Shown one piece after another: positions 1 through 64,000 of a DNA stretch of 64,000 nt (within the stretch, counting starts at the first letter, position 1; each line of letters starts with the position of its first letter). Origin of the DNA: Rouxiella chamberiensis (lineage in GTDB: Bacteria; Pseudomonadota; Gammaproteobacteria; Enterobacterales; Enterobacteriaceae). A program made the position numbers and the translations under genes. The notes under the pieces were generated by a model. It made no database searches. It saw only the letters and a program-made list of their open reading frames with translations, and was not told the DNA's origin. The stretch is from NCBI RefSeq assembly GCF_026967475.1, contig NZ_CP114058.1, positions 1,302,001-1,366,000 of the forward strand, written 5' to 3'.

Positions 1-2
1 CG

Positions 3-122
3 CCGCGTGGACATTCGAGCAAACGCGCCGTGAATGCGCAGACCGTAGAAGAAGACTATTTTTCATCACTCATCCTGAGCGCTATTTTTGAAAAACATCT
101 GCAACAAAAATCGCCAAAGTAA
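3..122 (+). CDS. C-terminal end of an unidentified protein (5' truncated by window edge)
   Basis: An open frame enters from the left edge and runs 39 codons to a TAA at 120-122. The peptide is hydrophilic and ends in a plausible helical tail (VEEDYFSSLILSAIFEKHL). The other two forward frames hit stops earlier. The fragment is too short to assign a family. The next 190 bases up to the amidase hold no gene I can support. Confidence 0.45.
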   Translation, partial: PRGHSSKRAVNAQTVEEDYFSSLILSAIFEKHLQQKSPK

Positions 123-314
123 TGCAAAAATTGTAAAACTGAAAACAGATAATAAAGCGCATGACCCAGTGGATGATATTTAACCTGCAGACATAAACAG
201 TCATCAAATAAAGACAATACTTATCGATTGTTACTGGTCGCGTTAATGAGGTTACGCCAAAATCCGCACACGCTTTATGAATTTCAAACGTGCTCTGTGG
301 AGAGTGAGTAACCG

Positions 315-1490
315 ATGACCATTAATCAATCCCGAAGAAAATGGCTTATCTTTGGAATGGGCATGACGCTGGTATCGCCAAAAATAATGGCTGCTCAAAA
401 ATTGGCGCTGCTGGATTTTCGTTCAAGTCACGACAGTTTGCATATTAGTCTGCCTGCGCATGATTCGCGCGCGCGGGTATTTACCCTGCAACACCCAGAC
501 CGATTGGTCATTGATGTCTCGATGACGGCATTTCCGTCGTCACTCACGCATTCGCTGGTGGTAGTGAAGCAAAAGTTTGCCTGGGTAAAAGAGGCAAAGA
601 TTGCGCATTTCACCCCCGAGACGGCGCGGATAGTGTTCGAGCTCGCTCAACCGCCCGTTATTGCACGGCAACGCGGTTCGGGCGTCAGCCAGTATGCCGT
701 GACCGTGGCGCATCAAGCCACAGCGGGCATGGCTGCCTTAGCGCAGGAAGCCACCGACGAATCCTCCTTGAAACCACGGGCGGTGAAAAAGCCCTTATTG
801 GTGATGATAGATCCGGGCCACGGTGGAAAGGACCCCGGCGCCATCGGCGGCAGTGGGACTTATGAAAAACATGTGGTGCTGGATATCGCCCGCCGACTGC
901 AAGCCCAATTGCAGCAGCAGTATGGAATTCACGCCGTGCTGACGCGGCAGGAAGACGTGTTTATCCCGCTTTATCATCGCGTTAATCTGGCGCACCAGCA
1001 CGAGGCGGATCTTTTTGTCTCGATTCATGCCGATGGTTTTACCAACAGCCAGGTTCATGGCGCGTCGGTGTTTGCGCTTTCGGAGCACGGGGCAGGCAGT
1101 GCGATGGCCCGTTATCTCTCGCAAAGCGAAAACAGCGTCGATGCCATCTATGATACTGATGTACAAACCAATGATGCCTATCTGAAACAGACGCTCTTTG
1201 ATCTCGACCAGACCGAAACCATCAATCGCAGCCTGGCGTTTGGCAAACATCTGGCGACGAATATTGCCTCGGTTCATCCGATGCACAATCAGCATATCGA
1301 GCAGGCCGGCTTTGTGGTCCTGAAATCGCCGCGCATTCCCTCGGTGCTGGTAGAAACATCGTTTATTACCAATCATCAGGAAGAGAAACTGCTGCAACAG
1401 CCGGTATTTCAGCGACGAATGGCAAGCGCGCTGGCGAAAGGCATTCATAGTTATCTGAATCAGGAGAGGCAGGAAAATCTGATCGCGTGA
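315..1490 (+). CDS. amiC: N-acetylmuramoyl-L-alanine amidase, AmiC-like
   Basis: Periplasmic zinc amidase that cleaves the amide bond between N-acetylmuramic acid and the stem peptide to split daughter cells. The 391-aa protein begins with a twin-arginine signal (SRRKWLIFG, then a hydrophobic stretch ending near AA-Q). An AMIN-like beta-rich domain follows (about residues 30-130) and then an Amidase_3 domain (about 160-380). Zinc and catalytic residues are visible in DPGHGGKDPG, YEKHVVLDIA, SIHADG and the closing VETSFITN. The AMIN domain and Tat signal fit AmiC better than AmiA, which lacks AMIN. A GGAGAG ribosome site precedes the ATG. It stands alone, with a weak hairpin after the stop. 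AmiC versus another AMIN amidase is decided by domain order only. Confidence 0.85.
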   Translation: MTINQSRRKWLIFGMGMTLVSPKIMAAQKLALLDFRSSHDSLHISLPAHDSRARVFTLQHPDRLVIDVSMTAFPSSLTHSLVVVKQKFAWVKEAKIAHFTPETARIVFELAQPPVIARQRGSGVSQYAVTVAHQATAGMAALAQEATDESSLKPRAVKKPLLVMIDPGHGGKDPGAIGGSGTYEKHVVLDIARRLQAQLQQQYGIHAVLTRQEDVFIPLYHRVNLAHQHEADLFVSIHADGFTNSQVHGASVFALSEHGAGSAMARYLSQSENSVDAIYDTDVQTNDAYLKQTLFDLDQTETINRSLAFGKHLATNIASVHPMHNQHIEQAGFVVLKSPRIPSVLVETSFITNHQEEKLLQQPVFQRRMASALAKGIHSYLNQERQENLIA

Positions 1491-1518
1491 TCCACACCGC
1501 TGTCATCTTGTTGAAACA

Positions 1519-1537
1519 CTCCGGTTTATCGCCGGAG
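1519..1537 (+). terminator. Possible intrinsic terminator after the amidase
   Basis: CTCCGG (1519-1524) and CCGGAG (1532-1537) form a six-pair stem with a seven-base loop about 30 bases after the amidase stop. Only a short run of T follows (cgtttgatcc), so termination would be weak. Confidence 0.35.
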
Positions 1538-1669
1538 CGTTTGATCCAAAAAGGATCCGGGTGGCTGTTGACTATGCTAATTATTTTTTTACATTCATGT
1601 CATGCCCCTAGCGAAGTTTCCAGATATCGTTATACTGAAATTAACTAGCAGACACTGCGGGGAAGTCGA

Positions 1670-2083
1670 ATGGTAAAGTCCATGCTTGGGCTAGGCTGTA
1701 AAAATAAAGCGCTGATGTGCTTGATGCGTCCTTCAGACTTTTTGTATCAACCAACGATTTACCGTTCGAATTTATCAGCAGCAAGGAGTCGTCAAAAAGG
1801 CTCTTATATATTGTCCAGTTTTACATTTAAAAGATTCTCTTTATTTATACCTTCTCAGCAACCCCGTTCTTTAACTGACCTAACTCACTCACTGAATCAA
1901 CCCGACTCTGTTATTGGTTTTTTTACTGGCTTATTGACTGTCATGGTCAGTGGTTTGTCATTTATGACAATGCCTCCACGTGAAAAGAAAAGAGCAGCAC
2001 GGTTAATTAATAACCTGAGCACGCTCGTTTCCTCTTTACGTTATTCATTGGCTCAACTTGGTCTAAAAGGAGACCAAACCTAA
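1670..2083 (+). CDS. Hypothetical 137-aa ORF upstream of phoH
   Basis: An open frame of 137 codons starts at ATG 1670 behind a reasonable ribosome site (GGGGAAG, about seven bases upstream) and ends 74 bases before phoH in another frame. Residues about 80-103 are hydrophobic and the tail is basic (PPREKKRAARL). I recognise no family. Composition is A+T-rich and serine-rich, and a strong inverted repeat (1955-1970) lies inside the frame, so this could equally be a long phoH leader. Comparative conservation would decide. Confidence 0.3.
   Translation: MVKSMLGLGCKNKALMCLMRPSDFLYQPTIYRSNLSAARSRQKGSYILSSFTFKRFSLFIPSQQPRSLTDLTHSLNQPDSVIGFFTGLLTVMVSGLSFMTMPPREKKRAARLINNLSTLVSSLRYSLAQLGLKGDQT
1955..1970. 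promoter_or_regulatory. Inverted repeat TTGTCAT-TT-ATGACAA upstream of phoH
   Basis: Two perfect seven-base arms around a TT centre, 188 bases before the phoH start. A related CTGTCAT lies 17 bases upstream of the left arm, but the 11-base spacing of a canonical Pho box is not present. It could be a dimeric regulator site; the regulator is unknown. Confidence 0.35.
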
Positions 2084-2157
2084 TCTGTATGTGAAACATA
2101 ATCGTACGGGCCACCTCGGCCTTTTGCGTTAAGTGAAACAAACTGTAAGGTGCCACT

Positions 2158-2946
2158 ATGGGAAGACAAAAAGCAGTGATCCAAGCTCGTCGTGAAGCGA
2201 AACGTGTCATTAGACGTGACTCACGCAGTCACCGCCAACGTGAGGAAGAGTCAGTCACCTCATTAGTACAAATGGGCGGTTTGGAATCCATCGGTATGGC
2301 TCGCGACACTCGCGATACCTCCATTATCGAAGCGCGTACGGAAGCTCAAGGTCATTACTTACTAGCCATAGAGAATAAGCAGTTAATTTTTGCCACAGGC
2401 GAAGCTGGCTGCGGTAAAACCTTTATCAGCGCTGCGAAAGCAGCAGAGGCATTAATTCATAAAGAGATAGATAGAATTATCGTTACCCGTCCGGTATTAC
2501 AGGCCGATGAGGACCTCGGATTCCTGCCCGGCGATATCTCTGAGAAGTTCGCTCCTTATTTCAGACCGGTATACGACATATTAGTGCGTCGTCTGGGATC
2601 ATCTTTTATGCAGTACTGTCTGCGACCGGAAATAGGCAAGGTTGAAATTGCGCCATTCGCCTATATGCGCGGACGTACTTTTGAAAACGCAGTGGTTATT
2701 CTGGACGAAGCCCAGAACGTGACCGCCGCACAGATGAAAATGTTCCTGACTCGTCTCGGTGAAAACGTGACGGTTATCGTGAACGGGGATATCACCCAGT
2801 GCGACCTTCCGCGTGGCGTGGTATCAGGGCTTAGCGATGCGCTTTCTCGCTTCGAAGAAGACGAGATGGTCGGCATCATTCGATTCAATAAAGAGGACTG
2901 TGTGCGCTCGGAACTGTGTCAACGCACTCTGAATGCCTATTCCTGA
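2158..2946 (+). CDS. phoH: PhoH family P-loop ATPase
   Basis: Cytoplasmic P-loop NTPase of the PhoH family, classically phosphate-starvation inducible and linked to RNA metabolism; its exact substrate is not settled. The 262-aa protein starts MGRQKAVIQARREAKRV, a basic N-terminus. It carries a Walker A motif (GEAGCGKTF, about residues 80-88), the family segment RPVLQADEDLGFLPGD and a Walker B (VVILDEAQN). The length fits the core enterobacterial PhoH. The ATG follows AAGGTG at good spacing. A bidirectional terminator separates it from the convergent chaA. Identity is very strong from motif order and near-complete similarity to the remembered E. coli protein. Confidence 0.95.
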   Translation: MGRQKAVIQARREAKRVIRRDSRSHRQREEESVTSLVQMGGLESIGMARDTRDTSIIEARTEAQGHYLLAIENKQLIFATGEAGCGKTFISAAKAAEALIHKEIDRIIVTRPVLQADEDLGFLPGDISEKFAPYFRPVYDILVRRLGSSFMQYCLRPEIGKVEIAPFAYMRGRTFENAVVILDEAQNVTAAQMKMFLTRLGENVTVIVNGDITQCDLPRGVVSGLSDALSRFEEDEMVGIIRFNKEDCVRSELCQRTLNAYS

Positions 2947-2980
2947 TTAACCGGTCCTTGTTTTATTCAATCACTACCAA

Positions 2981-3013
2981 AGAAAAGGCCGCCAATTATG
3001 GCGGCCTTTATTA
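2981..3013. terminator. Bidirectional intrinsic terminator between phoH and chaA
   Basis: AAGGCCGCC (2985-2993) pairs perfectly with GGCGGCCTT (3000-3008) around AATTAT. T-rich sequence follows on the plus strand and an A-rich run precedes it, so it can serve convergent phoH and chaA. Confidence 0.85.
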
Positions 3014-3066
3014 TTTCAGCTCGGCTCAATAGGGCGTCAAAGATTGACCGACGCCGTGCAGGGTAT

Positions 3067-4167
3067 TTAAAGCATGATAATCATCATGTAGGCACAGAAT
3101 AATGCAAGGTGGGCGGTGCCGTTCAACACATTGGTACGACCGGTCGAGAACGAGATCTGACACAGAATCAGTACCGCAAGCATCACCACGATATTGGCAG
3201 GGTCAAGACTGAACATCAGCTGTTGACCGGTCAGCGTGGCGATAATAGTCACCGCAGGCACTGTGAGCGAGATGGTCGCTAGTACCGATCCAAAAAACAG
3301 ATTCATGGCGCGCTGAACTTGATTTTTCAGCACCGCTTTCAATGCACCTAATCCCTCTGGAGAGAGAATCAGCAACGCCACCAGGAAGCCGGTGAACTGC
3401 GCAGGCGCATTGAGCTCCGTCAGCAGTGTCTCGAGCGGATTGGCATTAAACTTGGTGACGGCAATGACCAGCACCAGATGCACAATCAGCCACAGCGCAT
3501 GAGTCAGACTTTTATGGGAAGACGGTTTGCCGTGCGGCGTGGATTCGTCTTCGTCTTCATGTTCGTAAACAAACAGGCTCTGGTGTGTTTTGGTCTGAAT
3601 CAGCAGGAATACGCCGTACATGGCGGCAGAAATTGCGGCAACAAACAGTGCCTGCAAGGTGGTGAAGTTACCGCCGGGCAGGGCGGCGGGCAGCACCAGC
3701 ACGATAATCGCCAGCGGGAAAATCGCCATCAGATACTGTTTTATGCCGCCGAGATTCACATATTGAGTCGCAAACTTGCGGCCGCCGAGCAGCAGCGACA
3801 CGCCCACAAGCCCTGTCGTGACAATCATGATGATGGAAAACAGGGTATCGCGCATCAGCGCCGGTGCGGCATCGCCGGTGGCCATAAGTGCGGAAATCAG
3901 ACTGACTTCGAGAATCACCACGGACAGGCTCAGAATCAGCGAGCCATAAGGTTCGCCAAGCCGGTGCGCGAGGACGTCGGCGTGCCGGACCACACTGAAC
4001 GCGCTTGCCAGAATACCGACCAGCGCAATCATGTTGATGCCAACCACAAAGCCGAAGTTGCTGCTGTTGCCCCACAACATCAATACGATGAGGGCGATAA
4101 TAGGGAAAATAAGAGAAAACTCTTTATGACGGGATTTTTGCTTGGGTGGGTTCTGTGAAGACACCAT
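3067..4167 (-). CDS. chaA: Calcium/sodium:proton antiporter ChaA
   Basis: Inner-membrane cation:proton antiporter of the CaCA superfamily, expelling Ca2+/Na+/K+ in exchange for protons at alkaline pH. From the ATG at 4167 (MVSSQNPPKQ) the product is 366 aa, the same length as E. coli ChaA. The frame stays open further upstream, but AAGGAAAA sits just before this ATG. About eleven hydrophobic segments are visible. The central loop is acidic (YEHEDEDES) and the two alpha-repeat signatures appear as SVVILEVSLISALM and LILSPEGLGALKA, each with the conserved glutamate. It is divergent from chaB across a 483-bp A+T-rich gap and convergent with phoH. Confidence 0.94.
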   Translation of the reverse strand: MVSSQNPPKQKSRHKEFSLIFPIIALIVLMLWGNSSNFGFVVGINMIALVGILASAFSVVRHADVLAHRLGEPYGSLILSLSVVILEVSLISALMATGDAAPALMRDTLFSIIMIVTTGLVGVSLLLGGRKFATQYVNLGGIKQYLMAIFPLAIIVLVLPAALPGGNFTTLQALFVAAISAAMYGVFLLIQTKTHQSLFVYEHEDEDESTPHGKPSSHKSLTHALWLIVHLVLVIAVTKFNANPLETLLTELNAPAQFTGFLVALLILSPEGLGALKAVLKNQVQRAMNLFFGSVLATISLTVPAVTIIATLTGQQLMFSLDPANIVVMLAVLILCQISFSTGRTNVLNGTAHLALFCAYMMIIML

Positions 4168-4650
4168 GATAGATATTTTCCTTATAAATGATGCTGTACG
4201 CCTCGGCAAAAAGTCAGAATTGCCAAGATGCAAACATTGCGCCTATCTGAAGAAGAGTCTGCTACCTCTATAATATAAAACAGTAATTTCTTGTAACATT
4301 GTAGTCGATAAACTAATCAATTAACAGTAAAAATGACGTTAATGGCGTATTTTGTTTGAAATGGCCGTTTTAGGCGCTTTTAAGGTTTTTTATCTCAAAT
4401 ATCCTCTGCTGCAAGTCTAGTTTACTTGAAAATATAATCATATTTTACAACGATATAAAATGATATTTGTCGCGAGAAGGGCATTTGAAAAATTAAGTAA
4501 ATAATCTTGCCTTAAAAGCAGTTCTCTTAAGGCATGGGAGATGCAGAGTGAACAATGCCCTGATTGTTCCTAAACTCCATAATCTTCAAGCGTAGCAGCT
4601 AGACTGATAAATGAAGTTAAACGCGTTACACAGTGTAAAAGGAGAAAGCC
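4168..4650. other. A+T-rich divergent control region between chaA and chaB, with inverted repeat
   Basis: No gene is supported here. The region is markedly A+T-rich and must hold the promoters of divergent chaA and chaB. A perfect inverted repeat TGCCTTAA (4508-4515) / TTAAGGCA (4527-4534) with an 11-base spacer lies 117 bases before chaB and is a candidate operator or cruciform. Confidence 0.5.
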
Positions 4651-4881
4651 ATGCCTTATAAGCAACGTACTGATTTGCCCGACTCGGTGAAACATGTTCT
4701 TCCTCCCCATGCGCAGGATATCTATAAAGAGGCCTTCAACAGCGCGTGGGATGAATACAAGGATTCTAGCGATCGGCGCGGCGACGACAGTCGTGAAGAA
4801 ACGGCGCACAAGGTCGCCTGGGCGGCGGTGAAGCACGCCTATAAAAAAGGGGATGACGACAAGTGGCATCCCAAGAAATAG
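4651..4881 (+). CDS. chaB: Cation transport regulator ChaB
   Basis: Small cytoplasmic protein associated genetically with ChaA-mediated cation transport; its mechanism is uncertain. The 76-aa product has the E. coli ChaB length and pattern: MPYKQRTDLPDSVKHVLPPH at the start, then an IYKEAFNSAWDEY helix and a basic HKVAWAAVKHAYKKG end. The ribosome site is AGGAG before the ATG. The esterase gene starts only 23 bases downstream, so the two may be cotranscribed. In E. coli chaC follows chaB; here chaC lies about 35 kb away (40348). Confidence 0.93.
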   Translation: MPYKQRTDLPDSVKHVLPPHAQDIYKEAFNSAWDEYKDSSDRRGDDSREETAHKVAWAAVKHAYKKGDDDKWHPKK

Positions 4882-4904
4882 CGTTTCTGGCATAAGGACA
4901 CAGC

Positions 4905-6431
4905 ATGCCCCACAAACAGGCTCCTCAGGTTGTAACGGCAAGCGGCACCGTCGCAGGAGAATGGGACAACGAGATAGCCTCGTTTAGAGGAATACCCTTT
5001 GCCGCGCCGCCCGTGGGGTCGCTCCGCTGGCGGCCACCCCAGCCGGTTATTGGCTGGCAGGGTATTAGAGAAGCCAACCGTTTCGCACATTCGAGCTGGC
5101 AGAACCGCGATTACTGCATGGCGGTCGGGGGCGGGGATCCCGGCGTTTTCAGCGAAGATTGCCTTTACCTCAACGTCTGGACGGCACTTGAAACCGAACG
5201 TGATAAAAAACCGGTCATGGTGTGGATCCACGGCGGCGGATACAGCATTGGTTCGGGCGGGCTTTCGCCCTATATCGGCGCACCGCTGGCGTCACGCGGC
5301 GTGGTGCTGGTCACGCTGAATTATCGGCTGGGTCATCTCGGCTTTTTTGCCCATCCCGCGCTGGATGCCGAGTATCCTGCAGGTGAAGCGGTGAACAACT
5401 TTGCCCTGCTGGACCAAATCGCGGCGCTGCAATGGGTGCAGGACAACATCGCAGCTTTTGGGGGCGATCCTGACAACGTCACGATTTTTGGCGAGTCTTC
5501 CGGGGCGCGCTCCGTGCTGTCACTGTTTGCCTCACCGCGTGCCAGTGGATTGTTTCATAAAGGCATTGTGCAAAGCGCCTATACGCTGCCCGATACGCCT
5601 CGCGCCAAGGCCTTGCGACAGGGGGAGAAGCTCGCCAGTCATTTCGGTCTGGCGCAGGCCACGGCGGAACAGCTACGAGCATTGCCTGCCGACAGCTTCT
5701 GGCCGCTGAGTGGCAAGCTTGGCGTGGCACCCGTGCCGATTGCCGGGGACGCGGTGCTTCCGCATCCTATGATGGAGGTTTTCAGCCACGGCAGGCAGCA
5801 TCCCTTGCCGCTTATCGTGGGCAGTAACAGCGATGAGGCCAGCGTGCTCAGCTATTTCAACATCGACGTGGCGGGGGTGGTTCAGCGGGTAAAAGCGGAA
5901 CATCCTCTCGGACTGCGGCTCATCAAGTGGCTCTATCCCGGGGTGAAAAGCGAAAGTGAGCTAGGCCGCCAAATCAGCCGAGATATGGCCTTTACGACCA
6001 TGAGCCATGTCGCGATGCTCGGCCAGCACAAGGCCGGTGCGCCCGGCTGGCGCTATTATTTCGATTACGTTTCTGAAAATGCCCGTGCCCTGTGTCCCAA
6101 TGGCACCTGGCACGGCAGCGAAATCCCTTATGTGATGAACAATATGCACCTGATTGAAAGCACACAGGTGGTCGGCGGGGAATTCACGTCGCAGGACCGC
6201 GCCTTTGCCGAGGTGGTCAGCGAATACTGGCTTAACTTTGCGCGCGATGTGCAGCCAAAAAGTGCCTACATCGAGGGGGCGGTTCACTGGCCGCGATGGC
6301 GACCTCGTGGCGACAAGACGCTGCGTTTCGGCCTTCACGGGCAGCGGGAGCTCAAGGTCGAGTCCCGTTTTATGCGTCTGCGACTGCGGCTTTTTCGCCT
6401 TCTCATGACGCGGCTGGTCAAGCTTGAGTAG
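4905..6431 (+). CDS. Type B carboxylesterase (PnbA-like alpha/beta hydrolase)
   Basis: Carboxylesterase of the cholinesterase-like alpha/beta hydrolase family, hydrolysing carboxylic esters; its natural substrate is unknown. The 508-aa protein shows FRGIPFAAPPVGSLRWRPP, the oxyanion-hole motif WIHGGGYSIGSG, the nucleophile elbow GESSGA (serine near residue 198), an acidic residue in GSNSDEASVL and the histidine in GTWHGSEIPYV. The triad therefore looks complete. No signal peptide is seen, so it is cytoplasmic. AAGGACA precedes the ATG, 23 bases after chaB. GESSGA replaces the commoner GESAGG but keeps the G-x-S-x-G geometry. Confidence 0.88.
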   Translation: MPHKQAPQVVTASGTVAGEWDNEIASFRGIPFAAPPVGSLRWRPPQPVIGWQGIREANRFAHSSWQNRDYCMAVGGGDPGVFSEDCLYLNVWTALETERDKKPVMVWIHGGGYSIGSGGLSPYIGAPLASRGVVLVTLNYRLGHLGFFAHPALDAEYPAGEAVNNFALLDQIAALQWVQDNIAAFGGDPDNVTIFGESSGARSVLSLFASPRASGLFHKGIVQSAYTLPDTPRAKALRQGEKLASHFGLAQATAEQLRALPADSFWPLSGKLGVAPVPIAGDAVLPHPMMEVFSHGRQHPLPLIVGSNSDEASVLSYFNIDVAGVVQRVKAEHPLGLRLIKWLYPGVKSESELGRQISRDMAFTTMSHVAMLGQHKAGAPGWRYYFDYVSENARALCPNGTWHGSEIPYVMNNMHLIESTQVVGGEFTSQDRAFAEVVSEYWLNFARDVQPKSAYIEGAVHWPRWRPRGDKTLRFGLHGQRELKVESRFMRLRLRLFRLLMTRLVKLE

Positions 6432-6516
6432 CCAGTATTCACGCCGTTTAATGCAGATTATCCATTAAAAGGGCCTCGGGAAGAGGCCGGAATTTCAAGA
6501 ATTAACAGGGGAAGAC

Positions 6517-7473
6517 ATGAAACTTGGCTTTGCATGCAAATATTTTGACTCGAACTTTAAACAACCTTTTCCCTTCAGGGCGACAACGCGTACCCGTTTT
6601 CTGGGACTGGAGAAAGAAGAAAGGCTCAAGCTGATTGAGGAGATTGCCCGCGCCAATCTGCATAATCTCTTTCTCAATCTCACTGCGTTGGCCGAACAAC
6701 CCAAGGCGCTGCGCATGATGCGCATTGGCAGCGACCTCCTGCCGCTCTATACCGTGCCCGAAGCTACACTGCTGTATCAGGCGTTTCTGCCTGACCTGAC
6801 TCCGCTGTTTGAACAATGCGGCGAGTTTGCAAGGCGCAACGACATCCGGCTCTCTTTCCATCCGGGGCAATATACGGTGTTGGCATCCGATAATCCGCAG
6901 GTCGTCGACAGGGCAATCGACGATGTGGAGTATCACGCGCTGTGCGCCAGATTAATGGGCTACGGCAAGACTTTTCAGGATTTTAAAATCAATATCCACA
7001 TGAACGGCAAACGCGGTTTCGACGGCTTCAAGGAATCTTTCGACAAGCTCAGCCCCGAAGCTCAACGAATGCTGACGGTGGAAAATGACGAGATCTCGTG
7101 CTCGCTGGACGACGTGTTGCAGGCTCGCGAACTTTGTCCCATCGTGCTGGATATTCATCACCACTGGGTCAAGGAGAACGAGTTTATCCGCCATGACGAT
7201 CCGCGTATCGCGCTCGTCAAGGCCTCGTGGCGGGGCGTTAGGCCAGTCATGCACTACTCGATTTCCGTCGAAGGGCTGATTCCCGAGCACGGCTACCCGG
7301 ATCAGGAAACGCTCGGCGTGTCGAAATCCAAACTGCGGGCGCACTCGGATTTCTATTTCAATGACACCCTGAACGACTGGGCGTTGTCCTTCACCGACTT
7401 CGATATCATGTGCGAAGTCAAAATGAAGAATCTCGCGCGCGACAAGCTTTACGCCCATCTGCTGGCGAAATAG
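6517..7473 (+). CDS. uvsE: UV damage endonuclease UvsE/UvdE
   Basis: TIM-barrel metal-dependent endonuclease that nicks DNA 5' to UV photoproducts, starting an alternative excision repair. The 318-aa protein begins MKLGFACKYFD and shows family patterns: RIGSDLLPLYT, LSFHPGQYTVLAS, INIHMNGKRG, LTVENDEISCSLDDV, IVLDIHHHWV and the C-terminal DFDIMCEVKMKNLARDKL. The conserved His, Glu, Asp and Lys metal ligands are all present. A ggcctc/gaggcc hairpin lies between the esterase stop and this gene, without a T run. The family is scattered in Enterobacterales, so this is probably an accessory gene. No partner repair gene is adjacent. Confidence 0.93.
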   Translation: MKLGFACKYFDSNFKQPFPFRATTRTRFLGLEKEERLKLIEEIARANLHNLFLNLTALAEQPKALRMMRIGSDLLPLYTVPEATLLYQAFLPDLTPLFEQCGEFARRNDIRLSFHPGQYTVLASDNPQVVDRAIDDVEYHALCARLMGYGKTFQDFKINIHMNGKRGFDGFKESFDKLSPEAQRMLTVENDEISCSLDDVLQARELCPIVLDIHHHWVKENEFIRHDDPRIALVKASWRGVRPVMHYSISVEGLIPEHGYPDQETLGVSKSKLRAHSDFYFNDTLNDWALSFTDFDIMCEVKMKNLARDKLYAHLLAK

Positions 7474-7633
7474 GCCGTTTCTGCCACGGGTTTGTTGCCT
7501 CTGGTCGGCGACCGCGCTTCACTGGCACCATCGAATCCCTGAGACTGGCGCTAACACAGGCCGGCTTTCTATGTTTTAACTGTAGGCACTCCGCGTGCAG
7601 TTATCGTGCAATAGAAACCAGAAGGGCAAACGT

Positions 7634-8149
7634 ATGGCTTGGGAAGACGACCAAAAGGTTGTGGAATGGGAGTATGAGGGCTTTCAGCTCAGCACCGATC
7701 GCGAGCGGCTCGATATCGACCGCATCCATCATTTTCTTTCTGTGGAATCTTACTGGGCGCAGGGGCAGACTCGTGAAAAGCTGCTGCGCTCCATTGCCCA
7801 TTCGCTGGCGCTCGGCCTTTATTATCAGGGCGAACAAATCGGCTTTGCCCGTATCGTCACCGACTATGCGCGTCTCGCCTACCTGATGGATATCTTTATT
7901 GCCACCCCTTTTCGCGGACGCGGTCTTGGCCGCTGGATTGCCGAAGTGGTGCGCACGCATCCAGCGTTGCTCGATATCCCCAAATGGTTGTTGACCACCC
8001 GCGATGCGCAGGCAGTGTATCAACGCGCGGGCTGGAATGCGTTGAATCATCCTGAATCGATGATGGAAATCTCGCCCGCCAATCCTGCGGGTCGGGCCTC
8101 CACACTTCTGAACCATACCGTGATGAATGTTCGGGAGAAAGGGCAATGA
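7634..8149 (+). CDS. GNAT family N-acetyltransferase
   Basis: Probable acetyl-CoA-dependent N-acetyltransferase of 171 aa; substrate unknown. The acetyl-CoA-binding motif A is seen as DIFIATPFRGRGLGRWI (Q/R-x-x-G-x-G/A type), followed by a late LLTTRDAQAVYQRAGW segment typical of small stand-alone GNATs. The start chosen is ATG 7634 (MAWEDDQK), with AGAAGGG just upstream; the frame is open 13 codons earlier without a better site. The stop overlaps the hyuA start as ATGA (8146-8149), implying translational coupling with the hydantoinase genes. It may modify an intermediate or product of that pathway. Confidence 0.8.
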   Translation: MAWEDDQKVVEWEYEGFQLSTDRERLDIDRIHHFLSVESYWAQGQTREKLLRSIAHSLALGLYYQGEQIGFARIVTDYARLAYLMDIFIATPFRGRGLGRWIAEVVRTHPALLDIPKWLLTTRDAQAVYQRAGWNALNHPESMMEISPANPAGRASTLLNHTVMNVREKGQ

Positions 8150-10218
8150 CCTACCGCATTGGCGTAGATATCGGCGGGTCGTTCACCGATTTTGCCGTAC
8201 TGGACGAACGCGACAACCGCATTCGCACATTGAAGGTGCTGTCACGGCCGGACAGCCCCGGCAGCGAGATAACCACCGGTCTGAATCAACTGCGCGCGCT
8301 GTTTGGCATCGAACCTGCCGACGTGCATTACTTCACGCACGGCACAACCGTGGGCGTCAACGCGGTGATTCAACGAAAGGGCGTCAAACTGGCGCTGTTC
8401 ACCACCGAAGCCTTCGAAGATGTGCTTGAACTCGCACGGCTTAAGATCCCCCATATTCATGACTTGTTCTCGCGACGTCCCGAACCGCTTGTCTCGCGCG
8501 ACCGGGTGTTTGCGATAAAAGAGCGCACCGACAGTCAGGGCCGGATCCTGCGGGCCGTCTGCCCCGACTCGGTACGTGTTGCGGTTGAAAAAGCCCGTGC
8601 GCTCGGCTGCGAAGGCATTGTCGTCTCTCTGCTGCATGCCTACCGCAATGGTCATAATGAACGGCAGGTGCGGGAGATTATCGCCGAGATGGCCCCCGAG
8701 ATGCTGACCTCCTGTTCTGCCGAAATCTGGCCCATTATTCGCGAGTATGAACGCACAATCACCGCCACCATCAATGCCTATGTGCAGCCGAAGGTGATTC
8801 ACTATCTCGGTGCCTTTGAACAGGCGCTGAATGAAATGGGCGTGCCCGTGCCGCCGCGCATGACCAAGTCCAACGGCGGGGTGATGAGCGTGGCGCAGGC
8901 CAAGGCCGAATGCGTGCAGATGATCCTTTCAGGCACCGCCTCGGGAGTGATTGGCGCCGGGTATATTGCCGACCAGTGCGGGTTCGACAAGCTGTTGAGT
9001 CTGGATATCGGCGGCACCAGCGCCGACGTTGCGGTGATTCAGCACGGCAGGCCGGAATACGGCAGCGGGGAGGTGATTGGCGAGTTTCAGATCTTCATCC
9101 CGTCCGTGTCGGTGACTTCCGTGGGTCAGGGCGGTGGGTCACTGGCGTGGATAGACCGTCTTGGCGTCTTGCAGGTGGGGCCGGACAGCGCCGGGTCCTT
9201 GCCGGGGCCGGTATGTTACGGACGCGGCGGCACGCAGGCTACGGTCACGGATGCCTTTGCCGCCAGCGGTCTGCTCGGGCACGGCGCATTGGGTTACAGT
9301 GCGGTCAGCGTGAATGTCGAGGCCGCGCGCCGTGCGGTCGCTGCGCTTGCGCAACCGCTGGGTATTTCCATCGAAGAGACCGCCGAGACCGTCATTCAGC
9401 TGGCCATCTCCAGCATGTACACCGACACCAGCGGGCTGATTTCACGTTTTGGTCTCGACCCGCGTGAATTTTATTTTCTGGCCTTCGGCGGGGCTGGCCC
9501 GATGATGGGCTGCTATCTGGCCCGCGAGCTTAATATGAAAGGCGTGATTGTACCGCCGACACCGGGCGTGCTGTCGGCGCTGGGCGGATTGGTCGCCGAC
9601 ATCAAAAACGATTTCATTCTCACCTTGTACCGCGAATTGACCGCGGATTGTCTGGACGACATTGTCGCCGCCGCCGCGTCATTGCAGCAGGACGCCAAAC
9701 GCTGGCTGCAGCGCGAACATGGCGCGGAGCTGGCTTTTACCCTGCAGTTTTCGGCCGATATGCGCTATCGCGGCCAGTCGTTTGAGATTGAGGTGCCGCT
9801 TGAAAACCGCTGGCTTGAGGCCGATGCGAAAGACGGGGCGCTTGTCGCTCTCGGCAACGCCTTCAATCGGCAGCACGAACAGCTTTTCGGCCACAGCGAT
9901 GCACAGGCGGCGATTCAAATCATCAACCTGCGGCTGGTGATTACCTCGCCGACGTCCCGACCCGACCTGCAAACGCTTGCGCGCAGTGCTGCGCCCGTTG
10001 TGGCGCAATCGGTAGTGAATGCCTGGGTCGACGGCGCGTTTCACGACGTCATGGTCGTGCGTCGCAGCACCTTGCTCGCCGGTCAGCGCTTTGACGGCCC
10101 GGCAATTGTCGCGCAGGACGACTGTACCACCTGTGTGCCCACCGGCATGCGCGTGGAGGTCGACGACTTTGGCAATCTGATCATCACCTCAGTGGAGGCC
10201 GCACCGCATGGCTATTGA
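8146..10218 (+). CDS. hyuA: Hydantoinase/oxoprolinase subunit A (HyuA family)
   Basis: ATP-dependent ring-opening subunit of the hydantoinase/5-oxoprolinase/acetone-carboxylase family, acting with HyuB on cyclic amides such as N-methylhydantoin or 5-oxoproline. The 690-aa cytoplasmic protein starts MTYRIGVDIGGSFTDFAVLD, the N-terminal Hydant_A_N phosphate loop. It has the FTHGTTVGVNAVI motif, a second ATP motif SLDIGGTSADVAVI and the FGGAGPMMGCYLAREL segment. The start overlaps the acetyltransferase stop and the end overlaps hyuB by 11 bases, so the genes are coupled. Specificity between hydantoin, oxoproline and other lactams cannot be read from the motifs. Confidence 0.92.
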   Translation: MTYRIGVDIGGSFTDFAVLDERDNRIRTLKVLSRPDSPGSEITTGLNQLRALFGIEPADVHYFTHGTTVGVNAVIQRKGVKLALFTTEAFEDVLELARLKIPHIHDLFSRRPEPLVSRDRVFAIKERTDSQGRILRAVCPDSVRVAVEKARALGCEGIVVSLLHAYRNGHNERQVREIIAEMAPEMLTSCSAEIWPIIREYERTITATINAYVQPKVIHYLGAFEQALNEMGVPVPPRMTKSNGGVMSVAQAKAECVQMILSGTASGVIGAGYIADQCGFDKLLSLDIGGTSADVAVIQHGRPEYGSGEVIGEFQIFIPSVSVTSVGQGGGSLAWIDRLGVLQVGPDSAGSLPGPVCYGRGGTQATVTDAFAASGLLGHGALGYSAVSVNVEAARRAVAALAQPLGISIEETAETVIQLAISSMYTDTSGLISRFGLDPREFYFLAFGGAGPMMGCYLARELNMKGVIVPPTPGVLSALGGLVADIKNDFILTLYRELTADCLDDIVAAAASLQQDAKRWLQREHGAELAFTLQFSADMRYRGQSFEIEVPLENRWLEADAKDGALVALGNAFNRQHEQLFGHSDAQAAIQIINLRLVITSPTSRPDLQTLARSAAPVVAQSVVNAWVDGAFHDVMVVRRSTLLAGQRFDGPAIVAQDDCTTCVPTGMRVEVDDFGNLIITSVEAAPHGY

Positions 10219-12225
10219 TGGACGCAATCTGCAAATTCTGGCGAACTACTGCGCCGCCGCAGCCGACGCGATGGCGTTTACGCTGATGCGCACCGCACAT
10301 TCGACCTTTGTCAAAGAGACGGAGGATTTCTCCTGCCAGATAGTGACCCGCGAGGGCTTGGCGTTTGCTTCGCCGCGCAGTTTTGGTGCACCCTGGTACA
10401 GCGGCATCGATTACGCGCCCGTTTTGGCGCTGATTGAGGACTACCACGAGGGCGATATCTGCATTACGAATGATGCCTATGCCGGGAATGTGGCGACGCA
10501 TTCACCCGATATCCACATCTGGAAGCCGGTATTTTATGGCGGGCAGATAGCCTGTTTCGTGGTTGGGCATATCCATAATACCGACGTCGGCGGCGCAGTA
10601 CCGGCTTCTTTGTCGCGTTCCTGACTGAAATCGTGCAGGAAGGGCTACGCATTCCGCCGCTGAAAATTATCACCGACGGCAAAATCAATGAAGATGTGGC
10701 ACGAATCATGCGTCTTAATGTCAGAGCGCCGGATCAAAACTGGGGTGATTTCAATGCCCAGATAGCGTCGGTCAATATGGGCGAACGCAAGGTGCTTGAG
10801 ATTATCGCGCGTTTTGGCATTGAGGATTTCCTGCAGGGCATTGAGGGAATTCTGGATTATGCCGAGCAGCAGGCGCGCAATATCATCGCCACCTTGCCTG
10901 ACGGAGAGTATTTCTATGCCGATTATGCCGATGAAGATACTGATGGCGGTTATCCCTGCCGCATTGCGGTTACGCTGCGCATTACTGGCGAGACCCTTGA
11001 ACTGGACTACACTGGCAGCGATCCGCAGCTCACGTCCTCACTGAACATGCCCACCGGCGGTCGCGAGCGGCATCCGCTGGCGCTGGTCGGGGTTACCTAT
11101 GTGCTGTCGACGCTAGACCGGCGGCTGTTGCTCAATGCGGGCACGCTGCGACCCACGCGTGCTATCCTGCCGAGCGGCACGGTAATGAATTGCGACTCTC
11201 CTGCGGCGGTGGGAATGCGTTCCCTGACCTGCGCGGTTTCGCAAATCGCAACCTTAGGGGCGTTTTCGCTGGCGGTACCGGACCGTTTGCCTGCCAATTC
11301 ACCGGGCGGTAATTCCATCGTCAATATCAAGACGGTGGATGCCCGCAGTCGAACGGTGGTCGCGTCGATAGGTCCGGTGGGCGGTGGCGCGGGCGGCACG
11401 CCAAAACACGACGGTCCCGATGGCTCCGGCGGGCTTTCTGCCTTTCTCAAAAACACTCCCGTGGAAATCAACGAAGCCGAAGTGCCTATCCTGATTCGCC
11501 GCTATGGCCTGTCGCCCGACAGCGGCGGTGCCGGGCGTTATCGCGGCGGACTGGCGACCGTGATGGAGTTTGAGGTCACCGCGCCAAACACGGTTGTCAC
11601 GGCGCGAAACCGCAACCGCTCGGTATTTGCCTCGGCGGGCGCGGTGGGCGGCAACGCCGGAAAAAACTCGCGCTTTCAGACCCATCCCGATACGCCGCAC
11701 TGTATCGAACACGGCAATATTGATGTCATCAAATGCGGACCCGGCGACATCGTGCGTTTGACCGGCCCCGGCGCGGGCGGCTACGGGCCTGCCCGCGAAC
11801 GCCTGCCGCATAGCGTGTTGCGAGACGTGCAGTGCGGATTCGTTTCCGTCGAGGGCGCACGTCGTGATTATGGTGTGGTTATTCTTGATGGCGAGATTGA
11901 TATCGCCGCCACCGAAATAGCCCGCAGCCAGATGCCCGATACCCGAGCCACCCACTTTGATTACGGCAGCGCCCGAACGGCCTTTGAACAGGTGTGGACA
12001 CGCGAACGTTATGCCATTCTCACCGACTTTCTTGCCGCCGCGCCGGTGGTGTGGCGGCATTTCCTCAAACATCAGGTGTTTGCCGCGGTCGCCGCCGAGC
12101 CTGCCGTGCATGATGAACAACAGATGCAGGCACAAATGGCCGATATCTTGCATGAGTTGACGCGCCGATTTCCGGCGATTGTCGTTCGCCAGTCCCGGAC
12201 GGAGGACAATCTTCATCAACCATAG
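10208..12225 (+). CDS. hyuB: Hydantoinase/oxoprolinase subunit B (HyuB family), with a frameshift near 10620
   Basis: Partner of HyuA in ATP-dependent hydrolysis of a cyclic amide. Two open frames are joined here: residues to VPASLSRS in the first, then LTEIVQEGLRIPPLKI in a second. Adding one C in the CC at 10620-10621 fuses them into a continuous product of about 672 aa with the expected family sequence. The upstream half has the HyuB N-terminus (AMAFTLMRTAHSTFVKE); the downstream half has GGRERHPLALVG, NSPGGNSIVNI and the glycine-rich GPVGGGAGGTPKHDGP. No other defect is seen, so a sequencing error is more likely than a true pseudogene. The MocR gene starts 11 bases later. Confidence 0.85.
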
Positions 12226-12236
12226 GGCGAGGCGCG

Positions 12237-13775
12237 ATGTTTACTCTTTCTGTTCCCAACATGCCGGACCGCAAGGCGCAAGGTTCCCTACAGTCCAGGC
12301 TGCGCGAAAAAATTTCCGAAGCGATTGCCTGTGGGGATTTCGAGCCGGGCCAAACGCTGCCGTCGACGCGCATAATGGCCGGGCAGCTTGATATTTCGCG
12401 CAATACCGTGACTCTGGTGTATGAAGCGCTGGCAGCGGAAGGCGTGCTTGTCTCCGCACAGCGCCGCGGATTTTATGTCGCGCCGGACGCCGTTTCTCGC
12501 CTGCCGCAGAGTCACGCGGTGTCGTCGCGGCCAATGACGGTCGATTGGGACAGCAAGCTCGTCATCAATCCCGCGGCGATGGAGCACATCACACACCCTC
12601 GGGATTGGCGCAGCAAGAAATACACCTTTATGTATGGTCAGCACGATCGCTGGATCTTCCCGATTGATAACTGGCGTAAATGTAGCCGCGATTCCCTGTC
12701 GTTGCATGATATGTATGACTGGACGGTGGATTATGTCGATGAAGACGATCCGGTGCTGCTCGACGCGTTTCGTCGCCGTGTGCTGCCACGGCGCGGGTTT
12801 ACGGCCTCAACACAGGAAGTGCTGGTCACCGTCGGGGCGCAGCACGCGCTGTATCTGGCTATTCAATGTCTGCTTCGACCGGGCATGGTGGTGGGCATTG
12901 AAGATCCGTCCTATCCCGATGTTCGCAATCTCATGCTGTTTCACGGTGCGGTGCTCAAGCCGCTGCCGGTCGACGAAGACGGCGTTATTCTCTGCGAGGC
13001 GATGAAAAGCTGCGACATTATCTATGTAACACCGAGCCATCAGTCACCGACCACTGTGACGCTGTCACTTTCTCGACGTCGGCAGTTGCTGGAAATGGCC
13101 AGCGCACACGATTTTATTATCATTGAAGATGACTATGATACGGAATCGCGCTTTGGCCGCTTTCCGTCGAGCGCCCTGAAGTCCATCGATACCGAAGGGC
13201 GCGTGGTGTATGTCACCAGCCTGTCCAAATTGCTGTCACCGGGGCTGCGAGTCGGTTTTCTGGTTGGCCCGCTGCCGTTTATTCGTCAGGCCAGGGCGCT
13301 GCGGCGAATGAGCATTCGTCATCCGGCGGCCAATAATCAGCGCACCGTGGCGCTGTTTCTGAAAGGCGGTTATTACGAATCGCTGTTGAAGCGCTTTCAT
13401 GATGAATACGCAGGGCGCTGGCAAACGCTGCAACAGGCATTGGCGCGATACATCCCCTGTGCGAACATTGCCAGTTCCGAAGGCGGCAGTTCCGTGTGGC
13501 TGAAATTTCCGCCCTCTATCAATACTCGCGAACTGTCGCAGCGTGCCTATCGGCGCGATGTCTACATTCAGCCCGGTGAAAGCTATTTCCTGCAGGACCC
13601 GCAGCGCACGCGGCCTACGCACTATATGCGTCTCGGCTTTTCTTCTATCAAGATGGAAGATATTGCCGACGGTATTGCTATCGTCGGCGCGGTGGTGGAC
13701 GAGATGCTCGGCGAAATCAACGCCGAGCCGTTATTCGCCGAGCACGATCACGCGGTCGGCGGAAGCCACGGTTGA
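12237..13775 (+). CDS. MocR-type regulator (GntR helix-turn-helix fused to aminotransferase fold)
   Basis: PLP-sensing transcription regulator of 512 aa. Residues about 15-85 form a GntR winged helix (SLQSRLREKISEAIACG, LPSTRIMAGQLDISRNTVTLVYEAL). The remainder is a class I aminotransferase fold with GAQHALYLAIQCLLRPG, the EDDYDTE motif and the PLP lysine in TSLSKLLSPGLRVGF. It is the last gene of the acetyltransferase-hyuA-hyuB run, so it is the likely regulator of that operon, possibly sensing an amino compound through PLP. Its 3' end overlaps the tail of the convergent exporter gene by 45 bases (13731-13775). PdxR and GabR are relatives, but context argues for a hydantoin-specific role. 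Confidence 0.88.
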   Translation: MFTLSVPNMPDRKAQGSLQSRLREKISEAIACGDFEPGQTLPSTRIMAGQLDISRNTVTLVYEALAAEGVLVSAQRRGFYVAPDAVSRLPQSHAVSSRPMTVDWDSKLVINPAAMEHITHPRDWRSKKYTFMYGQHDRWIFPIDNWRKCSRDSLSLHDMYDWTVDYVDEDDPVLLDAFRRRVLPRRGFTASTQEVLVTVGAQHALYLAIQCLLRPGMVVGIEDPSYPDVRNLMLFHGAVLKPLPVDEDGVILCEAMKSCDIIYVTPSHQSPTTVTLSLSRRRQLLEMASAHDFIIIEDDYDTESRFGRFPSSALKSIDTEGRVVYVTSLSKLLSPGLRVGFLVGPLPFIRQARALRRMSIRHPAANNQRTVALFLKGGYYESLLKRFHDEYAGRWQTLQQALARYIPCANIASSEGGSSVWLKFPPSINTRELSQRAYRRDVYIQPGESYFLQDPQRTRPTHYMRLGFSSIKMEDIADGIAIVGAVVDEMLGEINAEPLFAEHDHAVGGSHG

Positions 13776-15833
13776 CGGCCGATGCGCGATAATCACCCGG
13801 GTGATGTCGAGGGCGGCAATAGAGGCGTTGATGTGCGCTTCGTTTTCGACATCGAGATGGCTGGTGGCTTCGTCGAGGAACAGAATGCCCGGACGACGGT
13901 AGAGCGCGCGGGCAATAAGAATACGCTGTTTCTGACCGCCGGAAAGCGAGCCTCCCAATTCGGTAATCAAGGTTTCGTAGCCCATCGGCATCGCCATGAT
14001 GTCCTCATGAATATTACAGCGCCGGGCGCAATCGACGAGGTGTTGTACGTCCCGTTCATCTTCGAAGCTTGCGATATTCTCGGCAATCGACCCGGCAAAC
14101 AGTGTATCTTCCTGCAAGACGCAGGCGGTACAGGCACGGTAATTATTCGCCCCGACCTTACTGATATCCATGCCGTTCAGGCGTACTTCGCCCGACGTGG
14201 GCGGCAGCAGACCCGCCAGAATCTTCATCAGCGTCGTTTTGCCCATGCCCGAGGGGCCGGTAATGGCGACACTTTCACCGGCTTCAACCTTGAGATTGAG
14301 GTGATTTATCAGCGGGGCCGACAGCACGTCGTACTGGAAGGAGACGTTTTGTACCTCCAGTGCAGCGGCCTCGCCGACCCGCAGCAGGGCGCGTTCCGGC
14401 ACATTATGCTCGACGTCGGTCAGCGCGATATCGGCGATGCGTTCGGCGTGCAGCGACAGCATCTTCAGTTGCAGCACCATATCGAGCAGGTTGGCGGCGC
14501 GTTCCGAAAACTGACCGCGATAGGTATTGAATGCCACAAACATCCCGAGCGTCATGTGGCCGTCTATCACCTGGGTTGCCCCGAGCCACAGCAGCACAAT
14601 CTGGTCCAGCGTGGCAATCAGCGTGTTGCCACCCTGAAACAGCATTTCGTAGCGCGTTTTACGCACGGTGGCATTGGCCGTATCGATATTCATGTTCAAC
14701 CAGCGCTGGGCGCGATTAGGAGATAATCCCAGCGCTTTCAGTGTGCCCATGCCGTAAAGTGTTTCCATAAAGTGCGAACCGGCGCGGGCGGATTTCACCA
14801 GCTGCTCTTCGGCAATCTGCCGGTAGGTGGGATAGGTCGACAGACGAAACAAGCAGTAAAGTGTCGTAAACCCGAGGATGACCCACACAAGCCAGCCCCC
14901 GTAAAGCACCATCATCACGATAAGTCCGACCGACATGATGCCGTCCATCAGACTGTTCACGACATTACTGGTCAGCGTGGTGCGCAGGGTGTCGAGAGAG
15001 ACAAAGCGCGACTGAATATCCCCCAGTTTGCGCTTTTCGAAATAAGACAACGGCAGCGCCAGCAGGTGGTCGAACAGCCGCGCCTTCCACTGCACGTCAA
15101 TCAGCGTGGTCATGACCAGCTGCGTCCAGGACTTGAGAATGCTTATCCCGGTTCGAAACAGCACAAAAAACAGCAACCCGAGGCAAATGAGCGTCAGCAG
15201 ATTGGGGTCCTGCGCGGGAATAACGTGGTCCATTACCAACTGCATGCCGACCGGCAGCAGGAGATTGACGGATTCGATCAGGAGCGAGAAGCAGAACAGT
15301 TTGGTGAGTGTGGCAAACAGACCGCCGACGTTGCTGACCATGCGGCGCAAATTCAGCCGGTTGAGATTCTTCCTGTGGCTGAAATCGGCATCGGGCCACA
15401 GCTCCAGCGCCACGCCGGTGAAATGGGCCGAGACTTCCTGCGTGCCAAGCACGCGCTTGCCGAACGCGGGGTCATGCACCACGATGCGCCCGCGCGTTGC
15501 CGAAATCAGCACTACAAAATGATTCATGTCCCAGTGCAGAATGCAGGGGGTCTTGAGCTCGGTCAATTCATCGATATCAAGTCGCAACGCGCGGGATTTC
15601 AGGTTTAGCTGCCGGGTCATCGCCATCAGCGTTTTCAGGGTAACGCCACGGGTCGAGACATCAAACTGCTGGCGCAGGCTGAGCAGGTCGGTTTGCCGCC
15701 CATGATAACCGCAGATCATCGCTACGCAGGCCAGCCCGCATTCGGCGGCCTCGGTCTGAATAATCTGCGGCACCCTGCGGCGAAAGCCGAAGTGCAGTCT
15801 CTCGACCAGTGCATCGAGCTGTAGCTTGTTCAT
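13731..15833 (-). CDS. Bacteriocin/microcin exporter with C39 peptidase and ABC domains (CvaB-like), module 1
   Basis: Inner-membrane ABC exporter that cleaves double-glycine leaders and drives peptide secretion through a HlyD-like adaptor and TolC. The 700-aa protein has the C39 cysteine peptidase at the N-terminus: Gln26 and Cys32 in QTEAAECGLACVAM, His105 in HWDMNHFVVL and Asp121 in VHDPAFG. About six membrane helices follow. The nucleotide-binding domain shows GPSGMGKTT, LSGGQKQR and ILFLDEATSHLD. All catalytic residues are present, so processing and transport should both work. It overlaps the adaptor gene stop and closes the module peptide-peptide-adaptor-exporter. No outer-membrane channel is encoded nearby, so a chromosomal TolC is presumably used. 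Confidence 0.93.
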   Translation of the reverse strand: MNKLQLDALVERLHFGFRRRVPQIIQTEAAECGLACVAMICGYHGRQTDLLSLRQQFDVSTRGVTLKTLMAMTRQLNLKSRALRLDIDELTELKTPCILHWDMNHFVVLISATRGRIVVHDPAFGKRVLGTQEVSAHFTGVALELWPDADFSHRKNLNRLNLRRMVSNVGGLFATLTKLFCFSLLIESVNLLLPVGMQLVMDHVIPAQDPNLLTLICLGLLFFVLFRTGISILKSWTQLVMTTLIDVQWKARLFDHLLALPLSYFEKRKLGDIQSRFVSLDTLRTTLTSNVVNSLMDGIMSVGLIVMMVLYGGWLVWVILGFTTLYCLFRLSTYPTYRQIAEEQLVKSARAGSHFMETLYGMGTLKALGLSPNRAQRWLNMNIDTANATVRKTRYEMLFQGGNTLIATLDQIVLLWLGATQVIDGHMTLGMFVAFNTYRGQFSERAANLLDMVLQLKMLSLHAERIADIALTDVEHNVPERALLRVGEAAALEVQNVSFQYDVLSAPLINHLNLKVEAGESVAITGPSGMGKTTLMKILAGLLPPTSGEVRLNGMDISKVGANNYRACTACVLQEDTLFAGSIAENIASFEDERDVQHLVDCARRCNIHEDIMAMPMGYETLITELGGSLSGGQKQRILIARALYRRPGILFLDEATSHLDVENEAHINASIAALDITRVIIAHRPSTVASADRVIVLGE

Positions 15834-17133
15834 AGACTTGTCCTGCTGTTAACCGGTCCGGTAATGCTTTTTTCAGGCTGTAATAAGGCGAGAGCATCCA
15901 CTGATACAGCGGGCGCTGCTCGAGAAACAGGGTCGATTCGGCCTGCATTCCGCTAGACAGCGCAAGAGGTTGGCCGTGCCAGAGCAGCGACCCCCGGTCG
16001 AGCGAGACGATTGCCTTGAAATAACTGCCATCGGCCGTGGCGGCATTGACGTGTGGCGCGCTGACGTAACCCGCCATCTCTTTTGCGGTGCTCGGGGCAC
16101 TGGCGACGGAGATAATCTTGCCCGGAAACTGGCCATATTTCTGGAAGGGAAAGGCGGCGTAGCTGACGTTGATTTTCTCGCCCAAATGCACGTAAGGGCG
16201 GCTGGCGTCGGGCAACCAGGCGACCAGATAGAAATCATGTTCGCTTTGCGGCACCAACTGTACCAGGCTGTCACCCGCATTGACCATCTGGCCCGGCGTG
16301 ACACTCAGCGACGAGATATTTCCGGCGGTAGGGGCTGTGATCATGATGAGGTTTTTGGCGTTGGCCTGCGCCAACTCGCGGTCAAGCCCCTGCTGCTGAT
16401 ACAGCGACTGCGAGATCTCGTTGTCGAAATCGGCGGCTTTGGTCACTTTTTCGCTTTGCAGATTGCTGATTTGCAATGACTGCTGAATAACCTGCGCGGT
16501 CAGGCTCTGATAGGCGCTTTGCTGCTGGTAATAAAGGTAGCGCTGGTTATTGAGCTGATCGGTGGTAATCAACCCTTTTTTCAACGAGTCAGAGTAGGAG
16601 TCTAGGCTTTTACCCATGGACGCCAATCCTTCCTTTGCCGATGCCACCATGTTATTGAGGCCGACCTGCGCCCGCGTATATTGGTCAAGTTGCTGTTGCA
16701 GGTTGGCAAGCGTCGCGGTTTTGTTGTTGCGCTGCTGGGCGATAATGTCGTCCAGTTGACGTCGCTGTTTATTGATGGCGTCCAGTGTCGAGGTACTGAC
16801 ATTGCCGGATTGCGAAACCTGACTGACATCAATCTGATACAGCGGCATTCCTGCTTCGACCTGCTGACCGTTTTGCACCAGCAATCTGGAAATCACGCCC
16901 TGCTGCGGCGAAAAGAGATTGATGGTATAGGGTTGGGTGATGACTTCTGCGTTGACGTTAATGCGGCGGGTATAATTCGCAAAGGTCAGAAACAGCAGCA
17001 GCAAGACAATAAAGGTGCCGGTCAAGGTCACGGTGACCCATAACGGCCAGCCTTTGAGCAGCAGCGCCTTGCCGAGCCACTGGGTTTGCTGCTGGGTGGT
17101 GGCTTCCTGTCGGAAAAGTGCGGACATCAACAT
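15830..17133 (-). CDS. HlyD/CvaA-like membrane-fusion protein, module 1 (frameshift at 15868-15873)
   Basis: Periplasmic adaptor linking the peptide exporter to TolC. It has a short cytoplasmic N-terminus, one membrane helix (VTVTLTGTFIVLLLLFLTFA), a biotinyl-lipoyl-like segment (LFSPQQGVISRLLVQNGQQVEAG), long coiled-coil hairpin arms rich in Gln and Leu, and a second lipoyl half (ITAPTAGNISSLSVTPGQMV). As written, the frame runs on into the exporter gene to 15661. Restoring one A in the six-A run (plus-strand T at 15868-15873) gives an ending ...LKKSITGPV that matches the paralogue's LKTSIMAPA and stops at 15830, overlapping the exporter start as ATGA. The corrected length is about 434 aa. 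ATG 17127 is an alternative start. Confidence 0.87.
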
Positions 17134-17178
17134 ACTCTGGTGGGAGATAAAGGATCCCCTGCGGCGAGTGCGGCAGAG

Positions 17179-17216
17179 TCATGCGACGGGCACGCATGGC
17201 GCGACCCGTCGCATGA
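17179..17216 (-). other. Strong intercistronic hairpin between peptide genes and adaptor
   Basis: A perfect twelve-pair stem (17179-17190 with 17205-17216, around a 14-base loop) lies in the 101-bp gap between the peptide gene and the adaptor gene. No U-tract follows on the minus strand, so it looks like an RNA-stabilising or processing hairpin, or a leaky attenuator, rather than a full terminator. Confidence 0.6.
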
Positions 17217-17234
17217 ATTCTTTTAAATCAGGAC

Positions 17235-17429
17235 TTAAACCAGTGCTTTCAGCACGTCGTTTACACCTGACTCAACGCTGCTCACCGCGTCAGGAATAGT
17301 GGTGTTCACCAAAGTGTCCACCGCCGTGCCGACGGTGTTGGCAACCGTACCGACGACATTACCCAGCAGGCTTGAAATCAGACCGCCACCGGCTACTTGC
17401 TCAACTTCGACCATATTCAGTTCTTTCAC
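17235..17429 (-). CDS. Microcin-like peptide precursor 1 with double-glycine leader
   Basis: A 64-codon gene with a GTG start (17427-17429) and a good ribosome site (TGGAGA). The leader MKELNMVEVEQVAGG is 15 residues, the length and pattern of class II microcin leaders, and ends in GG for cleavage by a C39 exporter peptidase. The 49-residue mature part begins GLISSLLGNVVGTVANTV. It has no cysteine or aromatic residue, a small-residue and valine periodicity, and net negative charge (five acidic residues, one lysine). This differs from cationic pore-formers and recalls glycine-zipper two-peptide toxins such as Caulobacter Cdz; that resemblance is inference. Paired with peptide 2. No adjacent immunity gene is evident. 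Confidence 0.8.
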   Translation of the reverse strand: MKELNMVEVEQVAGGGLISSLLGNVVGTVANTVGTAVDTLVNTTIPDAVSSVESGVNDVLKALV

Positions 17430-17462
17430 GATAATCTCCAGATTTTATTGACCCGACTCGAT

Positions 17463-17486
17463 GACTTTCGTGTAAACACGCAAGTC
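17463..17486 (-). other. Hairpin between the two microcin-like peptide genes
   Basis: GACTT-t-CGTGT, a two-base AA turn and ACACG-c-AAGTC form a ten-pair stem with one mismatch in the 116-bp gap between the peptide genes. No U-tract follows. It may set the ratio of the two peptides. Confidence 0.5.
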
Positions 17487-17545
17487 GAGCGCGGGTGATG
17501 ATAATGAGAGCGAGAAACGGGAACGCGAGGTTCCGTCCGTGCGGC

Positions 17546-17728
17546 TTAAACCAGCGCGGTGACGACGTCTGATACGCCGGTTGCGACGCTGTTTACCGCA
17601 TTAGGAATCGTGGTATTAACGATGGGGCTTACCAGCGGGCTCACCGTATCAACGACGTTGCCTACCAGACTTGAAAGTAAACCGCCGCCTGCTACCTGCT
17701 CGACTTCAACTGAATTCAGTTCTTTCAT
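17546..17728 (-). CDS. Microcin-like peptide precursor 2 with double-glycine leader
   Basis: A 60-codon gene starting at ATG 17728, with AGAGGTGA immediately upstream; an upstream in-frame TTG is less likely. The leader MKELNSVEVEQVAGG differs from peptide 1 at one residue. The 45-residue mature part begins GLLSSLVGNVVDTVSPLV and shares with peptide 1 both the N-terminal GL-x-SSL-x-GNVV and the C-terminal VNTTIP-x-AV-x-SV-x-x-GV pattern, but the middle is shorter. It lacks cysteine and aromatic residues and is acidic. Peptide 2 is transcribed first, then peptide 1, the adaptor and the exporter. Likely a duplicated pair acting together as a two-component secreted peptide; its activity is not shown by sequence. 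Confidence 0.8.
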   Translation of the reverse strand: MKELNSVEVEQVAGGGLLSSLVGNVVDTVSPLVSPIVNTTIPNAVNSVATGVSDVVTALV

Positions 17729-18200
17729 AGTCACCTCTGTTATTGACAAATAAGTTAAGTAAAAAGCAAGAAAATAGATAAGTAAAATTTAACAGTAATC
17801 GCTGATTATTAAATGTGCTGAAACATTTAGCCCCTCGGCGATGACGGAAATTACTCTAAACTATCTTGATGAGTTTGACTTTTGGTTTTCTTAAAAAAGA
17901 TTAAAATTCTTATTTATTAGCATCATAAAAAATAACGTGCCGATTATTATCTTTATAACCAGAGGCTTGGCGGTATTGGGCATGACACTCTTAACGGATA
18001 AACACGGCATTAATAGATAAGTTAAATTGCATGATTAAATTTAGTACGACATTAATACATTAAATTTATAGGGGTATTGGTAACTTATTACGCAACGAGA
18101 GAGGTCAATGAATGTCGCGGCGGTGTCGATATTTCGGCCAAGGCAGGGCGAGAGCGAAAATAGCCGGTCAAACCGGCAGACTTATTACAGACAGGAGTCA
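17729..18200. other. A+T-rich gap holding the peptide-operon promoter and module 2 terminator
   Basis: Strikingly A+T-rich DNA between the start of peptide 2 and the end of the module 2 exporter. Several TATA-rich stretches could serve as the minus-strand promoter, but I cannot single one out. Short plus-strand frames (17 and about 27-40 codons) lack ribosome sites. Any immunity gene for the peptides would have to be very small to fit here. Confidence 0.5.
18154..18177 (-). terminator. Intrinsic terminator after module 2 exporter
   Basis: GCCGGT (18163-18168) and ACCGGC (18172-18177) form a perfect stem with a three-base loop, followed on the minus strand by TATTTTCGC, 23 bases after the exporter stop. 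Confidence 0.7.
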
Positions 18201-20300
18201 TTACTCGCCCAATATAATCACCCGATCGGCAGAAGCAATGGTGGAAGGCCGATGGGCGATAATGACGCGAGTCATCTTCAGCGCCGCAATCGAGGCATTG
18301 ATATGCGCTTCGTTTTCGACATCGAGATGGCTGGTGGCTTCGTCGAGAAACAGAATGCCGGGTCGCCGGTACAGCGCCCGCGCCAGCAACAGCCGCTGTT
18401 TTTGACCACCGCTTAAACTGCCGCCCAATTCGCTTATCAAGGTTTCATAGCCCATCGGCATGCGCAGAATATCCGCATGAATGTTGCAGCGGCGAGCGCA
18501 ATCGACCCCATGTTCGGGGTCAGGCTGCGGGTCGAATCCGGCAATGTTCTCGGCAATCGATCCTGCAAACAAAGTGTCATCCTGCAATACACAGGCGATA
18601 CAGGCGCGATAGTTGTTGACTCCAATCTTGCTGATATCCAGCCCGTTAACCCGTATCTCCCCGGATGTGGGCAAAAGTAAACCGGCAAGCATTTTCATCA
18701 ACGTGGTTTTGCCCTGTCCGGAAGGGCCCGTAATCGCCACGCTTTCTCCGGCGGCGACCGTCAGCGTGAAGTGGGAGATAACGGGCGGTGACAATGGATC
18801 GTATTGAAATGACACGTCATGCACCTCGAGCGAGGCCGCCCCTCCGGGACGCAGCATCGTGCGTGTCGGCATAGAATGTTCCGCTTCATTCAATGCGATA
18901 TCCGCGATGCGTTCCGAATGCAGTGACAGCATTTTCAACTGCAACAGCATGTTGAGCAGGTTGGCGGCGCGTTCGGAAAACTGACCGCGATAGGTATTGA
19001 ATGCCACAAACATCCCGAGCGTCATATGACCGTCGATGACCTGGGTTGCCCCCAGCCACAGCAGCACTATCTGGTCGAGTGTTGCAATCAGCGTGTTGCC
19101 GCCGGAAAAAGCATCTCGAAGCGCGTTTTTCGCACCATGACGTTGGCGGTGTCAATATTCATATTCAGCCAGCGCTGGGCGCGTTGGGGAGACAGACCCA
19201 GCGCTTTCAGTGTGCCCATGCCGTACAGGGTTTCCATAAAATGCGAGCTGGCGCGGGCGCTTTTGACCAGCTGGTTCTTCTGATATCTGCCGATAGGTCG
19301 GATAGGTAGCAAGGCGAAACAGGCAGTAAAGCAGCGTAAAGCCAAGCACGACCCAAACCAGCCATCCTCCGTACAATATCATCATCACAATCAGCCCGAC
19401 CGCCATGATGCCGTCCATCAGGCTGTTGACCACATTGGTGGTGAGCGTGGTGCGCAGAGTATCCAGCGAGATAAAACGCGACTGAATGTCCCCCAGTTTG
19501 CGCTTCTCGAAATAGGCCAGCGGCAGGGCGAGCAGATGGTCGAACAGCCGGGCTTTCCATTGCACGTCAATCAGCGTGCTCATGACCAGTTGAGTCCAGG
19601 ATTTAAGCATGCCGATGCCGGTGCGAAACAGCACGAAAAACAGCAGACCCAGACAAATCAGCGTTAAAAGCGCGCTGTCCTGCGCGGGAATGACGTGGTC
19701 CATCACCAATTGCATGGCGACCGGCAGTAAAAGATTTACTGACTCGATGAGTAACGAGAAGCAAAACAGCTTGGTCAGGGCGCCGAGCAGTCCCCTGACA
19801 TTGCCAACTAGACGGCCTAAATTCAGGCGATGGCGTTTTTTTGTGCGGCTGAACTCGCTGTCGGGCCATAGCTCGAGCGCCACGCCGGTGAAATGCAGCG
19901 ACACTTCATTCAGACTTAACACGCGACGTCCAAAGGCCGGATCCTGAATCACCAGCCGCCCACGCCGCACCGCAACCAGCACGACGAAATGATTCATGTC
20001 CCAATGCAAAATACACGGCCTTTTCAGCGCGTTCAGATCACTGATGTCGACTTGCAGGGCGCGCGATTTCAGCTGCAACTGGCTGGCGATAGCCATCAAG
20101 GTGTTAAGGGTCACGCCGCGAACCGACACCTCAAACTGTTGGCGCAGGCTCGGCAAATCGGTTTGCAAGCCATGATAGCCGCAGACCATCGCCAGGCAGG
20201 CGAGACCACATTCGGCGGCCTCGGTTTGAATGATGGGCGGCACGCGGCGGCGAAAACCGAAATGCAGCTTCTGTGTCACCTCATGCCATGTCTCATTCAT
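18201..20300 (-). CDS. Bacteriocin/microcin exporter with C39 peptidase and ABC domains (CvaB-like), module 2 (two indels)
   Basis: Paralogue of the module 1 exporter along its whole length: leader peptidase, six membrane helices and ABC domain. Three frames must be joined. An extra base near 19273-19274 breaks QISEEQLVKSA, and a missing base near 19102-19105 breaks EMLFPGGNTLI. The two indels cancel and give about 699 aa against 700 for module 1. Cysteine (QTEAAECGLACLAM), histidine (HWDMNHFVVL) and aspartate (IQDPAFG) of the peptidase are kept, as are GPSGQGKTT, LSGGQKQR and ILFLDEATSHLD. The start overlaps the adaptor stop by eight bases. Apart from the indels there is no decay, so it is probably functional. 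Confidence 0.85.
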
Positions 20301-21579
20301 GAGCGGGCGCCATAATGCTGGTTTTCAGGCGGTAATAGGGCGCGAGCATCCACTGATACAGCGGACGCTGCTCGAGAAACAGCGTGGTTTGGGCCTGCAT
20401 GCCGCTGGTCAGGCGCAACCGCTGGCCGCGCCAACTCATCGACCGATCATCAAGAGCAATAATGGCCTTGAAATACGCCCCGCTTATCGTGCCGTTGGCG
20501 ACGCGCGGCGCACTGATATAACCCTGCATCTCTTTGTCGGTGCTCGGCGCGTCGGCGACAGACAGCACGCGACCCGGAAACTGACCGTATTTTTCAAACG
20601 GGAAGGCGGCATAGCGAATCGTGATGATTTGGCCCCGTTTAATATAGGGGCGGCTCTCGTCGGGAAGCCAGGCTATCAGGTAAAACGCCGAGCCGGAGAG
20701 GGGCACAAGTTGCGCCAGACTGTCGCCCGCATTCACCATTTGTCCGGCCGTAACACTCAACGACGAAACGCGGCCTGCGGATGGCGCGTTGATCATCAGC
20801 AGATTTCTCACATCCGCCTGCGCCATTTCGCGATCCAGTCCTTGCTGCTGATAGCGCGACTGCGAGATCTGGTTATCGAACTCTGCCGATTTTGTCACCT
20901 TGCCACTCTGTAGGCCGCTAATTTGCAGTGACTGCTGAATCATCTGCGCGTTCAGGCTTTGCAGCGAACTTTGCTGTTGATAATACAAATAACGCTGATT
21001 ATTGAGCTGATCGGTGGTGATCAACCCGCGCTTCAATGAGGTGGCGTAGGAAGCGAGACTGGCCCGCATGGCGTTGAGTCCTTCCTGTGAGGAGGCGACC
21101 ATTTCGTTTAGCCCGCGTTGAGCAGCCTGATATTGCTCGAGCTGTTGTTGCAGATTGGCGAGTGTGGCCCGTTTATTGCCTTCGAGCTGGTAGATGATAT
21201 CGTCGAGTTGCTGATGCTGCCTCGCGATCGCGGCGAGTGTTGACGTGCTGGCGTTACCGGCCTGTGTATTGCGGCTCAGGTCAATCTGATAGAGCGGCGT
21301 GCCGACGCCGACGCGTTCTCCGTTGCCCACCAGCAGTTTGGCTATCACGCCCTGTTCAGGGGAGAAAAGGTTGATGGTTTGCGGCTGGGTAATGATTTCG
21401 GCATTCACATTGATGCGCCGCGCATAGCTCGCAAAAATAAGTGCGGCCAGCAGCGCGAAGATAAACGCCAGCGTAAGCATCACGATAATCCACGGCGGCC
21501 AGCCTTTGAGCAGCAGCGCCTTGCCGAGCCACTGTGACTGCTGATGCGTCGCGACTTCAGGGCGAAAGAGTGGGGGCAT
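20293..21579 (-). CDS. HlyD/CvaA-like membrane-fusion protein, module 2
   Basis: Adaptor paralogue of 428 aa, starting MPPLFRPEVATHQQSQWLG and sharing GKALLLKGWP with the module 1 adaptor. It has one N-terminal membrane helix (VMLTLAFIFALLAALIFASYA), a lipoyl half-motif (LFSPEQGVIAKLLVGNGERV), long glutamine-rich coiled-coil arms and a second half-motif (INAPSAGRVSSLSVTAGQMV). This copy is intact and shows where the frameshifted copy should end. It overlaps the exporter start. Its upstream neighbour is the small ORF at 21677-21862, matching the position of the peptide genes in module 1. Confidence 0.93.
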   Translation of the reverse strand: MPPLFRPEVATHQQSQWLGKALLLKGWPPWIIVMLTLAFIFALLAALIFASYARRINVNAEIITQPQTINLFSPEQGVIAKLLVGNGERVGVGTPLYQIDLSRNTQAGNASTSTLAAIARQHQQLDDIIYQLEGNKRATLANLQQQLEQYQAAQRGLNEMVASSQEGLNAMRASLASYATSLKRGLITTDQLNNQRYLYYQQQSSLQSLNAQMIQQSLQISGLQSGKVTKSAEFDNQISQSRYQQQGLDREMAQADVRNLLMINAPSAGRVSSLSVTAGQMVNAGDSLAQLVPLSGSAFYLIAWLPDESRPYIKRGQIITIRYAAFPFEKYGQFPGRVLSVADAPSTDKEMQGYISAPRVANGTISGAYFKAIIALDDRSMSWRGQRLRLTSGMQAQTTLFLEQRPLYQWMLAPYYRLKTSIMAPAHE

Positions 21580-21590
21580 GGTTTATCCAG

Positions 21591-21623
21591 TTTTAAAAGC
21601 ACCGACAATTTCTGTAGGTGCTT
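21591..21623 (-). terminator. Terminator-like attenuator hairpin between small ORF and module 2 adaptor
   Basis: AAGCACC (21597-21603) pairs with GGTGCTT (21617-21623), and the stem extends past one mismatch by ACA/TGT. Four U residues follow on the minus-strand transcript. It sits between the small ORF and the adaptor, so it may attenuate read-through rather than stop it. Confidence 0.5.
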
Positions 21624-21676
21624 CATTATTTAGCGACTGACAGCTCAAGTCACAGTAGAGTCAGCTACCCGCTTTG

Positions 21677-21862
21677 TTATCTCAACGTTCCTATCAGAAT
21701 ATCTTCTGATTCAGCCGCGATGTCGCCGAGGTCACCGACTTCTTCTTTAGCCACTTCGTTCACGGTATTAAGTGCCTGCTTTGCATTTGCTGCCGCAATT
21801 GCCTGCAATTGAGAGACGCTCAAGCGGGTGCCGGAGGTCTGTATTAAGGGTATACGCCGCAC
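21677..21862 (-). CDS. Small ORF with leader-like N-terminus, possible degenerate or atypical secreted peptide
   Basis: A 61-codon frame (GTG start at 21862, no strong ribosome site) occupies the place of the peptide genes, 97 bases before the module 2 adaptor. Residues 14-25, LSVSQLQAIAAA, fit the double-glycine leader consensus L-S-x-x-E/Q-L-x-x-I-x-G-G except that the last two positions are Ala-Ala. The remaining 36 residues (NAKQALNTVNEVAKEEVGDL...) are acidic and helical, without cysteine, and unlike the other two peptides. It could be a substrate cleaved after AA, a decayed precursor, or not a gene at all. Confidence 0.4.
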   Translation of the reverse strand: MRRIPLIQTSGTRLSVSQLQAIAAANAKQALNTVNEVAKEEVGDLGDIAAESEDILIGTLR

Positions 21863-22367
21863 TGAACACGCGCCATGCGGGCCAACGCCGACGGCATAAC
21901 CTGCCGCATAAGGATTTCGGCTTATCCCTCAACGGGCTGCAACATCGCGCAAATAAATTCCCGGGTCAGGCAACGCCTGGTGGTTTTATGGGCGGAGAAA
22001 TATTTGGCAGGTAAGTCAATATCGGGGTGAATATTTTGCCGTGAAAACTTATAAGGGGTTTTATGCTGGATTAAATCTTTTGATAGGTCTACTAATCCAA
22101 TAATTTACGTAAAGTTAGCTTTTTGCGTCGATATTTTAATGTTGTCTTAAACGGCTTTGAGCCGCTATCTGTTGTCCTTCCGCTTGCTGTCCCCCCTTGG
22201 CAGGTAAACACGAAATGTTTTTTGCCGCATGGATAACGCACATTGTGCTGTGCCAATGCGCGCATTCCCCACAAAAAATTCGGCATTGTCGGTAAAGTAA
22301 ATTCATACCTCATTATTTTTGGCCTGGTTATTTACGGCCAAACATTGAACGACTGAATGGAGAGAAT
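21863..22367. other. Intergenic region before the aldehyde dehydrogenase
   Basis: I support no gene here. Small frames on both strands lack ribosome sites and family features. The region must hold the minus-strand promoter for secretion module 2 and the plus-strand promoter for the dehydrogenase. A GG-N10-GC spacing near 22030 (gggtgaatattttgcc) is only a poor sigma-54 match. Confidence 0.4.
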
Positions 22368-23827
22368 ATGCCGCAACTGCCCCTGAAGGATTCAACCCTC
22401 TATCGCCAGCAGGCGCTTATCGCTGGCCGCTGGGTCGATGCGCACAGTAAAGAGACTCTCGAGGTGAGTAATCCGGCAACCGGTGACATCATTGCCCGGG
22501 TTCCGGCGATGAATGAGCAGGATACCCGCGAGGCGATTATGGCCGCCGAGAATGTCCGTCACGAGTTTGCCGACACGCCCGCAGCAGAACGTGCTGCCAT
22601 GCTGGAAAGGTGGCATCAGCTGATCCTCGATAATACCGAAGATCTGGCGATCTTAATGACCGCCGAGCAGGGAAAATCTCTGGAGGAGGCGCGGGGTGAG
22701 GTGCGTTACGGCGCGAGTTTCGTGAAATGGTTTGCCGAAGAGGCACGCCGGATTTATGGCGAAACCCTCCCGCGCCTACCCGCGACCGCCGTATTCTGGT
22801 GCTTAAACAGCCCGTTGGCATTGCCGCTGCGATTACGCCGTGGAATTTCCCGATTGCGATGATTACCCGCAAATGCGCACCTGCCATAGCCGCAGGCTGT
22901 CCGATAATTGTCAAACCTTCGGATTTAACCCCGCTCTGCGCGCTGGCGCTGGCCGAACTCGCGACGCGCGCCGGGATCCCCTCCGGCGTTTTGCAGGTTG
23001 TGACCGGCATGCCGCAGGGCATCGGTGCCGAGCTGACGTCTAATCCGCTGGTGCGCAAACTGTCGTTTACCGGTTCAACCCGCGTAGGGCAATTGCTGAT
23101 GCGCCAATGTGCCGACTCCGTCAAGCGCCTGAGTTTCGAGCTGGGCGGAAATGCTCCCTTTATTGTTTTCGACGATGCCGACCTCGAATTGGCGATCGCA
23201 GGCGTTATGGTGAGCAAGTTCCGCAATGGCGGGCAAACCTGCGTCTGCGCCAATCGTATTCTGGTGCAGCGCGGCATTTACGACAAATTCGCGGCGCGGC
23301 TGGTGGAGGAGACGCAGAAGCTCAAAGTCGGCAACGGTTTCGAGCCTTCAACCACGATAGGCCCGCTTATCAATAAAGCCGCAGTCGAGAAGGTGAATCG
23401 TCATATCGATGATGCCCTGAGCCAGGGCGCGCGGGTGTTGACGGGCGGCATGGCAGAAGGTGACAGCCATTTTGCCAAACCGACCGTGCTTGCCGATGTG
23501 ACGTCGAGCATGCTTATCGCCAATGAAGAGACATTCGGGCCCGTCGCGCCGCTGTTCTGTTTTGACGATGAACAGGAAGCTATCGATTTGGCCAATGCCA
23601 CGCCGTTTGGATTGGCCGCCTATTACTTTACCGAAAACCTGCGCCGTTCGTGGCGGGTGGCGGAAAAACTCGAGTTCGGCATGGTAGGGCTTAATACGGG
23701 TTCTGTCTCGCTGGAAATAGCGCCATTTGGAGGGATTAAACTTTCCGGCATTGGTCGCGAAGGCGCGAAAGCCGGTATCGAAGAATATCTCGAAATGAAA
23801 TCTTTCCATATTGGCGGACTGAATTAA
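22368..23827 (+). CDS. NAD(P)-dependent succinate-semialdehyde-type aldehyde dehydrogenase (GabD-like), frameshift near 22770
   Basis: Aldehyde dehydrogenase that oxidises a semialdehyde, most like GabD, which converts succinate semialdehyde to succinate. The gene is split: the first frame ends after YGETLPR, and the second carries the expected APTRDRRILVLKQPVGIAAAITPWNFP. One extra C in the CCC at 22769-22771 unites them into about 486 aa. Later motifs are intact: FTGSTRVG, the general-base glutamate in FELGGNAPF and the catalytic cysteine in FRNGGQTCVCANR. GGAGAG precedes ATG 22368. A strong terminator follows, so it is a single-gene unit. The neighbouring GabT-like aminotransferase (38059) could supply its substrate. 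Confidence 0.85.
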
Positions 23828-23886
23828 TTAATCTCTCCCCTTAATTGCTGTGTGTTCTGTGATTTATCCTTGAAAGCATAAGGAAT

Positions 23887-23918
23887 GCGGCTGTCACCTC
23901 CCCGACAGCCGCCTTTTT
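23887..23918 (+). terminator. Strong intrinsic terminator after the first aldehyde dehydrogenase
   Basis: GCGGCTGTC (23887-23895) pairs perfectly with GACAGCCGC (23904-23912) and is followed by five T. It isolates this gene from the operon downstream. Confidence 0.9.
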
Positions 23919-23968
23919 ACCTCCCGCCATCTTGCCGATTTTTGCCTGCGTGCCATGCGGATTTACCG

Positions 23969-24087
23969 TGAACTTTCACGGTGCAGTCTCTTTTTAACCA
24001 TGAAAAATAACGGGTTAAGCCAATTCGTGCGTTTCATTGCATCCATTTTGGTGCAGGTTGCGCGGGCTTTTTCCTGCTTATGGTGCA
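23969..24087 (+). promoter_or_regulatory. Cluster of NtrC-like enhancer sites
   Basis: 23969-23985 reads TGAAC-TTTCACG-GTGCA, one mismatch from the NtrC consensus TGCACY-N5-RGTGCA. At 24038-24055, TGCATC and GGTGCA are separated by six bases instead of five. A third GGTGCA half-site is at 24082-24087. They lie about 120-240 bases upstream of the sigma-54 promoter at 24209, a usual enhancer distance. The match is by eye and binding is inferred. Confidence 0.55.
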
Positions 24088-24208
24088 GCGCTCGTCGATA
24101 AACAGAGATGCGCTGTTTTGCAAAAATCGATCCGTGAAGTTTTACCCCGCAAGACGGCATAAAACGTTTTTTGGACTCGTTATTCCGCAGATTACGTTTT
24201 CCATAATA

Positions 24209-24224
24209 TGGCACGCTTTATGCT
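24209..24224 (+). promoter_or_regulatory. Sigma-54 (RpoN) promoter
   Basis: TGGCACGCTTTATGCT matches the -24/-12 consensus TGGCACG-N4-TTGCW with one mismatch (A for the first T of the -12 element). GG and GC have the required ten-base spacing. Transcription would start near 24235, leaving a leader of about 230 bases before the ATG at 24466. This is the only convincing sigma-54 element I saw in the window. Confidence 0.7.
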
Positions 24225-24465
24225 TACTTATTTATAAGCCGCATTGAGGGTCGACAAAAAAATAATCGAATCGAAATGCCGAGTAAATTGATTAGCCAAG
24301 AAAGCGTTTATTTTAACCGGCTCATTCAATGAGGATTATCCGGGGGAAAATAAAAGCCAGTTTGTAAAAGTGGTTATTAATTGATCGCGCTGGCGTGAGG
24401 GAAATAATCGCCATGACATTAATGCCTGTGACTGTTTACCAGTAATCAAGAAGGAAGGGTTCACT

Positions 24466-25938
24466 ATGTTGAGTTTTGATCCGGAAAGCGTGTCTTTGCC
24501 AAAGGGGCATCTGATTGGCGGCAAAATCCATGAAGGTGACGGCGAACGCCTGCGTGTCAATCGCCCGTCTGACGGACAATTTCTCGGCGAGATCCCGGAT
24601 GGTGATGCCGCACTGGTAGACCTTGCGGTCACCAACGCGCATCAATCCTGGCTGGAAAGCGGATGGGGGACGCGTCCGCCGCGCGAACGGGCCAAAGTCC
24701 TGCGTCGGTGGGCCGACCTGATTGACGCCCACGCCGAAGACCTTGGCCGCCTCGAAGCGATAAGCTCGACGCGTCCTATCTTTGACGTGGTCAATCATGA
24801 AATTCCGTTCACTGCCGAAGCCATCCGTTTCTATGCCGAATGCTGTGACAAATACAGCGGCGACGTGCTGCCCACCCGCACTGCGAGTCTCGGCATGCTG
24901 GTCCCGGAACCTTACGGTGTCATCGGTGCCATCACCCCGTGGAATTTTCCGCTGTCGATGGCCTCCTGGAAACTCGGCCCGGCGCTTGCGGCAGGGAATG
25001 CCGTGGTGCTCAAACCTTCGGAACTGACGCCATTCTCCAGCGTTCGTCTGGCGGAACTGGCTATCGAAGCCGGTCTGCCCGCAGGCGTACTGAATATTGT
25101 GCAGGGGCGAGGAGCAAGCTGCGGCAGTGCGCTGGTCAATCATCCGCTCATCCGCAAAGTCTCCTTTACCGGTTCTACCGCCACCGGCGCGCAGATTATG
25201 AGCCAGGCGGCATTGAATGGCATGAAACCGGTCACCCTCGAACTCGGCGGCAAAAGCCCGCAACTGGTCTTTGATGACGCCGGGGATATCGATGTGGTCG
25301 CCGCACGCATCTTCCGCGGCTTTACCGCCAACGGAGGACAGGCCTGTGTGGCCGGAACCCGTCTCGTGGTGCAATCCGGCATTGCCGAGGCGCTTGTCGG
25401 CAAACTGGTGGCGTTGTGTGAAGGCGTCGAACCGGGCAATACCTGGCAAGGCGGCTGCCGCTACGCGCCCATTATCGACGTGCGTCAGGCCAAAAAAATC
25501 GAATCCATTGTGCAGGCGGCTATCGACGAAGGTGCGCAACTGCTGGCGGGTGGCGAGTTCTTCCCGAATACCGGGCAGGGCTATTTCTTCAAGCCCACGC
25601 TGCTCGCGGGGGTCGGCGCTGAATCTGCCGCCGTGCAGGAAGAAATTTTCGGCCCGGTGCTGACTATTCAAACCTTTGAAACCGAAGAGCAGGGTCTGGC
25701 TTTGGCCGACCACGCGATTTACGGACTGGCGGCGGGCGTTCACACCCTGAATATCGACCGCGCCTTGCGCGCCATGCGTCGACTGGCCGCAGGCACCGTC
25801 TGGATCAATCGTTATGGCCGCTCCGGCGATTTCATTATTCCTACCGGCGGTTTCAACGGGTCCGGAATCGGCAAGGATCTTGGCCGTCAGGCCTTCGAAG
25901 CCTGCCTGCGTTACAAGAGCGTTCTGATTGATTTTTAA
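24466..25938 (+). CDS. NAD(P)-dependent aldehyde dehydrogenase, first gene of the catabolic operon
   Basis: Cytoplasmic aldehyde dehydrogenase of 490 aa. Motifs: PYGVIGAITPWNFPLSMASWK, LKPSELTPFSSVRLAEL, FTGSTATG, general-base glutamate in LELGGKSPQLVFDD and catalytic cysteine in FTANGGQACVAGTR. The closing region is PTGGFNGSGIGKDLG. The family oxidises gamma-aminobutyraldehyde, betaine aldehyde and related aldehydes; specificity is not clear. AAGGAAGG precedes the ATG. It is the first gene after the sigma-54 promoter and is followed at 51 bases by the HAD gene. The likely job is oxidation of the aldehyde released by one of the FAD oxidases in the same operon. Confidence 0.9.
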   Translation: MLSFDPESVSLPKGHLIGGKIHEGDGERLRVNRPSDGQFLGEIPDGDAALVDLAVTNAHQSWLESGWGTRPPRERAKVLRRWADLIDAHAEDLGRLEAISSTRPIFDVVNHEIPFTAEAIRFYAECCDKYSGDVLPTRTASLGMLVPEPYGVIGAITPWNFPLSMASWKLGPALAAGNAVVLKPSELTPFSSVRLAELAIEAGLPAGVLNIVQGRGASCGSALVNHPLIRKVSFTGSTATGAQIMSQAALNGMKPVTLELGGKSPQLVFDDAGDIDVVAARIFRGFTANGGQACVAGTRLVVQSGIAEALVGKLVALCEGVEPGNTWQGGCRYAPIIDVRQAKKIESIVQAAIDEGAQLLAGGEFFPNTGQGYFFKPTLLAGVGAESAAVQEEIFGPVLTIQTFETEEQGLALADHAIYGLAAGVHTLNIDRALRAMRRLAAGTVWINRYGRSGDFIIPTGGFNGSGIGKDLGRQAFEACLRYKSVLIDF

Positions 25939-25989
25939 TCGTTATCACCACTTTTAACCACGACATCACTATCAGAGAAGGGGATTATC

Positions 25990-26658
25990 ATGGCGGTATT
26001 CAAACCTAAGTTCATTACTTTCGACTGTTACGGCACGCTGATTAATTTCGACATGGCCGGTGCGGCTAAAAACATTTTTGCCGATCGCGTCTCGCCGGAA
26101 GAGATGTCGGCCTTTACCACCGATTTCGCCCGTTACCGTTTCGACGAAGTGCTGGGTGCGTGGAAACCTTATGATCAAGTCGTGTGTCAGGCGATGATCA
26201 GAACCTGCAGGAAATGGGGCGTGGAATACAAAGACAGCGACGGCGCGGGCATCATGGAAGCCTGTGCAACCTGGGGTCCCCACCCTGACGTCCCGGCCGG
26301 TCTTGCGAAAGTCGCCAGGGAATTCCCGCTGGTGCTGCTCTCCAACACCATGAATGACCTGATTCCGCAGCATGCCGCGCGTCTTGGCGCACCGATTCAC
26401 CGCATCTTCACCGCCGAGCAGGCACAGTCCTACAAGCCGAAAATGAGAGGCTTCGAGTACATGCTCGATGAGCTGGGCTGTGGTCCCGAAGACATTCTGC
26501 ATGTCTCTTCCAGCCTGCGTTACGACCTGATGACCTGCTACGACATGGGGATCAAGAATAAAGTCTGGGTCAACCGCGGGCATGATCCTGCCAACCCGGC
26601 TTACGAATACACCGAAATCAAGGACATTGGCGGCCTGGCAGGCGTAGTCGGACTGTAA
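25990..26658 (+). CDS. HAD superfamily hydrolase, haloacid dehalogenase type II-like
   Basis: 222-aa protein of the L-2-haloacid dehalogenase-like HAD group. HAD motif I is FDCYGTLINFD near residue 11 with the nucleophilic aspartate. Motif II is LLSNTMND, motif III the lysine in QSYKPKMRGFEYML and motif IV HVSSSLRYDL. The last Asp is followed by a region usual for dehalogenases, but many relatives in amine-catabolic operons are not known to act on halogenated substrates, so a C2-hydroxyl or phospho leaving group is possible. A strong AAGGGG ribosome site is present. It lies between the aldehyde dehydrogenase and an FAD oxidase. Confidence 0.83.
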   Translation: MAVFKPKFITFDCYGTLINFDMAGAAKNIFADRVSPEEMSAFTTDFARYRFDEVLGAWKPYDQVVCQAMIRTCRKWGVEYKDSDGAGIMEACATWGPHPDVPAGLAKVAREFPLVLLSNTMNDLIPQHAARLGAPIHRIFTAEQAQSYKPKMRGFEYMLDELGCGPEDILHVSSSLRYDLMTCYDMGIKNKVWVNRGHDPANPAYEYTEIKDIGGLAGVVGL

Positions 26659-26716
26659 TTCACAACGCCTGCGGGCAGGCGATAGACGGCACGGTAAATC
26701 TGGATGAGGCACAGGT

Positions 26717-27993
26717 ATGAAACTTGAATCATTTTGGCAGGCAACGGCACCGGTATTCACCGGTGCGGCGGCGGGCGAGCTTCCGGCAAAAGCCGAGGTG
26801 GTGGTCGTTGGAGGGGATTTACCGGGCTGTCTGCCGCTTACAATCTGGCGAAGGCTGGAGTCGATGTCGTGGTGCTGGAAGCGGGCGAGGTTCTGAGTCA
26901 GGCTTCGGGTCGCAACGGCGGACACTGCAACACCGGCGTGGCGCAAAACTTTGCCGGACTGGTTGACAGTGTCGGCCTCGAGCAAGCCTCTATCTATTAT
27001 CACGCCTACGCCGATGCGGTGAACTATGTGCACTCGGTGGTGCAGGAAGAGGCGATCGACTGCGACCTTATCCGCACCGGCAAGCTTAAACTCGCCAGCA
27101 AGGCCAAGCATTTCCCCTCGCTGGTTAAAACTTATGAACTGCTAAGGCGCACCGTCGACAGCAATGTCGAGCTGATTGATGCCAGCCATATTCGCGACGA
27201 AATCGGCTCCGACGCCTTTCACGGCGGTCTGCTGCAAAAAGGCGGCGGCCAGATGCACATGGGCAAGTTCGGCGTGGGGCTGGCGCAGGCCGCTGCGGCA
27301 AAAGGGGCGGTTATTCATGCGCATACGCCGGTTACCGGCCTGCAGCAGATTGACGGCCACCGTTACCGCGTCAGTACCGCACGCGGCGATATCGATGCCG
27401 GACGCGTGCTGCTTGCCACCGGCACCTCGGACAAAGGGCCGTTCGCCTGGTTTCAACGCCGTATCGTGCCGGTCGGCAGCTTTATTATCGCCACCGCGCC
27501 CCTGACGCCGGGCCAGCTCAAAGAGGCGTTTGTCAACAATCGCACTTATGTCACGTCGCTGAATATCGGTAACTATTTCCGCACAACGGCCGACAATCGT
27601 CTGATTTTCGGCGGGCGCGCACGTTTTGCCATCAGTAATCCTACGTCGGACGCACGCAGCGGTGCCGTGCTGCGTCAGGGGTTGAGTGAACTGTTCCCGC
27701 AACTGGCCGACGTAAGAATCGACTATTGCTGGGGAGGACTGGTGGATATGACCGCAGACAGGCTGCCACGCGCCGGTGAACACGAGGGCCTGTTCTATTC
27801 AATGGGCTACAGCGGTCACGGAACGCAAATGTCGGTGTACATGGGCAAAGTGATGGCAGCCTTGATAACCGGTCAACCGGTTGGAAATCCTTGGCAGCGC
27901 AGCCAGTGGGCCGCCATGCCGGGATATTTTGGCAAGCCCTGGTTTTTACCGGTGGCGGGCCTGTATTACAAAGCCAAAGACAAGGTTTCCTGA
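26717..27993 (+). CDS. FAD-dependent amine/amino-acid oxidoreductase (DAO family, PuuB-like), frameshift at 26813
   Basis: Flavoprotein of the D-amino-acid-oxidase fold that oxidises a C-N bond, releasing an aldehyde or ketone. The true start is ATG 26717 (MKLESFWQ), in a frame that breaks after VVVVGG. Adding one G to the GGGG at 26813-26816 restores VVVVGGGFTGLSAAYNLAKAG, the FAD dinucleotide-binding motif, and gives about 425 aa. SGRNGGHCNTG is typical of gamma-glutamylputrescine oxidase relatives; a late GLFYSMGYSGHGTQMS binds the isoalloxazine side. It sits between the HAD hydrolase and the importer binding protein. The substrate is inferred to be an imported amine or N-substituted amino acid. 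Confidence 0.85.
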
Positions 27994-28062
27994 GTCGGCG
28001 GCACACACAACGCAGTTACTTCATGGCTTTTTTCGGTAAATACCGCATTCGGGGAGATTTCA

Positions 28063-29679
28063 ATGAGCAAATTTCGTAAAGAATCAGGTCCAGATACACC
28101 GAAGTCAGCATCAACAGCGGGTTCACTCGCTGACATCAATATTTCTCGTCGCGGCATGATGAAAATGTTTTCCGCCGGTGCGGCTCTGAGCACCGGGATA
28201 ATCAGCCTGCCAAACAGCGCATGGGCCGTAGAGGCCGCGCCGGTGCAAGGCGGTAAACTGCGCGCCGCCGCGGCCAACTCGTCGGCAGCGGATACGCTGG
28301 ATCCGGCCAAGGCCAACAACAGCGGCGACTACATGCGCCAGTACATGTTCTACAGCGGCCTGACCGAACTCGACACCAAGCTCATTCCGCAGATGGGACT
28401 CGCCGAATCCATCACCAGCAGTGACGGCATCTTGTGGAGCATCAAGCTGCGTCAGGGCGTGACCTTCCATGATGGTAAATCGCTGACGGCGCAAGATGTC
28501 GTGTTTTCACTGTCGCGCCACAAGGACCCGGCTACGGCGTCCACGGCAATCGCGCTCGCCAAGCAGTTTGCCAGTATCAAGGCCGTGGGCCTGATGGAAG
28601 TCGAGCTAAAACTCGAACAGGCCAACTTCGACCTGCCGTCGATTCTGGGCACTCCCGCATTCCTGATTTTGCAGGACGGCACCAAGGATTTCAGCAAGGC
28701 TATCGGCACTGGCCCCTATACGTGCAAGGAGTTTTCGCCGGGGACCCGCACCGTGGGCGAGCGCAACAAGAATTTCTGGAAGCCCGGCCTGCCGCACCTC
28801 GATGAAGTCGAGCTGCTGGGAGTGACCGATCCCGCCGCACGCGTCAATGCGCTGCTCTCCGGCGAACTGCATTTTGTCTCTACCCTGAGCTCGCGCGACG
28901 TCAAGCGCGTCAACGGTTCCGGCACCTGTTCGGTACTGGAGAGCAAGTCCGGCATGTACAGCGATTTAATCCTGCGCCAGGACGCCGCCATCACCAGCAA
29001 TCCCGATTTCGTGCTGGCGATGAAGTACCTTCAGCCGCGCGAAATGCTGCTGAAAACCGTGGTGCAGGGCTTTGGAACGATGGCCAACGACCATCCGGTT
29101 CCGCCCTGGCATCCGTTTTTCAACAAAGACCTGCCGCAGCGGCCAAATGATTTGGACAAGGCCAGATTCCACCTCAAGAAGTCCGGACTCGTCAAACCGA
29201 GCCTGGAAATTGTCGCCACCGACAACATCGAAGGTGCGATGGAAGGGGCGCAGTTCCTGCAACAACTGGGCAGTCAGGTCGGCATGAATCTCAAGGTGCG
29301 CCGCGTTCCTTATGACGGTTACTGGTCGCAGCACTGGATGAAACATCCGCTCGGCTACGGCTCGGTCAACCCGCGCCCGACGCTGGACATGCTGTTCAGC
29401 CAGTTCTACAAGTCGGATGCGCCGTGGAACGAATCCGGCTGGAAAAACGCGCAGTTCGACCAGTTGGTCACGGCGGCACGCGGCGAGCGCGACCAGGCGA
29501 AGCGCAAACAGATGTACGGCGATATGCAGGAGTTGGTCTATAACCACTGCGGCACGATTATTCCTTTGTTTATCAGCGCACTGGATGGCTACAGCAATAA
29601 AGTCAAAGGGGTGGAATCCTATCCGTCCGGCATGATGATGGGGTATCGCTTTACCGAGTTTGTCTGGTTAACCGCGTAG
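28063..29679 (+). CDS. ABC transporter periplasmic binding protein, SBP family 5 (peptide/opine type)
   Basis: Periplasmic solute-binding protein of 538 aa with a twin-arginine signal (ISRRGMMKMFSAGAALSTG, cleavage after AWA). Family 5 traits are LDPAKANNSGDYMRQYMFYSGL near the mature N-terminus, LRQGVTFHDGKSLTAQDVVFSL and AIGTGPYTCKEFSPGT. Such proteins bind dipeptides, oligopeptides, opines, nickel chelates or glutathione. A Tat rather than Sec signal is less common for the family and suggests folding before export. GGGGAG precedes the ATG. Two permeases and a fused double ATPase follow, so the importer is complete. Confidence 0.9.
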   Translation: MSKFRKESGPDTPKSASTAGSLADINISRRGMMKMFSAGAALSTGIISLPNSAWAVEAAPVQGGKLRAAAANSSAADTLDPAKANNSGDYMRQYMFYSGLTELDTKLIPQMGLAESITSSDGILWSIKLRQGVTFHDGKSLTAQDVVFSLSRHKDPATASTAIALAKQFASIKAVGLMEVELKLEQANFDLPSILGTPAFLILQDGTKDFSKAIGTGPYTCKEFSPGTRTVGERNKNFWKPGLPHLDEVELLGVTDPAARVNALLSGELHFVSTLSSRDVKRVNGSGTCSVLESKSGMYSDLILRQDAAITSNPDFVLAMKYLQPREMLLKTVVQGFGTMANDHPVPPWHPFFNKDLPQRPNDLDKARFHLKKSGLVKPSLEIVATDNIEGAMEGAQFLQQLGSQVGMNLKVRRVPYDGYWSQHWMKHPLGYGSVNPRPTLDMLFSQFYKSDAPWNESGWKNAQFDQLVTAARGERDQAKRKQMYGDMQELVYNHCGTIIPLFISALDGYSNKVKGVESYPSGMMMGYRFTEFVWLTA

Positions 29680-29692
29680 TCCGGAGGCAACA

Positions 29693-30646
29693 ATGAATCA
29701 GCTTATCCTGTTCCTTATTCTCCGTCGTATCGGTTCTGGCGTGCTGACGCTGTTCATCGTTTCGGCGCTGGTGTTTATCATCACCAGCCTGTTGCCGGGC
29801 GATGCGGCGCAGCAGGCACTGGGGCAGGCCGCGACCCCCGAAACGGTGGCGGCCCTGCGTGAACAGCTCGGCCTGAACCTGCCGATTTGGCAGCGCTACT
29901 TCATGTGGCTCGGCGGGATGCTGCACGGTGATTTTGGCACGTCGTTTGCCAATCATCTGCCGGTCAGCAAACTGGTCGCCCAGCGTATTCCCGCCACCTT
30001 CGAACTGGCCGGAATCACCACGCTGGTCTCCGTGCCGCTGGCGCTTCTGATAGGCATTACGGCGGCGATGAAACGGGGTTCGCTGATTGACCGCATTCTG
30101 GTGGTCGGCACCATGTCTGTCGTCGCCGTGCCCGAATTTCTGGTCGCGACGGTGGCAGTCATGGTGTTCGCGGTACATCTGCACTGGTTCCCGGCGATGT
30201 CGCTGGGTTCCACCGATCAGGATTTCCTGAGCTACCTGCGCGCCTATGCGCTGCCGGTCTTTACCCTCTGCTGTGTGCTGATAGCCCAAATGGCGCGGAT
30301 GACGCGCTCGGCCATCATCAACCAGCTCGACAGTTCCTATCTCGAAATGACGTTGCTGAAGGGCGTGAGTCCGCTGCGCGCTGTGCTGCGTCATGCCTTG
30401 CCGAATTCGGTCGGGCCGATTGCCAACGCCATCTCGCTGAGCCTTTCCTATCTGTTTGGCGGGGTGATTATCATCGAAACCATTTTCAGTTATCCGGGAC
30501 TGGCAAGCCAGATGGTCGATGCCGTCAGTAACCGCGATCTGCCGATTGTGCAGCTATGTGTGATGCTGTTCAGCGGCTGTTATCTGCTGCTTCTGCTACT
30601 GGCCGATATCGCGACCATCGCCTTCAATCCGAAGCTTAAACAGTAA
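29693..30646 (+). CDS. ABC transporter permease, DppB/OppB type
   Basis: Inner-membrane permease of 317 aa with about six helices. The N-terminal helix is followed by the DppB-type LPGDAAQQALGQAATPETVAALREQLGL segment (short form), and the cytoplasmic EAA-like loop is YLEMTLLKGVSPLRAVLRHALPN. It begins 13 bases after the binding-protein stop. With the next gene it forms the translocation channel for the imported amino compound. Confidence 0.92.
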   Translation: MNQLILFLILRRIGSGVLTLFIVSALVFIITSLLPGDAAQQALGQAATPETVAALREQLGLNLPIWQRYFMWLGGMLHGDFGTSFANHLPVSKLVAQRIPATFELAGITTLVSVPLALLIGITAAMKRGSLIDRILVVGTMSVVAVPEFLVATVAVMVFAVHLHWFPAMSLGSTDQDFLSYLRAYALPVFTLCCVLIAQMARMTRSAIINQLDSSYLEMTLLKGVSPLRAVLRHALPNSVGPIANAISLSLSYLFGGVIIIETIFSYPGLASQMVDAVSNRDLPIVQLCVMLFSGCYLLLLLLADIATIAFNPKLKQ

Positions 30647-30666
30647 GTTACCAGAGGGGACGCGTG

Positions 30667-31536
30667 ATGCGTAAAACAGTAAGAGTGTTAAAAACGGCGC
30701 TGAACTTCTGGCTATCGCTCTCCGTGACCGGTCGCGTGGGCCTGAGTATCAGCCTATTCTGGCTGTGCATGGCGCTGTTTGGCGGCTGGATTGCGCCCTA
30801 TAACGTCGAAGACCTCGGCGCAGGCGGCATGAACGAAGGGTTCAGCCGTGCCTTCCTGCTCGGCACGGATTATCTCGGCCGCGACATGCTGACCCGCGTG
30901 CTTTATGGCGCGCGCTACTCGATTGGCCTTGCGCTTTCCGCCGCCGTGCTGGCGAGCGTATTCGGCACCTTGCTGGCGCTGCTGGCCGCGATGTCCGGCC
31001 GCTGGCTGGAAGAGTTGCTGGGCCGCATCAATGACGCGCTTTTGATTATGCCGGGCAAGATCATGGCGCTGCTGATTGTGGCGGTGTTTGGTTCCTCGCT
31101 GCCGATGCTTATCGTCACCGCCGTTATCAGCTACTGGCCGGGTGCGTACCGTATCGCCTATGCGATGGCCTCGAATCTGCGCTCGATGGATTATGTGCAG
31201 GCGGCGCATCTGCGCGGTGAAAGCAAACTCTATATTGCGCTGACCGACGTGCTGCCCAACATGCTGCACCCGATGCTGACGGATTTCGGGCTACGTTTTG
31301 TCTATATCGTGCTGCTGCTGAGCGGTCTGAGCTTTCTCGGCCTGGGCGTGCAACCGCCTTATGCCGACTGGGGCACACTGGTGCATGAAAATCTTCAGGC
31401 CCTGTTTGACGGATCGCCCGCCGTGCTTATTCCGGCGCTCGCCATCGCCAGCCTGACCATCGGCGTGAATCTGTTCATCGACAGCCTGCAATCGCGTCGC
31501 ACCATTCGTCTGCAACTTGAAGAGGAGGCGGCATGA
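30667..31536 (+). CDS. ABC transporter permease, DppC/OppC type
   Basis: Second inner-membrane permease, about 289 aa from ATG 30667; an in-frame GTG three bases upstream is possible but is closer to the GAGGGG ribosome site than usual. Typical DppC features are the periplasmic N-terminal region with LLGTDYLGRDMLTRVLYGAR, five to six helices, the loop VQAAHLRGESKLYIALTDVLPN and the ending LGVQPPYADWGTLVHEN. The stop overlaps the start of the ATPase gene (ATGA), showing tight coupling. Confidence 0.91.
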   Translation: MRKTVRVLKTALNFWLSLSVTGRVGLSISLFWLCMALFGGWIAPYNVEDLGAGGMNEGFSRAFLLGTDYLGRDMLTRVLYGARYSIGLALSAAVLASVFGTLLALLAAMSGRWLEELLGRINDALLIMPGKIMALLIVAVFGSSLPMLIVTAVISYWPGAYRIAYAMASNLRSMDYVQAAHLRGESKLYIALTDVLPNMLHPMLTDFGLRFVYIVLLLSGLSFLGLGVQPPYADWGTLVHENLQALFDGSPAVLIPALAIASLTIGVNLFIDSLQSRRTIRLQLEEEAA

Positions 31537-33250
31537 AGAGTCAATCCATCCATTCTGCGGGTCATCACGATATGACACAGGCACCTCAAACCGACAAGCC
31601 GGTGATAGTCAACGTTCGCCATCTCGAGGTGCAGGCCAAAAACGATGCGGACGAGGTGATTACACTGGTGTCCGACATCAATTTCGAGGTCAGAAAAGGC
31701 GAAGTGCTGGCGCTGATCGGCGAATCCGGCTCCGGTAAAACCACTATCGCGCTGGCGTTGATGGGGTATGCCCGTCATGGCTGTCGCATCAGCGGCGGTG
31801 ACATTGAACTGGCAGGCACCGACGTCACACACCTTTCTGCCCGTCAACTCAGCCAGTTTCGCGGCTCGACGGTGGCCTATATTGCCCAGAGTGCCGCCGC
31901 GTCCTTTAATCCGGCCATGACCCTGATGGATCAGGTGGTGGAACCCGTCTTGATTCACGGCACCATGAAACGCGCCGAGGCCGAGAAAAAAGCCGTCGAC
32001 CTGTTTCGTGAACTGGCGCTGCCTTCGCCGGAAACCATCGGCAAGCGCTATCCGCACCAAGTCTCGGGCGGACAGTTGCAGCGCGTGATGGCGGCCATGG
32101 CGCTTATCGGCGATCCTGAGGTCGTGATTCTCGATGAACCCACCACGGCGCTGGATGTGACCACCCAGCTTGAAGTGCTGAAAACCTTCCGCCGCGTGGT
32201 TAAACAGCGCGGCACCACGGCCATCTACGTCAGTCATGATCTTGCCGTAGTGGCGCAGATGGCCGACAAGATTCTGGTGCTGCTGAAAGGGCAGATTGCC
32301 GAGTACGGCACGACGGAAGAGTTGCTGCAACGCCCGCAGTCGCCTTACACCCGCAGTTTGCTCGACGCCGCGCAGCACAAGCCGCGTAACAGCCCGTGGC
32401 AGCCGGAAGCGGCACCGCTCAAGGCCTTGCTCGAAGTGCGAGACCTCGCCGCAGGATATGGTCCGCTGGATGATAATGGCAACCCGAAAATCAGCATCTT
32501 GCAGGACATCAATTTCAAGCTCTATCCGGGTCAGGCGATAGGCATAATCGGCGAGTCCGGCTCCGGCAAGACCACGCTGGCGCGGGCGGTGGCGGGCATG
32601 ATTGCGCCGAGCAACGGTTATATTCTGTTTAATGAAAGTTATCTGAAAGGCGACATGACGGCCAGAAGCCCCGACGAGCTGCGCCGCATCCAGTTTGTGT
32701 TCCAGATGGCCGATACCGCACTCAATCCGAGTCAGACCATCGCCACCATTCTCAAACGCCCGCTGGTGTTTTTCCACGGTCTGCGCGGCAAGGCGCTGGA
32801 TGCCCGACTGAAACAGTTGCTGGATCTGGTGCGTCTGCCGCACAGCATTTTGCATCGTAAACCGGCCGGGCTTTCCGGGGGCAGAAGCAGCGCGTCAATC
32901 TGGCGCGGGCGCTGGCGGCAGAGCCGGATCTTATCCTCTGCGATGAAGTCACCTCGGCGCTGGACTCCGTCGTGGCCGCCGCCGTGCTGGATCTCATTTC
33001 GGAGTTGCGCCGCGAGCTCAATGTGTCGTTCCTGTTTATCAGTCACGATTTGCATGCCGTGCGCTCCGTGTGCGACGACATCATCGTTATCAACAACGGC
33101 CAGATAGCCACGCAGGTGAGCCGCAACGATTACGACAAGGCCTCCAGCAGTCTCTATTACGAGCGGTTGAAACGCGCCGTGCCGGAACTGCGTCAGGGTT
33201 GGCTCGAAGAGCAGGACGGCGAACCGCTGGGTCTGCCGCTGGCCGAATAA
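31533..33250 (+). CDS. ABC transporter ATPase, fused DppD-DppF type, frameshift at 32877
   Basis: Two nucleotide-binding domains in one chain of about 572 aa energise the importer. Domain 1: GESGSGKTT near residue 67, signature [10 protein letters not shown], Walker [13 protein letters not shown]. Domain 2 repeats GESGSGKTT and reaches LSGG, where the frame breaks. Restoring one G in the GGGGG at 32877-32881 gives [15 protein letters not shown] and [15 protein letters not shown], ending at 33250. Linked DppD/DppF domains are known in family 5 importers of alpha- and gammaproteobacteria. The start overlaps the permease stop. Confidence 0.87.
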
Positions 33251-33300
33251 TGCCGACATTTTTTGCTTTAGACACGACGTTTAACAAGGAACCGCCGTTC

Positions 33301-34631
33301 ATGCCCGCACCGATTAGATTTGTACAGGACAGCCCCCATTTTCCCGACGCAGTCGACGTCGTGGTGATAGGCGGCGGTATTGCCGGAGTCGCGACCGCCT
33401 ATGAGCTGGCGCGGCGCGGCGTTTCGGTGGCACTGCTCGAAAAAGGCCTGATTGGCGCCGAACAGTCGAGCCGCAACTGGGGCTGGTGCCGTCAGCAGAA
33501 TCGCGACGAGCGCGAGCTGCCGCTGTCGATTCATGCGCTGCAACGCTGGAAAACGCTCAGGCAGGAAACCGGCGAGGAGCTGGGTTTTCGCAACACGGGT
33601 CTGGTTTACGCCACCAAAAAACAGGAGGAGATAGATGCCTGGGAAACGTGGGGCCAGATGGCCAAAAATTACGGCATGCACAGCGAAATCCTTACCGCAG
33701 AGCGCGCCAAGGCCTTGACCGCAGGCAGTGTTTCAACATGGCGTGGCGGAGTCTATTCGCCCACCGACGGCCACGCCGAACCTTCGCTCGCGGCACCCGG
33801 ACTGGCTATTGCCGCGCAGAAGCTCGGCGCGCAGGTGTTTCAATATTGCGCCGTGCGGGGACTCGATGTCTCGGCAGGGCGCGTCAGCGGAGTATGGACC
33901 GAACGCGGTCTGATTCGGGCGGCGTCCGTCGTGTGCGCGGGAGGCGCGTGGAGCTCGATGTTCTGCCGTCGTCACGGCATCGACCTGCCGCTTGGCAATG
34001 TGATAGGCACCGCCATGCGGACAGCGCCTATCGAGCAGGTCATCAAGATGCCGCTGTACACGGAAGGCTTTGCCTGCCGCCCGCAGCTCGACGGCAGTTA
34101 CACGCTGTCGGTGTCGGGTCGTGGCCGGGTGGCTATCGGGCCGCAGGGTCTTCGCTACGCCAAAAATTCTATCCGACCTTTCAGGCACGGCGTAAAAATC
34201 TCAAGGTGCATTTCAGTCCGAGCGCCTTTTTTAGAGGGCCGGAAGCGCTCGGGAAATGGCAGTTCGACGCGCCATCGCCTTTTGAAAAGGTCCGCGTGCT
34301 TGACCCCGCCGCCGACAGTGCCATGGTGCAGGAGGGCATAGACGCCATGCGCCGTGAGTTTCCGGCGTTGGGCGCGGTGCGGGTCGTGCAGTCGTGGGGC
34401 GGAATGATCGACAGTACGCCCGATGCGGTGCCGGTTATCTCTGGCGTGGACACACTGCCTGGCCTGTTTATTTCGGCAGGCTACAGCGCGCACGGCTTCG
34501 GCATTGGTCCGGGGGCGGGCAGCCTGATGGCGGATTTGGTCACCGGCAGCGTGCCGGTTGTCGATCCGACGCCTTTCCGTTATAACCGATTCAACGATGG
34601 CAGTGACATTAACAAACCGGGAATGATGTAA
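33301..34631 (+). CDS. FAD-dependent oxidoreductase (DadA/glycine-oxidase-like), frameshift at 34162
   Basis: Second DAO-fold flavoprotein in the operon, about 443 aa. It begins with an FAD motif VVVIGGGIAGVATAYELARRG and has EQSSRNWGWCRQQNRDERELP, a covalent-flavin or active-site type segment of this family. The first frame ends soon after GPQGLRYAK; one more A in AAAAA (34162-34166) continues it as KFYPTFQARRKNLKVHFSP and on to SWGGMIDSTPDAVPVI and SAGYSAHGFGIGPGAG. The stop is directly followed by the next ATG. Two different FAD oxidases suggest two successive C-N oxidations, or alternate substrates. Confidence 0.86.
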
Positions 34632-35534
34632 ATGACAGAACAGTCCGCAGTGATGCACCCCAATACGCTTTCTCCTATTACCCTTCGTGAGATGACGGCC
34701 GACGATCTGCCTGCCTGTCATGGATTATCGCAGCAGGTTTCCTGGCCGCATCGTCTGGAAGACTGGCAACTGGCGCTGCACTGCGGCAAAGGCTGGGTGG
34801 CCGAAGCCGAAGGCAAGGTAGTCGGCAGCGCCATCTACTGGCAGTGGGGCAGCGACTACGCCACGCTGGGTCTGGTCATCGTCAGCCCCGAATGTCAGGG
34901 GCGCGGGATTGGCAAGCAGTTGCTGCTGACCTTGACCGGCAAACTCGACGGCAGCATCGTTCGTCTTCACGCTACGCCGGAAGGCCGCCCGCTGTACGAG
35001 AAACTCGGTTTCGTCGCCACCGGTGAAATCCGTCAGCAGCAGAGCCGCGAATTGCCCGCCATTGCGCCGCCAGAGTTGACCGTCGACGAAGCATTGCGTG
35101 CCCTGAATGCCGACGATGTGACCAAGATGACGGCGCTGGATGCCCAGTCGAGCGGTATGCAGCGTGGCATTTTGTATCAGGCGCTGGGCGACCCGACAAG
35201 CGCGATGCGCATGGTGAAAGGCCTGATGCTGACCCGGGACGGCGAACCCGCCGGTTTCGCCATGCTGCGTGAATTTGGTCGCGGTTATGCGCTGGGTCCC
35301 GTGATTACGCAAAATGTGCAGGATGCCCAAAAATTGATTGCCCAGTTGCTGCACGAAATTCCGGGTCAGTTTGTGCGTCTGGACGTTGAAGCAGACAGCG
35401 GTCTGGCCGAATGGCTCGATACGCTGGGGCTGGCGTGTGTCGATAGCCCGACCACCATGTACAAAGACGGTGCGCCGCTTCGCGCGTCCAACGGCTGGCG
35501 CAATCTTGTGCTGGCGACACAGGCCATGGGCTAG
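34632..35534 (+). CDS. Two-domain GNAT acetyltransferase with YitH-like C-terminal domain
   Basis: 300-aa protein with an N-terminal GNAT domain (about residues 15-145) holding the acetyl-CoA motif VIVSPECQGRGIGKQLLL and a late RPLYEKLGFVATGE. The C-terminal half (about 160-295) resembles the second GNAT-like domain of YitH-type proteins: GEPAGFAMLREFGRGYALGPVI. It begins at the base after the upstream stop and ends eight bases before the reductase gene. It may N-acetylate or de-toxify an amino intermediate that the M20 hydrolase in the same operon later deacylates; this is inference. Confidence 0.83.
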   Translation: MTEQSAVMHPNTLSPITLREMTADDLPACHGLSQQVSWPHRLEDWQLALHCGKGWVAEAEGKVVGSAIYWQWGSDYATLGLVIVSPECQGRGIGKQLLLTLTGKLDGSIVRLHATPEGRPLYEKLGFVATGEIRQQQSRELPAIAPPELTVDEALRALNADDVTKMTALDAQSSGMQRGILYQALGDPTSAMRMVKGLMLTRDGEPAGFAMLREFGRGYALGPVITQNVQDAQKLIAQLLHEIPGQFVRLDVEADSGLAEWLDTLGLACVDSPTTMYKDGAPLRASNGWRNLVLATQAMG

Positions 35535-35542
35535 GAGTTATC

Positions 35543-36492
35543 GTGAAAACCATTCTCTATAAGTCCGACCCCGCGCGCGGTGCATTATGGCAACGGATTC
35601 TGGCCGACATCGCACCGCAATATCGATTCATTCAGTGGACGGACCTCGATTTTTCCAGAGGCGATCCGGCCGTGTTCGCCGAGGTCGAGTATCTGGTCGT
35701 CTGGATGCCGCCAGAAGGTCTGGCGCAACGTTTTCCGCAGCTGAAAGTGCTATTCTCGATTGGTGCCGGTGTCGACCAGTTCGACCTCGGTGCACTGCCA
35801 GCCGGTTTGCCGGTGGTCAGAATGGTCGAGCCGGGACTGACGCAGGGCATGGTCGAATATGTCACTTTCGCCGCGCTGGGTCTGCATCGCGACATGCCGC
35901 GCTATCTGCGCCAGCAGCGTGAACAGCAATGGAAAAGCCACCCGATGGTCAGTGCGTCCAAACGGCGTATCGGCGTGATGGGGCTGGGGAACTCGGAGAG
36001 GCTACACTTAAGATGTTGATGAATTTCGGCTTCGAGTGTCATGGCTGGAGCCGTTCCGGGAAAGCTATCGAGGGCGTGACAGGGTGGGCCGGCGTAGAAC
36101 AACTGGCGCAATTTCTGGCGCACAGCGATATTCTGGTGTGCCTGCTGCCTTTAACCGCCGACACGCGCGGCATGCTGAACGCAGAGCTCTTTGCCCTGTT
36201 GCCACAAGGCGCATCGTTGATTCAGGTGGGGCGCGGAGCACATCTGGTGGCCGACGACCTTCTTGCGGCTCTGGACTGCGGCCAGCTTGGCGCGGCGGTG
36301 CTCGATGTCACAGACCCCGAACCCTTACCGGCCGACGACGCGCTGTGGTCGCATCCGGCGGTCTGGATTACACCGCACATCGCAAGCCAGACTCAGCCCG
36401 AAACGGCAGTCAATGCGCTGCTGGCCAATTTGCAGTGTTTCGAACAAGGACGTCCCATGCAGGGCGAAATAGATAAAATCAGGGGGTATTGA
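35543..36492 (+). CDS. ghrA: 2-hydroxyacid dehydrogenase / glyoxylate-hydroxypyruvate reductase (GhrA-like), frameshift at 35986
   Basis: NAD(P)H-dependent reductase of 2-keto acids such as glyoxylate and hydroxypyruvate. It starts MKTILYKSDPARGALWQRIL and has VLFSIGAGVDQFDL. The Rossmann motif is broken: RRIGVMGLG ends one frame, and one more G in GGGG (35986-35989) gives RRIGVMGLGELGEATLKML. The rest follows with LVCLLPLTADTRGMLNAE, LIQVGRGAHLVADDLLAAL, DVTDPEPLPADDALW and HPAVWITPHIASQTQPE (catalytic histidine). The corrected length is about 316 aa, as for GhrA. The substrate in this operon may be a keto acid left after C-N oxidation. Confidence 0.87.
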
Positions 36493-36493
36493 T

Positions 36494-37701
36494 ATGAGCA
36501 GTATGACCGGTGGCCAGGAAAAGGCTTACGTTGATGAAGCGCTCAAGGAGATCCTGCCGCGACTCGTGGGAATGCGCCAGGATTTGCACATGCATCCCGA
36601 ACTCGGCTTCGAAGAACACCGTACGGCGAAGATTGTCGCCGATTTTCTGCGTGAAATCGGGCTTGAGGTTCATGAAGGCGTCGGAAAAACCGGCGTGGTC
36701 GGTGTGCTGCGCAAAGGGGCGGCAGCCGGAGTGTGGGCCTGCGCGCCGATATGGACGCCTTGCCGATTATCGAACAGGGTACGCCCGAGTATGTCAGCCA
36801 GAATCACGGCGTAATGCACGCCTGCGGGCACGACGGCCACACGACCATGCTGCTCGGCGCGGCATGGTTGCTCGCAAAAACGGTAGAGTTCAGCGGCACG
36901 GTCAACTTTATCTTCCAACCTGCGGAAGAGGGGCAGGCGGGCGCGAAAGCGATGATTGACGATAGCCTGTTTACCCGTTTCCCCTGTGACAGCGTGTTTG
37001 CGGTGCACAACTGGCCGGAACTGCCCGAAGGCGTTGCACAGACGCGTCACGGCGCCATCATGGCGGCGGCGGATCGTTTCGATATTCGCGTATTCGGTGG
37101 AGGCGGCCATGCGGCGCAGCCTCATCTTTCGCCGGACACCATGCTGGCGACCAGCGAGCTTGTCGTGCAACTCAACACGATTATCTCACGCTGCATCGAC
37201 CCGACCGATCCCGCGCTGTTAACCGTAACGCAGGTGCAGGGCGGCTTCTCGCATAACATGATCCCGGCCGAAGCCCGCATCACCGGCACGGTACGCAGTT
37301 TTGACCTGCGTGCGCAGGATATTATCGAAGCCAGCCTTCGCCGTCTCGCCGAATACATTCCGGCTGCGCATGGTTTGCAGGCCGAGGTAAAATATAAACG
37401 TTATTATCCGGCGACCATCAACTCGGCGGCAGAGGCCGACATCGCCTTGCAGGCGGCGGCCAGTGCAGGACTTGACACCAGCGTGGCCCCGAAACCCGCG
37501 CTGACCTCGGAAGATTTCTCCTTTATGTTGCAGCAAAAGCCGGGCGCCTATTTGTGGTTGGGGCAGGGCGATGGCAGCGCCAAACCGCTTGCGCCACTGC
37601 ATCACCCAAACTATGACTTCAACGACAATGTGCTGCCGCTGGGCGTGAAATGGTTTGTCGAGGTTGTCAAAAAGCAGCTCGAACATCGACTGACTCTCTA
37701 G
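36494..37701 (+). CDS. M20 family amidohydrolase (hippurate hydrolase/N-acyl-amino-acid amidohydrolase type), frameshift at 36735
   Basis: Zinc-dependent M20D amidohydrolase removing an acyl group from an N-acylated amino acid. The first frame covers [21 protein letters not shown]; restoring one G in GGG (36735-36737) gives [11 protein letters not shown] and about 402 aa. Metal and catalytic motifs follow: [32 protein letters not shown] (catalytic Glu pair) and [15 protein letters not shown]. The dimerisation domain lies in the middle ([11 protein letters not shown]). It is the last gene of the sigma-54 operon; a terminator follows. Its presence suggests the imported compound or an intermediate is N-acylated. 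Confidence 0.87.
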
Positions 37702-37729
37702 TTTATTTCCCGCGTTTTATTTCCTCACG

Positions 37730-37757
37730 GGCATCCCACGGCGGATGCCTTTTATTT
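37730..37757 (+). terminator. Intrinsic terminator ending the catabolic operon
   Basis: GGCATCC (37730-37736) and GGATGCC (37743-37749) pair perfectly around CACGGC and are followed by TTTTATTTT. The rest of the 357-bp gap to 38059 holds a lone NtrC-like half-site TGCACC near 37820 and no supported gene. Confidence 0.85.
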
Positions 37758-38058
37758 TCTCGCCTTTCTTCAGAGCACGTTCATTAGTTACAACATACTA
37801 AAATTCTTAATACCATTGTGCACCGAGTCGAATTCATTCAAAGCCTGTCAGTAAATAGGGCGCAGATATTCCCGTCGTGAGGATAAGGCGAGGGCAACCT
37901 GAAATGAAAATTAAGCAGAGCGAAATTAACCGCGTTAGCGCGCCGAAAACCGCATGATATTTTTTTCACACCGTCATTACGGCACGAAATAAATCGGGGG
38001 ATTGAGATACTAATTCAAATTCTGACTGCGCCCCGAATTAACCGAATGAGGTATTGCC

Positions 38059-39375
38059 ATGCACAACGTATTGAATACACCCCTTGCCACCCAGGATGAA
38101 ACAGACTGGCTTGCACTGCGTGAACAGCATGTTCCACGCGGTGTGGTTACCGCACATAATCTGGTGATAACCAAAGCCAAAGGCTCGGAAGTCTGGAGCG
38201 ATGAAGGTCGCCGCTATCTGGATTTCGTCGGCGGGATCGGCGTGCTGAACGTCGGTCATAATCATCCGGAGGTCGTCAGGGCGGTGCAAAAACAGCTTGA
38301 GAATGTCTCTCATGCCTGTTTCCAGGTAGTCGCTTATCCTCCTTATATCGAATTGGCCAAACGTCTCAATAAAGTGGTCGGCAAGGGCGAGCATTATAAA
38401 TCGGTGCTGTTTACTTCGGGCGCGGAAGCGGTCGAAAATGCGGTGAAAATTGCCCGTTCTTATACCAACCGTTCCGGCGTGATTGTATTTGACGGCGCTT
38501 TTCACGGCCGTACATTATTAGGCTGTGCGTTGACCGGCATGAGCCAGCCTTATAAGCAAAACTTCGGGCCTTTCCCGGGCGATATTTATCGTATTCCCTA
38601 TCCTAATGCCTTCCACGGTATTACGCCGGAAGATTCCCTGAAAGCGCTGGAAACCCTGTTTGCCACCCAGACCTTGCCCGACCGCGTGGCCGCCATTCTT
38701 ATCGAACCGGTGCAGGGCGACGGCGGTTTCCTGCCTGCGCCAAAAGCCTTTATGCAGGCGTTGCGCGACCTGACTCAGCGTCACGGCATTCTGCTTGTCT
38801 GTGATGAAGTACAAACCGGCTTTGGTCGCACCGGAAAAATGTTTGGGTTCCAGCATTCGGATATCACGCCGGATCTTATCACCGTGGCAAAAAGCCTCGG
38901 CGGCGGATTGCCGATATCAGGCGTAGTCGGCAAAGCCGAAATCATGGATTCTCCTACACCTGGCGGGTTGGGCGGCACCTACGGTGGCAACGCGCTGGCC
39001 TGCTCGGCGGCGCTGGCCGTACTCGACGTGCTGGAAAACGAGCGTCTGCTCGAGCGCTCCGTGAAACTGGGTCAACAGCTTGAAGCGCACCTGCAGCAGC
39101 TGGCAGAAAAATATGCCTGCATCGGTGAAGTGCGCGGCGTGGGCTTTATGCAGGCGGTGGAAATTGTCGATTACGACACGGGCAAACCCGACGCCGCCTT
39201 GACGGAAAAAATTCTGCACAGCGCCTGCGATGCCGGTTTGCTGCTGATCAAATGCGGGCTTTATCGCAACGTGATCCGCTTCCTGGCTCCGTTGGTGACG
39301 ACCGATGCCCAGCTGGAAGAGGCGATGCACATCTTTGATATCGCACTGGCGCGTGGAACCGGGCGGTTGGATTAA
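38059..39375 (+). CDS. gabT: Class III aminotransferase, 4-aminobutyrate aminotransferase-like
   Basis: PLP-dependent omega-aminotransferase of 438 aa that moves the amino group of GABA or a similar omega-amino acid to 2-oxoglutarate, leaving a semialdehyde. Motifs: YLDFVGGIGVLNVGHNHPEV, FTSGAEAVENAVKIAR, FDGAFHGRTLLG, LLVCDEVQTGFGRTG and the PLP lysine in TVAKSLGGGLPISG. GAGG precedes the ATG. It is transcribed separately from the preceding operon. With the GabD-like dehydrogenase at 22368 it could form a GABA-to-succinate branch. It is followed by an Lrp-type regulator gene on the same strand. Confidence 0.88.
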   Translation: MHNVLNTPLATQDETDWLALREQHVPRGVVTAHNLVITKAKGSEVWSDEGRRYLDFVGGIGVLNVGHNHPEVVRAVQKQLENVSHACFQVVAYPPYIELAKRLNKVVGKGEHYKSVLFTSGAEAVENAVKIARSYTNRSGVIVFDGAFHGRTLLGCALTGMSQPYKQNFGPFPGDIYRIPYPNAFHGITPEDSLKALETLFATQTLPDRVAAILIEPVQGDGGFLPAPKAFMQALRDLTQRHGILLVCDEVQTGFGRTGKMFGFQHSDITPDLITVAKSLGGGLPISGVVGKAEIMDSPTPGGLGGTYGGNALACSAALAVLDVLENERLLERSVKLGQQLEAHLQQLAEKYACIGEVRGVGFMQAVEIVDYDTGKPDAALTEKILHSACDAGLLLIKCGLYRNVIRFLAPLVTTDAQLEEAMHIFDIALARGTGRLD

Positions 39376-39452
39376 TTTTTATCCATTTATTTCAATGAGT
39401 TTCGAAATTATTTCCCGCTGAAAACTCTCTGCGTCCGGCGCTGGTGTTTATA

Positions 39453-39468
39453 TATAATATCGTGATAT
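39453..39468 (+). promoter_or_regulatory. Candidate promoter -10 and inverted repeat before the Lrp-type gene
   Basis: A perfect TATAAT (39453-39458) overlaps an inverted repeat ATATC-GT-GATAT (39457-39468), about 110 bases before the regulator start. No good -35 is seen. The overlap would suit autoregulation, but this is tentative. Confidence 0.35.
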
Positions 39469-39576
39469 ACCGTAGTGTAGTATTCATGAATTATATGTAA
39501 TTTCAGGGTCGAATCAGGCGCAGAGGGACAGCTGCTCTTTATTCCGGGTCGACGCTCAAGATGACAGTGAGGTGCT

Positions 39577-40083
39577 ATGAACGGCTTTTTAAAACTTGAT
39601 CGCATCGACATCAATATACTGGTTCAACTGCAAAAAGATGGACGTATCAGTAACGTCAACCTGGCCGATGCGGTGGGGCTGTCGCCGAGTCCGTGCCTCC
39701 AACGGGTCAAACGTCTTGAAAGCGCGGGATACATCACGGGCTACGAGGCGCACGTCAATCTGCCGAAAATCACCGATTCCGTGACAGTATTTACCGAGGT
39801 GACGTTACAAGGTCACAGACGTGAAGAGTTTTCCAAGTTTGAAAACTGCATTCGTGAATACGATGAACTGATTGAATGCCATCTCATTACCGGCGGCTAT
39901 GACTATCTGCTCCGTTTCATTACTCGCAGCATTGAGCACTATCAGGAAGTCATTGAATCTTTACTCGATAAGAATATTGGTATCGATAAGTATTTCAGCT
40001 ATATCGTCATTAAATCCCCGATTATTAAAAGCAGTGTGCCGTTGCGTACATTGCTGACCCAGCAAATGCAAAACACCAATTAA
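39577..40083 (+). CDS. Lrp/AsnC family transcription regulator
   Basis: 168-aa feast/famine regulator. The N-terminal helix-turn-helix is LDRIDINILVQLQKDGRISNVNLADAVGLSPSPCLQRVKRLESAGYI, shown here in part: DRIDINILVQLQ then VGLSPSPCLQRVKRLE. The C-terminal RAM domain (about residues 70-150) has ECHLITGGYDYLLRF, the amino-acid-binding turn. GAGGTG precedes the ATG. It follows the aminotransferase gene and is the best candidate for a local regulator responding to an amino acid. It is not global Lrp itself, judging by sequence and context. Confidence 0.9.
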   Translation: MNGFLKLDRIDINILVQLQKDGRISNVNLADAVGLSPSPCLQRVKRLESAGYITGYEAHVNLPKITDSVTVFTEVTLQGHRREEFSKFENCIREYDELIECHLITGGYDYLLRFITRSIEHYQEVIESLLDKNIGIDKYFSYIVIKSPIIKSSVPLRTLLTQQMQNTN

Positions 40084-40347
40084 TCAGGCTTTATTTCTGC
40101 GGCTTTCGACCATGAAAACGGGTCGCGAGCCTTTATTGCAGAATAATGAGGGCTTTTTTACGTTTTTATGCTTTATTTTCGTTTTGTGATCGATCTCAAT
40201 CTTGATTGCTGGGGAATAAACGAATAAGGTTTGTCCTATCGGCCTGTTAATTCTGTGGGCTTAATCAGGTTTCTAATCAAGATACATTCCTGGCGAGGGA
40301 GAAGACGCTTTTAAAGTTATGGCAAGGTTAATGGGTGGAGGTATTGA

Positions 40348-41043
40348 ATGGTGTTAACTCGAGATTTTCTGCGTAACGCAGACTGCAAAACAGCATTCGG
40401 CAGCATTGACGAAACAATGTTACTGTCCTCGGAGCAACGCCTGGCCTCGCTCGACTGTACGCTGGCGAAAAGACCCGACCAAAGTCCGGTATGGATTTTT
40501 GGTTATGGATCACTGATGTGGAACCCTATCTTCGAGTCGGAAGAGGCCTGTCCGGCCACACTCAACGGCTATCATCGCGCATTCTGTCTTCGTCTCATTG
40601 CCGGTCGCGGCACCCAGGCACAGCCTGGCCGGATGCTGGCTCTCAAAGAGGGAGGCAAAACCACGGGACTGGCATTTCGTCTGCCGGAAGACAAGCTACG
40701 CGAAGACCTAGAGCTCTTATGGAAACGCGAAATGCTGACGGGTTGCTACAATCCGACCTGGTGCGAGCTTGAGCTTAGCGACGGACGTACGGTAACCGCA
40801 TTGGTGTTTATCATGAATCCGCTGCATCCTCTGTTTGAAGCCGACACCAGTTATAAAGTCATCGCGCCCTTGATTGCCAGGGCTTCAGGTCCGTTGGGTA
40901 CCAATGCCCAATACCTGTTTTCACTGGAAGAAGAGCTGAAAAACTATGGCATGCGGGATGACTGCATGAGTGAACTGGTTAATCAGGTGCGCATGTTGCT
41001 CGGCATTTCCCCTACGCCTTCTGCCGATATTCTGCTCGGCTAG
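40348..41043 (+). CDS. chaC: Glutathione-specific gamma-glutamylcyclotransferase ChaC
   Basis: Cytoplasmic enzyme that cleaves glutathione to 5-oxoproline and Cys-Gly. The 231-aa length equals E. coli ChaC. The fold signature is IFGYGSLMWNP near residue 50 and the catalytic glutamate region GLAFRLPEDKLREDLELLWKRE, given here in part: DLELLWKREMLTGCY. GGAGG precedes ATG 40348. An intrinsic terminator follows. In E. coli chaC is next to chaB; here roughly 35 kb of accessory genes lie between them. Its product 5-oxoproline is a potential substrate of a HyuA/HyuB-type oxoprolinase, but no direct link is shown. Confidence 0.92.
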   Translation: MVLTRDFLRNADCKTAFGSIDETMLLSSEQRLASLDCTLAKRPDQSPVWIFGYGSLMWNPIFESEEACPATLNGYHRAFCLRLIAGRGTQAQPGRMLALKEGGKTTGLAFRLPEDKLREDLELLWKREMLTGCYNPTWCELELSDGRTVTALVFIMNPLHPLFEADTSYKVIAPLIARASGPLGTNAQYLFSLEEELKNYGMRDDCMSELVNQVRMLLGISPTPSADILLG

Positions 41044-41062
41044 CCTTATTCAAGTTACTAAG

Positions 41063-41093
41063 AGCCTGACCCAAAAGGGTTGGGCTTTTTTTT
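41063..41093 (+). terminator. Intrinsic terminator after chaC
   Basis: AGCCTGACCC (41063-41072) pairs with GGGTTGGGCT (41077-41086), including two G-U pairs, around AAAA and is followed by eight T. Confidence 0.88.
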
Positions 41094-41183
41094 GCTTTCT
41101 GCGGAACTTTTACAAATTCCTTTATTGATACGCTTAACGGGAGTTGCAATCTTCCCGATGCTGAGCATAATGTGAACCGTTTT

Positions 41184-41202
41184 AATAACTATTCTCATTA
41201 TC
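41184..41202 (+). promoter_or_regulatory. Fur box before the TonB receptor
   Basis: AATAACTATTCTCATTATC resembles the 19-bp Fur consensus GATAATGATAATCATTATC, with the right half nearly perfect. It ends 16 bases before the receptor ATG, a position where Fur-Fe2+ would block transcription or initiation. Confidence 0.65.
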
Positions 41203-41218
41203 AATTTCAGGGAAATGT

Positions 41219-43465
41219 ATGCACGCGCAAAAACAGGCTATCAGAGCGATAAAATCGCCACGTAAGCTGTTGTCCGTTTCAATCTCTACGGCGTTGGCGT
41301 TGTTTAGCCTGCCAGTCATGGCCGCGACTTCACCCGCGACCGCTTCCACCGGCAACACCAAAGCCGCCAATGGCGACACCATTACCGTGACCGCCGCGCC
41401 CGACAAGTTTACTTCCGGTGGCGACCAACTGGTTCCCGCGTATCTTGACGGCGGCTTTGCCAACGGCGGACGTCTTGGTTTTCTGGGGCAGCAGAGTGCA
41501 ATGGATACGCCGTTTAGCGTTGTCAGCTACACCTCGAAACTGATGCAGGACCAGCAGTCCCGCACGCTTGCCGATGTGCTGAGCAACGATGCGTCAGTAC
41601 AGACGGGCTATGGCTACGGCAACTATGCCGAAACCTTTGTCGTTCGCGGCTTCTCGCTCGACGGTGAAGACATCTCCTACGGCGGCCTGTACGGCATTCT
41701 TCCGCGCCAGATTATCCCGACCGATCTCGCCGAACGTGTGGAGCTGCTCAAAGGGTCCAGCGCTTTCCTTAACGGCGTTCCGCCGGGCGGCACGGGCGTA
41801 GGCGGGACCGTCAATATCGAACCGAAACATGCTACCGACACGCCAATCAACCACGTTTCCGTCGATTACGGTTCCAAATCGCAAATTGGGGGAGCCATTG
41901 ATCTGGGCCGTCGCTTTGGTGATGAAAACCAGTTTGGCGTGCGGGTCAATATGGTGCACCGCGAAGGCGATGCCTCAATCGACAACATGAAAAACCGTTT
42001 GACGATGGGTTCCGTAGGCCTCGATTATCGCGGCGACCGCCTGCGCACCTCTCTCGATGTGGGCGTGACCAAGCAGTCGATTCATGGCGGACGTCCGGTC
42101 GTGTATCTGGGCAGCGCCACCGAAATCCCTTCCGTGCCGAAGGCGAGCAGCAACTACGGTCAGAAGTGGGCTTATACCGACATGACCAATGAATTCGGCC
42201 TGTTGAAAGCCGAATATGACCTTACCGATCGCTGGACCGTTTATGGTGCGGTCGGCGCGAACCACGACCACGAAGACGGCATCTACAGCTCGCCTACGCT
42301 CAGCGATAACGACGGCGATTTCAAGGCCAGCCGCATGACGGTGCCTTACCGCGCCGACAGCGTTTCGGGTCAGACCGGCATTCGCGGCAAGTTCGAAACC
42401 GGCTTCGTTAGCCACAGCGTCAATCTTGGCGTCAGCTCGCTGTATCGCAAAACTCGCAGCGCCTACACCCTCAGCAGCAGCTCGATTACCAGCAATCTCT
42501 ATGACCCGATAGCTGTGGACGTACAGCCAGGCACGCTGTATGCCGGCGGCGATATGGCCAGTCCGGGCGTGGTCAGCCGCACGCGGTCCGAGGGTGTGAT
42601 GCTCTCCGATACGCTGTCCGTGCTTGATGACCGCCTGCAGTTTATTGCCGGTCTGCGTCGCCAGAACGTGATGGTGATGAACTACGGCTATACCGGAGCA
42701 GAGACCTCGAAGTTTGATGAAACCAAAGTCACTCCGGCCTTTGGTCTGGTGGTGAAACCCTGGGAACACGTCTCCTTCTACGCCAACCACATTGAAGCGC
42801 TGCAACCGGGCGAAACGTCCGGAACTACCTATAACGGCGGACTGGTTACCAATGGTGGACAGGTTTCCGGCGTCGAGACCTCCAAGCAGAATGAAGTGGG
42901 GGTGAAGGCCGATTTCGGCCGTGTCATGACCTCACTCGCGCTGTTCGAGATTAAAAAGCCGGTGGGCATGTACTCAGGTAACGGCGATAGCACCTACACC
43001 TACGGCAACTATGGTGAAGTGCGCAACCGCGGCGTTGAGTTGAACCTGTTTGGCGAGCCGGTGTTGGGTGTGCGCGTCAACGGTAGCGCGACCTTTATGG
43101 ATCCGCAAACCACCAAAACACAGGGTGGGGCGTATGATGGCAACGATGCGGTAGGCGTACCGCGCTACCAGTGGGTTGTCGGCGGAGAGTGGGATCTACC
43201 GGGTCTTAGCGGCGTGACCGCGACCGGTAAAGTGCTGCGCACCGGTTCACAGTACGCCAATGAAACCAATACGCTGAAAGTGGATGCCTGGACGCGTCTC
43301 GACCTGGGTCTACGCTATACCATGCCGCTCAAGGACAGCACCCTGACCTGGCGTGCCACAATGGAAAACGTGACCAACGAGAAATACTGGGCTTCTGCCA
43401 CCGGCGGTTACCTGACGCAGGGCGACCCGCGCGAGTTCAAGCTTTCTGCGAGTTACGACTTCTAA
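41219..43465 (+). CDS. TonB-dependent siderophore/metallophore receptor
   Basis: Outer-membrane ligand-gated receptor of 748 aa. A Sec signal ends near SLPVMA-A. A TonB box DTITVTA (about residues 52-58) precedes the plug domain (FVVRGFSLDGEDISYGGLYG; RVELLKGSSAFLNG), and the 22-strand barrel ends in the terminal phenylalanine SASYDF. It is of the FhuA/FoxA-like siderophore receptor type (TIGR01783-like). The ATG follows AGGGA. A Fur box is just upstream and a strong terminator follows. The five-gene ABC importer downstream is of peptide/nickel type rather than the usual FecCD type, so the ligand may be a peptide- or opine-like metal chelate. Confidence 0.9.
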   Translation: MHAQKQAIRAIKSPRKLLSVSISTALALFSLPVMAATSPATASTGNTKAANGDTITVTAAPDKFTSGGDQLVPAYLDGGFANGGRLGFLGQQSAMDTPFSVVSYTSKLMQDQQSRTLADVLSNDASVQTGYGYGNYAETFVVRGFSLDGEDISYGGLYGILPRQIIPTDLAERVELLKGSSAFLNGVPPGGTGVGGTVNIEPKHATDTPINHVSVDYGSKSQIGGAIDLGRRFGDENQFGVRVNMVHREGDASIDNMKNRLTMGSVGLDYRGDRLRTSLDVGVTKQSIHGGRPVVYLGSATEIPSVPKASSNYGQKWAYTDMTNEFGLLKAEYDLTDRWTVYGAVGANHDHEDGIYSSPTLSDNDGDFKASRMTVPYRADSVSGQTGIRGKFETGFVSHSVNLGVSSLYRKTRSAYTLSSSSITSNLYDPIAVDVQPGTLYAGGDMASPGVVSRTRSEGVMLSDTLSVLDDRLQFIAGLRRQNVMVMNYGYTGAETSKFDETKVTPAFGLVVKPWEHVSFYANHIEALQPGETSGTTYNGGLVTNGGQVSGVETSKQNEVGVKADFGRVMTSLALFEIKKPVGMYSGNGDSTYTYGNYGEVRNRGVELNLFGEPVLGVRVNGSATFMDPQTTKTQGGAYDGNDAVGVPRYQWVVGGEWDLPGLSGVTATGKVLRTGSQYANETNTLKVDAWTRLDLGLRYTMPLKDSTLTWRATMENVTNEKYWASATGGYLTQGDPREFKLSASYDF

Positions 43466-43488
43466 TTCAGACCCCACATAGCATGATA

Positions 43489-43518
43489 AAGGGGGAAGAT
43501 GATTCCCCCTTATTTTTT
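43489..43518 (+). terminator. Intrinsic terminator after the TonB receptor
   Basis: AAGGGGGAA (43489-43497) and TTCCCCCTT (43503-43511) pair perfectly around GATGA, followed by ATTTTTT. Confidence 0.92.
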
Positions 43519-43583
43519 ATAATTTTTGACCGCCGCTCTGCAAACCCCGCCCGTTTCGCGCAACTTATAACCGTTTACGACAC

Positions 43584-43603
43584 GTTATGCAAAAATGCAT
43601 AAC
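43584..43603. promoter_or_regulatory. 20-bp perfect inverted repeat before the importer operon
   Basis: GTTATGCA and TGCATAAC flank AAAA, 92 bases before the binding-protein start. The symmetry suggests a dimeric regulator site. It does not match the NikR or Zur consensus that I know; the regulator is unknown. Confidence 0.5.
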
Positions 43604-43695
43604 TAAAGTTCCCAAAGGACTTTATTGTCTCTTCAAAACTGCCCTACACTCCTAAAATCATTAGCAACTTCGCTATATTACAAGAGCGTCTATCA

Positions 43696-45264
43696 ATGAA
43701 AAAATTGCTTCCGTCCATGCTTTTTGCAGCCATTGCTGCATCTTTTGGGGTACAGGCCGCGACACCGTCAAATACACTGGTCATTGCCCAGTCGCTGGAT
43801 GATGCGTCAAGCTTTGACCCTGCGCAGGGTTTTGAACTGACCACCGTGCAGGCATTCAACAACGTTTATCAACGTCTTGTGCAATCCGATCCGACCAATC
43901 CCGTCGATTTAAAACCTGCGCTGGCCTCCTCCTGGCAGGCCGGAGCCGACGGCAAGAGCATGACGTTTACCCTGAATCCAAAGGCCACCTTTGCCAGCGG
44001 CAACCCGCTGACTGCCGATGACGTGATTTTCTCGCTGTCGCGCGTGGTCAAACTCAATCTTGAGCCTTCCTTTATTCTGACCCAGCTGGGCTGGAACAGT
44101 AAAAATGTCGAGACCTTCCTGACCAAGGTCGACCCTCAGCATGTGAAAATCAGCTGGACAGAAAATGTCAGCCCGACCTTCGTGTTGAGCCTGCTGTCGG
44201 CGCCTGTTTCATCCATTGTCGATGCGAAGCTGGTCCAGCAAAATGCCAAGGGCGATGATCTCGGCCATCAGTGGCTGAGTGACCACTCGGCGGGGAGCGG
44301 GCCTTACAAGATTCGGACCTACGTGCCGCATCAGGTGCTGGTGTTGCAGGCGAACCCTGCCTCGCCGGAAGGCGCGCCGAAGATCCCGACCGTGCTTATC
44401 AAGAATGTGCCGGATGCCGCCGCACGTCGTCTGCTTATCGAGCAGGGCGATGCCGATATGGCGCGTAATCTGGGTGCGGATCAAATGGCCGGACTGGAAG
44501 GCAAGGCGGGCGTCAAACCACTGGCCGTGCCTTATGCCTCGCTGTATTTCCTCTATTTCAACACCAAAGCTTCTCCGGCGCTGGGTAATCCGGCCTTCTG
44601 GGAAGCCGCGCGCTATCTGTTCGACTATGACCATATCGCCAAAGACTTGCTGAAAGGGCAGTTCCAGGTGCATCAGGCATTTCTGCCGGACGGCTATCTG
44701 GGCGCGCTGAATGACAATCCCTACAAGTTTGATCCTGCCAGGGCAAAGGCGATTCTGGAAAAGGCCGGGCTGAAAAATGTCAGCTTCACCATTGCCGTAA
44801 CCAATCAGCCGCCGTATCTGGATATTGCCCAGGCATTGCAGGCAAGCTTTGCGCAGGCGGGCGTCAACGTCAAACTCGAGCCGGGCGTCAGTTCGCAGAT
44901 TTCTCTGCGCGTGAAGTCTCACAACTACGATGCCACGCTGTCTTCGTGGGGGCCGGACTACTTTGACCCGAACACCAATGCCGCCGCTTTCGCCTATAAT
45001 CCGGAAGACGGCAGCAACACGCTGGCCTGGCGCGCAAACTGGAGCATTCCGGCGCTGAGCAAGCAGACACTGGCCGCCACCGCCGAGAATGACAAGGCGA
45101 AACGCGTCGAAGACTATCGTCAATTGCAGCTTGCAGTACAGAAGAGTTCGCCGTTCGTGATTGGCCTGCAGGCGCGCAGCCTTATCGCCGTACGTGACAA
45201 CATCAAAGGCTATGTGCAGGGCATCAACCCTGACATGGTGTTCTACAGCAAGGTCACCAAGTAA
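43696..45264 (+). CDS. ABC transporter periplasmic binding protein, SBP family 5 (peptide/nickel/opine type)
   Basis: Periplasmic solute-binding protein of 522 aa with a Sec signal (MKKLLPSMLFAAIAASFGVQA). Family 5 traits: SLDDASSFDPAQGFELTTVQ, LNPKATFASGNPLTADDVIFSL and AGSGPYKIRTYVPHQV. The distal part has WGPDYFDPNTNAAAFAYNPEDG. It is not a copy of the binding protein at 28063. The stop overlaps the first permease by one base. The metal chelate captured by the neighbouring TonB receptor is a reasonable ligand, but a peptide cannot be excluded. Confidence 0.9.
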   Translation: MKKLLPSMLFAAIAASFGVQAATPSNTLVIAQSLDDASSFDPAQGFELTTVQAFNNVYQRLVQSDPTNPVDLKPALASSWQAGADGKSMTFTLNPKATFASGNPLTADDVIFSLSRVVKLNLEPSFILTQLGWNSKNVETFLTKVDPQHVKISWTENVSPTFVLSLLSAPVSSIVDAKLVQQNAKGDDLGHQWLSDHSAGSGPYKIRTYVPHQVLVLQANPASPEGAPKIPTVLIKNVPDAAARRLLIEQGDADMARNLGADQMAGLEGKAGVKPLAVPYASLYFLYFNTKASPALGNPAFWEAARYLFDYDHIAKDLLKGQFQVHQAFLPDGYLGALNDNPYKFDPARAKAILEKAGLKNVSFTIAVTNQPPYLDIAQALQASFAQAGVNVKLEPGVSSQISLRVKSHNYDATLSSWGPDYFDPNTNAAAFAYNPEDGSNTLAWRANWSIPALSKQTLAATAENDKAKRVEDYRQLQLAVQKSSPFVIGLQARSLIAVRDNIKGYVQGINPDMVFYSKVTK

Positions 45265-46316
45265 TGATTGAAAGAACTCCTCCTGCCGGATTAGTCCGGC
45301 AGGGTTGGCGTTGGTCGGGCCGCCTGCTGGGCGGCCTTGTTTCGTTGATGCTGACTCTGCTCGGGCTGCTGGCCTTTACCTTTGCGCTTTCCCATCTCGC
45401 GCCGATTGACCCGACCATGCAGATTGCCGGCGACCACGCGAGTGAAGCGACCTATGCGCAGGTGCGCAAGGATCTGGGGCTGGATCAGCCAATGGCGGTG
45501 CAGTTCTGGCACTATCTCGAGCATCTGGCGCGCGGCGATATGGGCATGTCGAGCATTACCGGTCAGCCGGTATCCAGCGACTTGATGCACACCTTCCCGG
45601 CCACCGTAGAGCTTGCGACCTGCGCAATTATACTGGGTGCCATTCTCGGCATTTCGCTGGCATTGCTGTCAGTCTACAAACCGGGCAGCTGGCTCGACAA
45701 CGTCGTGCGGCTCGTCTCGCTGCTGGGGTATTCGGTGCCGATTTTCTGGCTCAGCCTGCTGGGTCTGCTGCTGTTCTACGCGGTACTGCATTGGGCTGGC
45801 GGGCCGGGCAGGCTGGATGACGTCTACCTTTATACGATGGAACCCCGCACCGGTTTCGTGTTGATTGATACCTGGCTTTCCGGCGACCGTGAGATGTTCT
45901 TTAACGCCATCCGTCACATGTGGCTGCCGGTAACAGTGCTTGGGCTGCTGTCGATGGCGGGTATCACCCGTCTGCTGCGCGCCTCGATGCTCGGTGAAAT
46001 CAACAAGGAATATGTAGTCCTTGCCCGTTCGAAAGGGGCGGGTCGTGCGCGCGTGCTGCTGTGCCACGTTTTTCCGAACGTGCTTGGAACATTGATTACC
46101 GTGCTGACCTTGTCCTATGCCAGCCTGCTCGAAGGCGCGGTATTGACGGAAACGGTGTTTGCCTGGCCCGGCGTGGGACGCTACCTGACCACCGCGCTGT
46201 TTGCCTCGGACACGCCCGCGATTCTTGGCTCGACGCTGTTGATAGGCACCTGTTTTGTGCTGCTCAATACGTTGGCCGACGCGCTGACCTATCTTCTTGA
46301 CCCGCGAACCCGGTAA
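45264..46316 (+). CDS. ABC transporter permease, DppB/NikB type
   Basis: Inner-membrane permease of 350 aa, about six helices. Family marks: FALSHLAPIDPTMQIAGDHAS, VRKDLGLDQPMAVQFWHYL and the coupling loop INKEYVVLARSKGAGRARVLL followed by HVFPNVLGTLIT. It shares one base with the binding-protein stop (TAATG) and is followed after five bases by the second permease. Confidence 0.92.
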   Translation: MIERTPPAGLVRQGWRWSGRLLGGLVSLMLTLLGLLAFTFALSHLAPIDPTMQIAGDHASEATYAQVRKDLGLDQPMAVQFWHYLEHLARGDMGMSSITGQPVSSDLMHTFPATVELATCAIILGAILGISLALLSVYKPGSWLDNVVRLVSLLGYSVPIFWLSLLGLLLFYAVLHWAGGPGRLDDVYLYTMEPRTGFVLIDTWLSGDREMFFNAIRHMWLPVTVLGLLSMAGITRLLRASMLGEINKEYVVLARSKGAGRARVLLCHVFPNVLGTLITVLTLSYASLLEGAVLTETVFAWPGVGRYLTTALFASDTPAILGSTLLIGTCFVLLNTLADALTYLLDPRTR

Positions 46317-46321
46317 GCCTT

Positions 46322-47188
46322 ATGACTCAACTTATTCCCGAACAACCTGCGCTCGCCCGCGTCGTTCCCGGTAAAGGGCCGCGCCGCCTGACGACGCTGA
46401 CGATAGGCGCGGCGCTGGTCGTGCTGCTGGTGCTGGCCGCGCTGTTTGCGCCGTGGCTCGCACCGTTTGACCCCAACATTCAACACATTGAAATCCGCCT
46501 GCTGCCGCCGTCTTCCGCACACTGGCTCGGCACCGACGGATTCGGCCGTGATTTGCTGTCGCGCGTCATCTTTGGTGCGCGTCCCACTTTGCTGCTGGTG
46601 TCGCTTATTCTGCTGCTGACCATTCCGTTTGGCCTGCTGGTCGGGATAAGCGCCGGGTATCTGGGTGGCTGGGTCGAACGTATTCTGATGCGCTTCACCG
46701 ATATCGTGCTCTCTCTGCCAAGCCTGGTGATGGCGCTGGCACTGGTCGCGATTATGGGACCCGGCCTGATGAACGGTGCGCTGGCGCTGGCGTTTACCAG
46801 CTGGCCGCCGTTTGCCCGTCAGGCGCGTGCCGAAACGTTGGCGCTGCGCCGCAGCGACTATCTGGCCGCCGCAAGAATGCAGGGCATTGGCGGTTTCCGG
46901 CTGATGGTCGGCCATATTCTGCCGTTGTGCCTCCCAAGCGCCGTGGTGCGCGCCGCACTGAGCCTTGGCGGCATTATTCTCGCCTCGGCCGGTCTGGGTT
47001 TTCTCGGCATGGGCATTCAGCCACCGACCGCCGAATGGGGATCGATGGTTGCCGAAGGCAGTAAAGTCATCTTCGACCAGTGGTGGGTTGCCGCCGCACC
47101 GGGCGGAGCGATTCTGTTTGCCAGTCTGGCCTTTAACCTGTTGGGCGATGGCCTGCGCGACAAGATGGATACCCGAAATGGCAATTAA
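46322..47188 (+). CDS. ABC transporter permease, DppC/NikC type
   Basis: Inner-membrane permease of 288 aa. It has the DppC periplasmic motif LGTDGFGRDLLSRVIFGAR, five to six helices, the coupling loop RRSDYLAAARMQGIGGFRLM with HILPLCLPS and the terminal region MGIQPPTAEWGSMVAEG. Its end overlaps the first ATPase gene by 11 bases. Confidence 0.92.
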   Translation: MTQLIPEQPALARVVPGKGPRRLTTLTIGAALVVLLVLAALFAPWLAPFDPNIQHIEIRLLPPSSAHWLGTDGFGRDLLSRVIFGARPTLLLVSLILLLTIPFGLLVGISAGYLGGWVERILMRFTDIVLSLPSLVMALALVAIMGPGLMNGALALAFTSWPPFARQARAETLALRRSDYLAAARMQGIGGFRLMVGHILPLCLPSAVVRAALSLGGIILASAGLGFLGMGIQPPTAEWGSMVAEGSKVIFDQWWVAAAPGGAILFASLAFNLLGDGLRDKMDTRNGN

Positions 47189-48065
47189 TTCCACCTCAAG
47201 GGACGCCGCCGCCGACAGCAATCTGCTGATCGCCAAGGATTTAACGGTCTATGTACCTGGCCCGCAGCCGGTCGAGCTGGTGAAATCGATTTCGTTTAGC
47301 GTCGGCCAGCAGCGCGTGGCGTTGGTGGGCGAGTCCGGTTCGGGCAAATCCATGACCGCCCGCGCGTTGATGGGGCTGTTGCCGCATCCCTGTGTGATGC
47401 AGGCCAGCCAGTTAACGCTGGGTGAACAGAGTCTGACGCACCTCAAGGAACGCGAGTGGAACCAGCTGCGCGGAAACCAGATTGCGATGGTCATGCAAGA
47501 CCCCAAACACGCGCTGAATCCGGCGCAACCTATCGGCAGGCAGGTGGAAGAACCGCTGCGCCTGCACGGTCGTTTCAGCCGCAGCGAGCGCAAAGAGCAG
47601 CGGTTGGATATGCTCAACGCCGTCGGGCTGCCTAATCCGGCCCAGCTCAGCAAACTCTATCCGCATCAGCTTTCCGGCGGCATGGGGCAGCGCGTGATGC
47701 TGGCCATCGCGCTTATCAATCATCCGCGCTGGCTGATTGCCGATGAACCCACGTCCGCGCTGGACTTTGAAATGCGCGAACAGGTGCTGAAACTGATCGA
47801 ACGACTGGTCGACGAGCGCAACATGGGGCTGGTGCTGATAAGTCATGACTTGCAGCAGGTCGCGGAATATACCGAGCAGGTGATGGTTATGTATAAAGGG
47901 CAGATTGTCGACCGACTGGCGTCCAGTCAGCTGGCTCATGCCACGCATCCCTATACCCACACGCTGTGGTCGTGTCGCCCGAGTCTGGCGACGCGCGGTG
48001 AAGTGTTGCCGGTACTGGACAGGGAATTACTGGCGCGTCTCGGCGCCGAGCAGGAGCCATCATGA
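47178..48065 (+). CDS. ABC transporter ATPase, DppD/NikD type
   Basis: Cytoplasmic ATPase of about 295 aa. The start is ATG 47178 (MAINSTSRDAAADSN), inside the end of the permease gene; the longer upstream frame is a permease shadow. Walker A GESGSGKSM, signature LSGGMGQRVM, Walker B WLIADEPTSALDFEM and switch histidine SHDLQQV are present. The tail (HATHPYTHTLW) is the usual oligopeptide-transporter C-terminal. It overlaps the next ATPase start by four bases. Confidence 0.92.
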   Translation: MAINSTSRDAAADSNLLIAKDLTVYVPGPQPVELVKSISFSVGQQRVALVGESGSGKSMTARALMGLLPHPCVMQASQLTLGEQSLTHLKEREWNQLRGNQIAMVMQDPKHALNPAQPIGRQVEEPLRLHGRFSRSERKEQRLDMLNAVGLPNPAQLSKLYPHQLSGGMGQRVMLAIALINHPRWLIADEPTSALDFEMREQVLKLIERLVDERNMGLVLISHDLQQVAEYTEQVMVMYKGQIVDRLASSQLAHATHPYTHTLWSCRPSLATRGEVLPVLDRELLARLGAEQEPS

Positions 48066-48742
48066 GTCGGGAAATCATCGCCCAGCTGCATCAGCTGAGT
48101 GTGTCACATCGTCAGGGTTATGACGTTCGCACCGTAGTGCACGATGTCGATCTCACCATCAATCAGGGCGAATGTTTTGGGCTGGTCGGGCCTTCGGGCT
48201 GCGGAAAATCCTCATTATTATGGGTATTGGCCGGGCTGAATACACAGTGGAGCGGGGACATGACCCTGCTTGGGCATCGACTGTCGCCCGGCAAACCTTT
48301 CACGGGTCTGCTGCGCCGCGAAGTGCAGATGGTGTTTCAGGACCCGTATGCGTCGCTGCATCCCAAACATCGACTGCTGCGCACGTTGAGCGAACCTCTC
48401 AAGCTGCTGAAAGAACAGGATATCGAGCAGAAGGTGGCCGAAGGTTTTCGTCAGGTAGGACTGGATCCGGCGTTGATGCAGCGCTATCCGCATCAGTTGT
48501 CGGGCGGCCAGCGTCAGCGCGTCGCCATCGTGCGGGCCTTGCTGCTGAAACCCAAGCTGCTACTGCTGGATGAGCCGACGTCGGCGCTGGATATGTCGGT
48601 GCAGGCGGAGATACTCAATCTGCTGAACGAACTGAAAGCGGCGGGATCGCTCACCATGATTCTGGTCAGCCATGATGCCGATGTTATCGATCACATGTGT
48701 GACCGCCATGTGACGATGGCGAAGGGCATTGTGTTGAACTGA
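48062..48742 (+). CDS. ABC transporter ATPase, DppF/NikE type
   Basis: Second ATPase of the importer, 226 aa. Walker A GPSGCGKSS, Q-loop VFQDPYASLHP, signature LSGGQRQRVAI, Walker B LLLLDEPTSALDMSV and SHDADVI are all present. It lacks the C-terminal oligopeptide extension, as NikE-like members often do. It starts within the previous gene (ATGA) and is followed by a strong terminator, so the importer operon is binding protein, two permeases and two ATPases. Confidence 0.92.
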   Translation: MSREIIAQLHQLSVSHRQGYDVRTVVHDVDLTINQGECFGLVGPSGCGKSSLLWVLAGLNTQWSGDMTLLGHRLSPGKPFTGLLRREVQMVFQDPYASLHPKHRLLRTLSEPLKLLKEQDIEQKVAEGFRQVGLDPALMQRYPHQLSGGQRQRVAIVRALLLKPKLLLLDEPTSALDMSVQAEILNLLNELKAAGSLTMILVSHDADVIDHMCDRHVTMAKGIVLN

Positions 48743-48748
48743 CAGACT

Positions 48749-48776
48749 GGGTCCCTCATGAAGGGACCCTTTTTTT
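48749..48776 (+). terminator. Intrinsic terminator after the importer operon
   Basis: GGGTCCCT (48749-48756) and AGGGACCC (48762-48769) form a perfect stem followed by seven T. The convergent dehydrogenase gene ends three bases further. Confidence 0.93.
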
Positions 48777-48778
48777 GC

Positions 48779-49774
48779 CTAGAGGGTAATGGACACGACT
48801 TTTTTGGTTTTGTAAGACTCGATGGCGGCTTCGGCCAGCAGCAATGCCTTGAGGCCATCTTCCGCCGTTACCGGCACCGGTTTATGGTCTTTCACAGCGG
48901 CGATAAACGCCTTCCACTGGCCGTTAAAGGCATCGTAATAGCGATCCAGCACGGAATACAGCGGTTTTTGCGACTGAATGCCGTGGTCTTCGGTCATTTT
49001 GATCACGGTCGTCGACGGCACATTATTCACCTGAAGACTGCCCAGCTGGCCATGTGCTTCAACGCGTTGATCATAGCCATAACCGGAACGGCGGCTATTG
49101 TTAATGGTGACAAGCTTGCCGGACGCGGTTTGCAGCGTAATGGAAATGACATCAAGATCGCCGCCTGCCGCTATCTCGGGATTGACCAGCGCCGCACCCA
49201 TCGCAAACACGGAGACCGGCTCTTCCTGCAACAGGAAACGCGCCATATCGAAATCATGAATTGTCATATCGCGGAAGATACCGCCAGAATCCGGGAAGCT
49301 TTCGGCCGGAGGCGGCGAGGGATCGCGGGAGTTGATTTGCACATGCTCGAGCTTGCCGATGGCACCTTCGGACAGGGCCTGCTGCAAGCCGGCATGATTC
49401 GGGTCGAAACGACGGTTGAAGCCGACCATGAAGGGGACACCGCTATCCTTGATGACCTTGACGCAGGCTTTGACCCGTTCGATGTCCAGGTCGATAGGCT
49501 TCTCGCAGAAGATGGCCTTGCCCGCCCGCGCGGCCTGCCGGGCAAAATCTGCGTGAGTATCGTTTGGCGTGGCAATCAGAACAATGTCCACCTCGGGATG
49601 ATTGATAGCCTCTTCGACAGACAACACCTTGGCGTGATATTTCTCGGCCAATTTTTTGGCGCTCTCCGAAGAGTGGCCTGAAACGGAAAACAGCACGGAA
49701 TCGGGATTATCGTCGATGTGTTTTGCATGAACCTTGGCAATCCTGCCTGCCCCTAAAAGCGCAACTTTTAACAT
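48779..49774 (-). CDS. iolG: Gfo/Idh/MocA dehydrogenase, inositol 2-dehydrogenase-like
   Basis: NAD-dependent dehydrogenase of 331 aa, most like IolG, which oxidises myo-inositol to 2-keto-myo-inositol. The start at ATG 49774 (MLKVALLGAGRIAKVHAKHI) has GAGGAA upstream and begins directly with the NAD-binding G-x-G-x-x-A. The family EKP motif is AIFCEKPIDLD; catalytic surroundings are MVGFNRRFDPNH and FRDMTIHDFDMARFLL (Asp and His). No other inositol gene is adjacent, so it may act on another polyol or sugar. It is convergent with the importer operon. Confidence 0.82.
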   Translation of the reverse strand: MLKVALLGAGRIAKVHAKHIDDNPDSVLFSVSGHSSESAKKLAEKYHAKVLSVEEAINHPEVDIVLIATPNDTHADFARQAARAGKAIFCEKPIDLDIERVKACVKVIKDSGVPFMVGFNRRFDPNHAGLQQALSEGAIGKLEHVQINSRDPSPPPAESFPDSGGIFRDMTIHDFDMARFLLQEEPVSVFAMGAALVNPEIAAGGDLDVISITLQTASGKLVTINNSRRSGYGYDQRVEAHGQLGSLQVNNVPSTTVIKMTEDHGIQSQKPLYSVLDRYYDAFNGQWKAFIAAVKDHKPVPVTAEDGLKALLLAEAAIESYKTKKVVSITL

Positions 49775-50239
49775 AGCGTTCCTCATCTCTTTATCATTCG
49801 TTGTTTTCAACCAATTAATATAGATGCTTTATTTCAATTCTGCCTAATTATGAAATATTTGGTTTCTTTTTTGTGGGGCGAGCGTCATGGCCGATAAAAA
49901 AGGGTGACGCCGAAGCGTGCAAATGCTCAGCCGCGGTGCAAGACGGCGGTCGGTGAAAAGAGGGCAACAAGCTAAGTGATTGAGAAGCAAAGCAGAGAGG
50001 GGAGATGAAAAGTTGGCACGCAAGATGCTTCATAAAGTTACCGACCTTTGGCTCGGTAAAATTCAATAAAAGAGGCGTCCGTTAGCGTTCAGATTGATGC
50101 GGTATCTGAGCGCTGGCAGGACGCTTTTTTTAGCTTTTTTGCTCCGAATACTAGCAGAAAGTCGCATCTTGAAGGAAGAAACGCAGAGGCGTTTCGAGAC
50201 AAAATTTTTGCTCGATATTCCCCTGCCTACGCAATGTCA
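49775..50239. other. Intergenic region without a supported gene
   Basis: The 465 bases between the dehydrogenase start and the cytochrome gene end must hold the dehydrogenase promoter (minus strand; TATAGATGCTTTAT-like A+T-rich tract near 49820). TACCGA (about 50039) and TCGGTA form a short hairpin without a T run. The small frames on both strands lack ribosome sites and recognisable features. Confidence 0.4.
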
Positions 50240-51562
50240 TTATTTTTGCGTGCCGTCTTCAATCTTCGGCGGATAAGTTAAATCCTCGCCTTTACGGGTT
50301 TTCTCGACCTGTTTGGCCGTGACTGTCGCGCCCGCCGGATTACCAAATTGCGTGGTGACATAGTTGGCAACCTGGGCAATCTGCTCGTCGTTCAGCTGAT
50401 TGGCAAAGGACGGCATCATCACCTCTCCCTGTTCCATATGGCGCTGTACGCCGGTCAGGATCACGGATACGACATTGCGACTGTCGGCAGCACCGGTGCT
50501 GGTGTGGTTAAACAGTGACGGATAGGCATGGAAACCTTTGCCAATGCCCTGACCGTTGGCGCCGTGACAGGCTGCGCAGTTGCTGTTGAACAGCGCAGAG
50601 GCAGACTGGTCGAAGGCAACCGCGCCTGCACGATCCGGGTAGACGTCGGTGGCCGGTTTACCCCATTGATCGCGCGGTTTGGTTTGATCCTTGTCGGCGA
50701 CGGCAGGCACGGAACGCACATAGGTTGCGATGGCATTCAGGTCTGCATCGGTCAGATGCTGAAGACTGTGCTCGATGGCTTCCGCCATGGCGCCTGAGGC
50801 CGATGCCTTGCCCGCAACATAGCCGGTTTTCAGATAGGTCACCAGCTCCTGTTGAGACCAGTCACCGATGCCTGCCTTCTTGTCGGAAGTAATGTTGAAC
50901 GCCGTCCATGACCCAAGGTCACCGCCGCCGAGAGTTTTATCGTTGTCCATGCCCATAGTCAGAGTACGCGGCGTATGACAGGTGCCGCAGTGCTCCATGG
51001 CATCGACTAGATAACGGCCGCGGTTCCACTCGTCACTTCTTGCCGGATCGTTTTTCAGCTCGCCCTTGTCAAAGTTGAACCATTTCCAGAACGTCATGCC
51101 CCAGCGCTGGTTAAACGGGAAAGAGAGGTCGGTTTTGGCCGGGGCCTGATGGACGCCTGGCAGCGACATCAGATAGGCTTTGATGGCCAGCACGTCGTCA
51201 CGCTTCATTTTGGTAAAAGAGTCATAAGGCATTGCCGGATACAGCTGCTGTCCGTCCTTGCCCACTCCGTCACGCACGGCGCGTACAAACTCGTCATCGC
51301 TCCAGTCACCGATACCAAACTCTTTGTCAGACGAAATATTGGTGCCATAAATGACGCCAAACGGCGAAGCCAGCGGATAACCGCCGCCGAATTCCGCCGA
51401 TTTCGGCGCGCCCGGCGCGGTGTGGCACGCGGTACAGTCTGCGGCGGTAGCCAGATAGGCACCGCGTTTAATCAGGTCTGCCGAATGCGAGGCATCGTCG
51501 GCAAAAGCGCTGGTGGCGGCTGCCAGCGGCAAAAGGGCCGCCAGCAAATAGTTCTTTTTCAT
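50240..51562 (-). CDS. Triheme cytochrome c subunit of FAD-dependent sugar-acid/alcohol dehydrogenase
   Basis: Membrane-associated cytochrome c of about 440 aa passing electrons from the flavin subunit to ubiquinone. The start ATG 51562 (MKKNYLLAALLPLAAATSAFA, Sec signal) follows GGGGATGTGG; an upstream GTG is less likely. Three heme c sites are plain: CTACH, CGTCH and CAACH, at about residues 47, 195 and 330. Axial methionines are likely in the repeated YPAMPYDSF-type and MMPSF segments. It is the last gene of a three-subunit operon whose closest relatives are gluconate 2-dehydrogenase and 2-ketogluconate dehydrogenase of Erwinia and Gluconobacter types. Confidence 0.9.
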   Translation of the reverse strand: MKKNYLLAALLPLAAATSAFADDASHSADLIKRGAYLATAADCTACHTAPGAPKSAEFGGGYPLASPFGVIYGTNISSDKEFGIGDWSDDEFVRAVRDGVGKDGQQLYPAMPYDSFTKMKRDDVLAIKAYLMSLPGVHQAPAKTDLSFPFNQRWGMTFWKWFNFDKGELKNDPARSDEWNRGRYLVDAMEHCGTCHTPRTLTMGMDNDKTLGGGDLGSWTAFNITSDKKAGIGDWSQQELVTYLKTGYVAGKASASGAMAEAIEHSLQHLTDADLNAIATYVRSVPAVADKDQTKPRDQWGKPATDVYPDRAGAVAFDQSASALFNSNCAACHGANGQGIGKGFHAYPSLFNHTSTGAADSRNVVSVILTGVQRHMEQGEVMMPSFANQLNDEQIAQVANYVTTQFGNPAGATVTAKQVEKTRKGEDLTYPPKIEDGTQK

Positions 51563-51615
51563 TTCCACATCCCCATGCGGTTCCCAAAGTGGGCGACCGC
51601 AATTGCTCAGAAGAA

Positions 51616-53220
51616 TCAGGCCAGGCTTTTCAGCACCGTATCTGCCATGCGAAGCGCCAACGCCGTACCGGTTAACGTCGAGTTAACGGTGGAAGCGGAA
51701 GGCATGATCCCGGTACCGGCGATAAACAGGTTCGGGTGGTCATGGGTACGACAGTCGCCGTCGACCACGGAATCCTTGGGATCGCTGCCCATGATCATGG
51801 TGCCGGTGATGTGCTGGTTGTTGTTGTAAACTCCCCGCTTGCTGAACACCACGTCGGTGCCGCCCATGCTTTCGGCAATTTTCTGGAAATCGAGCATCGA
51901 CTGGTCATAGCCTTTATGCACGTATTCCGGGAAACGGTAATAGACCTCAAGACGCGGAATGCCCCATTCGTCTTTCTCGGTTTTGCTCGGCACGACGCGG
52001 TTTTCAGGCTCCGGCAGCATCTCGAGCAGGCAGTTCATCAGCACATAGCGCTCGGCCTGATAGGCCAGCTTTTCATTCAGCGCCTTGCCGTAGTAACCCT
52101 GTTTGACCAAACGCTCCGTCAGCGTGCGCACCGGCGAGGTGTTTGCCAAATCGACGCGCAGCGCGGAACGTTCGGAACGGAATGCCCCGTCACGCAGGTT
52201 GTTGATGCTGCCCGGACGCATCGGCCCACGGCCAAACCACACCGGCTCATCCGCCAGAAACTCGACAGCGGTGCCTGGGTGGTCCATCAGGTTGCGACCC
52301 ACCATGCCGGAGCTGTTGGCGATGCCGTCTGGATATTTGTCGCTGGTTGAAATCAGCAGCAATTTTGGACTTTCCAGCCCGTTCGCTGTCAGCACGAAAC
52401 GTTTGCCGGTGACTTTATGCGTCTGTTTTTCAGAATCGAGATAGTGCACGGCCACGATGTTGCCGCTGTCGTCGGCCTCGATGTTGTAAACCACGGCGTT
52501 GGCAATGACGCGCACCCCGGCTTCCACCGCCTTGCGCGCGGAGATGCCGCCGTGATACTGCGCATCGATAGGACATACCGGCATGCAGTTGTTGTTCCCG
52601 CAGCAGGCAGGGCGGCCGTCATAAGGAATGCTGTTACGCGCCTGTGGACCGATTCCGACTACGTACCCCAGAGGAGCCACGCGTTCTTTGATTCGCTCGA
52701 ACCCGTAGGACAGAGGAATGCCCGGCAGCGGATAAGGCGCAGAGCGCGGTGAATCCAGGTCATCGTCGCCGGATACGCCCATCTGGATTTCCGCTTCGGT
52801 GTAATAAGGTTCCAGCTCTTCATAGCTGATAGGCCAGTCGCGACCCACGCCGTACAGCGTTTTCAGCTTCATGTCGTTTGGCAGCAGGCGGAATGCCTGT
52901 CCTGCCCAGTGCCAGGTGGTTCCACCTACGCCGCGCAGATACTGGGCCGCATAAATATCCGGTCCTTTCTGAATCAGATAGTGGTTGTCCTTTGGCTGGA
53001 ACTTGGGCTGAGGTGCCCAGGGTTTGGGGGGATACGGCTCGGTAAAGTCGCCCTTGAGCGGCGACTGACGGAACAGCTCGACGGCTTCGTCGCGCTTGAT
53101 AAAAGGACCCGATTCCAGCATCAGTACCGAGACACCGGCTTTCGCCATTTTTTCCGCAGCCAGTGAACCGGCGATACCGGCACCAATGACGATAACGTCT
53201 GCGTGTAATGAATCAGCCAC
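51616..53220 (-). CDS. GMC-type FAD flavoprotein subunit of sugar-acid dehydrogenase (gluconate 2-dehydrogenase-like)
   Basis: Large flavoprotein subunit, about 534 aa from GTG 53220, which overlaps the small-subunit stop by eight bases with GAGGT upstream; a longer frame begins at 53277. The FAD motif is VIVIGAGIAGSLAAEKMAKAG. GVGGTTWHWAGQAFRLLPND and the cysteine-rich CCGNNNCMPVCPIDAQYHGG (a possible 3Fe-4S site as in GADH/FDH families) follow. The C-terminal catalytic region is NNNQHITGTMIMGSDPKDSV with the active-site histidine. No signal peptide: it is probably exported folded with the Tat-bearing small subunit. The substrate (gluconate, 2-ketogluconate or sorbitol) is not certain. Confidence 0.9.
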   Translation of the reverse strand: MADSLHADVIVIGAGIAGSLAAEKMAKAGVSVLMLESGPFIKRDEAVELFRQSPLKGDFTEPYPPKPWAPQPKFQPKDNHYLIQKGPDIYAAQYLRGVGGTTWHWAGQAFRLLPNDMKLKTLYGVGRDWPISYEELEPYYTEAEIQMGVSGDDDLDSPRSAPYPLPGIPLSYGFERIKERVAPLGYVVGIGPQARNSIPYDGRPACCGNNNCMPVCPIDAQYHGGISARKAVEAGVRVIANAVVYNIEADDSGNIVAVHYLDSEKQTHKVTGKRFVLTANGLESPKLLLISTSDKYPDGIANSSGMVGRNLMDHPGTAVEFLADEPVWFGRGPMRPGSINNLRDGAFRSERSALRVDLANTSPVRTLTERLVKQGYYGKALNEKLAYQAERYVLMNCLLEMLPEPENRVVPSKTEKDEWGIPRLEVYYRFPEYVHKGYDQSMLDFQKIAESMGGTDVVFSKRGVYNNNQHITGTMIMGSDPKDSVVDGDCRTHDHPNLFIAGTGIMPSASTVNSTLTGTALALRMADTVLKSLA

Positions 53221-53752
53221 GGGTAATGACCTCGCTATCAGGTTTGTGGATCCAGAAGTTAGGTTCGCCGACCGCATAGCTTGGCGGTAATACGCTGTCT
53301 TTCACGAGTTCATAGCTCACTATATTTTCAAAACCGATACATAACTGACTTCCCGGCTGACCCACCACGCCGAGATACCAACCATTGACCAGCTGCTGAT
53401 AAAGCTGACCCAGCGCAGCAGGTTGCTGTGCCAGCAACTGATGCAGGGGATCACCTATCACATCGCTGTGGGCATCGAGCAGCGCCACCAGCGCGTCGAG
53501 CTGGACATCAAGCTCTTCGTGGTGAAGCCAGCTGTACAAGGCCTGCCCAAGATGCGGCTCGAGGTGCTCCATTGCGGTCAGCTTTCTGGAAAGCTGCATG
53601 AAGTTATCTGGCATCGTCACTGCCGACGCCATTGGCGGCGCAGCGTGCGCCTGATTGCCGAATACACTGCTACCGAGCAGCTGGCTTCCAAAACCAGCCG
53701 CAAGGAGGCTCGCAGTACCCAATACCATTCGGCGGCGTGAAAGATTGATCAT
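53213..53752 (-). CDS. Small subunit of FAD sugar-acid dehydrogenase (gluconate 2-dehydrogenase subunit 3 family), Tat-exported
   Basis: About 179 aa from ATG 53752 (MINLSRRRMVLGTASLLAAG), a clear twin-arginine signal with cleavage after AHA. The mature part is helical (LHHEELDVQLDALVALLDAH) and ends SYELVKDSVLPPSYAVGEPNFW, characteristic of the family. It is needed to carry and mature the flavoprotein subunit. It is first in the operon small-flavin-cytochrome; its stop overlaps the flavoprotein start. Confidence 0.88.
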   Translation of the reverse strand: MINLSRRRMVLGTASLLAAGFGSQLLGSSVFGNQAHAAPPMASAVTMPDNFMQLSRKLTAMEHLEPHLGQALYSWLHHEELDVQLDALVALLDAHSDVIGDPLHQLLAQQPAALGQLYQQLVNGWYLGVVGQPGSQLCIGFENIVSYELVKDSVLPPSYAVGEPNFWIHKPDSEVITRG

Positions 53753-54121
53753 GGTGGTTTTCCGTAAAATCATTCGGTTAAAACAGTCCGTTTAAGCCGG
53801 GCCCCTGTAAAACGCCTTTTTAAAACAATCGAATCAATAGGTTCGAATAACCCAAAATGTGACTGAGATATTTTCAAATGTTTCGCGGATGTTAATTCAC
53901 TTCTTTTCGTAAGTGAATAAATGGTTTAGTAAGTAAAGTAATTAATTAGGGGTATCTAGCGAGGTTTTTGGGAAAAAACGGGCCTGAAGGCCTCGTCATG
54001 TCTGGGGTTATACAATTTGTGCTATTGCGAACCGATTGATACATTTCAAAATTGGAAAAAAACAAAAATGTGAGCTATAGCACTATTTTTAACAGGGGAA
54101 TAAAGGGGATTTATACCGTAT
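53753..54121. other. Gap between the dehydrogenase operon and the M20 gene
   Basis: 369 bases without a supported gene, A+T-rich in the middle. It should contain the minus-strand promoter for the dehydrogenase operon and a candidate terminator of the M20 operon at 53973-53992. Confidence 0.45.
53973..53992 (-). terminator. Possible terminator of the sugar-transport/PTE/M20 operon
   Basis: On the minus strand a GGCC-TTCA-GGCC stem is followed by CG and six T (plus-strand A at 53973-53978). It lies about 130 bases after the M20 stop. The stem is short, so confidence is moderate. Confidence 0.4.
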
Positions 54122-55285
54122 TCAGGGTATTGAACTGGCGGTCAGGATGAGCGTCCGATAGAGCTCGACACTGTTCTTCAGAGAGGAGATGGCACAGAAT
54201 TCATCCGTTTGATGCGCCTGGGAAGGTTCACCCGGCCCGAGGATCACACAGGGCGGATGACCCAGCGCGGCGAGCAAAATGGCTGCATCGGTAAAATAGG
54301 GAACAATACGCGGCGTGATGGGGACGTCATGATAAGGCTGGCAGAGCGCGATGGTTTGGAGCACCCACGGATCGAGGACGTCGGTAAGCACGGCGGGGAG
54401 GTCAACGAGTGGCGTAATCGTGACGGCGTCACTTAAGTGCTGCTGTAATCGTTGCGTAATATCAGGATGATGGAGAGTAGGATCGGTGCGCATATCGACA
54501 TCAAAACTGGCGCGGTCCGGCACGGAGTTGATATTGAGACCACCGCGCATGGCACCTACATTCAGCGTCGGCTGCTTCATCAGCGGATGCGCCGGACCCA
54601 GTTCAAAGCTGCGAATTTTGCCAATGGCATCGGCGGCGAGATAAATGGCGTTGATGCCAAGTTCCGGCATCGCGCCATGCGCCGTTTTTCCTCGCGTTTC
54701 ACAGCGCAGCCAGAGTGCGCCCTTGTGACCCATCACCGGATAGTTTTGCGTAGCTTCACCCACGATAACGGCAAGGGGTACAGGCAGTTCGATATCGGGG
54801 TCGGCAATTAACGCACGCGCACCGTCGCAACCGGTCTCTTCGCCGCCGGTCAGGAGAAGCACAACACCGTTGCCGGCCTGAATAGCCTGCTTTTCCTCCA
54901 GACTGGCAACAATAAACGCGGCTACGGCGGCCTTCATATCGCTGCTGCCGCGACCGTAGAGTCTCCCTTCGGCGATTTCGCTGCCGAAAGGATCGTGCTG
55001 CCATTCTGCACTGCCGAGCGGCACGGTATCGAGATGTCCCGAAAAGGCCAGCGGCTTGCCGCTGTGAGTGCCGCGCAACCGCGCGATAATGTTCATTCTC
55101 CTGTCGCCAAAAGTGTGTCTCGTGACCTCAAATCCCCTCTGTTGCAGGAAATCCGCGAGCCACGTCAGGCAATCCTGTTCGTTTCCCGGCGGATTGATGG
55201 TGTCGAAAGCCAATAGTTTCTGCGCAAGTTCAATTACCTTGCGTTCAATGATGGCCTGTTCACGGTCGATTGGGTTGTCGCGCAT
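54122..55285 (-). CDS. M20 family peptidase/deacylase (ArgE/DapE-like)
   Basis: Zinc-dependent hydrolase of about 387 aa from ATG 55285 (MRDNPIDREQA, with AGGAA upstream); a TTG at 55336 would add 17 residues. Motifs: FSGHLDTVPLG (His and Asp), GRGSSDMKAAVAAFI, LLLTGGEETGCDGA (catalytic Glu-Glu), VGEATQNYPVMGHKGALWL and the terminal ILGPGEPSQAHQTDEF with the metal histidine. ArgE and DapE deacylate acetylornithine and succinyl-diaminopimelate; context with a phosphotriesterase-like hydrolase and a sugar importer suggests another N-acyl substrate here. Last gene of the minus-strand operon. Confidence 0.86.
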   Translation of the reverse strand: MRDNPIDREQAIIERKVIELAQKLLAFDTINPPGNEQDCLTWLADFLQQRGFEVTRHTFGDRRMNIIARLRGTHSGKPLAFSGHLDTVPLGSAEWQHDPFGSEIAEGRLYGRGSSDMKAAVAAFIVASLEEKQAIQAGNGVVLLLTGGEETGCDGARALIADPDIELPVPLAVIVGEATQNYPVMGHKGALWLRCETRGKTAHGAMPELGINAIYLAADAIGKIRSFELGPAHPLMKQPTLNVGAMRGGLNINSVPDRASFDVDMRTDPTLHHPDITQRLQQHLSDAVTITPLVDLPAVLTDVLDPWVLQTIALCQPYHDVPITPRIVPYFTDAAILLAALGHPPCVILGPGEPSQAHQTDEFCAISSLKNSVELYRTLILTASSIP

Positions 55286-55332
55286 AAGTTCCTGGTGTTG
55301 GGCAATATAAGTCAGACAAAGTTTAAAAGGGT

Positions 55333-56418
55333 TCAACGCTTGCCAAAGACGCGCTGCGGATTGGCGATAAGCAGTTGTTCCAGCTGTTCGCCCGTTACGC
55401 CGTGACGGCGCAATCGTGGCACGAAGTGCTTGAGAATATAGCCATAGCCGTGACCGCCGAAGCGGGTCAGCATGGTTTTCAAAAAGACATCCTGGGAAAG
55501 CAGCACCTGCTGGATAAAGCCGTCGTCGATAAGCTCGCAGATGGCGCGTGCATTCTCTTCATCCGACGGTGACTGCGCACTTTCATCGGCATAGAAATAG
55601 TTCATGCCAATCATGTCGTATTCCAGAAATGCTCCGCGCTCGGCCAGCGTGCGCTGATAATTTTTGTCGGCAAAACTCGGGTTCATATGACAAAGCACCG
55701 TGTGGTGCAGGTCGGCACCTTCTTCCGCCAGAATATCCAGCACCTTGTGTCCCAGCCGCTCCCAACCCGGCAGATGCACTTCGATGGGCACGCCGGTGGC
55801 GGCATTGGCGCGGCCCGCAGCCCGTAGCGACTTCTCTTCGCTGGCGGTAAAGGCGCTGGAAACGCCAATCTCGCCAATAAGTCCCGCAATGACTTCCGGT
55901 TTATCGTCAAAGCCGCCCACATCGTAAATAATCTGATCGGTCAGCGTTTCCAGCGAATGCGTTTTCACATAGGCCGGATGCGAAGGCTCAAGGTAAAATC
56001 CGGTGCCCATGACGATATTTAATCCGGTTAAACGTGAAATGCGTTGCAGAGCTTTAGGGTCGCGACCAATGCCGATATTGGTAGGGTCGACCACCGTTTG
56101 ACCGCCAAGCGCCTTGAACTTCATCAGTTCTTCGATAGCCAAATCGACATCGAACAGCTGGCAGTTGTCGCGACTCGAGAGCGGATTGAGCGACAGTTCG
56201 CCGAGATTCTCCATCCGCATCGGCATTTCGGCAATATGCCTGTCGCTACAGCAGCAGGGCGGCACCCATTTTCCGGAGGCATCGAGCAAGATATGTTCAT
56301 GCATCAGCGTAACGCCCAACGCGCTGACCGGCATCGGCCCGAGTACGGTCGTGACATGGCCGCTGGCGACGCCGAGCGGGAAAGGGTCGGGATGACGAAA
56401 CAGTGAGGCTGAATTCAT
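55333..56418 (-). CDS. Phosphotriesterase-family metal hydrolase (PTE/lactonase-like)
   Basis: TIM-barrel binuclear-metal hydrolase of the PTE family, about 361 aa from ATG 56418 (MNSASLFRHPDPF, AGGA upstream). Ligands: LMHEHILLD (the H-x-H), GQTVVDPTNIGIGRD, IGEIGVSSAFTASEEKSLRAA with the expected glutamate, VPIEVHLPGW, TVLCHMNPSF and LLSQDVFLKTML (final aspartate). The bridging residue is a glutamate rather than carboxylated lysine (GEIGVS), as in several lactonase or phospho-sugar-hydrolase branches. Four bases after the permease stop. It may open a lactone or hydrolyse a phospho-sugar derivative made by the PfkB kinase. Confidence 0.86.
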   Translation of the reverse strand: MNSASLFRHPDPFPLGVASGHVTTVLGPMPVSALGVTLMHEHILLDASGKWVPPCCCSDRHIAEMPMRMENLGELSLNPLSSRDNCQLFDVDLAIEELMKFKALGGQTVVDPTNIGIGRDPKALQRISRLTGLNIVMGTGFYLEPSHPAYVKTHSLETLTDQIIYDVGGFDDKPEVIAGLIGEIGVSSAFTASEEKSLRAAGRANAATGVPIEVHLPGWERLGHKVLDILAEEGADLHHTVLCHMNPSFADKNYQRTLAERGAFLEYDMIGMNYFYADESAQSPSDEENARAICELIDDGFIQQVLLSQDVFLKTMLTRFGGHGYGYILKHFVPRLRRHGVTGEQLEQLLIANPQRVFGKR

Positions 56419-56422
56419 GGCG

Positions 56423-57430
56423 CTATCCTTTGCGGGTTCGAACCGGGTTGAAGATGCGGGTATTGAGCCAGATAGCCAGCAAAATGATAAGGCCGGTCGC
56501 AATCTGTGTATAGAAAGGCGAGAGGTGCGAAAGGATTAATCCGTTCTGAATCACGGCAATGGACAGCGCGCCAAGCAGGGTGCCGATAATGGTGCCGAAC
56601 CCGCCAAAAAGACTGGTGCTGCCCAAAACCACGGCGGCAATGACCTGCAATTCAAACCCTTCACCCTGATTCGACGAGCCGCTGCCAAGACGCGCGGTAA
56701 TGATCATGCCCGCCAGCGCCGCCGCCATGCCGCTCAGCATATAGACCCAGAGTGTCATGGAGCGGGTATTGACGCCCGCACGCCGTACACCTTCGCGATT
56801 GGCGCCAATCGCGGTGACATAGCGGCCAAAGCGCGTGTGGTTGAGCAGAATATGGCCGACCAGCAACGCGAGCACGCCCAGAATGGCGGGCAGTGGCAGC
56901 CCGAATAACCATGCGCGACCCAGCCAGACAAAATTGCTGTCTGCCGGAATCGGAATCGAATAACCCTGCGTCAGCAACAGAGCCACGCCGCGGATCACGG
57001 CAAGGGTTGCCAGAGTAACGATAAACGCCGGGATGCCTTCGTAGGCAATGAAATAGCCATTGATTGCACCAATGAACGCGCCCAGCGCCAGTCCACCGAG
57101 CAGCACCACCGGCCACGGCAAGCCCCAGGTATTAAGCGCAATCGCCGACAGTGCGCCGACCAAAGCCAGGGTGGACCCCACAGACAGGTCGATCCCACCG
57201 GTGGTAATGACCAGCGTCATGGCGGCTGCCACAATCAGCAGCGGCGCACTCTGGCGAAGAATATTCAGCCAGTTGAAGCGCGAAAAGAATTCGTCGGTGG
57301 AAAAAGTAAAAACCGCGCAGCAAAAGATAAAGAAAACCGCGATGCTGACTACGCCGGAGTGATTATGCAAAATGCGGCGCGAGAAAGAATGTTTAATCAG
57401 TCTTGGACTCGACATATTCACGATGCTCAT
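56423..57430 (-). CDS. Sugar ABC transporter permease (RbsC/FrcC-like)
   Basis: Inner-membrane permease of 335 aa with eight to ten helices. Typical signatures are TTGGIDLSVGSTLALVGALS and IGANREGVRRAGVNTRSMTL, plus the ending GALSIAVIQNGLILSHLSPFY. It follows the ATPase gene by 19 bases and precedes the phosphotriesterase-like gene. Its binding protein is most likely the product at 61146, on the far side of the regulator and toxin-like genes. Confidence 0.92.
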   Translation of the reverse strand: MSIVNMSSPRLIKHSFSRRILHNHSGVVSIAVFFIFCCAVFTFSTDEFFSRFNWLNILRQSAPLLIVAAAMTLVITTGGIDLSVGSTLALVGALSAIALNTWGLPWPVVLLGGLALGAFIGAINGYFIAYEGIPAFIVTLATLAVIRGVALLLTQGYSIPIPADSNFVWLGRAWLFGLPLPAILGVLALLVGHILLNHTRFGRYVTAIGANREGVRRAGVNTRSMTLWVYMLSGMAAALAGMIITARLGSGSSNQGEGFELQVIAAVVLGSTSLFGGFGTIIGTLLGALSIAVIQNGLILSHLSPFYTQIATGLIILLAIWLNTRIFNPVRTRKG

Positions 57431-57449
57431 GGAATGACCTCAACAGGAC

Positions 57450-58241
57450 TCAGTGATGAACGGTTTCACGCGCCGAGTGTGCATCAAACTTCTGGCCGAC
57501 AATCAGATTCACGATGTCGGACAGACTGGTGTCGGCAATCTTTCTTTCGGCCACGTTGGTGCCTTCGTACATCACCATGATGCGGTCGCAGACCAGGAAA
57601 AGATCCTGCAAGCGGTGGGTGATGAGAATCACACTGACGCCGCGTGCGCTGACACGACGAATCAATTCCAGTACCGCCTCGACTTCGGCCACGGCCAGCG
57701 CGGCGGTAGGTTCGTCCATGATGAGCACTTTTGGGTCAAAGGCCGCCGCCCGGGCAATGGCAATCGCCTGACGCTGCCCGCCCGACAGATTACGCACCAG
57801 AAGGCGAGTGTCGGGAATGGAAATCCCCAGCCCTTTGAGCATGTCACGCGCCTGTTCGTGCATCTTTTTTCATCGAGAAAAGGGATCCCGAGAATTCGGG
57901 TTTGCGGCTCGCGGCCCATGAACAGATTGCCGGCCACGTTGACCAGTGTCGCACAGCGACAGGTCCTGATACACCATTTCAATGTGGCAGCGCCGGGCAT
58001 CGGAAGGGTTGGCAAAGCCGACCTCCTCGCCGTCGATGCGCAGCGTGCCGCTGCTAGGCACTACGGCACCCGCCAGAATCTTGGTCAGGGTCGATTTTCC
58101 GGCCCCGTTATCGCCGACCAGTCCCAGAACTTCGCCGGGAGCCAGACTGAGATTAACGCCGCGAAGCGAGCGGATTGAACCGTAGGTTTTGGTAATGTTT
58201 ACCATTTCAACCCTCGGCGGGCCTGACAGGTCTCTGGACAT
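57450..58241 (-). CDS. Sugar ABC transporter ATPase, single-domain FrcA-like (two indels)
   Basis: ATPase energising the sugar importer. Three frames must be joined: an extra base in the CC at 57943-57944 and a missing base in the T run at 57865-57870 cancel each other. The restored chain is about 263 aa with MVNITKTYGSIRSLRGVNLS, Walker A GDNGAGKSTL, YQDLSLCDTVNVAGNLFMGRE, signature LSGGQRQAIAIARAA and Walker B VLIMDEPTAALA. One domain of this size is FrcA-like, not the double-domain RbsA. The start at 58241 has GGAG upstream. A LacI-type operator lies 93 bases before it. Confidence 0.84.
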
Positions 58242-58635
58242 AAATCGGCTCCATTACAAAGGGCAGGCGGAGGAAACAGGTAAACCTGCTTTTAAGACGC
58301 GCCGTTACTGTCATTTCCGATTTCTCTCTCCTTGTAAACCGGTTTACCCAAATGACAAAAATAACGGCGAATCTTTTCTCCGGCCCAACCTGTTATTGCA
58401 AAAATGAGTTTGGATATCTGAGTCGCCGAAGGGAGAGAAGCAGTAACCATGCCAATTAATCTGCCCCGATGACGCAATCTCGACGAGCCTGAGCGCTATC
58501 CCCATCTTTAAGCCTTTAATAATCATTGAAATAAAAAATGATGAACCGCTATAAAAATTGTTCGCGCGTTAAATCAAAGACGCTAAAAGGCACGGCACAG
58601 CCCAATGAATTATAGGCGTGTTGCGCCAAAAATGA
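58242..58635. other. Control region of the sugar operon
   Basis: No gene is supported. The stretch carries the LacI-type operator (58334-58347) and A+T-rich promoter-like sequence toward 58550. The terminator of the LacI gene adjoins it on the right. Confidence 0.5.
58334..58347. promoter_or_regulatory. LacI-family operator GTAAACCGGTTTAC
   Basis: A perfect 14-bp palindrome with the central CG typical of LacI/GalR-family operators, 93 bases upstream of the ATPase start. A partial copy (GGTAAACCTG) occurs near 58280. The regulator gene lies immediately beyond, so autogenous local control is likely. Confidence 0.7.
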
Positions 58636-58656
58636 GCAAAAGCCCCAAAGTGGGGC
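58636..58656 (-). terminator. Intrinsic terminator after the LacI-type regulator
   Basis: GCCCC (58642-58646) and GGGGC (58652-58656) pair around AAAGT; on the minus strand TTTTGC follows. It begins five bases after the regulator stop. Confidence 0.65.
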
Positions 58657-58660
58657 GAGA

Positions 58661-59683
58661 TTATCGGATGCGGGGGGTAGCGATAGAATCGCGGGCAATC
58701 CACTCAACCGGAATGCGAGTGACAGGGGCGACGTTTTCGTCATCATCGTTGAACAGCTTGACCAGCTTTTCAACGGCGGTACGCCCTAATTCACGTGCCG
58801 ATTGGCGGATGGTCGAGAGTCGCGGTGTGATTAAATCGGAATAGATGGCGTCATCGAAACCGACCAGCGAAAGGGCATGCGGCGCGCTTAATCCCTTGGC
58901 ACGCAGGCCGTCCAGCAGACCCAGCGCCAGATAGTCACTCGCGGCAAATACGGCCGTAGGCGGAGCGGGCAGAGCAAGGAGATGCTCCAGCGCCTGTCGG
59001 CCAAAGGTGCGGTCGTAGTTGCCGTACAACACCCGTGAAGGGGCATAGTCCAGACCGCTATTCGCCAGCGCCTGCTGATATCCCTGATGGCGTTCACGCA
59101 CGCTCATCAACTGGCCGGGACCGCCGACAAACGCGATGTGCCGGTGTCCGGCATCAATCAGAGCCTGGGTGGCGAGCTCGCCGCCGTGCACATTGTCGGA
59201 GAAGACTTTGGGCAGGGTACATCCGGGCACATCTTCATCAATCAACACGACATGGCGTTGATCTTTTAATTCGATACATAACTGGCCGTTATCCGGGCGG
59301 TTGGTGGCAAACAGCAGACCATCGACCTGGCGAGTGTCCAGCCAGCGAATAAACTGGCACTCTTTTTCGAGATTGTTGCGGGTAACGCAGAGCACCAGAC
59401 TGTATTTATGGGCGGAGGCAGCTTCTTCGGCGGCGTCGGCCAATTCAGCGAAAAAGGGATTGGCGATATCGGGTAATACTAATCCGATGGTCTCGCTGCC
59501 GCCCATACTCAACCGGCGCGCGAGGCTGTTGGCGCGATATCCGAGCGTGTTAATCGCGTCTTCGATTCGTTGAATGGTCTGCTGCGGCAAGATGATACTG
59601 TTATTCATGTATCTTGATACGGTGGCTTTTGAAAGGCCCGCCATATTCGCGACATCCGATAACACAACCCGTTTGTTAGCCAT
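58661..59683 (-). CDS. LacI/GalR family transcription regulator
   Basis: 340-aa repressor. The N-terminal helix-turn-helix is VVLSDVANMAGLSKATVSRY with the hinge NSLARRLSMGGSETIGLVLP. The periplasmic-binding-like effector domain follows with FFAELADAAEEAASAHKY, HIAFVGGPGQLMSVRERHQG, VFAASDYLALGLLDGLRAKG and LSLVGFDDAIYSDLITPRLS. AGGGAT precedes the ATG. It sits beside the sugar importer and is the obvious ligand for the palindrome at 58334. The effector is presumably the imported sugar or its phosphorylated form. Confidence 0.92.
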   Translation of the reverse strand: MANKRVVLSDVANMAGLSKATVSRYMNNSIILPQQTIQRIEDAINTLGYRANSLARRLSMGGSETIGLVLPDIANPFFAELADAAEEAASAHKYSLVLCVTRNNLEKECQFIRWLDTRQVDGLLFATNRPDNGQLCIELKDQRHVVLIDEDVPGCTLPKVFSDNVHGGELATQALIDAGHRHIAFVGGPGQLMSVRERHQGYQQALANSGLDYAPSRVLYGNYDRTFGRQALEHLLALPAPPTAVFAASDYLALGLLDGLRAKGLSAPHALSLVGFDDAIYSDLITPRLSTIRQSARELGRTAVEKLVKLFNDDDENVAPVTRIPVEWIARDSIATPRIR

Positions 59684-59804
59684 AATTTATCCCTGCTGTC
59701 TGGCGGAATGGCCGTTGACACAAAGCCTGTTTCGCACTAATCCTAAATTAAAGACAGCATATTACAAAGCGGCGAACATAAACGAATTAAATCACGTTCC
59801 ACAA

Positions 59805-60788
59805 TCAGTATGGGATAGGTTGGCGGTCACCGACCTCCTGATCGGGATGAATTTCCTCAAGCTCCAGAATATGATTTCGGGTTCTTCTTTTCTCGACAAA
59901 TCGGACGATTTTGAAGCTTGCAAGCGGAGAAAATAACGACTCTTTCTCACTTTCGACCCTATTTCTGCCGCGATTTGGCAAGGCACTGGTTCCTAGAATC
60001 CGGTAGGTGAGTTTATCCGGTAAATCGGACTGTGCCGCAAAGGTTTCGGCGACGTCTGACTGATTGGAGACGGACATAATGCTTTTTGAGTGGACAATAT
60101 CGCCGGGTTTCATGGATTTCAATTGCTCAAGGCCGGCGGCACTCAAACCTTGCCCGCGATGACTGTAAGTCTGTCGGGTGCCTTCCCGGTTATAAACCGA
60201 ATCGGTATATATTGAGGTCATGCCTCTATTCCAATCTTTGATAACCGATTTGATATCCTGCAAAATACTTTTGCCATCCTGACCATAAAATACTGCGTCA
60301 CCGTGGCGTCTCGTAATTTCACTTTGTACATCACTTGCTGAAATGAGAGAGATTTTTCCGCTTCTCAAACTCTTGTTGATAGCCGTAAAACCGACATTGG
60401 TGGAATAGACATCCTGAAAAGCCAACCTTATTTCGGGTGCGAGTTGTGGCTTGGTGGGAGCCTTTATCTTCATTTTTTGCATGGCAGAGGTCAGCGAAGC
60501 CGCTTTCGATATCGATGAAATATGCTGATAAAAAAGTCTTAGTGCCGCCTGAACGTCCGGTAAGGCGAATCCCTTGTCTACGAGAATATCGCTCAGGATA
60601 TTTAAGGTAGCGTTGGGATCTTCATTATATTTTTCAATGAAGTCGGGGTTTTTTTTCATGCCCATCGCATGTGATAAAATCTCTTTCACGCGAGGGTTGG
60701 GTTCCTGGGCGCTGGTTGATTGAAGCGTGCTGGATCTGGGCGAGGCAGAGGTGCCTGCTTTGGGAACTGCCTGTTTGCCTTTAAACAT
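59805..60788 (-). CDS. Putative R-S-E class mono-ADP-ribosyltransferase toxin/effector
   Basis: 327-aa protein that I assign by motif only. The C-terminal domain (about residues 190-305) shows the three parts of an arginine-specific ART: the NAD-binding arginine in YSHRGQG (Arg211), an S-x-S strand followed by a helix in IMSVSNQSDVAETFA (Ser239, Ser241), and E-x-E in SEKESLFSP (Glu281, Glu283) followed by SFKIVRF, as in C3, VIP2, SpvB and HopU1-type toxins. The first 35 residues are rich in Ser, Thr, Pro and Gln and unstructured, like type III effector export signals. No hydrophobic signal is present. The gene is more A+T-rich than its neighbours, stands alone and has a weak ribosome site. 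No antitoxin or chaperone is adjacent. Confidence 0.7.
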   Translation of the reverse strand: MFKGKQAVPKAGTSASPRSSTLQSTSAQEPNPRVKEILSHAMGMKKNPDFIEKYNEDPNATLNILSDILVDKGFALPDVQAALRLFYQHISSISKAASLTSAMQKMKIKAPTKPQLAPEIRLAFQDVYSTNVGFTAINKSLRSGKISLISASDVQSEITRRHGDAVFYGQDGKSILQDIKSVIKDWNRGMTSIYTDSVYNREGTRQTYSHRGQGLSAAGLEQLKSMKPGDIVHSKSIMSVSNQSDVAETFAAQSDLPDKLTYRILGTSALPNRGRNRVESEKESLFSPLASFKIVRFVEKRRTRNHILELEEIHPDQEVGDRQPIPY

Positions 60789-61145
60789 GATTAACGTCCA
60801 GATAACGAGATATCATTCAGACTAGGTGATTAATTTCAAACAGATAAGGTGGAACCCTTCCTTCGTGAATCTCGACGGGTTTGTCAGGGCGAAATTAATC
60901 GCCAATTTCCTCTTGACAATTCTTGCGCCATATTTGATTGTTATCGGCAATTACCCGCATCACCGTTTTATCGAAATAGCGCCGTTTGGAACGCCACTAT
61001 TCGACGACATACCGAACTTTTCCTGTCTGACCCGCCAAACGTCAATCGACCGATCGCCTTTAAATAAGCCGCGCTAGGTGTGGACTTATTGAGACGATCC
61101 TCCGTCGATATTTATCGTTGTCCTCGTCAATTTAAGGATGTGGTT
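60789..61145. other. Divergent promoter region between the ART gene and the binding-protein gene
   Basis: 357 bases with no strongly supported gene. An 83-codon plus-strand frame (60826-61077) has no ribosome site or family features. I found no hrp box before the ART gene. It must contain the promoters for both divergent genes. Confidence 0.45.
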
Positions 61146-62123
61146 ATGTTGATTAATGCCGGTAAGCCCTCTTTTTCCTCTCAACTCGCCCGTTTTACCC
61201 GTACCACGCTCGCCGTCGCGACGTTAAGCCTGCTATTTTCAGCGACTGTCAACGCGGCCGAATCCCCAACTTATGCCATGGTGCAAATTAACCAGCAGGC
61301 CTTGTTCTTTAATCAGATGAATAAAGGGGCCGCCGACGAAGCTAAAAAGTCGGGGGTCAAACTGGTTATTTTCAATGCCAACAATAATCCTGTTGCCCAG
61401 AATGACGCAATTGAAAACTATATTCAGCAGGGTGTGAAAGGCATTATGGTTGATGCCATTGACGTCAACGGGATTATGCCCGCCATTGCCGAAGCCGCCG
61501 CCAAAAATATTCCCGTTATCGCCATCGATGCCGTCCTGCCTGCGGGGCAGCAGAAAGCGCAGGTTGGCGTCGACAATATCAAGGGCGGTGAAATACTGGG
61601 TCATTACTTTACCGATTACGTTAAAAAGAGCATGGGCGACAAAGCCAAGGTAGGCATTGTAGGTGCACTGAATTCCGCTATTCAAAACGATCGCCAGAAA
61701 GGTTTCGAGAATACCCTGAAAGGGCATTCAGGAATTAGTGTCGTGGGCGTCGTCGATGGGCAAAATATTCAGGACAATGCTCTGACCGCGGCAGAAAATC
61801 TGATTACAGGCAACCCGAGCATGACAGCAATATATGCCACCGGAGAACCCGCGCTGCTCGGCGCGATTGCTGCGGTAGAGAATCAGGGGCGTCAGAAAGA
61901 CATAAAAGTCTTTGGCTGGGATCTGACTTCAAAAGCGATTTCGGGTATCGATCAGGGATATGTCACCGCCGTCTTGCAGCAGGATCCCCTCAATATGGGC
62001 GTCGAGGCCGTCAAGGCGATGAACAAGATTGTTGCCGGTCAGGCCGTGACCAAGAATATCAATGTGCCTGCGACCGTGGTCACCCAGGCCAATGTCGATA
62101 AATACCGCGCCGAGTTTAAATAA
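61146..62123 (+). CDS. Sugar ABC transporter periplasmic binding protein (RbsB/FrcB-like)
   Basis: Periplasmic binding protein of about 325 aa from ATG 61146 (MLINAGKPSF; AAGGA upstream), with a Sec signal ending SATVNA. Family marks: FNQMNKGAADEAKKSGVKLV, YIQQGVKGIMVDAIDVNG, IPVIAIDAVLP, VGVDNIKGGEILGHYF, AIYATGEPALLGAIAAVENQG and KVFGWDLTSKAISGIDQGYV. Closest in pattern to fructose/ribose-binding proteins. It is divergent from the ATPase/permease operon and separated by the LacI and ART genes, but no other permease is nearby, so it most likely serves that importer. Convergent with the PfkB gene. Confidence 0.9.
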   Translation: MLINAGKPSFSSQLARFTRTTLAVATLSLLFSATVNAAESPTYAMVQINQQALFFNQMNKGAADEAKKSGVKLVIFNANNNPVAQNDAIENYIQQGVKGIMVDAIDVNGIMPAIAEAAAKNIPVIAIDAVLPAGQQKAQVGVDNIKGGEILGHYFTDYVKKSMGDKAKVGIVGALNSAIQNDRQKGFENTLKGHSGISVVGVVDGQNIQDNALTAAENLITGNPSMTAIYATGEPALLGAIAAVENQGRQKDIKVFGWDLTSKAISGIDQGYVTAVLQQDPLNMGVEAVKAMNKIVAGQAVTKNINVPATVVTQANVDKYRAEFK

Positions 62124-62218
62124 TCTGAAAAGTAGAGGGGTGCGCGAAGCCGGTCACTGAATGCGTTGAGTGATCGGCCTGGCGCAAGGTTTGTCCAGCG
62201 CGGATAAGTGATAACGCG

Positions 62219-63122
62219 TCAGGGCGCGGCAAGGATATCGGCAAGCTCCTGCTGGTTCGGGAAGGCGCTCAGCGTGCCGGTTCTCGCCGATAGTGATTGC
62301 CGAGGCCATTGCAGCGCAGACTAAATCTTGCCGGCAGACCGGTAACCGACGTTTGAGTGCCGACGCGAGCATCACGGCGAGGAAGGTGTCTCCGGCCCCT
62401 GTAGTATCGACGACTTCAACGGGCGCAGCGGCTATCTGCTGGCGCTGGTGGGCGTCCAAAAGCAGCGCGCCGTCAGCGCCGAGGGTGATAATGACCTGAC
62501 CGACCCCCGCCTCGAGCAGACTTTTGGCCGCGTGGGCTATGTCAGACACACCGCTTAACCCTTGCGCCTCGAGTTGATTGACCACCAAAATATCTACCAG
62601 AGGAAGAATCGCCTTGAATTGAATAGTAAAGGGGGAAGGGTTGAATACCGTGGTTAATTTATTTTCACGGGCAAGGCGAAATATTGCCTCGGTTTTTTCG
62701 GCCGAGAAATTACCCTGTTGTAATACGACATCCTGCTCGCAGGATAATGACAATGCCTGATGAATATCGTCCAGCGACAATGCTTGCGCTGCCGTGGTTG
62801 TCGTTATTATGGCATTGTCTCCGTCGGCGCAGGTAAATATTAGCGAACTGTCGGTTCGCGCCGCGCAAAAATAGTCAGGTCGCAGCGTGAGCGGTTCGCG
62901 GTTTATTGTTTCCCTGCACCATTGCCCCTGCGTGTCATTGCCAAGGGCGGCGACAAGTGTGGTATCAATGCCGCAGCGGGAAAGGATGATGGCCTGATTG
63001 GCGCCTTTTCCGCCGAGATCCTGATGGGTTTTAATTCCATGAATGGACGCCCCTTTGGCGGGCAATTCATTAATCATAAAGGTTTCGTCAACGCCAATAT
63101 TGCCGACAACGAAGACTTTCAT
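62219..63122 (-). CDS. PfkB family carbohydrate kinase (ribokinase-like), C-terminal frameshift near 62285
   Basis: Sugar kinase of the ribokinase family. It starts MKVFVVGNIGVDETFMINELP and has GGKGANQAIILSRCG (PfkB motif 1) and DTTGAGDTFLAVMLASAL (motif 2, catalytic aspartate). After AITIG the frame reads an unrelated tail to 62154. One base too many near 62283-62287 explains this: the other frame gives RTGTLSAFPNQQELADILAAP, written in part as RTGTLSAFPNQQ, and stops at 62219, total about 300 aa. It is convergent with the binding protein and only 27 bases from the divergent BtpA-like gene. Probably phosphorylates the sugar brought in by the Frc-like importer. Confidence 0.87.
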
Positions 63123-63149
63123 ACTGTATTCCTTGAGGAGAGTGATGTT

Positions 63150-63992
63150 ATGGCATCTATATCAGCAGAAAAAAACAGCGCAATACAAGAGATATTTTCA
63201 AGAAAGAAAGCAATAATTGGCGTGGTCCATTGCGAGCCTTTTCCGGGGTCGCCTAATTACCGTGGAAAATCAATCAATCAAATTATGGATATTGCATTAA
63301 GTGATGCCGAAGCCTATTTGACAGGCGGCGTTCATGGACTGATTATTGAAAACCACGGCGATATTCCCTTTTCAAAACCGGAAGACATCGGCTATGAAAC
63401 GGCGGCATTTATGGCAGTCATTACCGATAGAGTAAAAAAAGAGTTTGGCTGTCCGCTCGGCATTAATGTTCTCGCCAATGCCGCCATTCCGGCTCTGGCG
63501 ACGGCATTGGCGAGTGGCGCAGACTTTGTGCGCGTCAATCAGTGGGCCAATGCCTATATTGCCAATGAAGGATTTATCGAAGGGGCCGCCGCCAAAGCCC
63601 TGCGTTATCGTTCGCTGCTGCGCGCCGAACACATCAAGATTTTTGCCGATAGCCACGTCAAACACGGCAGCCACGCGATTGTGGCCGACAGAACCATCAC
63701 CGAACTTACCCGCGATGTCGATTTTTTCCAGGCCGACGCGGTGATAGCCACCGGACAGCGCACCGGCGATACCGCCACGCTTGATGAAATAGACGAAATC
63801 GGGGCGGCAACCTCATTGCCCTTGCTGGTTGGCTCCGGCGTTACGCCCGGCAACATTTGCGAAATTCTTCAGCGTACGCAAGGCGTTATCGTAGCCAGCA
63901 CGTTGAAATATGGCGGCGTGTGGTGGAATCAGGTCGAGCCTGAACGGGTGAAACATTTTATGGCGATAGCGCAGGCCGAGCTTGGAGACTGA
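63150..63992 (+). CDS. BtpA/SgcQ family TIM-barrel protein
   Basis: About 280 aa from ATG 63150 (MASISAEKNSAIQEIF), with GAGGAG eight bases upstream; the longer open frame upstream is antisense to the kinase gene. Family marks: IIGVVHCEPFPGSPNYRGKS, GGVHGLIIENHGDIPFSKP, LGINVLANAAIPALATALA, GADFVRVNQWANAYIANEG, KIFADSHVKHGSHAI and VIATGQRTGDTA. BtpA was named for photosystem I assembly, while SgcQ-type proteins occur in sugar operons and are proposed to be nucleosidase- or aldolase-like; function is unsettled. Here the context is clearly a sugar pathway. Confidence 0.86.
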   Translation: MASISAEKNSAIQEIFSRKKAIIGVVHCEPFPGSPNYRGKSINQIMDIALSDAEAYLTGGVHGLIIENHGDIPFSKPEDIGYETAAFMAVITDRVKKEFGCPLGINVLANAAIPALATALASGADFVRVNQWANAYIANEGFIEGAAAKALRYRSLLRAEHIKIFADSHVKHGSHAIVADRTITELTRDVDFFQADAVIATGQRTGDTATLDEIDEIGAATSLPLLVGSGVTPGNICEILQRTQGVIVASTLKYGGVWWNQVEPERVKHFMAIAQAELGD

Positions 63993-64000
63993 AGATGAGT

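What the first reader, a model, noticed from the sequence alone, without database searches (positions are those of the whole stretch)
17235..17728. Paired acidic, cysteine-free microcin-like peptides with a class II microcin leader
Seen: two adjacent small genes share a 15-residue leader, MKELN(M/S)VEVEQVAGG, and similar mature peptides rich in Val, Gly, Ser and Thr, without cysteine or aromatics and with net negative charge. They are followed by a C39 exporter and adaptor. Known: class II microcins and Caulobacter Cdz use such leaders and T1SS exporters. Inferred: a two-peptide secreted system, perhaps glycine-zipper-like. It is unlike the cationic or siderophore-linked microcins I know, and no immunity gene is visible, so it may be a new bacteriocin or a surface-associated peptide pair.
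Basis: partly seen in the sequence, partly recalled or inferred. Interest (0 to 1): 0.85.

Follow-up and report, generated by a model that had tools for sequence, protein, structure and literature searches.

The report
Exported acidic helical peptides without immunity
Two small genes in a Rouxiella-like bacterium make acidic helical peptides that a dedicated exporter should trim and release; relatives carry one to several such peptides and no protective immunity gene could be recognised beside those examined, so they look more like secreted surface-active peptides than a two-part antibiotic, although killing is not ruled out.

Summary
In detail: pepA (17546-17728, minus) and pepB (17235-17429, minus) share a 15-residue double-glycine leader and have acidic mature parts of 45 and 49 residues without cysteine or aromatics. 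They behave as real genes (mature dN 0.26, dS 1.57) in front of an HlyD adaptor and a C39 ABC exporter with an intact Cys-His-Asp triad. The reading is partly right. Relatives carry arrays of paralogues: two here, five in Serratia sp. M24T3 and in genome G005. Neither peptide has a glycine zipper, and acidity is usual for microcins (PMC10233263 passage). Both mature parts are strongly amphipathic helices. Their HlyD lies in a 100/100-supported group of 21 adaptors; the 21 cargos I measured from it are acidic and Cys-free, and no transmembrane immunity candidate lay beside any peptide that the scan could test, whereas it found such ORFs at three outgroup loci. A second array in M24T3 has near-identical leader DNA on unrelated mature parts. 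I favour surface-active or matrix peptides; bacteriocins without immunity protein are a close rival. New variant of a known kind.

The parts
17546..17728 (-). pepA: GG-leader precursor, 60 aa (15-residue leader + 45-residue mature peptide)
17235..17429 (-). pepB: GG-leader precursor, 64 aa (15 + 49), GTG start
15661..17133 (-). HlyD1, periplasmic adaptor of cassette 1; the frame runs on past the end seen in relatives and overlaps the next gene by 173 bases
13731..15833 (-). ABC1: C39-peptidase ABC exporter (PCAT), 700 aa, Cys32/His105/Asp121, Walker A and LSGGQ present
20293..21579 (-). HlyD2, adaptor of the second cassette, 70% identical to HlyD1
18201..20300 (-). ABC2, second C39-ABC exporter; frame interrupted near 19.1-19.3 kb (decay or sequencing error)
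17729..18200 (-). 472-base spacer upstream of pepA with stretches that match the spacers before peptides in M24T3, G005 and R. badensis (presumed promoter region)
21677..21862 (-). 61-aa ORF in the place where relatives have cassette-2 peptides; no canonical GG leader; probably not a substrate

Best explanation
pepA and pepB are substrates of the dedicated type I system HlyD1/ABC1 (with a TolC, inferred): the C39 domain cuts after the GG and the 45- and 49-residue mature peptides leave the cell. Outside, they act as acidic amphipathic helices, two in pepA with a break at Thr-Ile-Pro, that associate with membranes or surfaces. I think they are surface-active or matrix peptides made as partly redundant sets (functional analogue: EbfG1-4 of Synechococcus), not a two-peptide bacteriocin with an immunity protein. 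Shown: genes, leaders, exporter residues, selection, amphipathic sequence, linkage to the exporter, lack of a recognisable adjacent immunity gene. Inferred: cleavage, secretion, surface action, role. For the part 'exported GG-peptide array' alone my confidence is about 0.93.
For: Leader, exporter and triad. Purifying selection: pepA/pepB mature dN 0.26, dS 1.57; R. badensis/M24T3 72-aa peptides 0.35, 1.11. Mean helical hydrophobic moment above all 400 shuffles for both mature peptides, z 5.5 and 4.9; AlphaFold gives helices 6-39 and 43-59, pLDDT only 61. A related Rahnella/Ewingella/Rouxiella peptide: one long helix, pLDDT 84.5; mature dN 0.03-0.18 and dS 0.51-1.38 in 5 pairs, a sixth pair with L077 dN 0.51 and saturated dS; beside the exporter in 11 of the 11 genomes with a strong match among 392. 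HlyD tree: 8 Rouxiella, 10 Rahnella-type and 3 further adaptors in one group, 100/100. Charge -1 to -6 and no Cys in 21 of 21 measured cargos of that group. Immunity scan: no TM candidate in the 5 Rouxiella-type records with a scanned peptide, in 10 of 10 Rahnella-type loci, or in L079 and L080; same-strand 2-3-TM ORFs 3-47 bases from the peptide in L064, L065, L015. Precedent: EbfG1-4 (PMC4997328, passages).
Against: 17 class II microcins of S. marcescens were confirmed as antibacterial (PMC13101503 abstract), so the prior for killing is high. M24T3 cassette 2 puts unrelated mature parts behind near-identical leader DNA, a pattern usual for antagonism (recalled). Bacteroides GG bacteriocins lack an immunity protein (PMC10233263 passage), so its absence does not exclude killing. 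The scan cannot see immunity genes under 45 aa, soluble ones, or unlinked ones; a hydrophobic 39-aa ORF lies on the same strand in the window's spacer (about 17891-18010), without relatives in the other regions compared. Lack of an adjacent TM ORF is also common outside the group. Some paralogues are weakly amphipathic (z 1.9, 2.1) and so are the 4 cassette-2 cargos (0.6-2.1). One cargo of the group has 12 GxxxG and two database relatives of the Rahnella-type peptide have one Cys (P0031, P0032). No expression, secretion or phenotype data.
Confidence: 0.45

Rival explanations
1. Antibacterial peptides (class II microcin-like or bacteroidetocin-like) that need no adjacent immunity gene: producers are resistant through receptor choice, export or an unlinked gene; arrays broaden the target range.
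For: GG leader + PCAT + adaptor; weak hits to PF10439 and PF17508; M24T3 cassette-2 array with near-identical leader DNA and unrelated mature parts, different again in G005 although the spacer and cassette 1 are 97.6-98.9% identical between the two; microcins are mostly neutral or anionic; GG bacteriocins without immunity protein in Bacteroides.
Against: No adjacent TM immunity candidate where the scan could test the group, whereas class II microcin systems are described with a cognate immunity protein (PMC9746304 passage); the Rahnella-type peptide is one conserved gene beside a conserved 184-266-aa ORF (ycjF-like by recall) in 10 of 10 loci, not a polymorphic one; no Cys and, by eye, no Gly/Ser-rich class IIb end.
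Confidence: 0.38
2. Two-peptide, contact-dependent bacteriocin of the Cdz type.
For: Two small GG-leader peptides with a type I exporter.
Against: No extended GxxxG zipper; no CdzI-like TM protein found; peptide number is 1 to 5 per cassette in the relatives seen; pepA and pepB are close paralogues.
Confidence: 0.05
3. Peptide pheromones or other signals exported by a PCAT.
For: PCAT-exported GG peptides include signals (PMC7018657, search listing only).
Against: I recognised no sensor kinase or Rgg-like regulator among the neighbouring ORFs, but only 9 proteins were run against family libraries; the nearby regulator is PdxR/MocR-like. Several paralogues rather than one peptide.
Confidence: 0.07
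4. A decaying locus without present function.
For: Frame interruptions in ABC2 and at the end of HlyD1; HlyD2 has a long branch; no GG peptide in front of HlyD2.
Against: pepA, pepB and ABC1 are uninterrupted, and the peptides show purifying selection; three metabolic genes of the window are frame-broken too, which points to sequencing error.
Confidence: 0.05

Closest known systems
Class II microcins of Enterobacterales (MccV type; S. marcescens set of PMC13101503)
   Same: GG leader, C39-ABC exporter and adaptor, often several peptides per genome, neutral or anionic charge common
   Different: No recognisable adjacent immunity gene; 45-49-residue amphipathic cores without Cys; Pfam MccV and Bacteriocin_IIc match pepB and Bacteriocin_IIc matches pepA only below cut-off, from residue 1 to 25-51
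EbfG1-4 / PteB biofilm peptides of Synechococcus elongatus (PMC4997328 passages, PMC9981879 abstract)
   Same: Four adjacent small GG proteins, exported with a C39 transporter, partly redundant; the word immunity does not occur in PMC4997328
   Different: Cyanobacterial, 6-7 kDa after maturation; EbfG1-3 form amyloid; sequences not compared here
Cdz system of Caulobacter (PMC5380434, passages)
   Same: Type I exporter with two small secreted peptides; possible surface association
   Different: Cdz has glycine zippers and the three-TM immunity protein CdzI; neither found here
Bacteroidetocins (PMC6671954, listing; PMC10233263, passage)
   Same: GG leader, no immunity protein
   Different: Class IIa-related broad-spectrum toxins; sequences not compared here
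Nap peptides of Neisseria gonorrhoeae (PMC11798529, abstract and one results section)
   Same: Set of three GG peptides, helical, without detectable antimicrobial activity
   Different: Cationic, 16-36 residues, C39 peptidase plus FapF homologue, a LagC-like immunity gene; role in autolysis
Staphylococcal beta-type phenol-soluble modulins (recalled)
   Same: About 44-residue Cys-free amphipathic peptides in tandem sets, exported without a separate immunity protein (all recalled)
   Different: No leader, Gram-positive; PF05480 (accession recalled) is not among the families matched at E <= 1 by the 22 members of A4. Analogy only

Membership tests
Class II microcin | N-terminal leader ending in GG or GA | tested here: met
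Class II microcin | C39-peptidase ABC transporter with Cys32, His105, Asp121 (CvaB numbering, PMC9746304 passage) | tested here: met
Class II microcin | Membrane fusion protein (HlyD) | tested here: met
Class II microcin | Adjacent cognate immunity protein, usually 51-216 aa with TM helices | tested here: not met
   none in the window, in 4 related Rouxiella-type records with peptides, or in 10 Rahnella-type loci; found in L064, L065, L015. Small, soluble or unlinked ones not excluded
Class II microcin | Antibacterial activity | not testable with these tools
   needs an assay
Class II microcin | Match to a curated family model above cut-off (supporting, not strictly defining) | tested here: not met
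   pepB: PF10439 16.8 bits against 27.1, PF17508 13.9 against 27; pepA: PF10439 14; no NCBIfam hit
Cdz two-protein system | Glycine zipper GxxxGxxxG in the mature peptide | tested here: not met
Cdz two-protein system | Multi-TM immunity protein CdzI | tested here: not met
Cdz two-protein system | Two different peptides acting together | tested here: inconclusive
   two close paralogues here, other numbers in relatives; joint action needs an assay
EbfG-like biofilm peptides | Several GG peptides plus C39 transporter | tested here: met
EbfG-like biofilm peptides | Needed for biofilm, located at cell surface or matrix | not testable with these tools
   needs deletion and localisation
EbfG-like biofilm peptides | Sequence relation to EbfG | not tested
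   EbfG sequences were not fetched

The most novel reading that the evidence does not exclude
A group of type I exporters in Yersiniaceae (Rouxiella, Rahnella, Ewingella and kin) is specialised for acidic amphipathic-helix peptides that need no immunity protein: Enterobacterales counterparts of phenol-soluble modulins or EbfG matrix peptides. In Rouxiella one cassette keeps a conserved set and a second one trades unrelated mature parts behind a near-identical leader block.
Probability: 0.33. Interest if true: 0.75.

Novelty: new variant of a known kind. Interest (0 to 1): 0.5.

Why it matters
A GG leader beside a PCAT is commonly taken as the mark of a bacteriocin. Here is an exporter group in which the measured cargo is short, acidic and mostly helical and no adjacent immunity gene could be recognised, while the same scan recognises one at three loci with longer, cysteine-bearing cargo. 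That gives a concrete test of whether some predicted microcins are something else (matrix, surfactant, signal), and the M24T3 array (same leader DNA, unrelated mature parts) shows cargo exchange at a GG-peptide locus.

Tried and rejected
Two-peptide reading: not supported by array sizes and the close kinship of pepA and pepB. Glycine zipper: not supported by motif counts. Mobile element origin: pepB has no tblastn match in 72,556 plasmid records; megablast of 12 kb around the locus gives only short matches, each at most 4% of the query, in 7 plasmid records; none in 50,697 phage records; no adaptor relative confirmed among 131 pattern hits in IMG/VR. So it looks chromosomal. The adaptor has relatives below 60% identity in 1,257 plasmid records, best 47.1%; the six regions I opened carry other GG-like ORFs. 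ABC2 as a proven pseudogene: not claimed. The 61-aa ORF as a cassette-2 substrate: blastn found no match to the leader block there. PDB sequence searches with both peptide profiles gave only matches at E 0.2-0.74, taken as chance. Promoter and terminator scans were at shuffle level. No fold search was run, because the pepA model is of low confidence and the other is a single helix. R. badensis peptides lie at the ends of two contigs (C17, C31); that they form one array is inference. An extended search for adjacent membrane ORFs is limited: of 49 records, 9 had no GG-like ORF and were not testable (L068, L081, L082, L051, L053, L057, L062, L011, L016), and the only hit in L083 was an HU-like protein.

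Full report
What is there. On the minus strand, in transcription order: HlyD2 (21579-20293), ABC2 (20300-18201), a 472-base spacer, pepA (17728-17546), 116 bases, pepB (17429-17235), 101 bases, HlyD1 (17133-15661), ABC1 (15833-13731), then a convergent MocR/PdxR-like regulator. pepA and pepB carry the leaders MKELN(S/M)VEVEQVAGG and mature parts of 45 and 49 residues, charge -2 and -3, pI 4.05, no Cys and no aromatic residue. ABC1 has Cys32, His105 and Asp121, the residues that the cinful pipeline requires (PMC9746304, passages).

Real genes. Between pepA and pepB the mature part has dN 0.26 and dS 1.57, the leader 0.08 and 1.1; between the R. badensis and M24T3 72-aa peptides the mature part has 0.35 and 1.11 (own Nei-Gojobori script on short sequences, so rough; dS is saturated for pepA against its M24T3 relative).

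Distribution. The profile search of 5.8 billion proteins gave 26 relatives at E <= 1; the organism names that are given are Rouxiella or Serratia sp. M24T3, and many rows have none. The single-sequence search gave 3 at E <= 10. A genome scan with the adaptor confirmed 2 loci of 59 pattern hits, R. badensis and Serratia sp. M24T3. The adaptor occurs at E <= 1e-40 in 4 of 6 genomes of the genus and in 83 of 392 of the family sample. The peptide profile A4 matches 36 of 392 at E <= 0.001 but only 2 of 392 below 1e-10, and 3 of 6 in the genus at E <= 0.01. So the window's peptides look like a Rouxiella speciality inside a wider GG-peptide class.

Arrays, not pairs. M24T3 has five peptides before cassette 1 (7275-9876 of L002) and three before cassette 2 (2060-3341). 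R. badensis has one at the end of contig C31 and three at the end of C17 beside an aldehyde dehydrogenase gene like the window's. The window has two, and none before HlyD2.

Cargo exchange. In M24T3 cassette 2 a 62-base block (ribosome-binding site plus leader) is 98-100% identical in three copies and a 300-base spacer stretch 88% in two; copies are 537-550 bases apart, while the mature parts have no evident relation. A stretch of the spacer resembles the start of HlyD2, so the unit seems to have copied part of the adaptor gene (my reading). G005 has a different mature part there again, although the spacer between cassettes, HlyD1 and ABC1 are 97.6, 98.8 and 98.9% identical between the two; HlyD2 and ABC2 are 90.6 and 92.5%.

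A group with its own cargo. I fetched 40 regions from the upper part of the list and six plasmid regions. A midpoint-rooted tree of 51 HlyD rows puts the 8 Rouxiella adaptors, 10 Rahnella-type ones and 3 more (L079, L080, L083) together, support 100/100. The Rahnella-type loci carry one peptide, MKQLTE..., transcribed away from the exporter; it is found strongly in 11 of 392 genomes (a twelfth at E 1.6e-4 is another cargo), all 11 with the exporter beside it, and it is named 'chemotaxis protein' in Rahnella, Ewingella and Rouxiella records. I found no convincing GG peptide in L083. In 21 measured cargos of the group charge is -1 to -6 and Cys absent; 5 of 7 SGAG-type cargos of the neighbouring group are cationic, all with 2-11 GxxxG; 3 of 3 long cargos are cationic with two Cys (rows picked by me, not drawn at random). 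Exceptions inside the group: one L079 cargo has 12 GxxxG, and two database relatives of the Rahnella-type peptide have one Cys.

Amphipathic helices. The mean hydrophobic moment of both mature peptides exceeds all 400 shuffles (z 5.5 and 4.9), as does that of the 7 Rahnella-type peptides tested. It is weaker in some paralogues (z 1.9-3.3) and in cassette-2 cargos (0.6-2.1). AlphaFold: pepA helices 6-39 and 43-59 at pLDDT 61, low confidence; Rahnella-type peptide one helix 17-62, mean pLDDT 84.5.

No immunity gene recognised. Among 216 ORFs of at least 30 aa from 18 regions, the only clusters shared between the window's peptide spacer and other regions are the peptides and their antisense shadows; the window's region before HlyD2 shares one short non-hydrophobic ORF (33-73 aa) with M24T3 and G005. 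A hydrophobic 39-aa ORF on the same strand in the window's spacer (about 17891-18010) has no relative in the other regions; it is shorter than the known immunity range of 51-216 aa but is not excluded. A scan of 49 records for TM ORFs of 45-220 aa within 1.5 kb of a GG-like ORF could test 40 of them and gave candidates in 6: L064, L065 and L015 at 47, 3 and 3 bases on the same strand, L013 at 250 on the other strand, L048 and L047 at 625 and 1344. None in the 5 Rouxiella-type records with a peptide (L068 had none in range), none in 10 of 10 Rahnella-type loci, none in L079 and L080. Most SGAG-type loci and the Klebsiella locus lack an adjacent one too, so the absence is wider than this group.

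Reading. The anatomy says exported GG peptides. For the role I weigh redundancy, no recognisable immunity, conservation of the Rahnella-type peptide and amphipathic helices (towards matrix or surface-active peptides, as EbfG1-4, PMC4997328 passages) against cargo exchange, the confirmed microcins of Serratia (17, PMC13101503 abstract) and the Bacteroides GG bacteriocins without immunity protein (PMC10233263 passage). I put 0.45 and 0.38 on the two.

Literature. Searches showed, in the rows listed (all but cut), no title or abstract start on these Rouxiella peptides; one paper that holds the words Rouxiella, microcin and bacteriocin (PMC6668396, on colicin Z) was not opened. Zero hits for the names asked: Serratia and Rahnella in PMC9746304; Rouxiella, Rahnella and Serratia in PMC13174018 and PMC11494933. 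Supplementary files were not readable, so a listing there is possible. What I saw: PMC13101503 abstract, section 5 and passages; PMC9746304, PMC10233263, PMC5380434, PMC8386478, PMC4997328 passages; PMC11798529 abstract and one results section; PMC9981879 abstract; PMC6671954 and PMC7018657 listing only.

Caution on the window. HyuB, an aldehyde dehydrogenase and an FAD oxidoreductase are split into two frames relative to relatives, so the frame breaks in ABC2 and HlyD1 may be sequencing errors.

Noticed in passing
window 18201-21579: Second HlyD/C39-ABC exporter pair upstream of the finding; its relatives in M24T3 and G005 stand behind a different peptide array.
   Followed up: yes
L002 2060-3341: Array of three GG peptides with 98-100% identical ribosome-binding-site and leader DNA and unrelated mature parts; the spacer holds a stretch resembling the start of the adaptor gene.
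   Followed up: partly
L069-L078, L025: Conserved GG peptide (63 aa; 59 in L077), named chemotaxis protein in databases, divergent from the exporter; the name looks like a misannotation of a helical secreted peptide.
   Followed up: partly
window 10208-12225, 22368-23827, 26717-27993: Hydantoinase B-like, aldehyde dehydrogenase and FAD oxidoreductase genes split into two frames relative to relatives: probable sequencing errors in the window.
   Followed up: yes
window about 17891-18010, minus strand: Hydrophobic 39-aa ORF in the spacer upstream of pepA, without relatives in the compared regions; the only hint of a membrane peptide there.
   Followed up: partly
L012 5110-5910: Two adjacent 121-122-aa glycine-rich GG proteins before HlyD/ABC and yjeJ/groEL on a Klebsiella plasmid record; no TM immunity candidate found.
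   Followed up: no
L047-L050, L055, L056, L058-L061, L063, L066, L084, L085: Group of SGAG-leader peptides with related exporters and no adjacent (within 600 bases) TM immunity ORF found; the seven measured are GxxxG-rich, better glycine-zipper candidates than the window's peptides.
   Followed up: partly
L068 6033-6221: Acidic GG peptide on the strand opposite to the cassette-2 exporter of R. badensis.
   Followed up: no
L002 10001-11257: HlyD1 of Serratia sp. M24T3 has an in-frame stop at the position of window residue 183 (draft assembly).
   Followed up: partly
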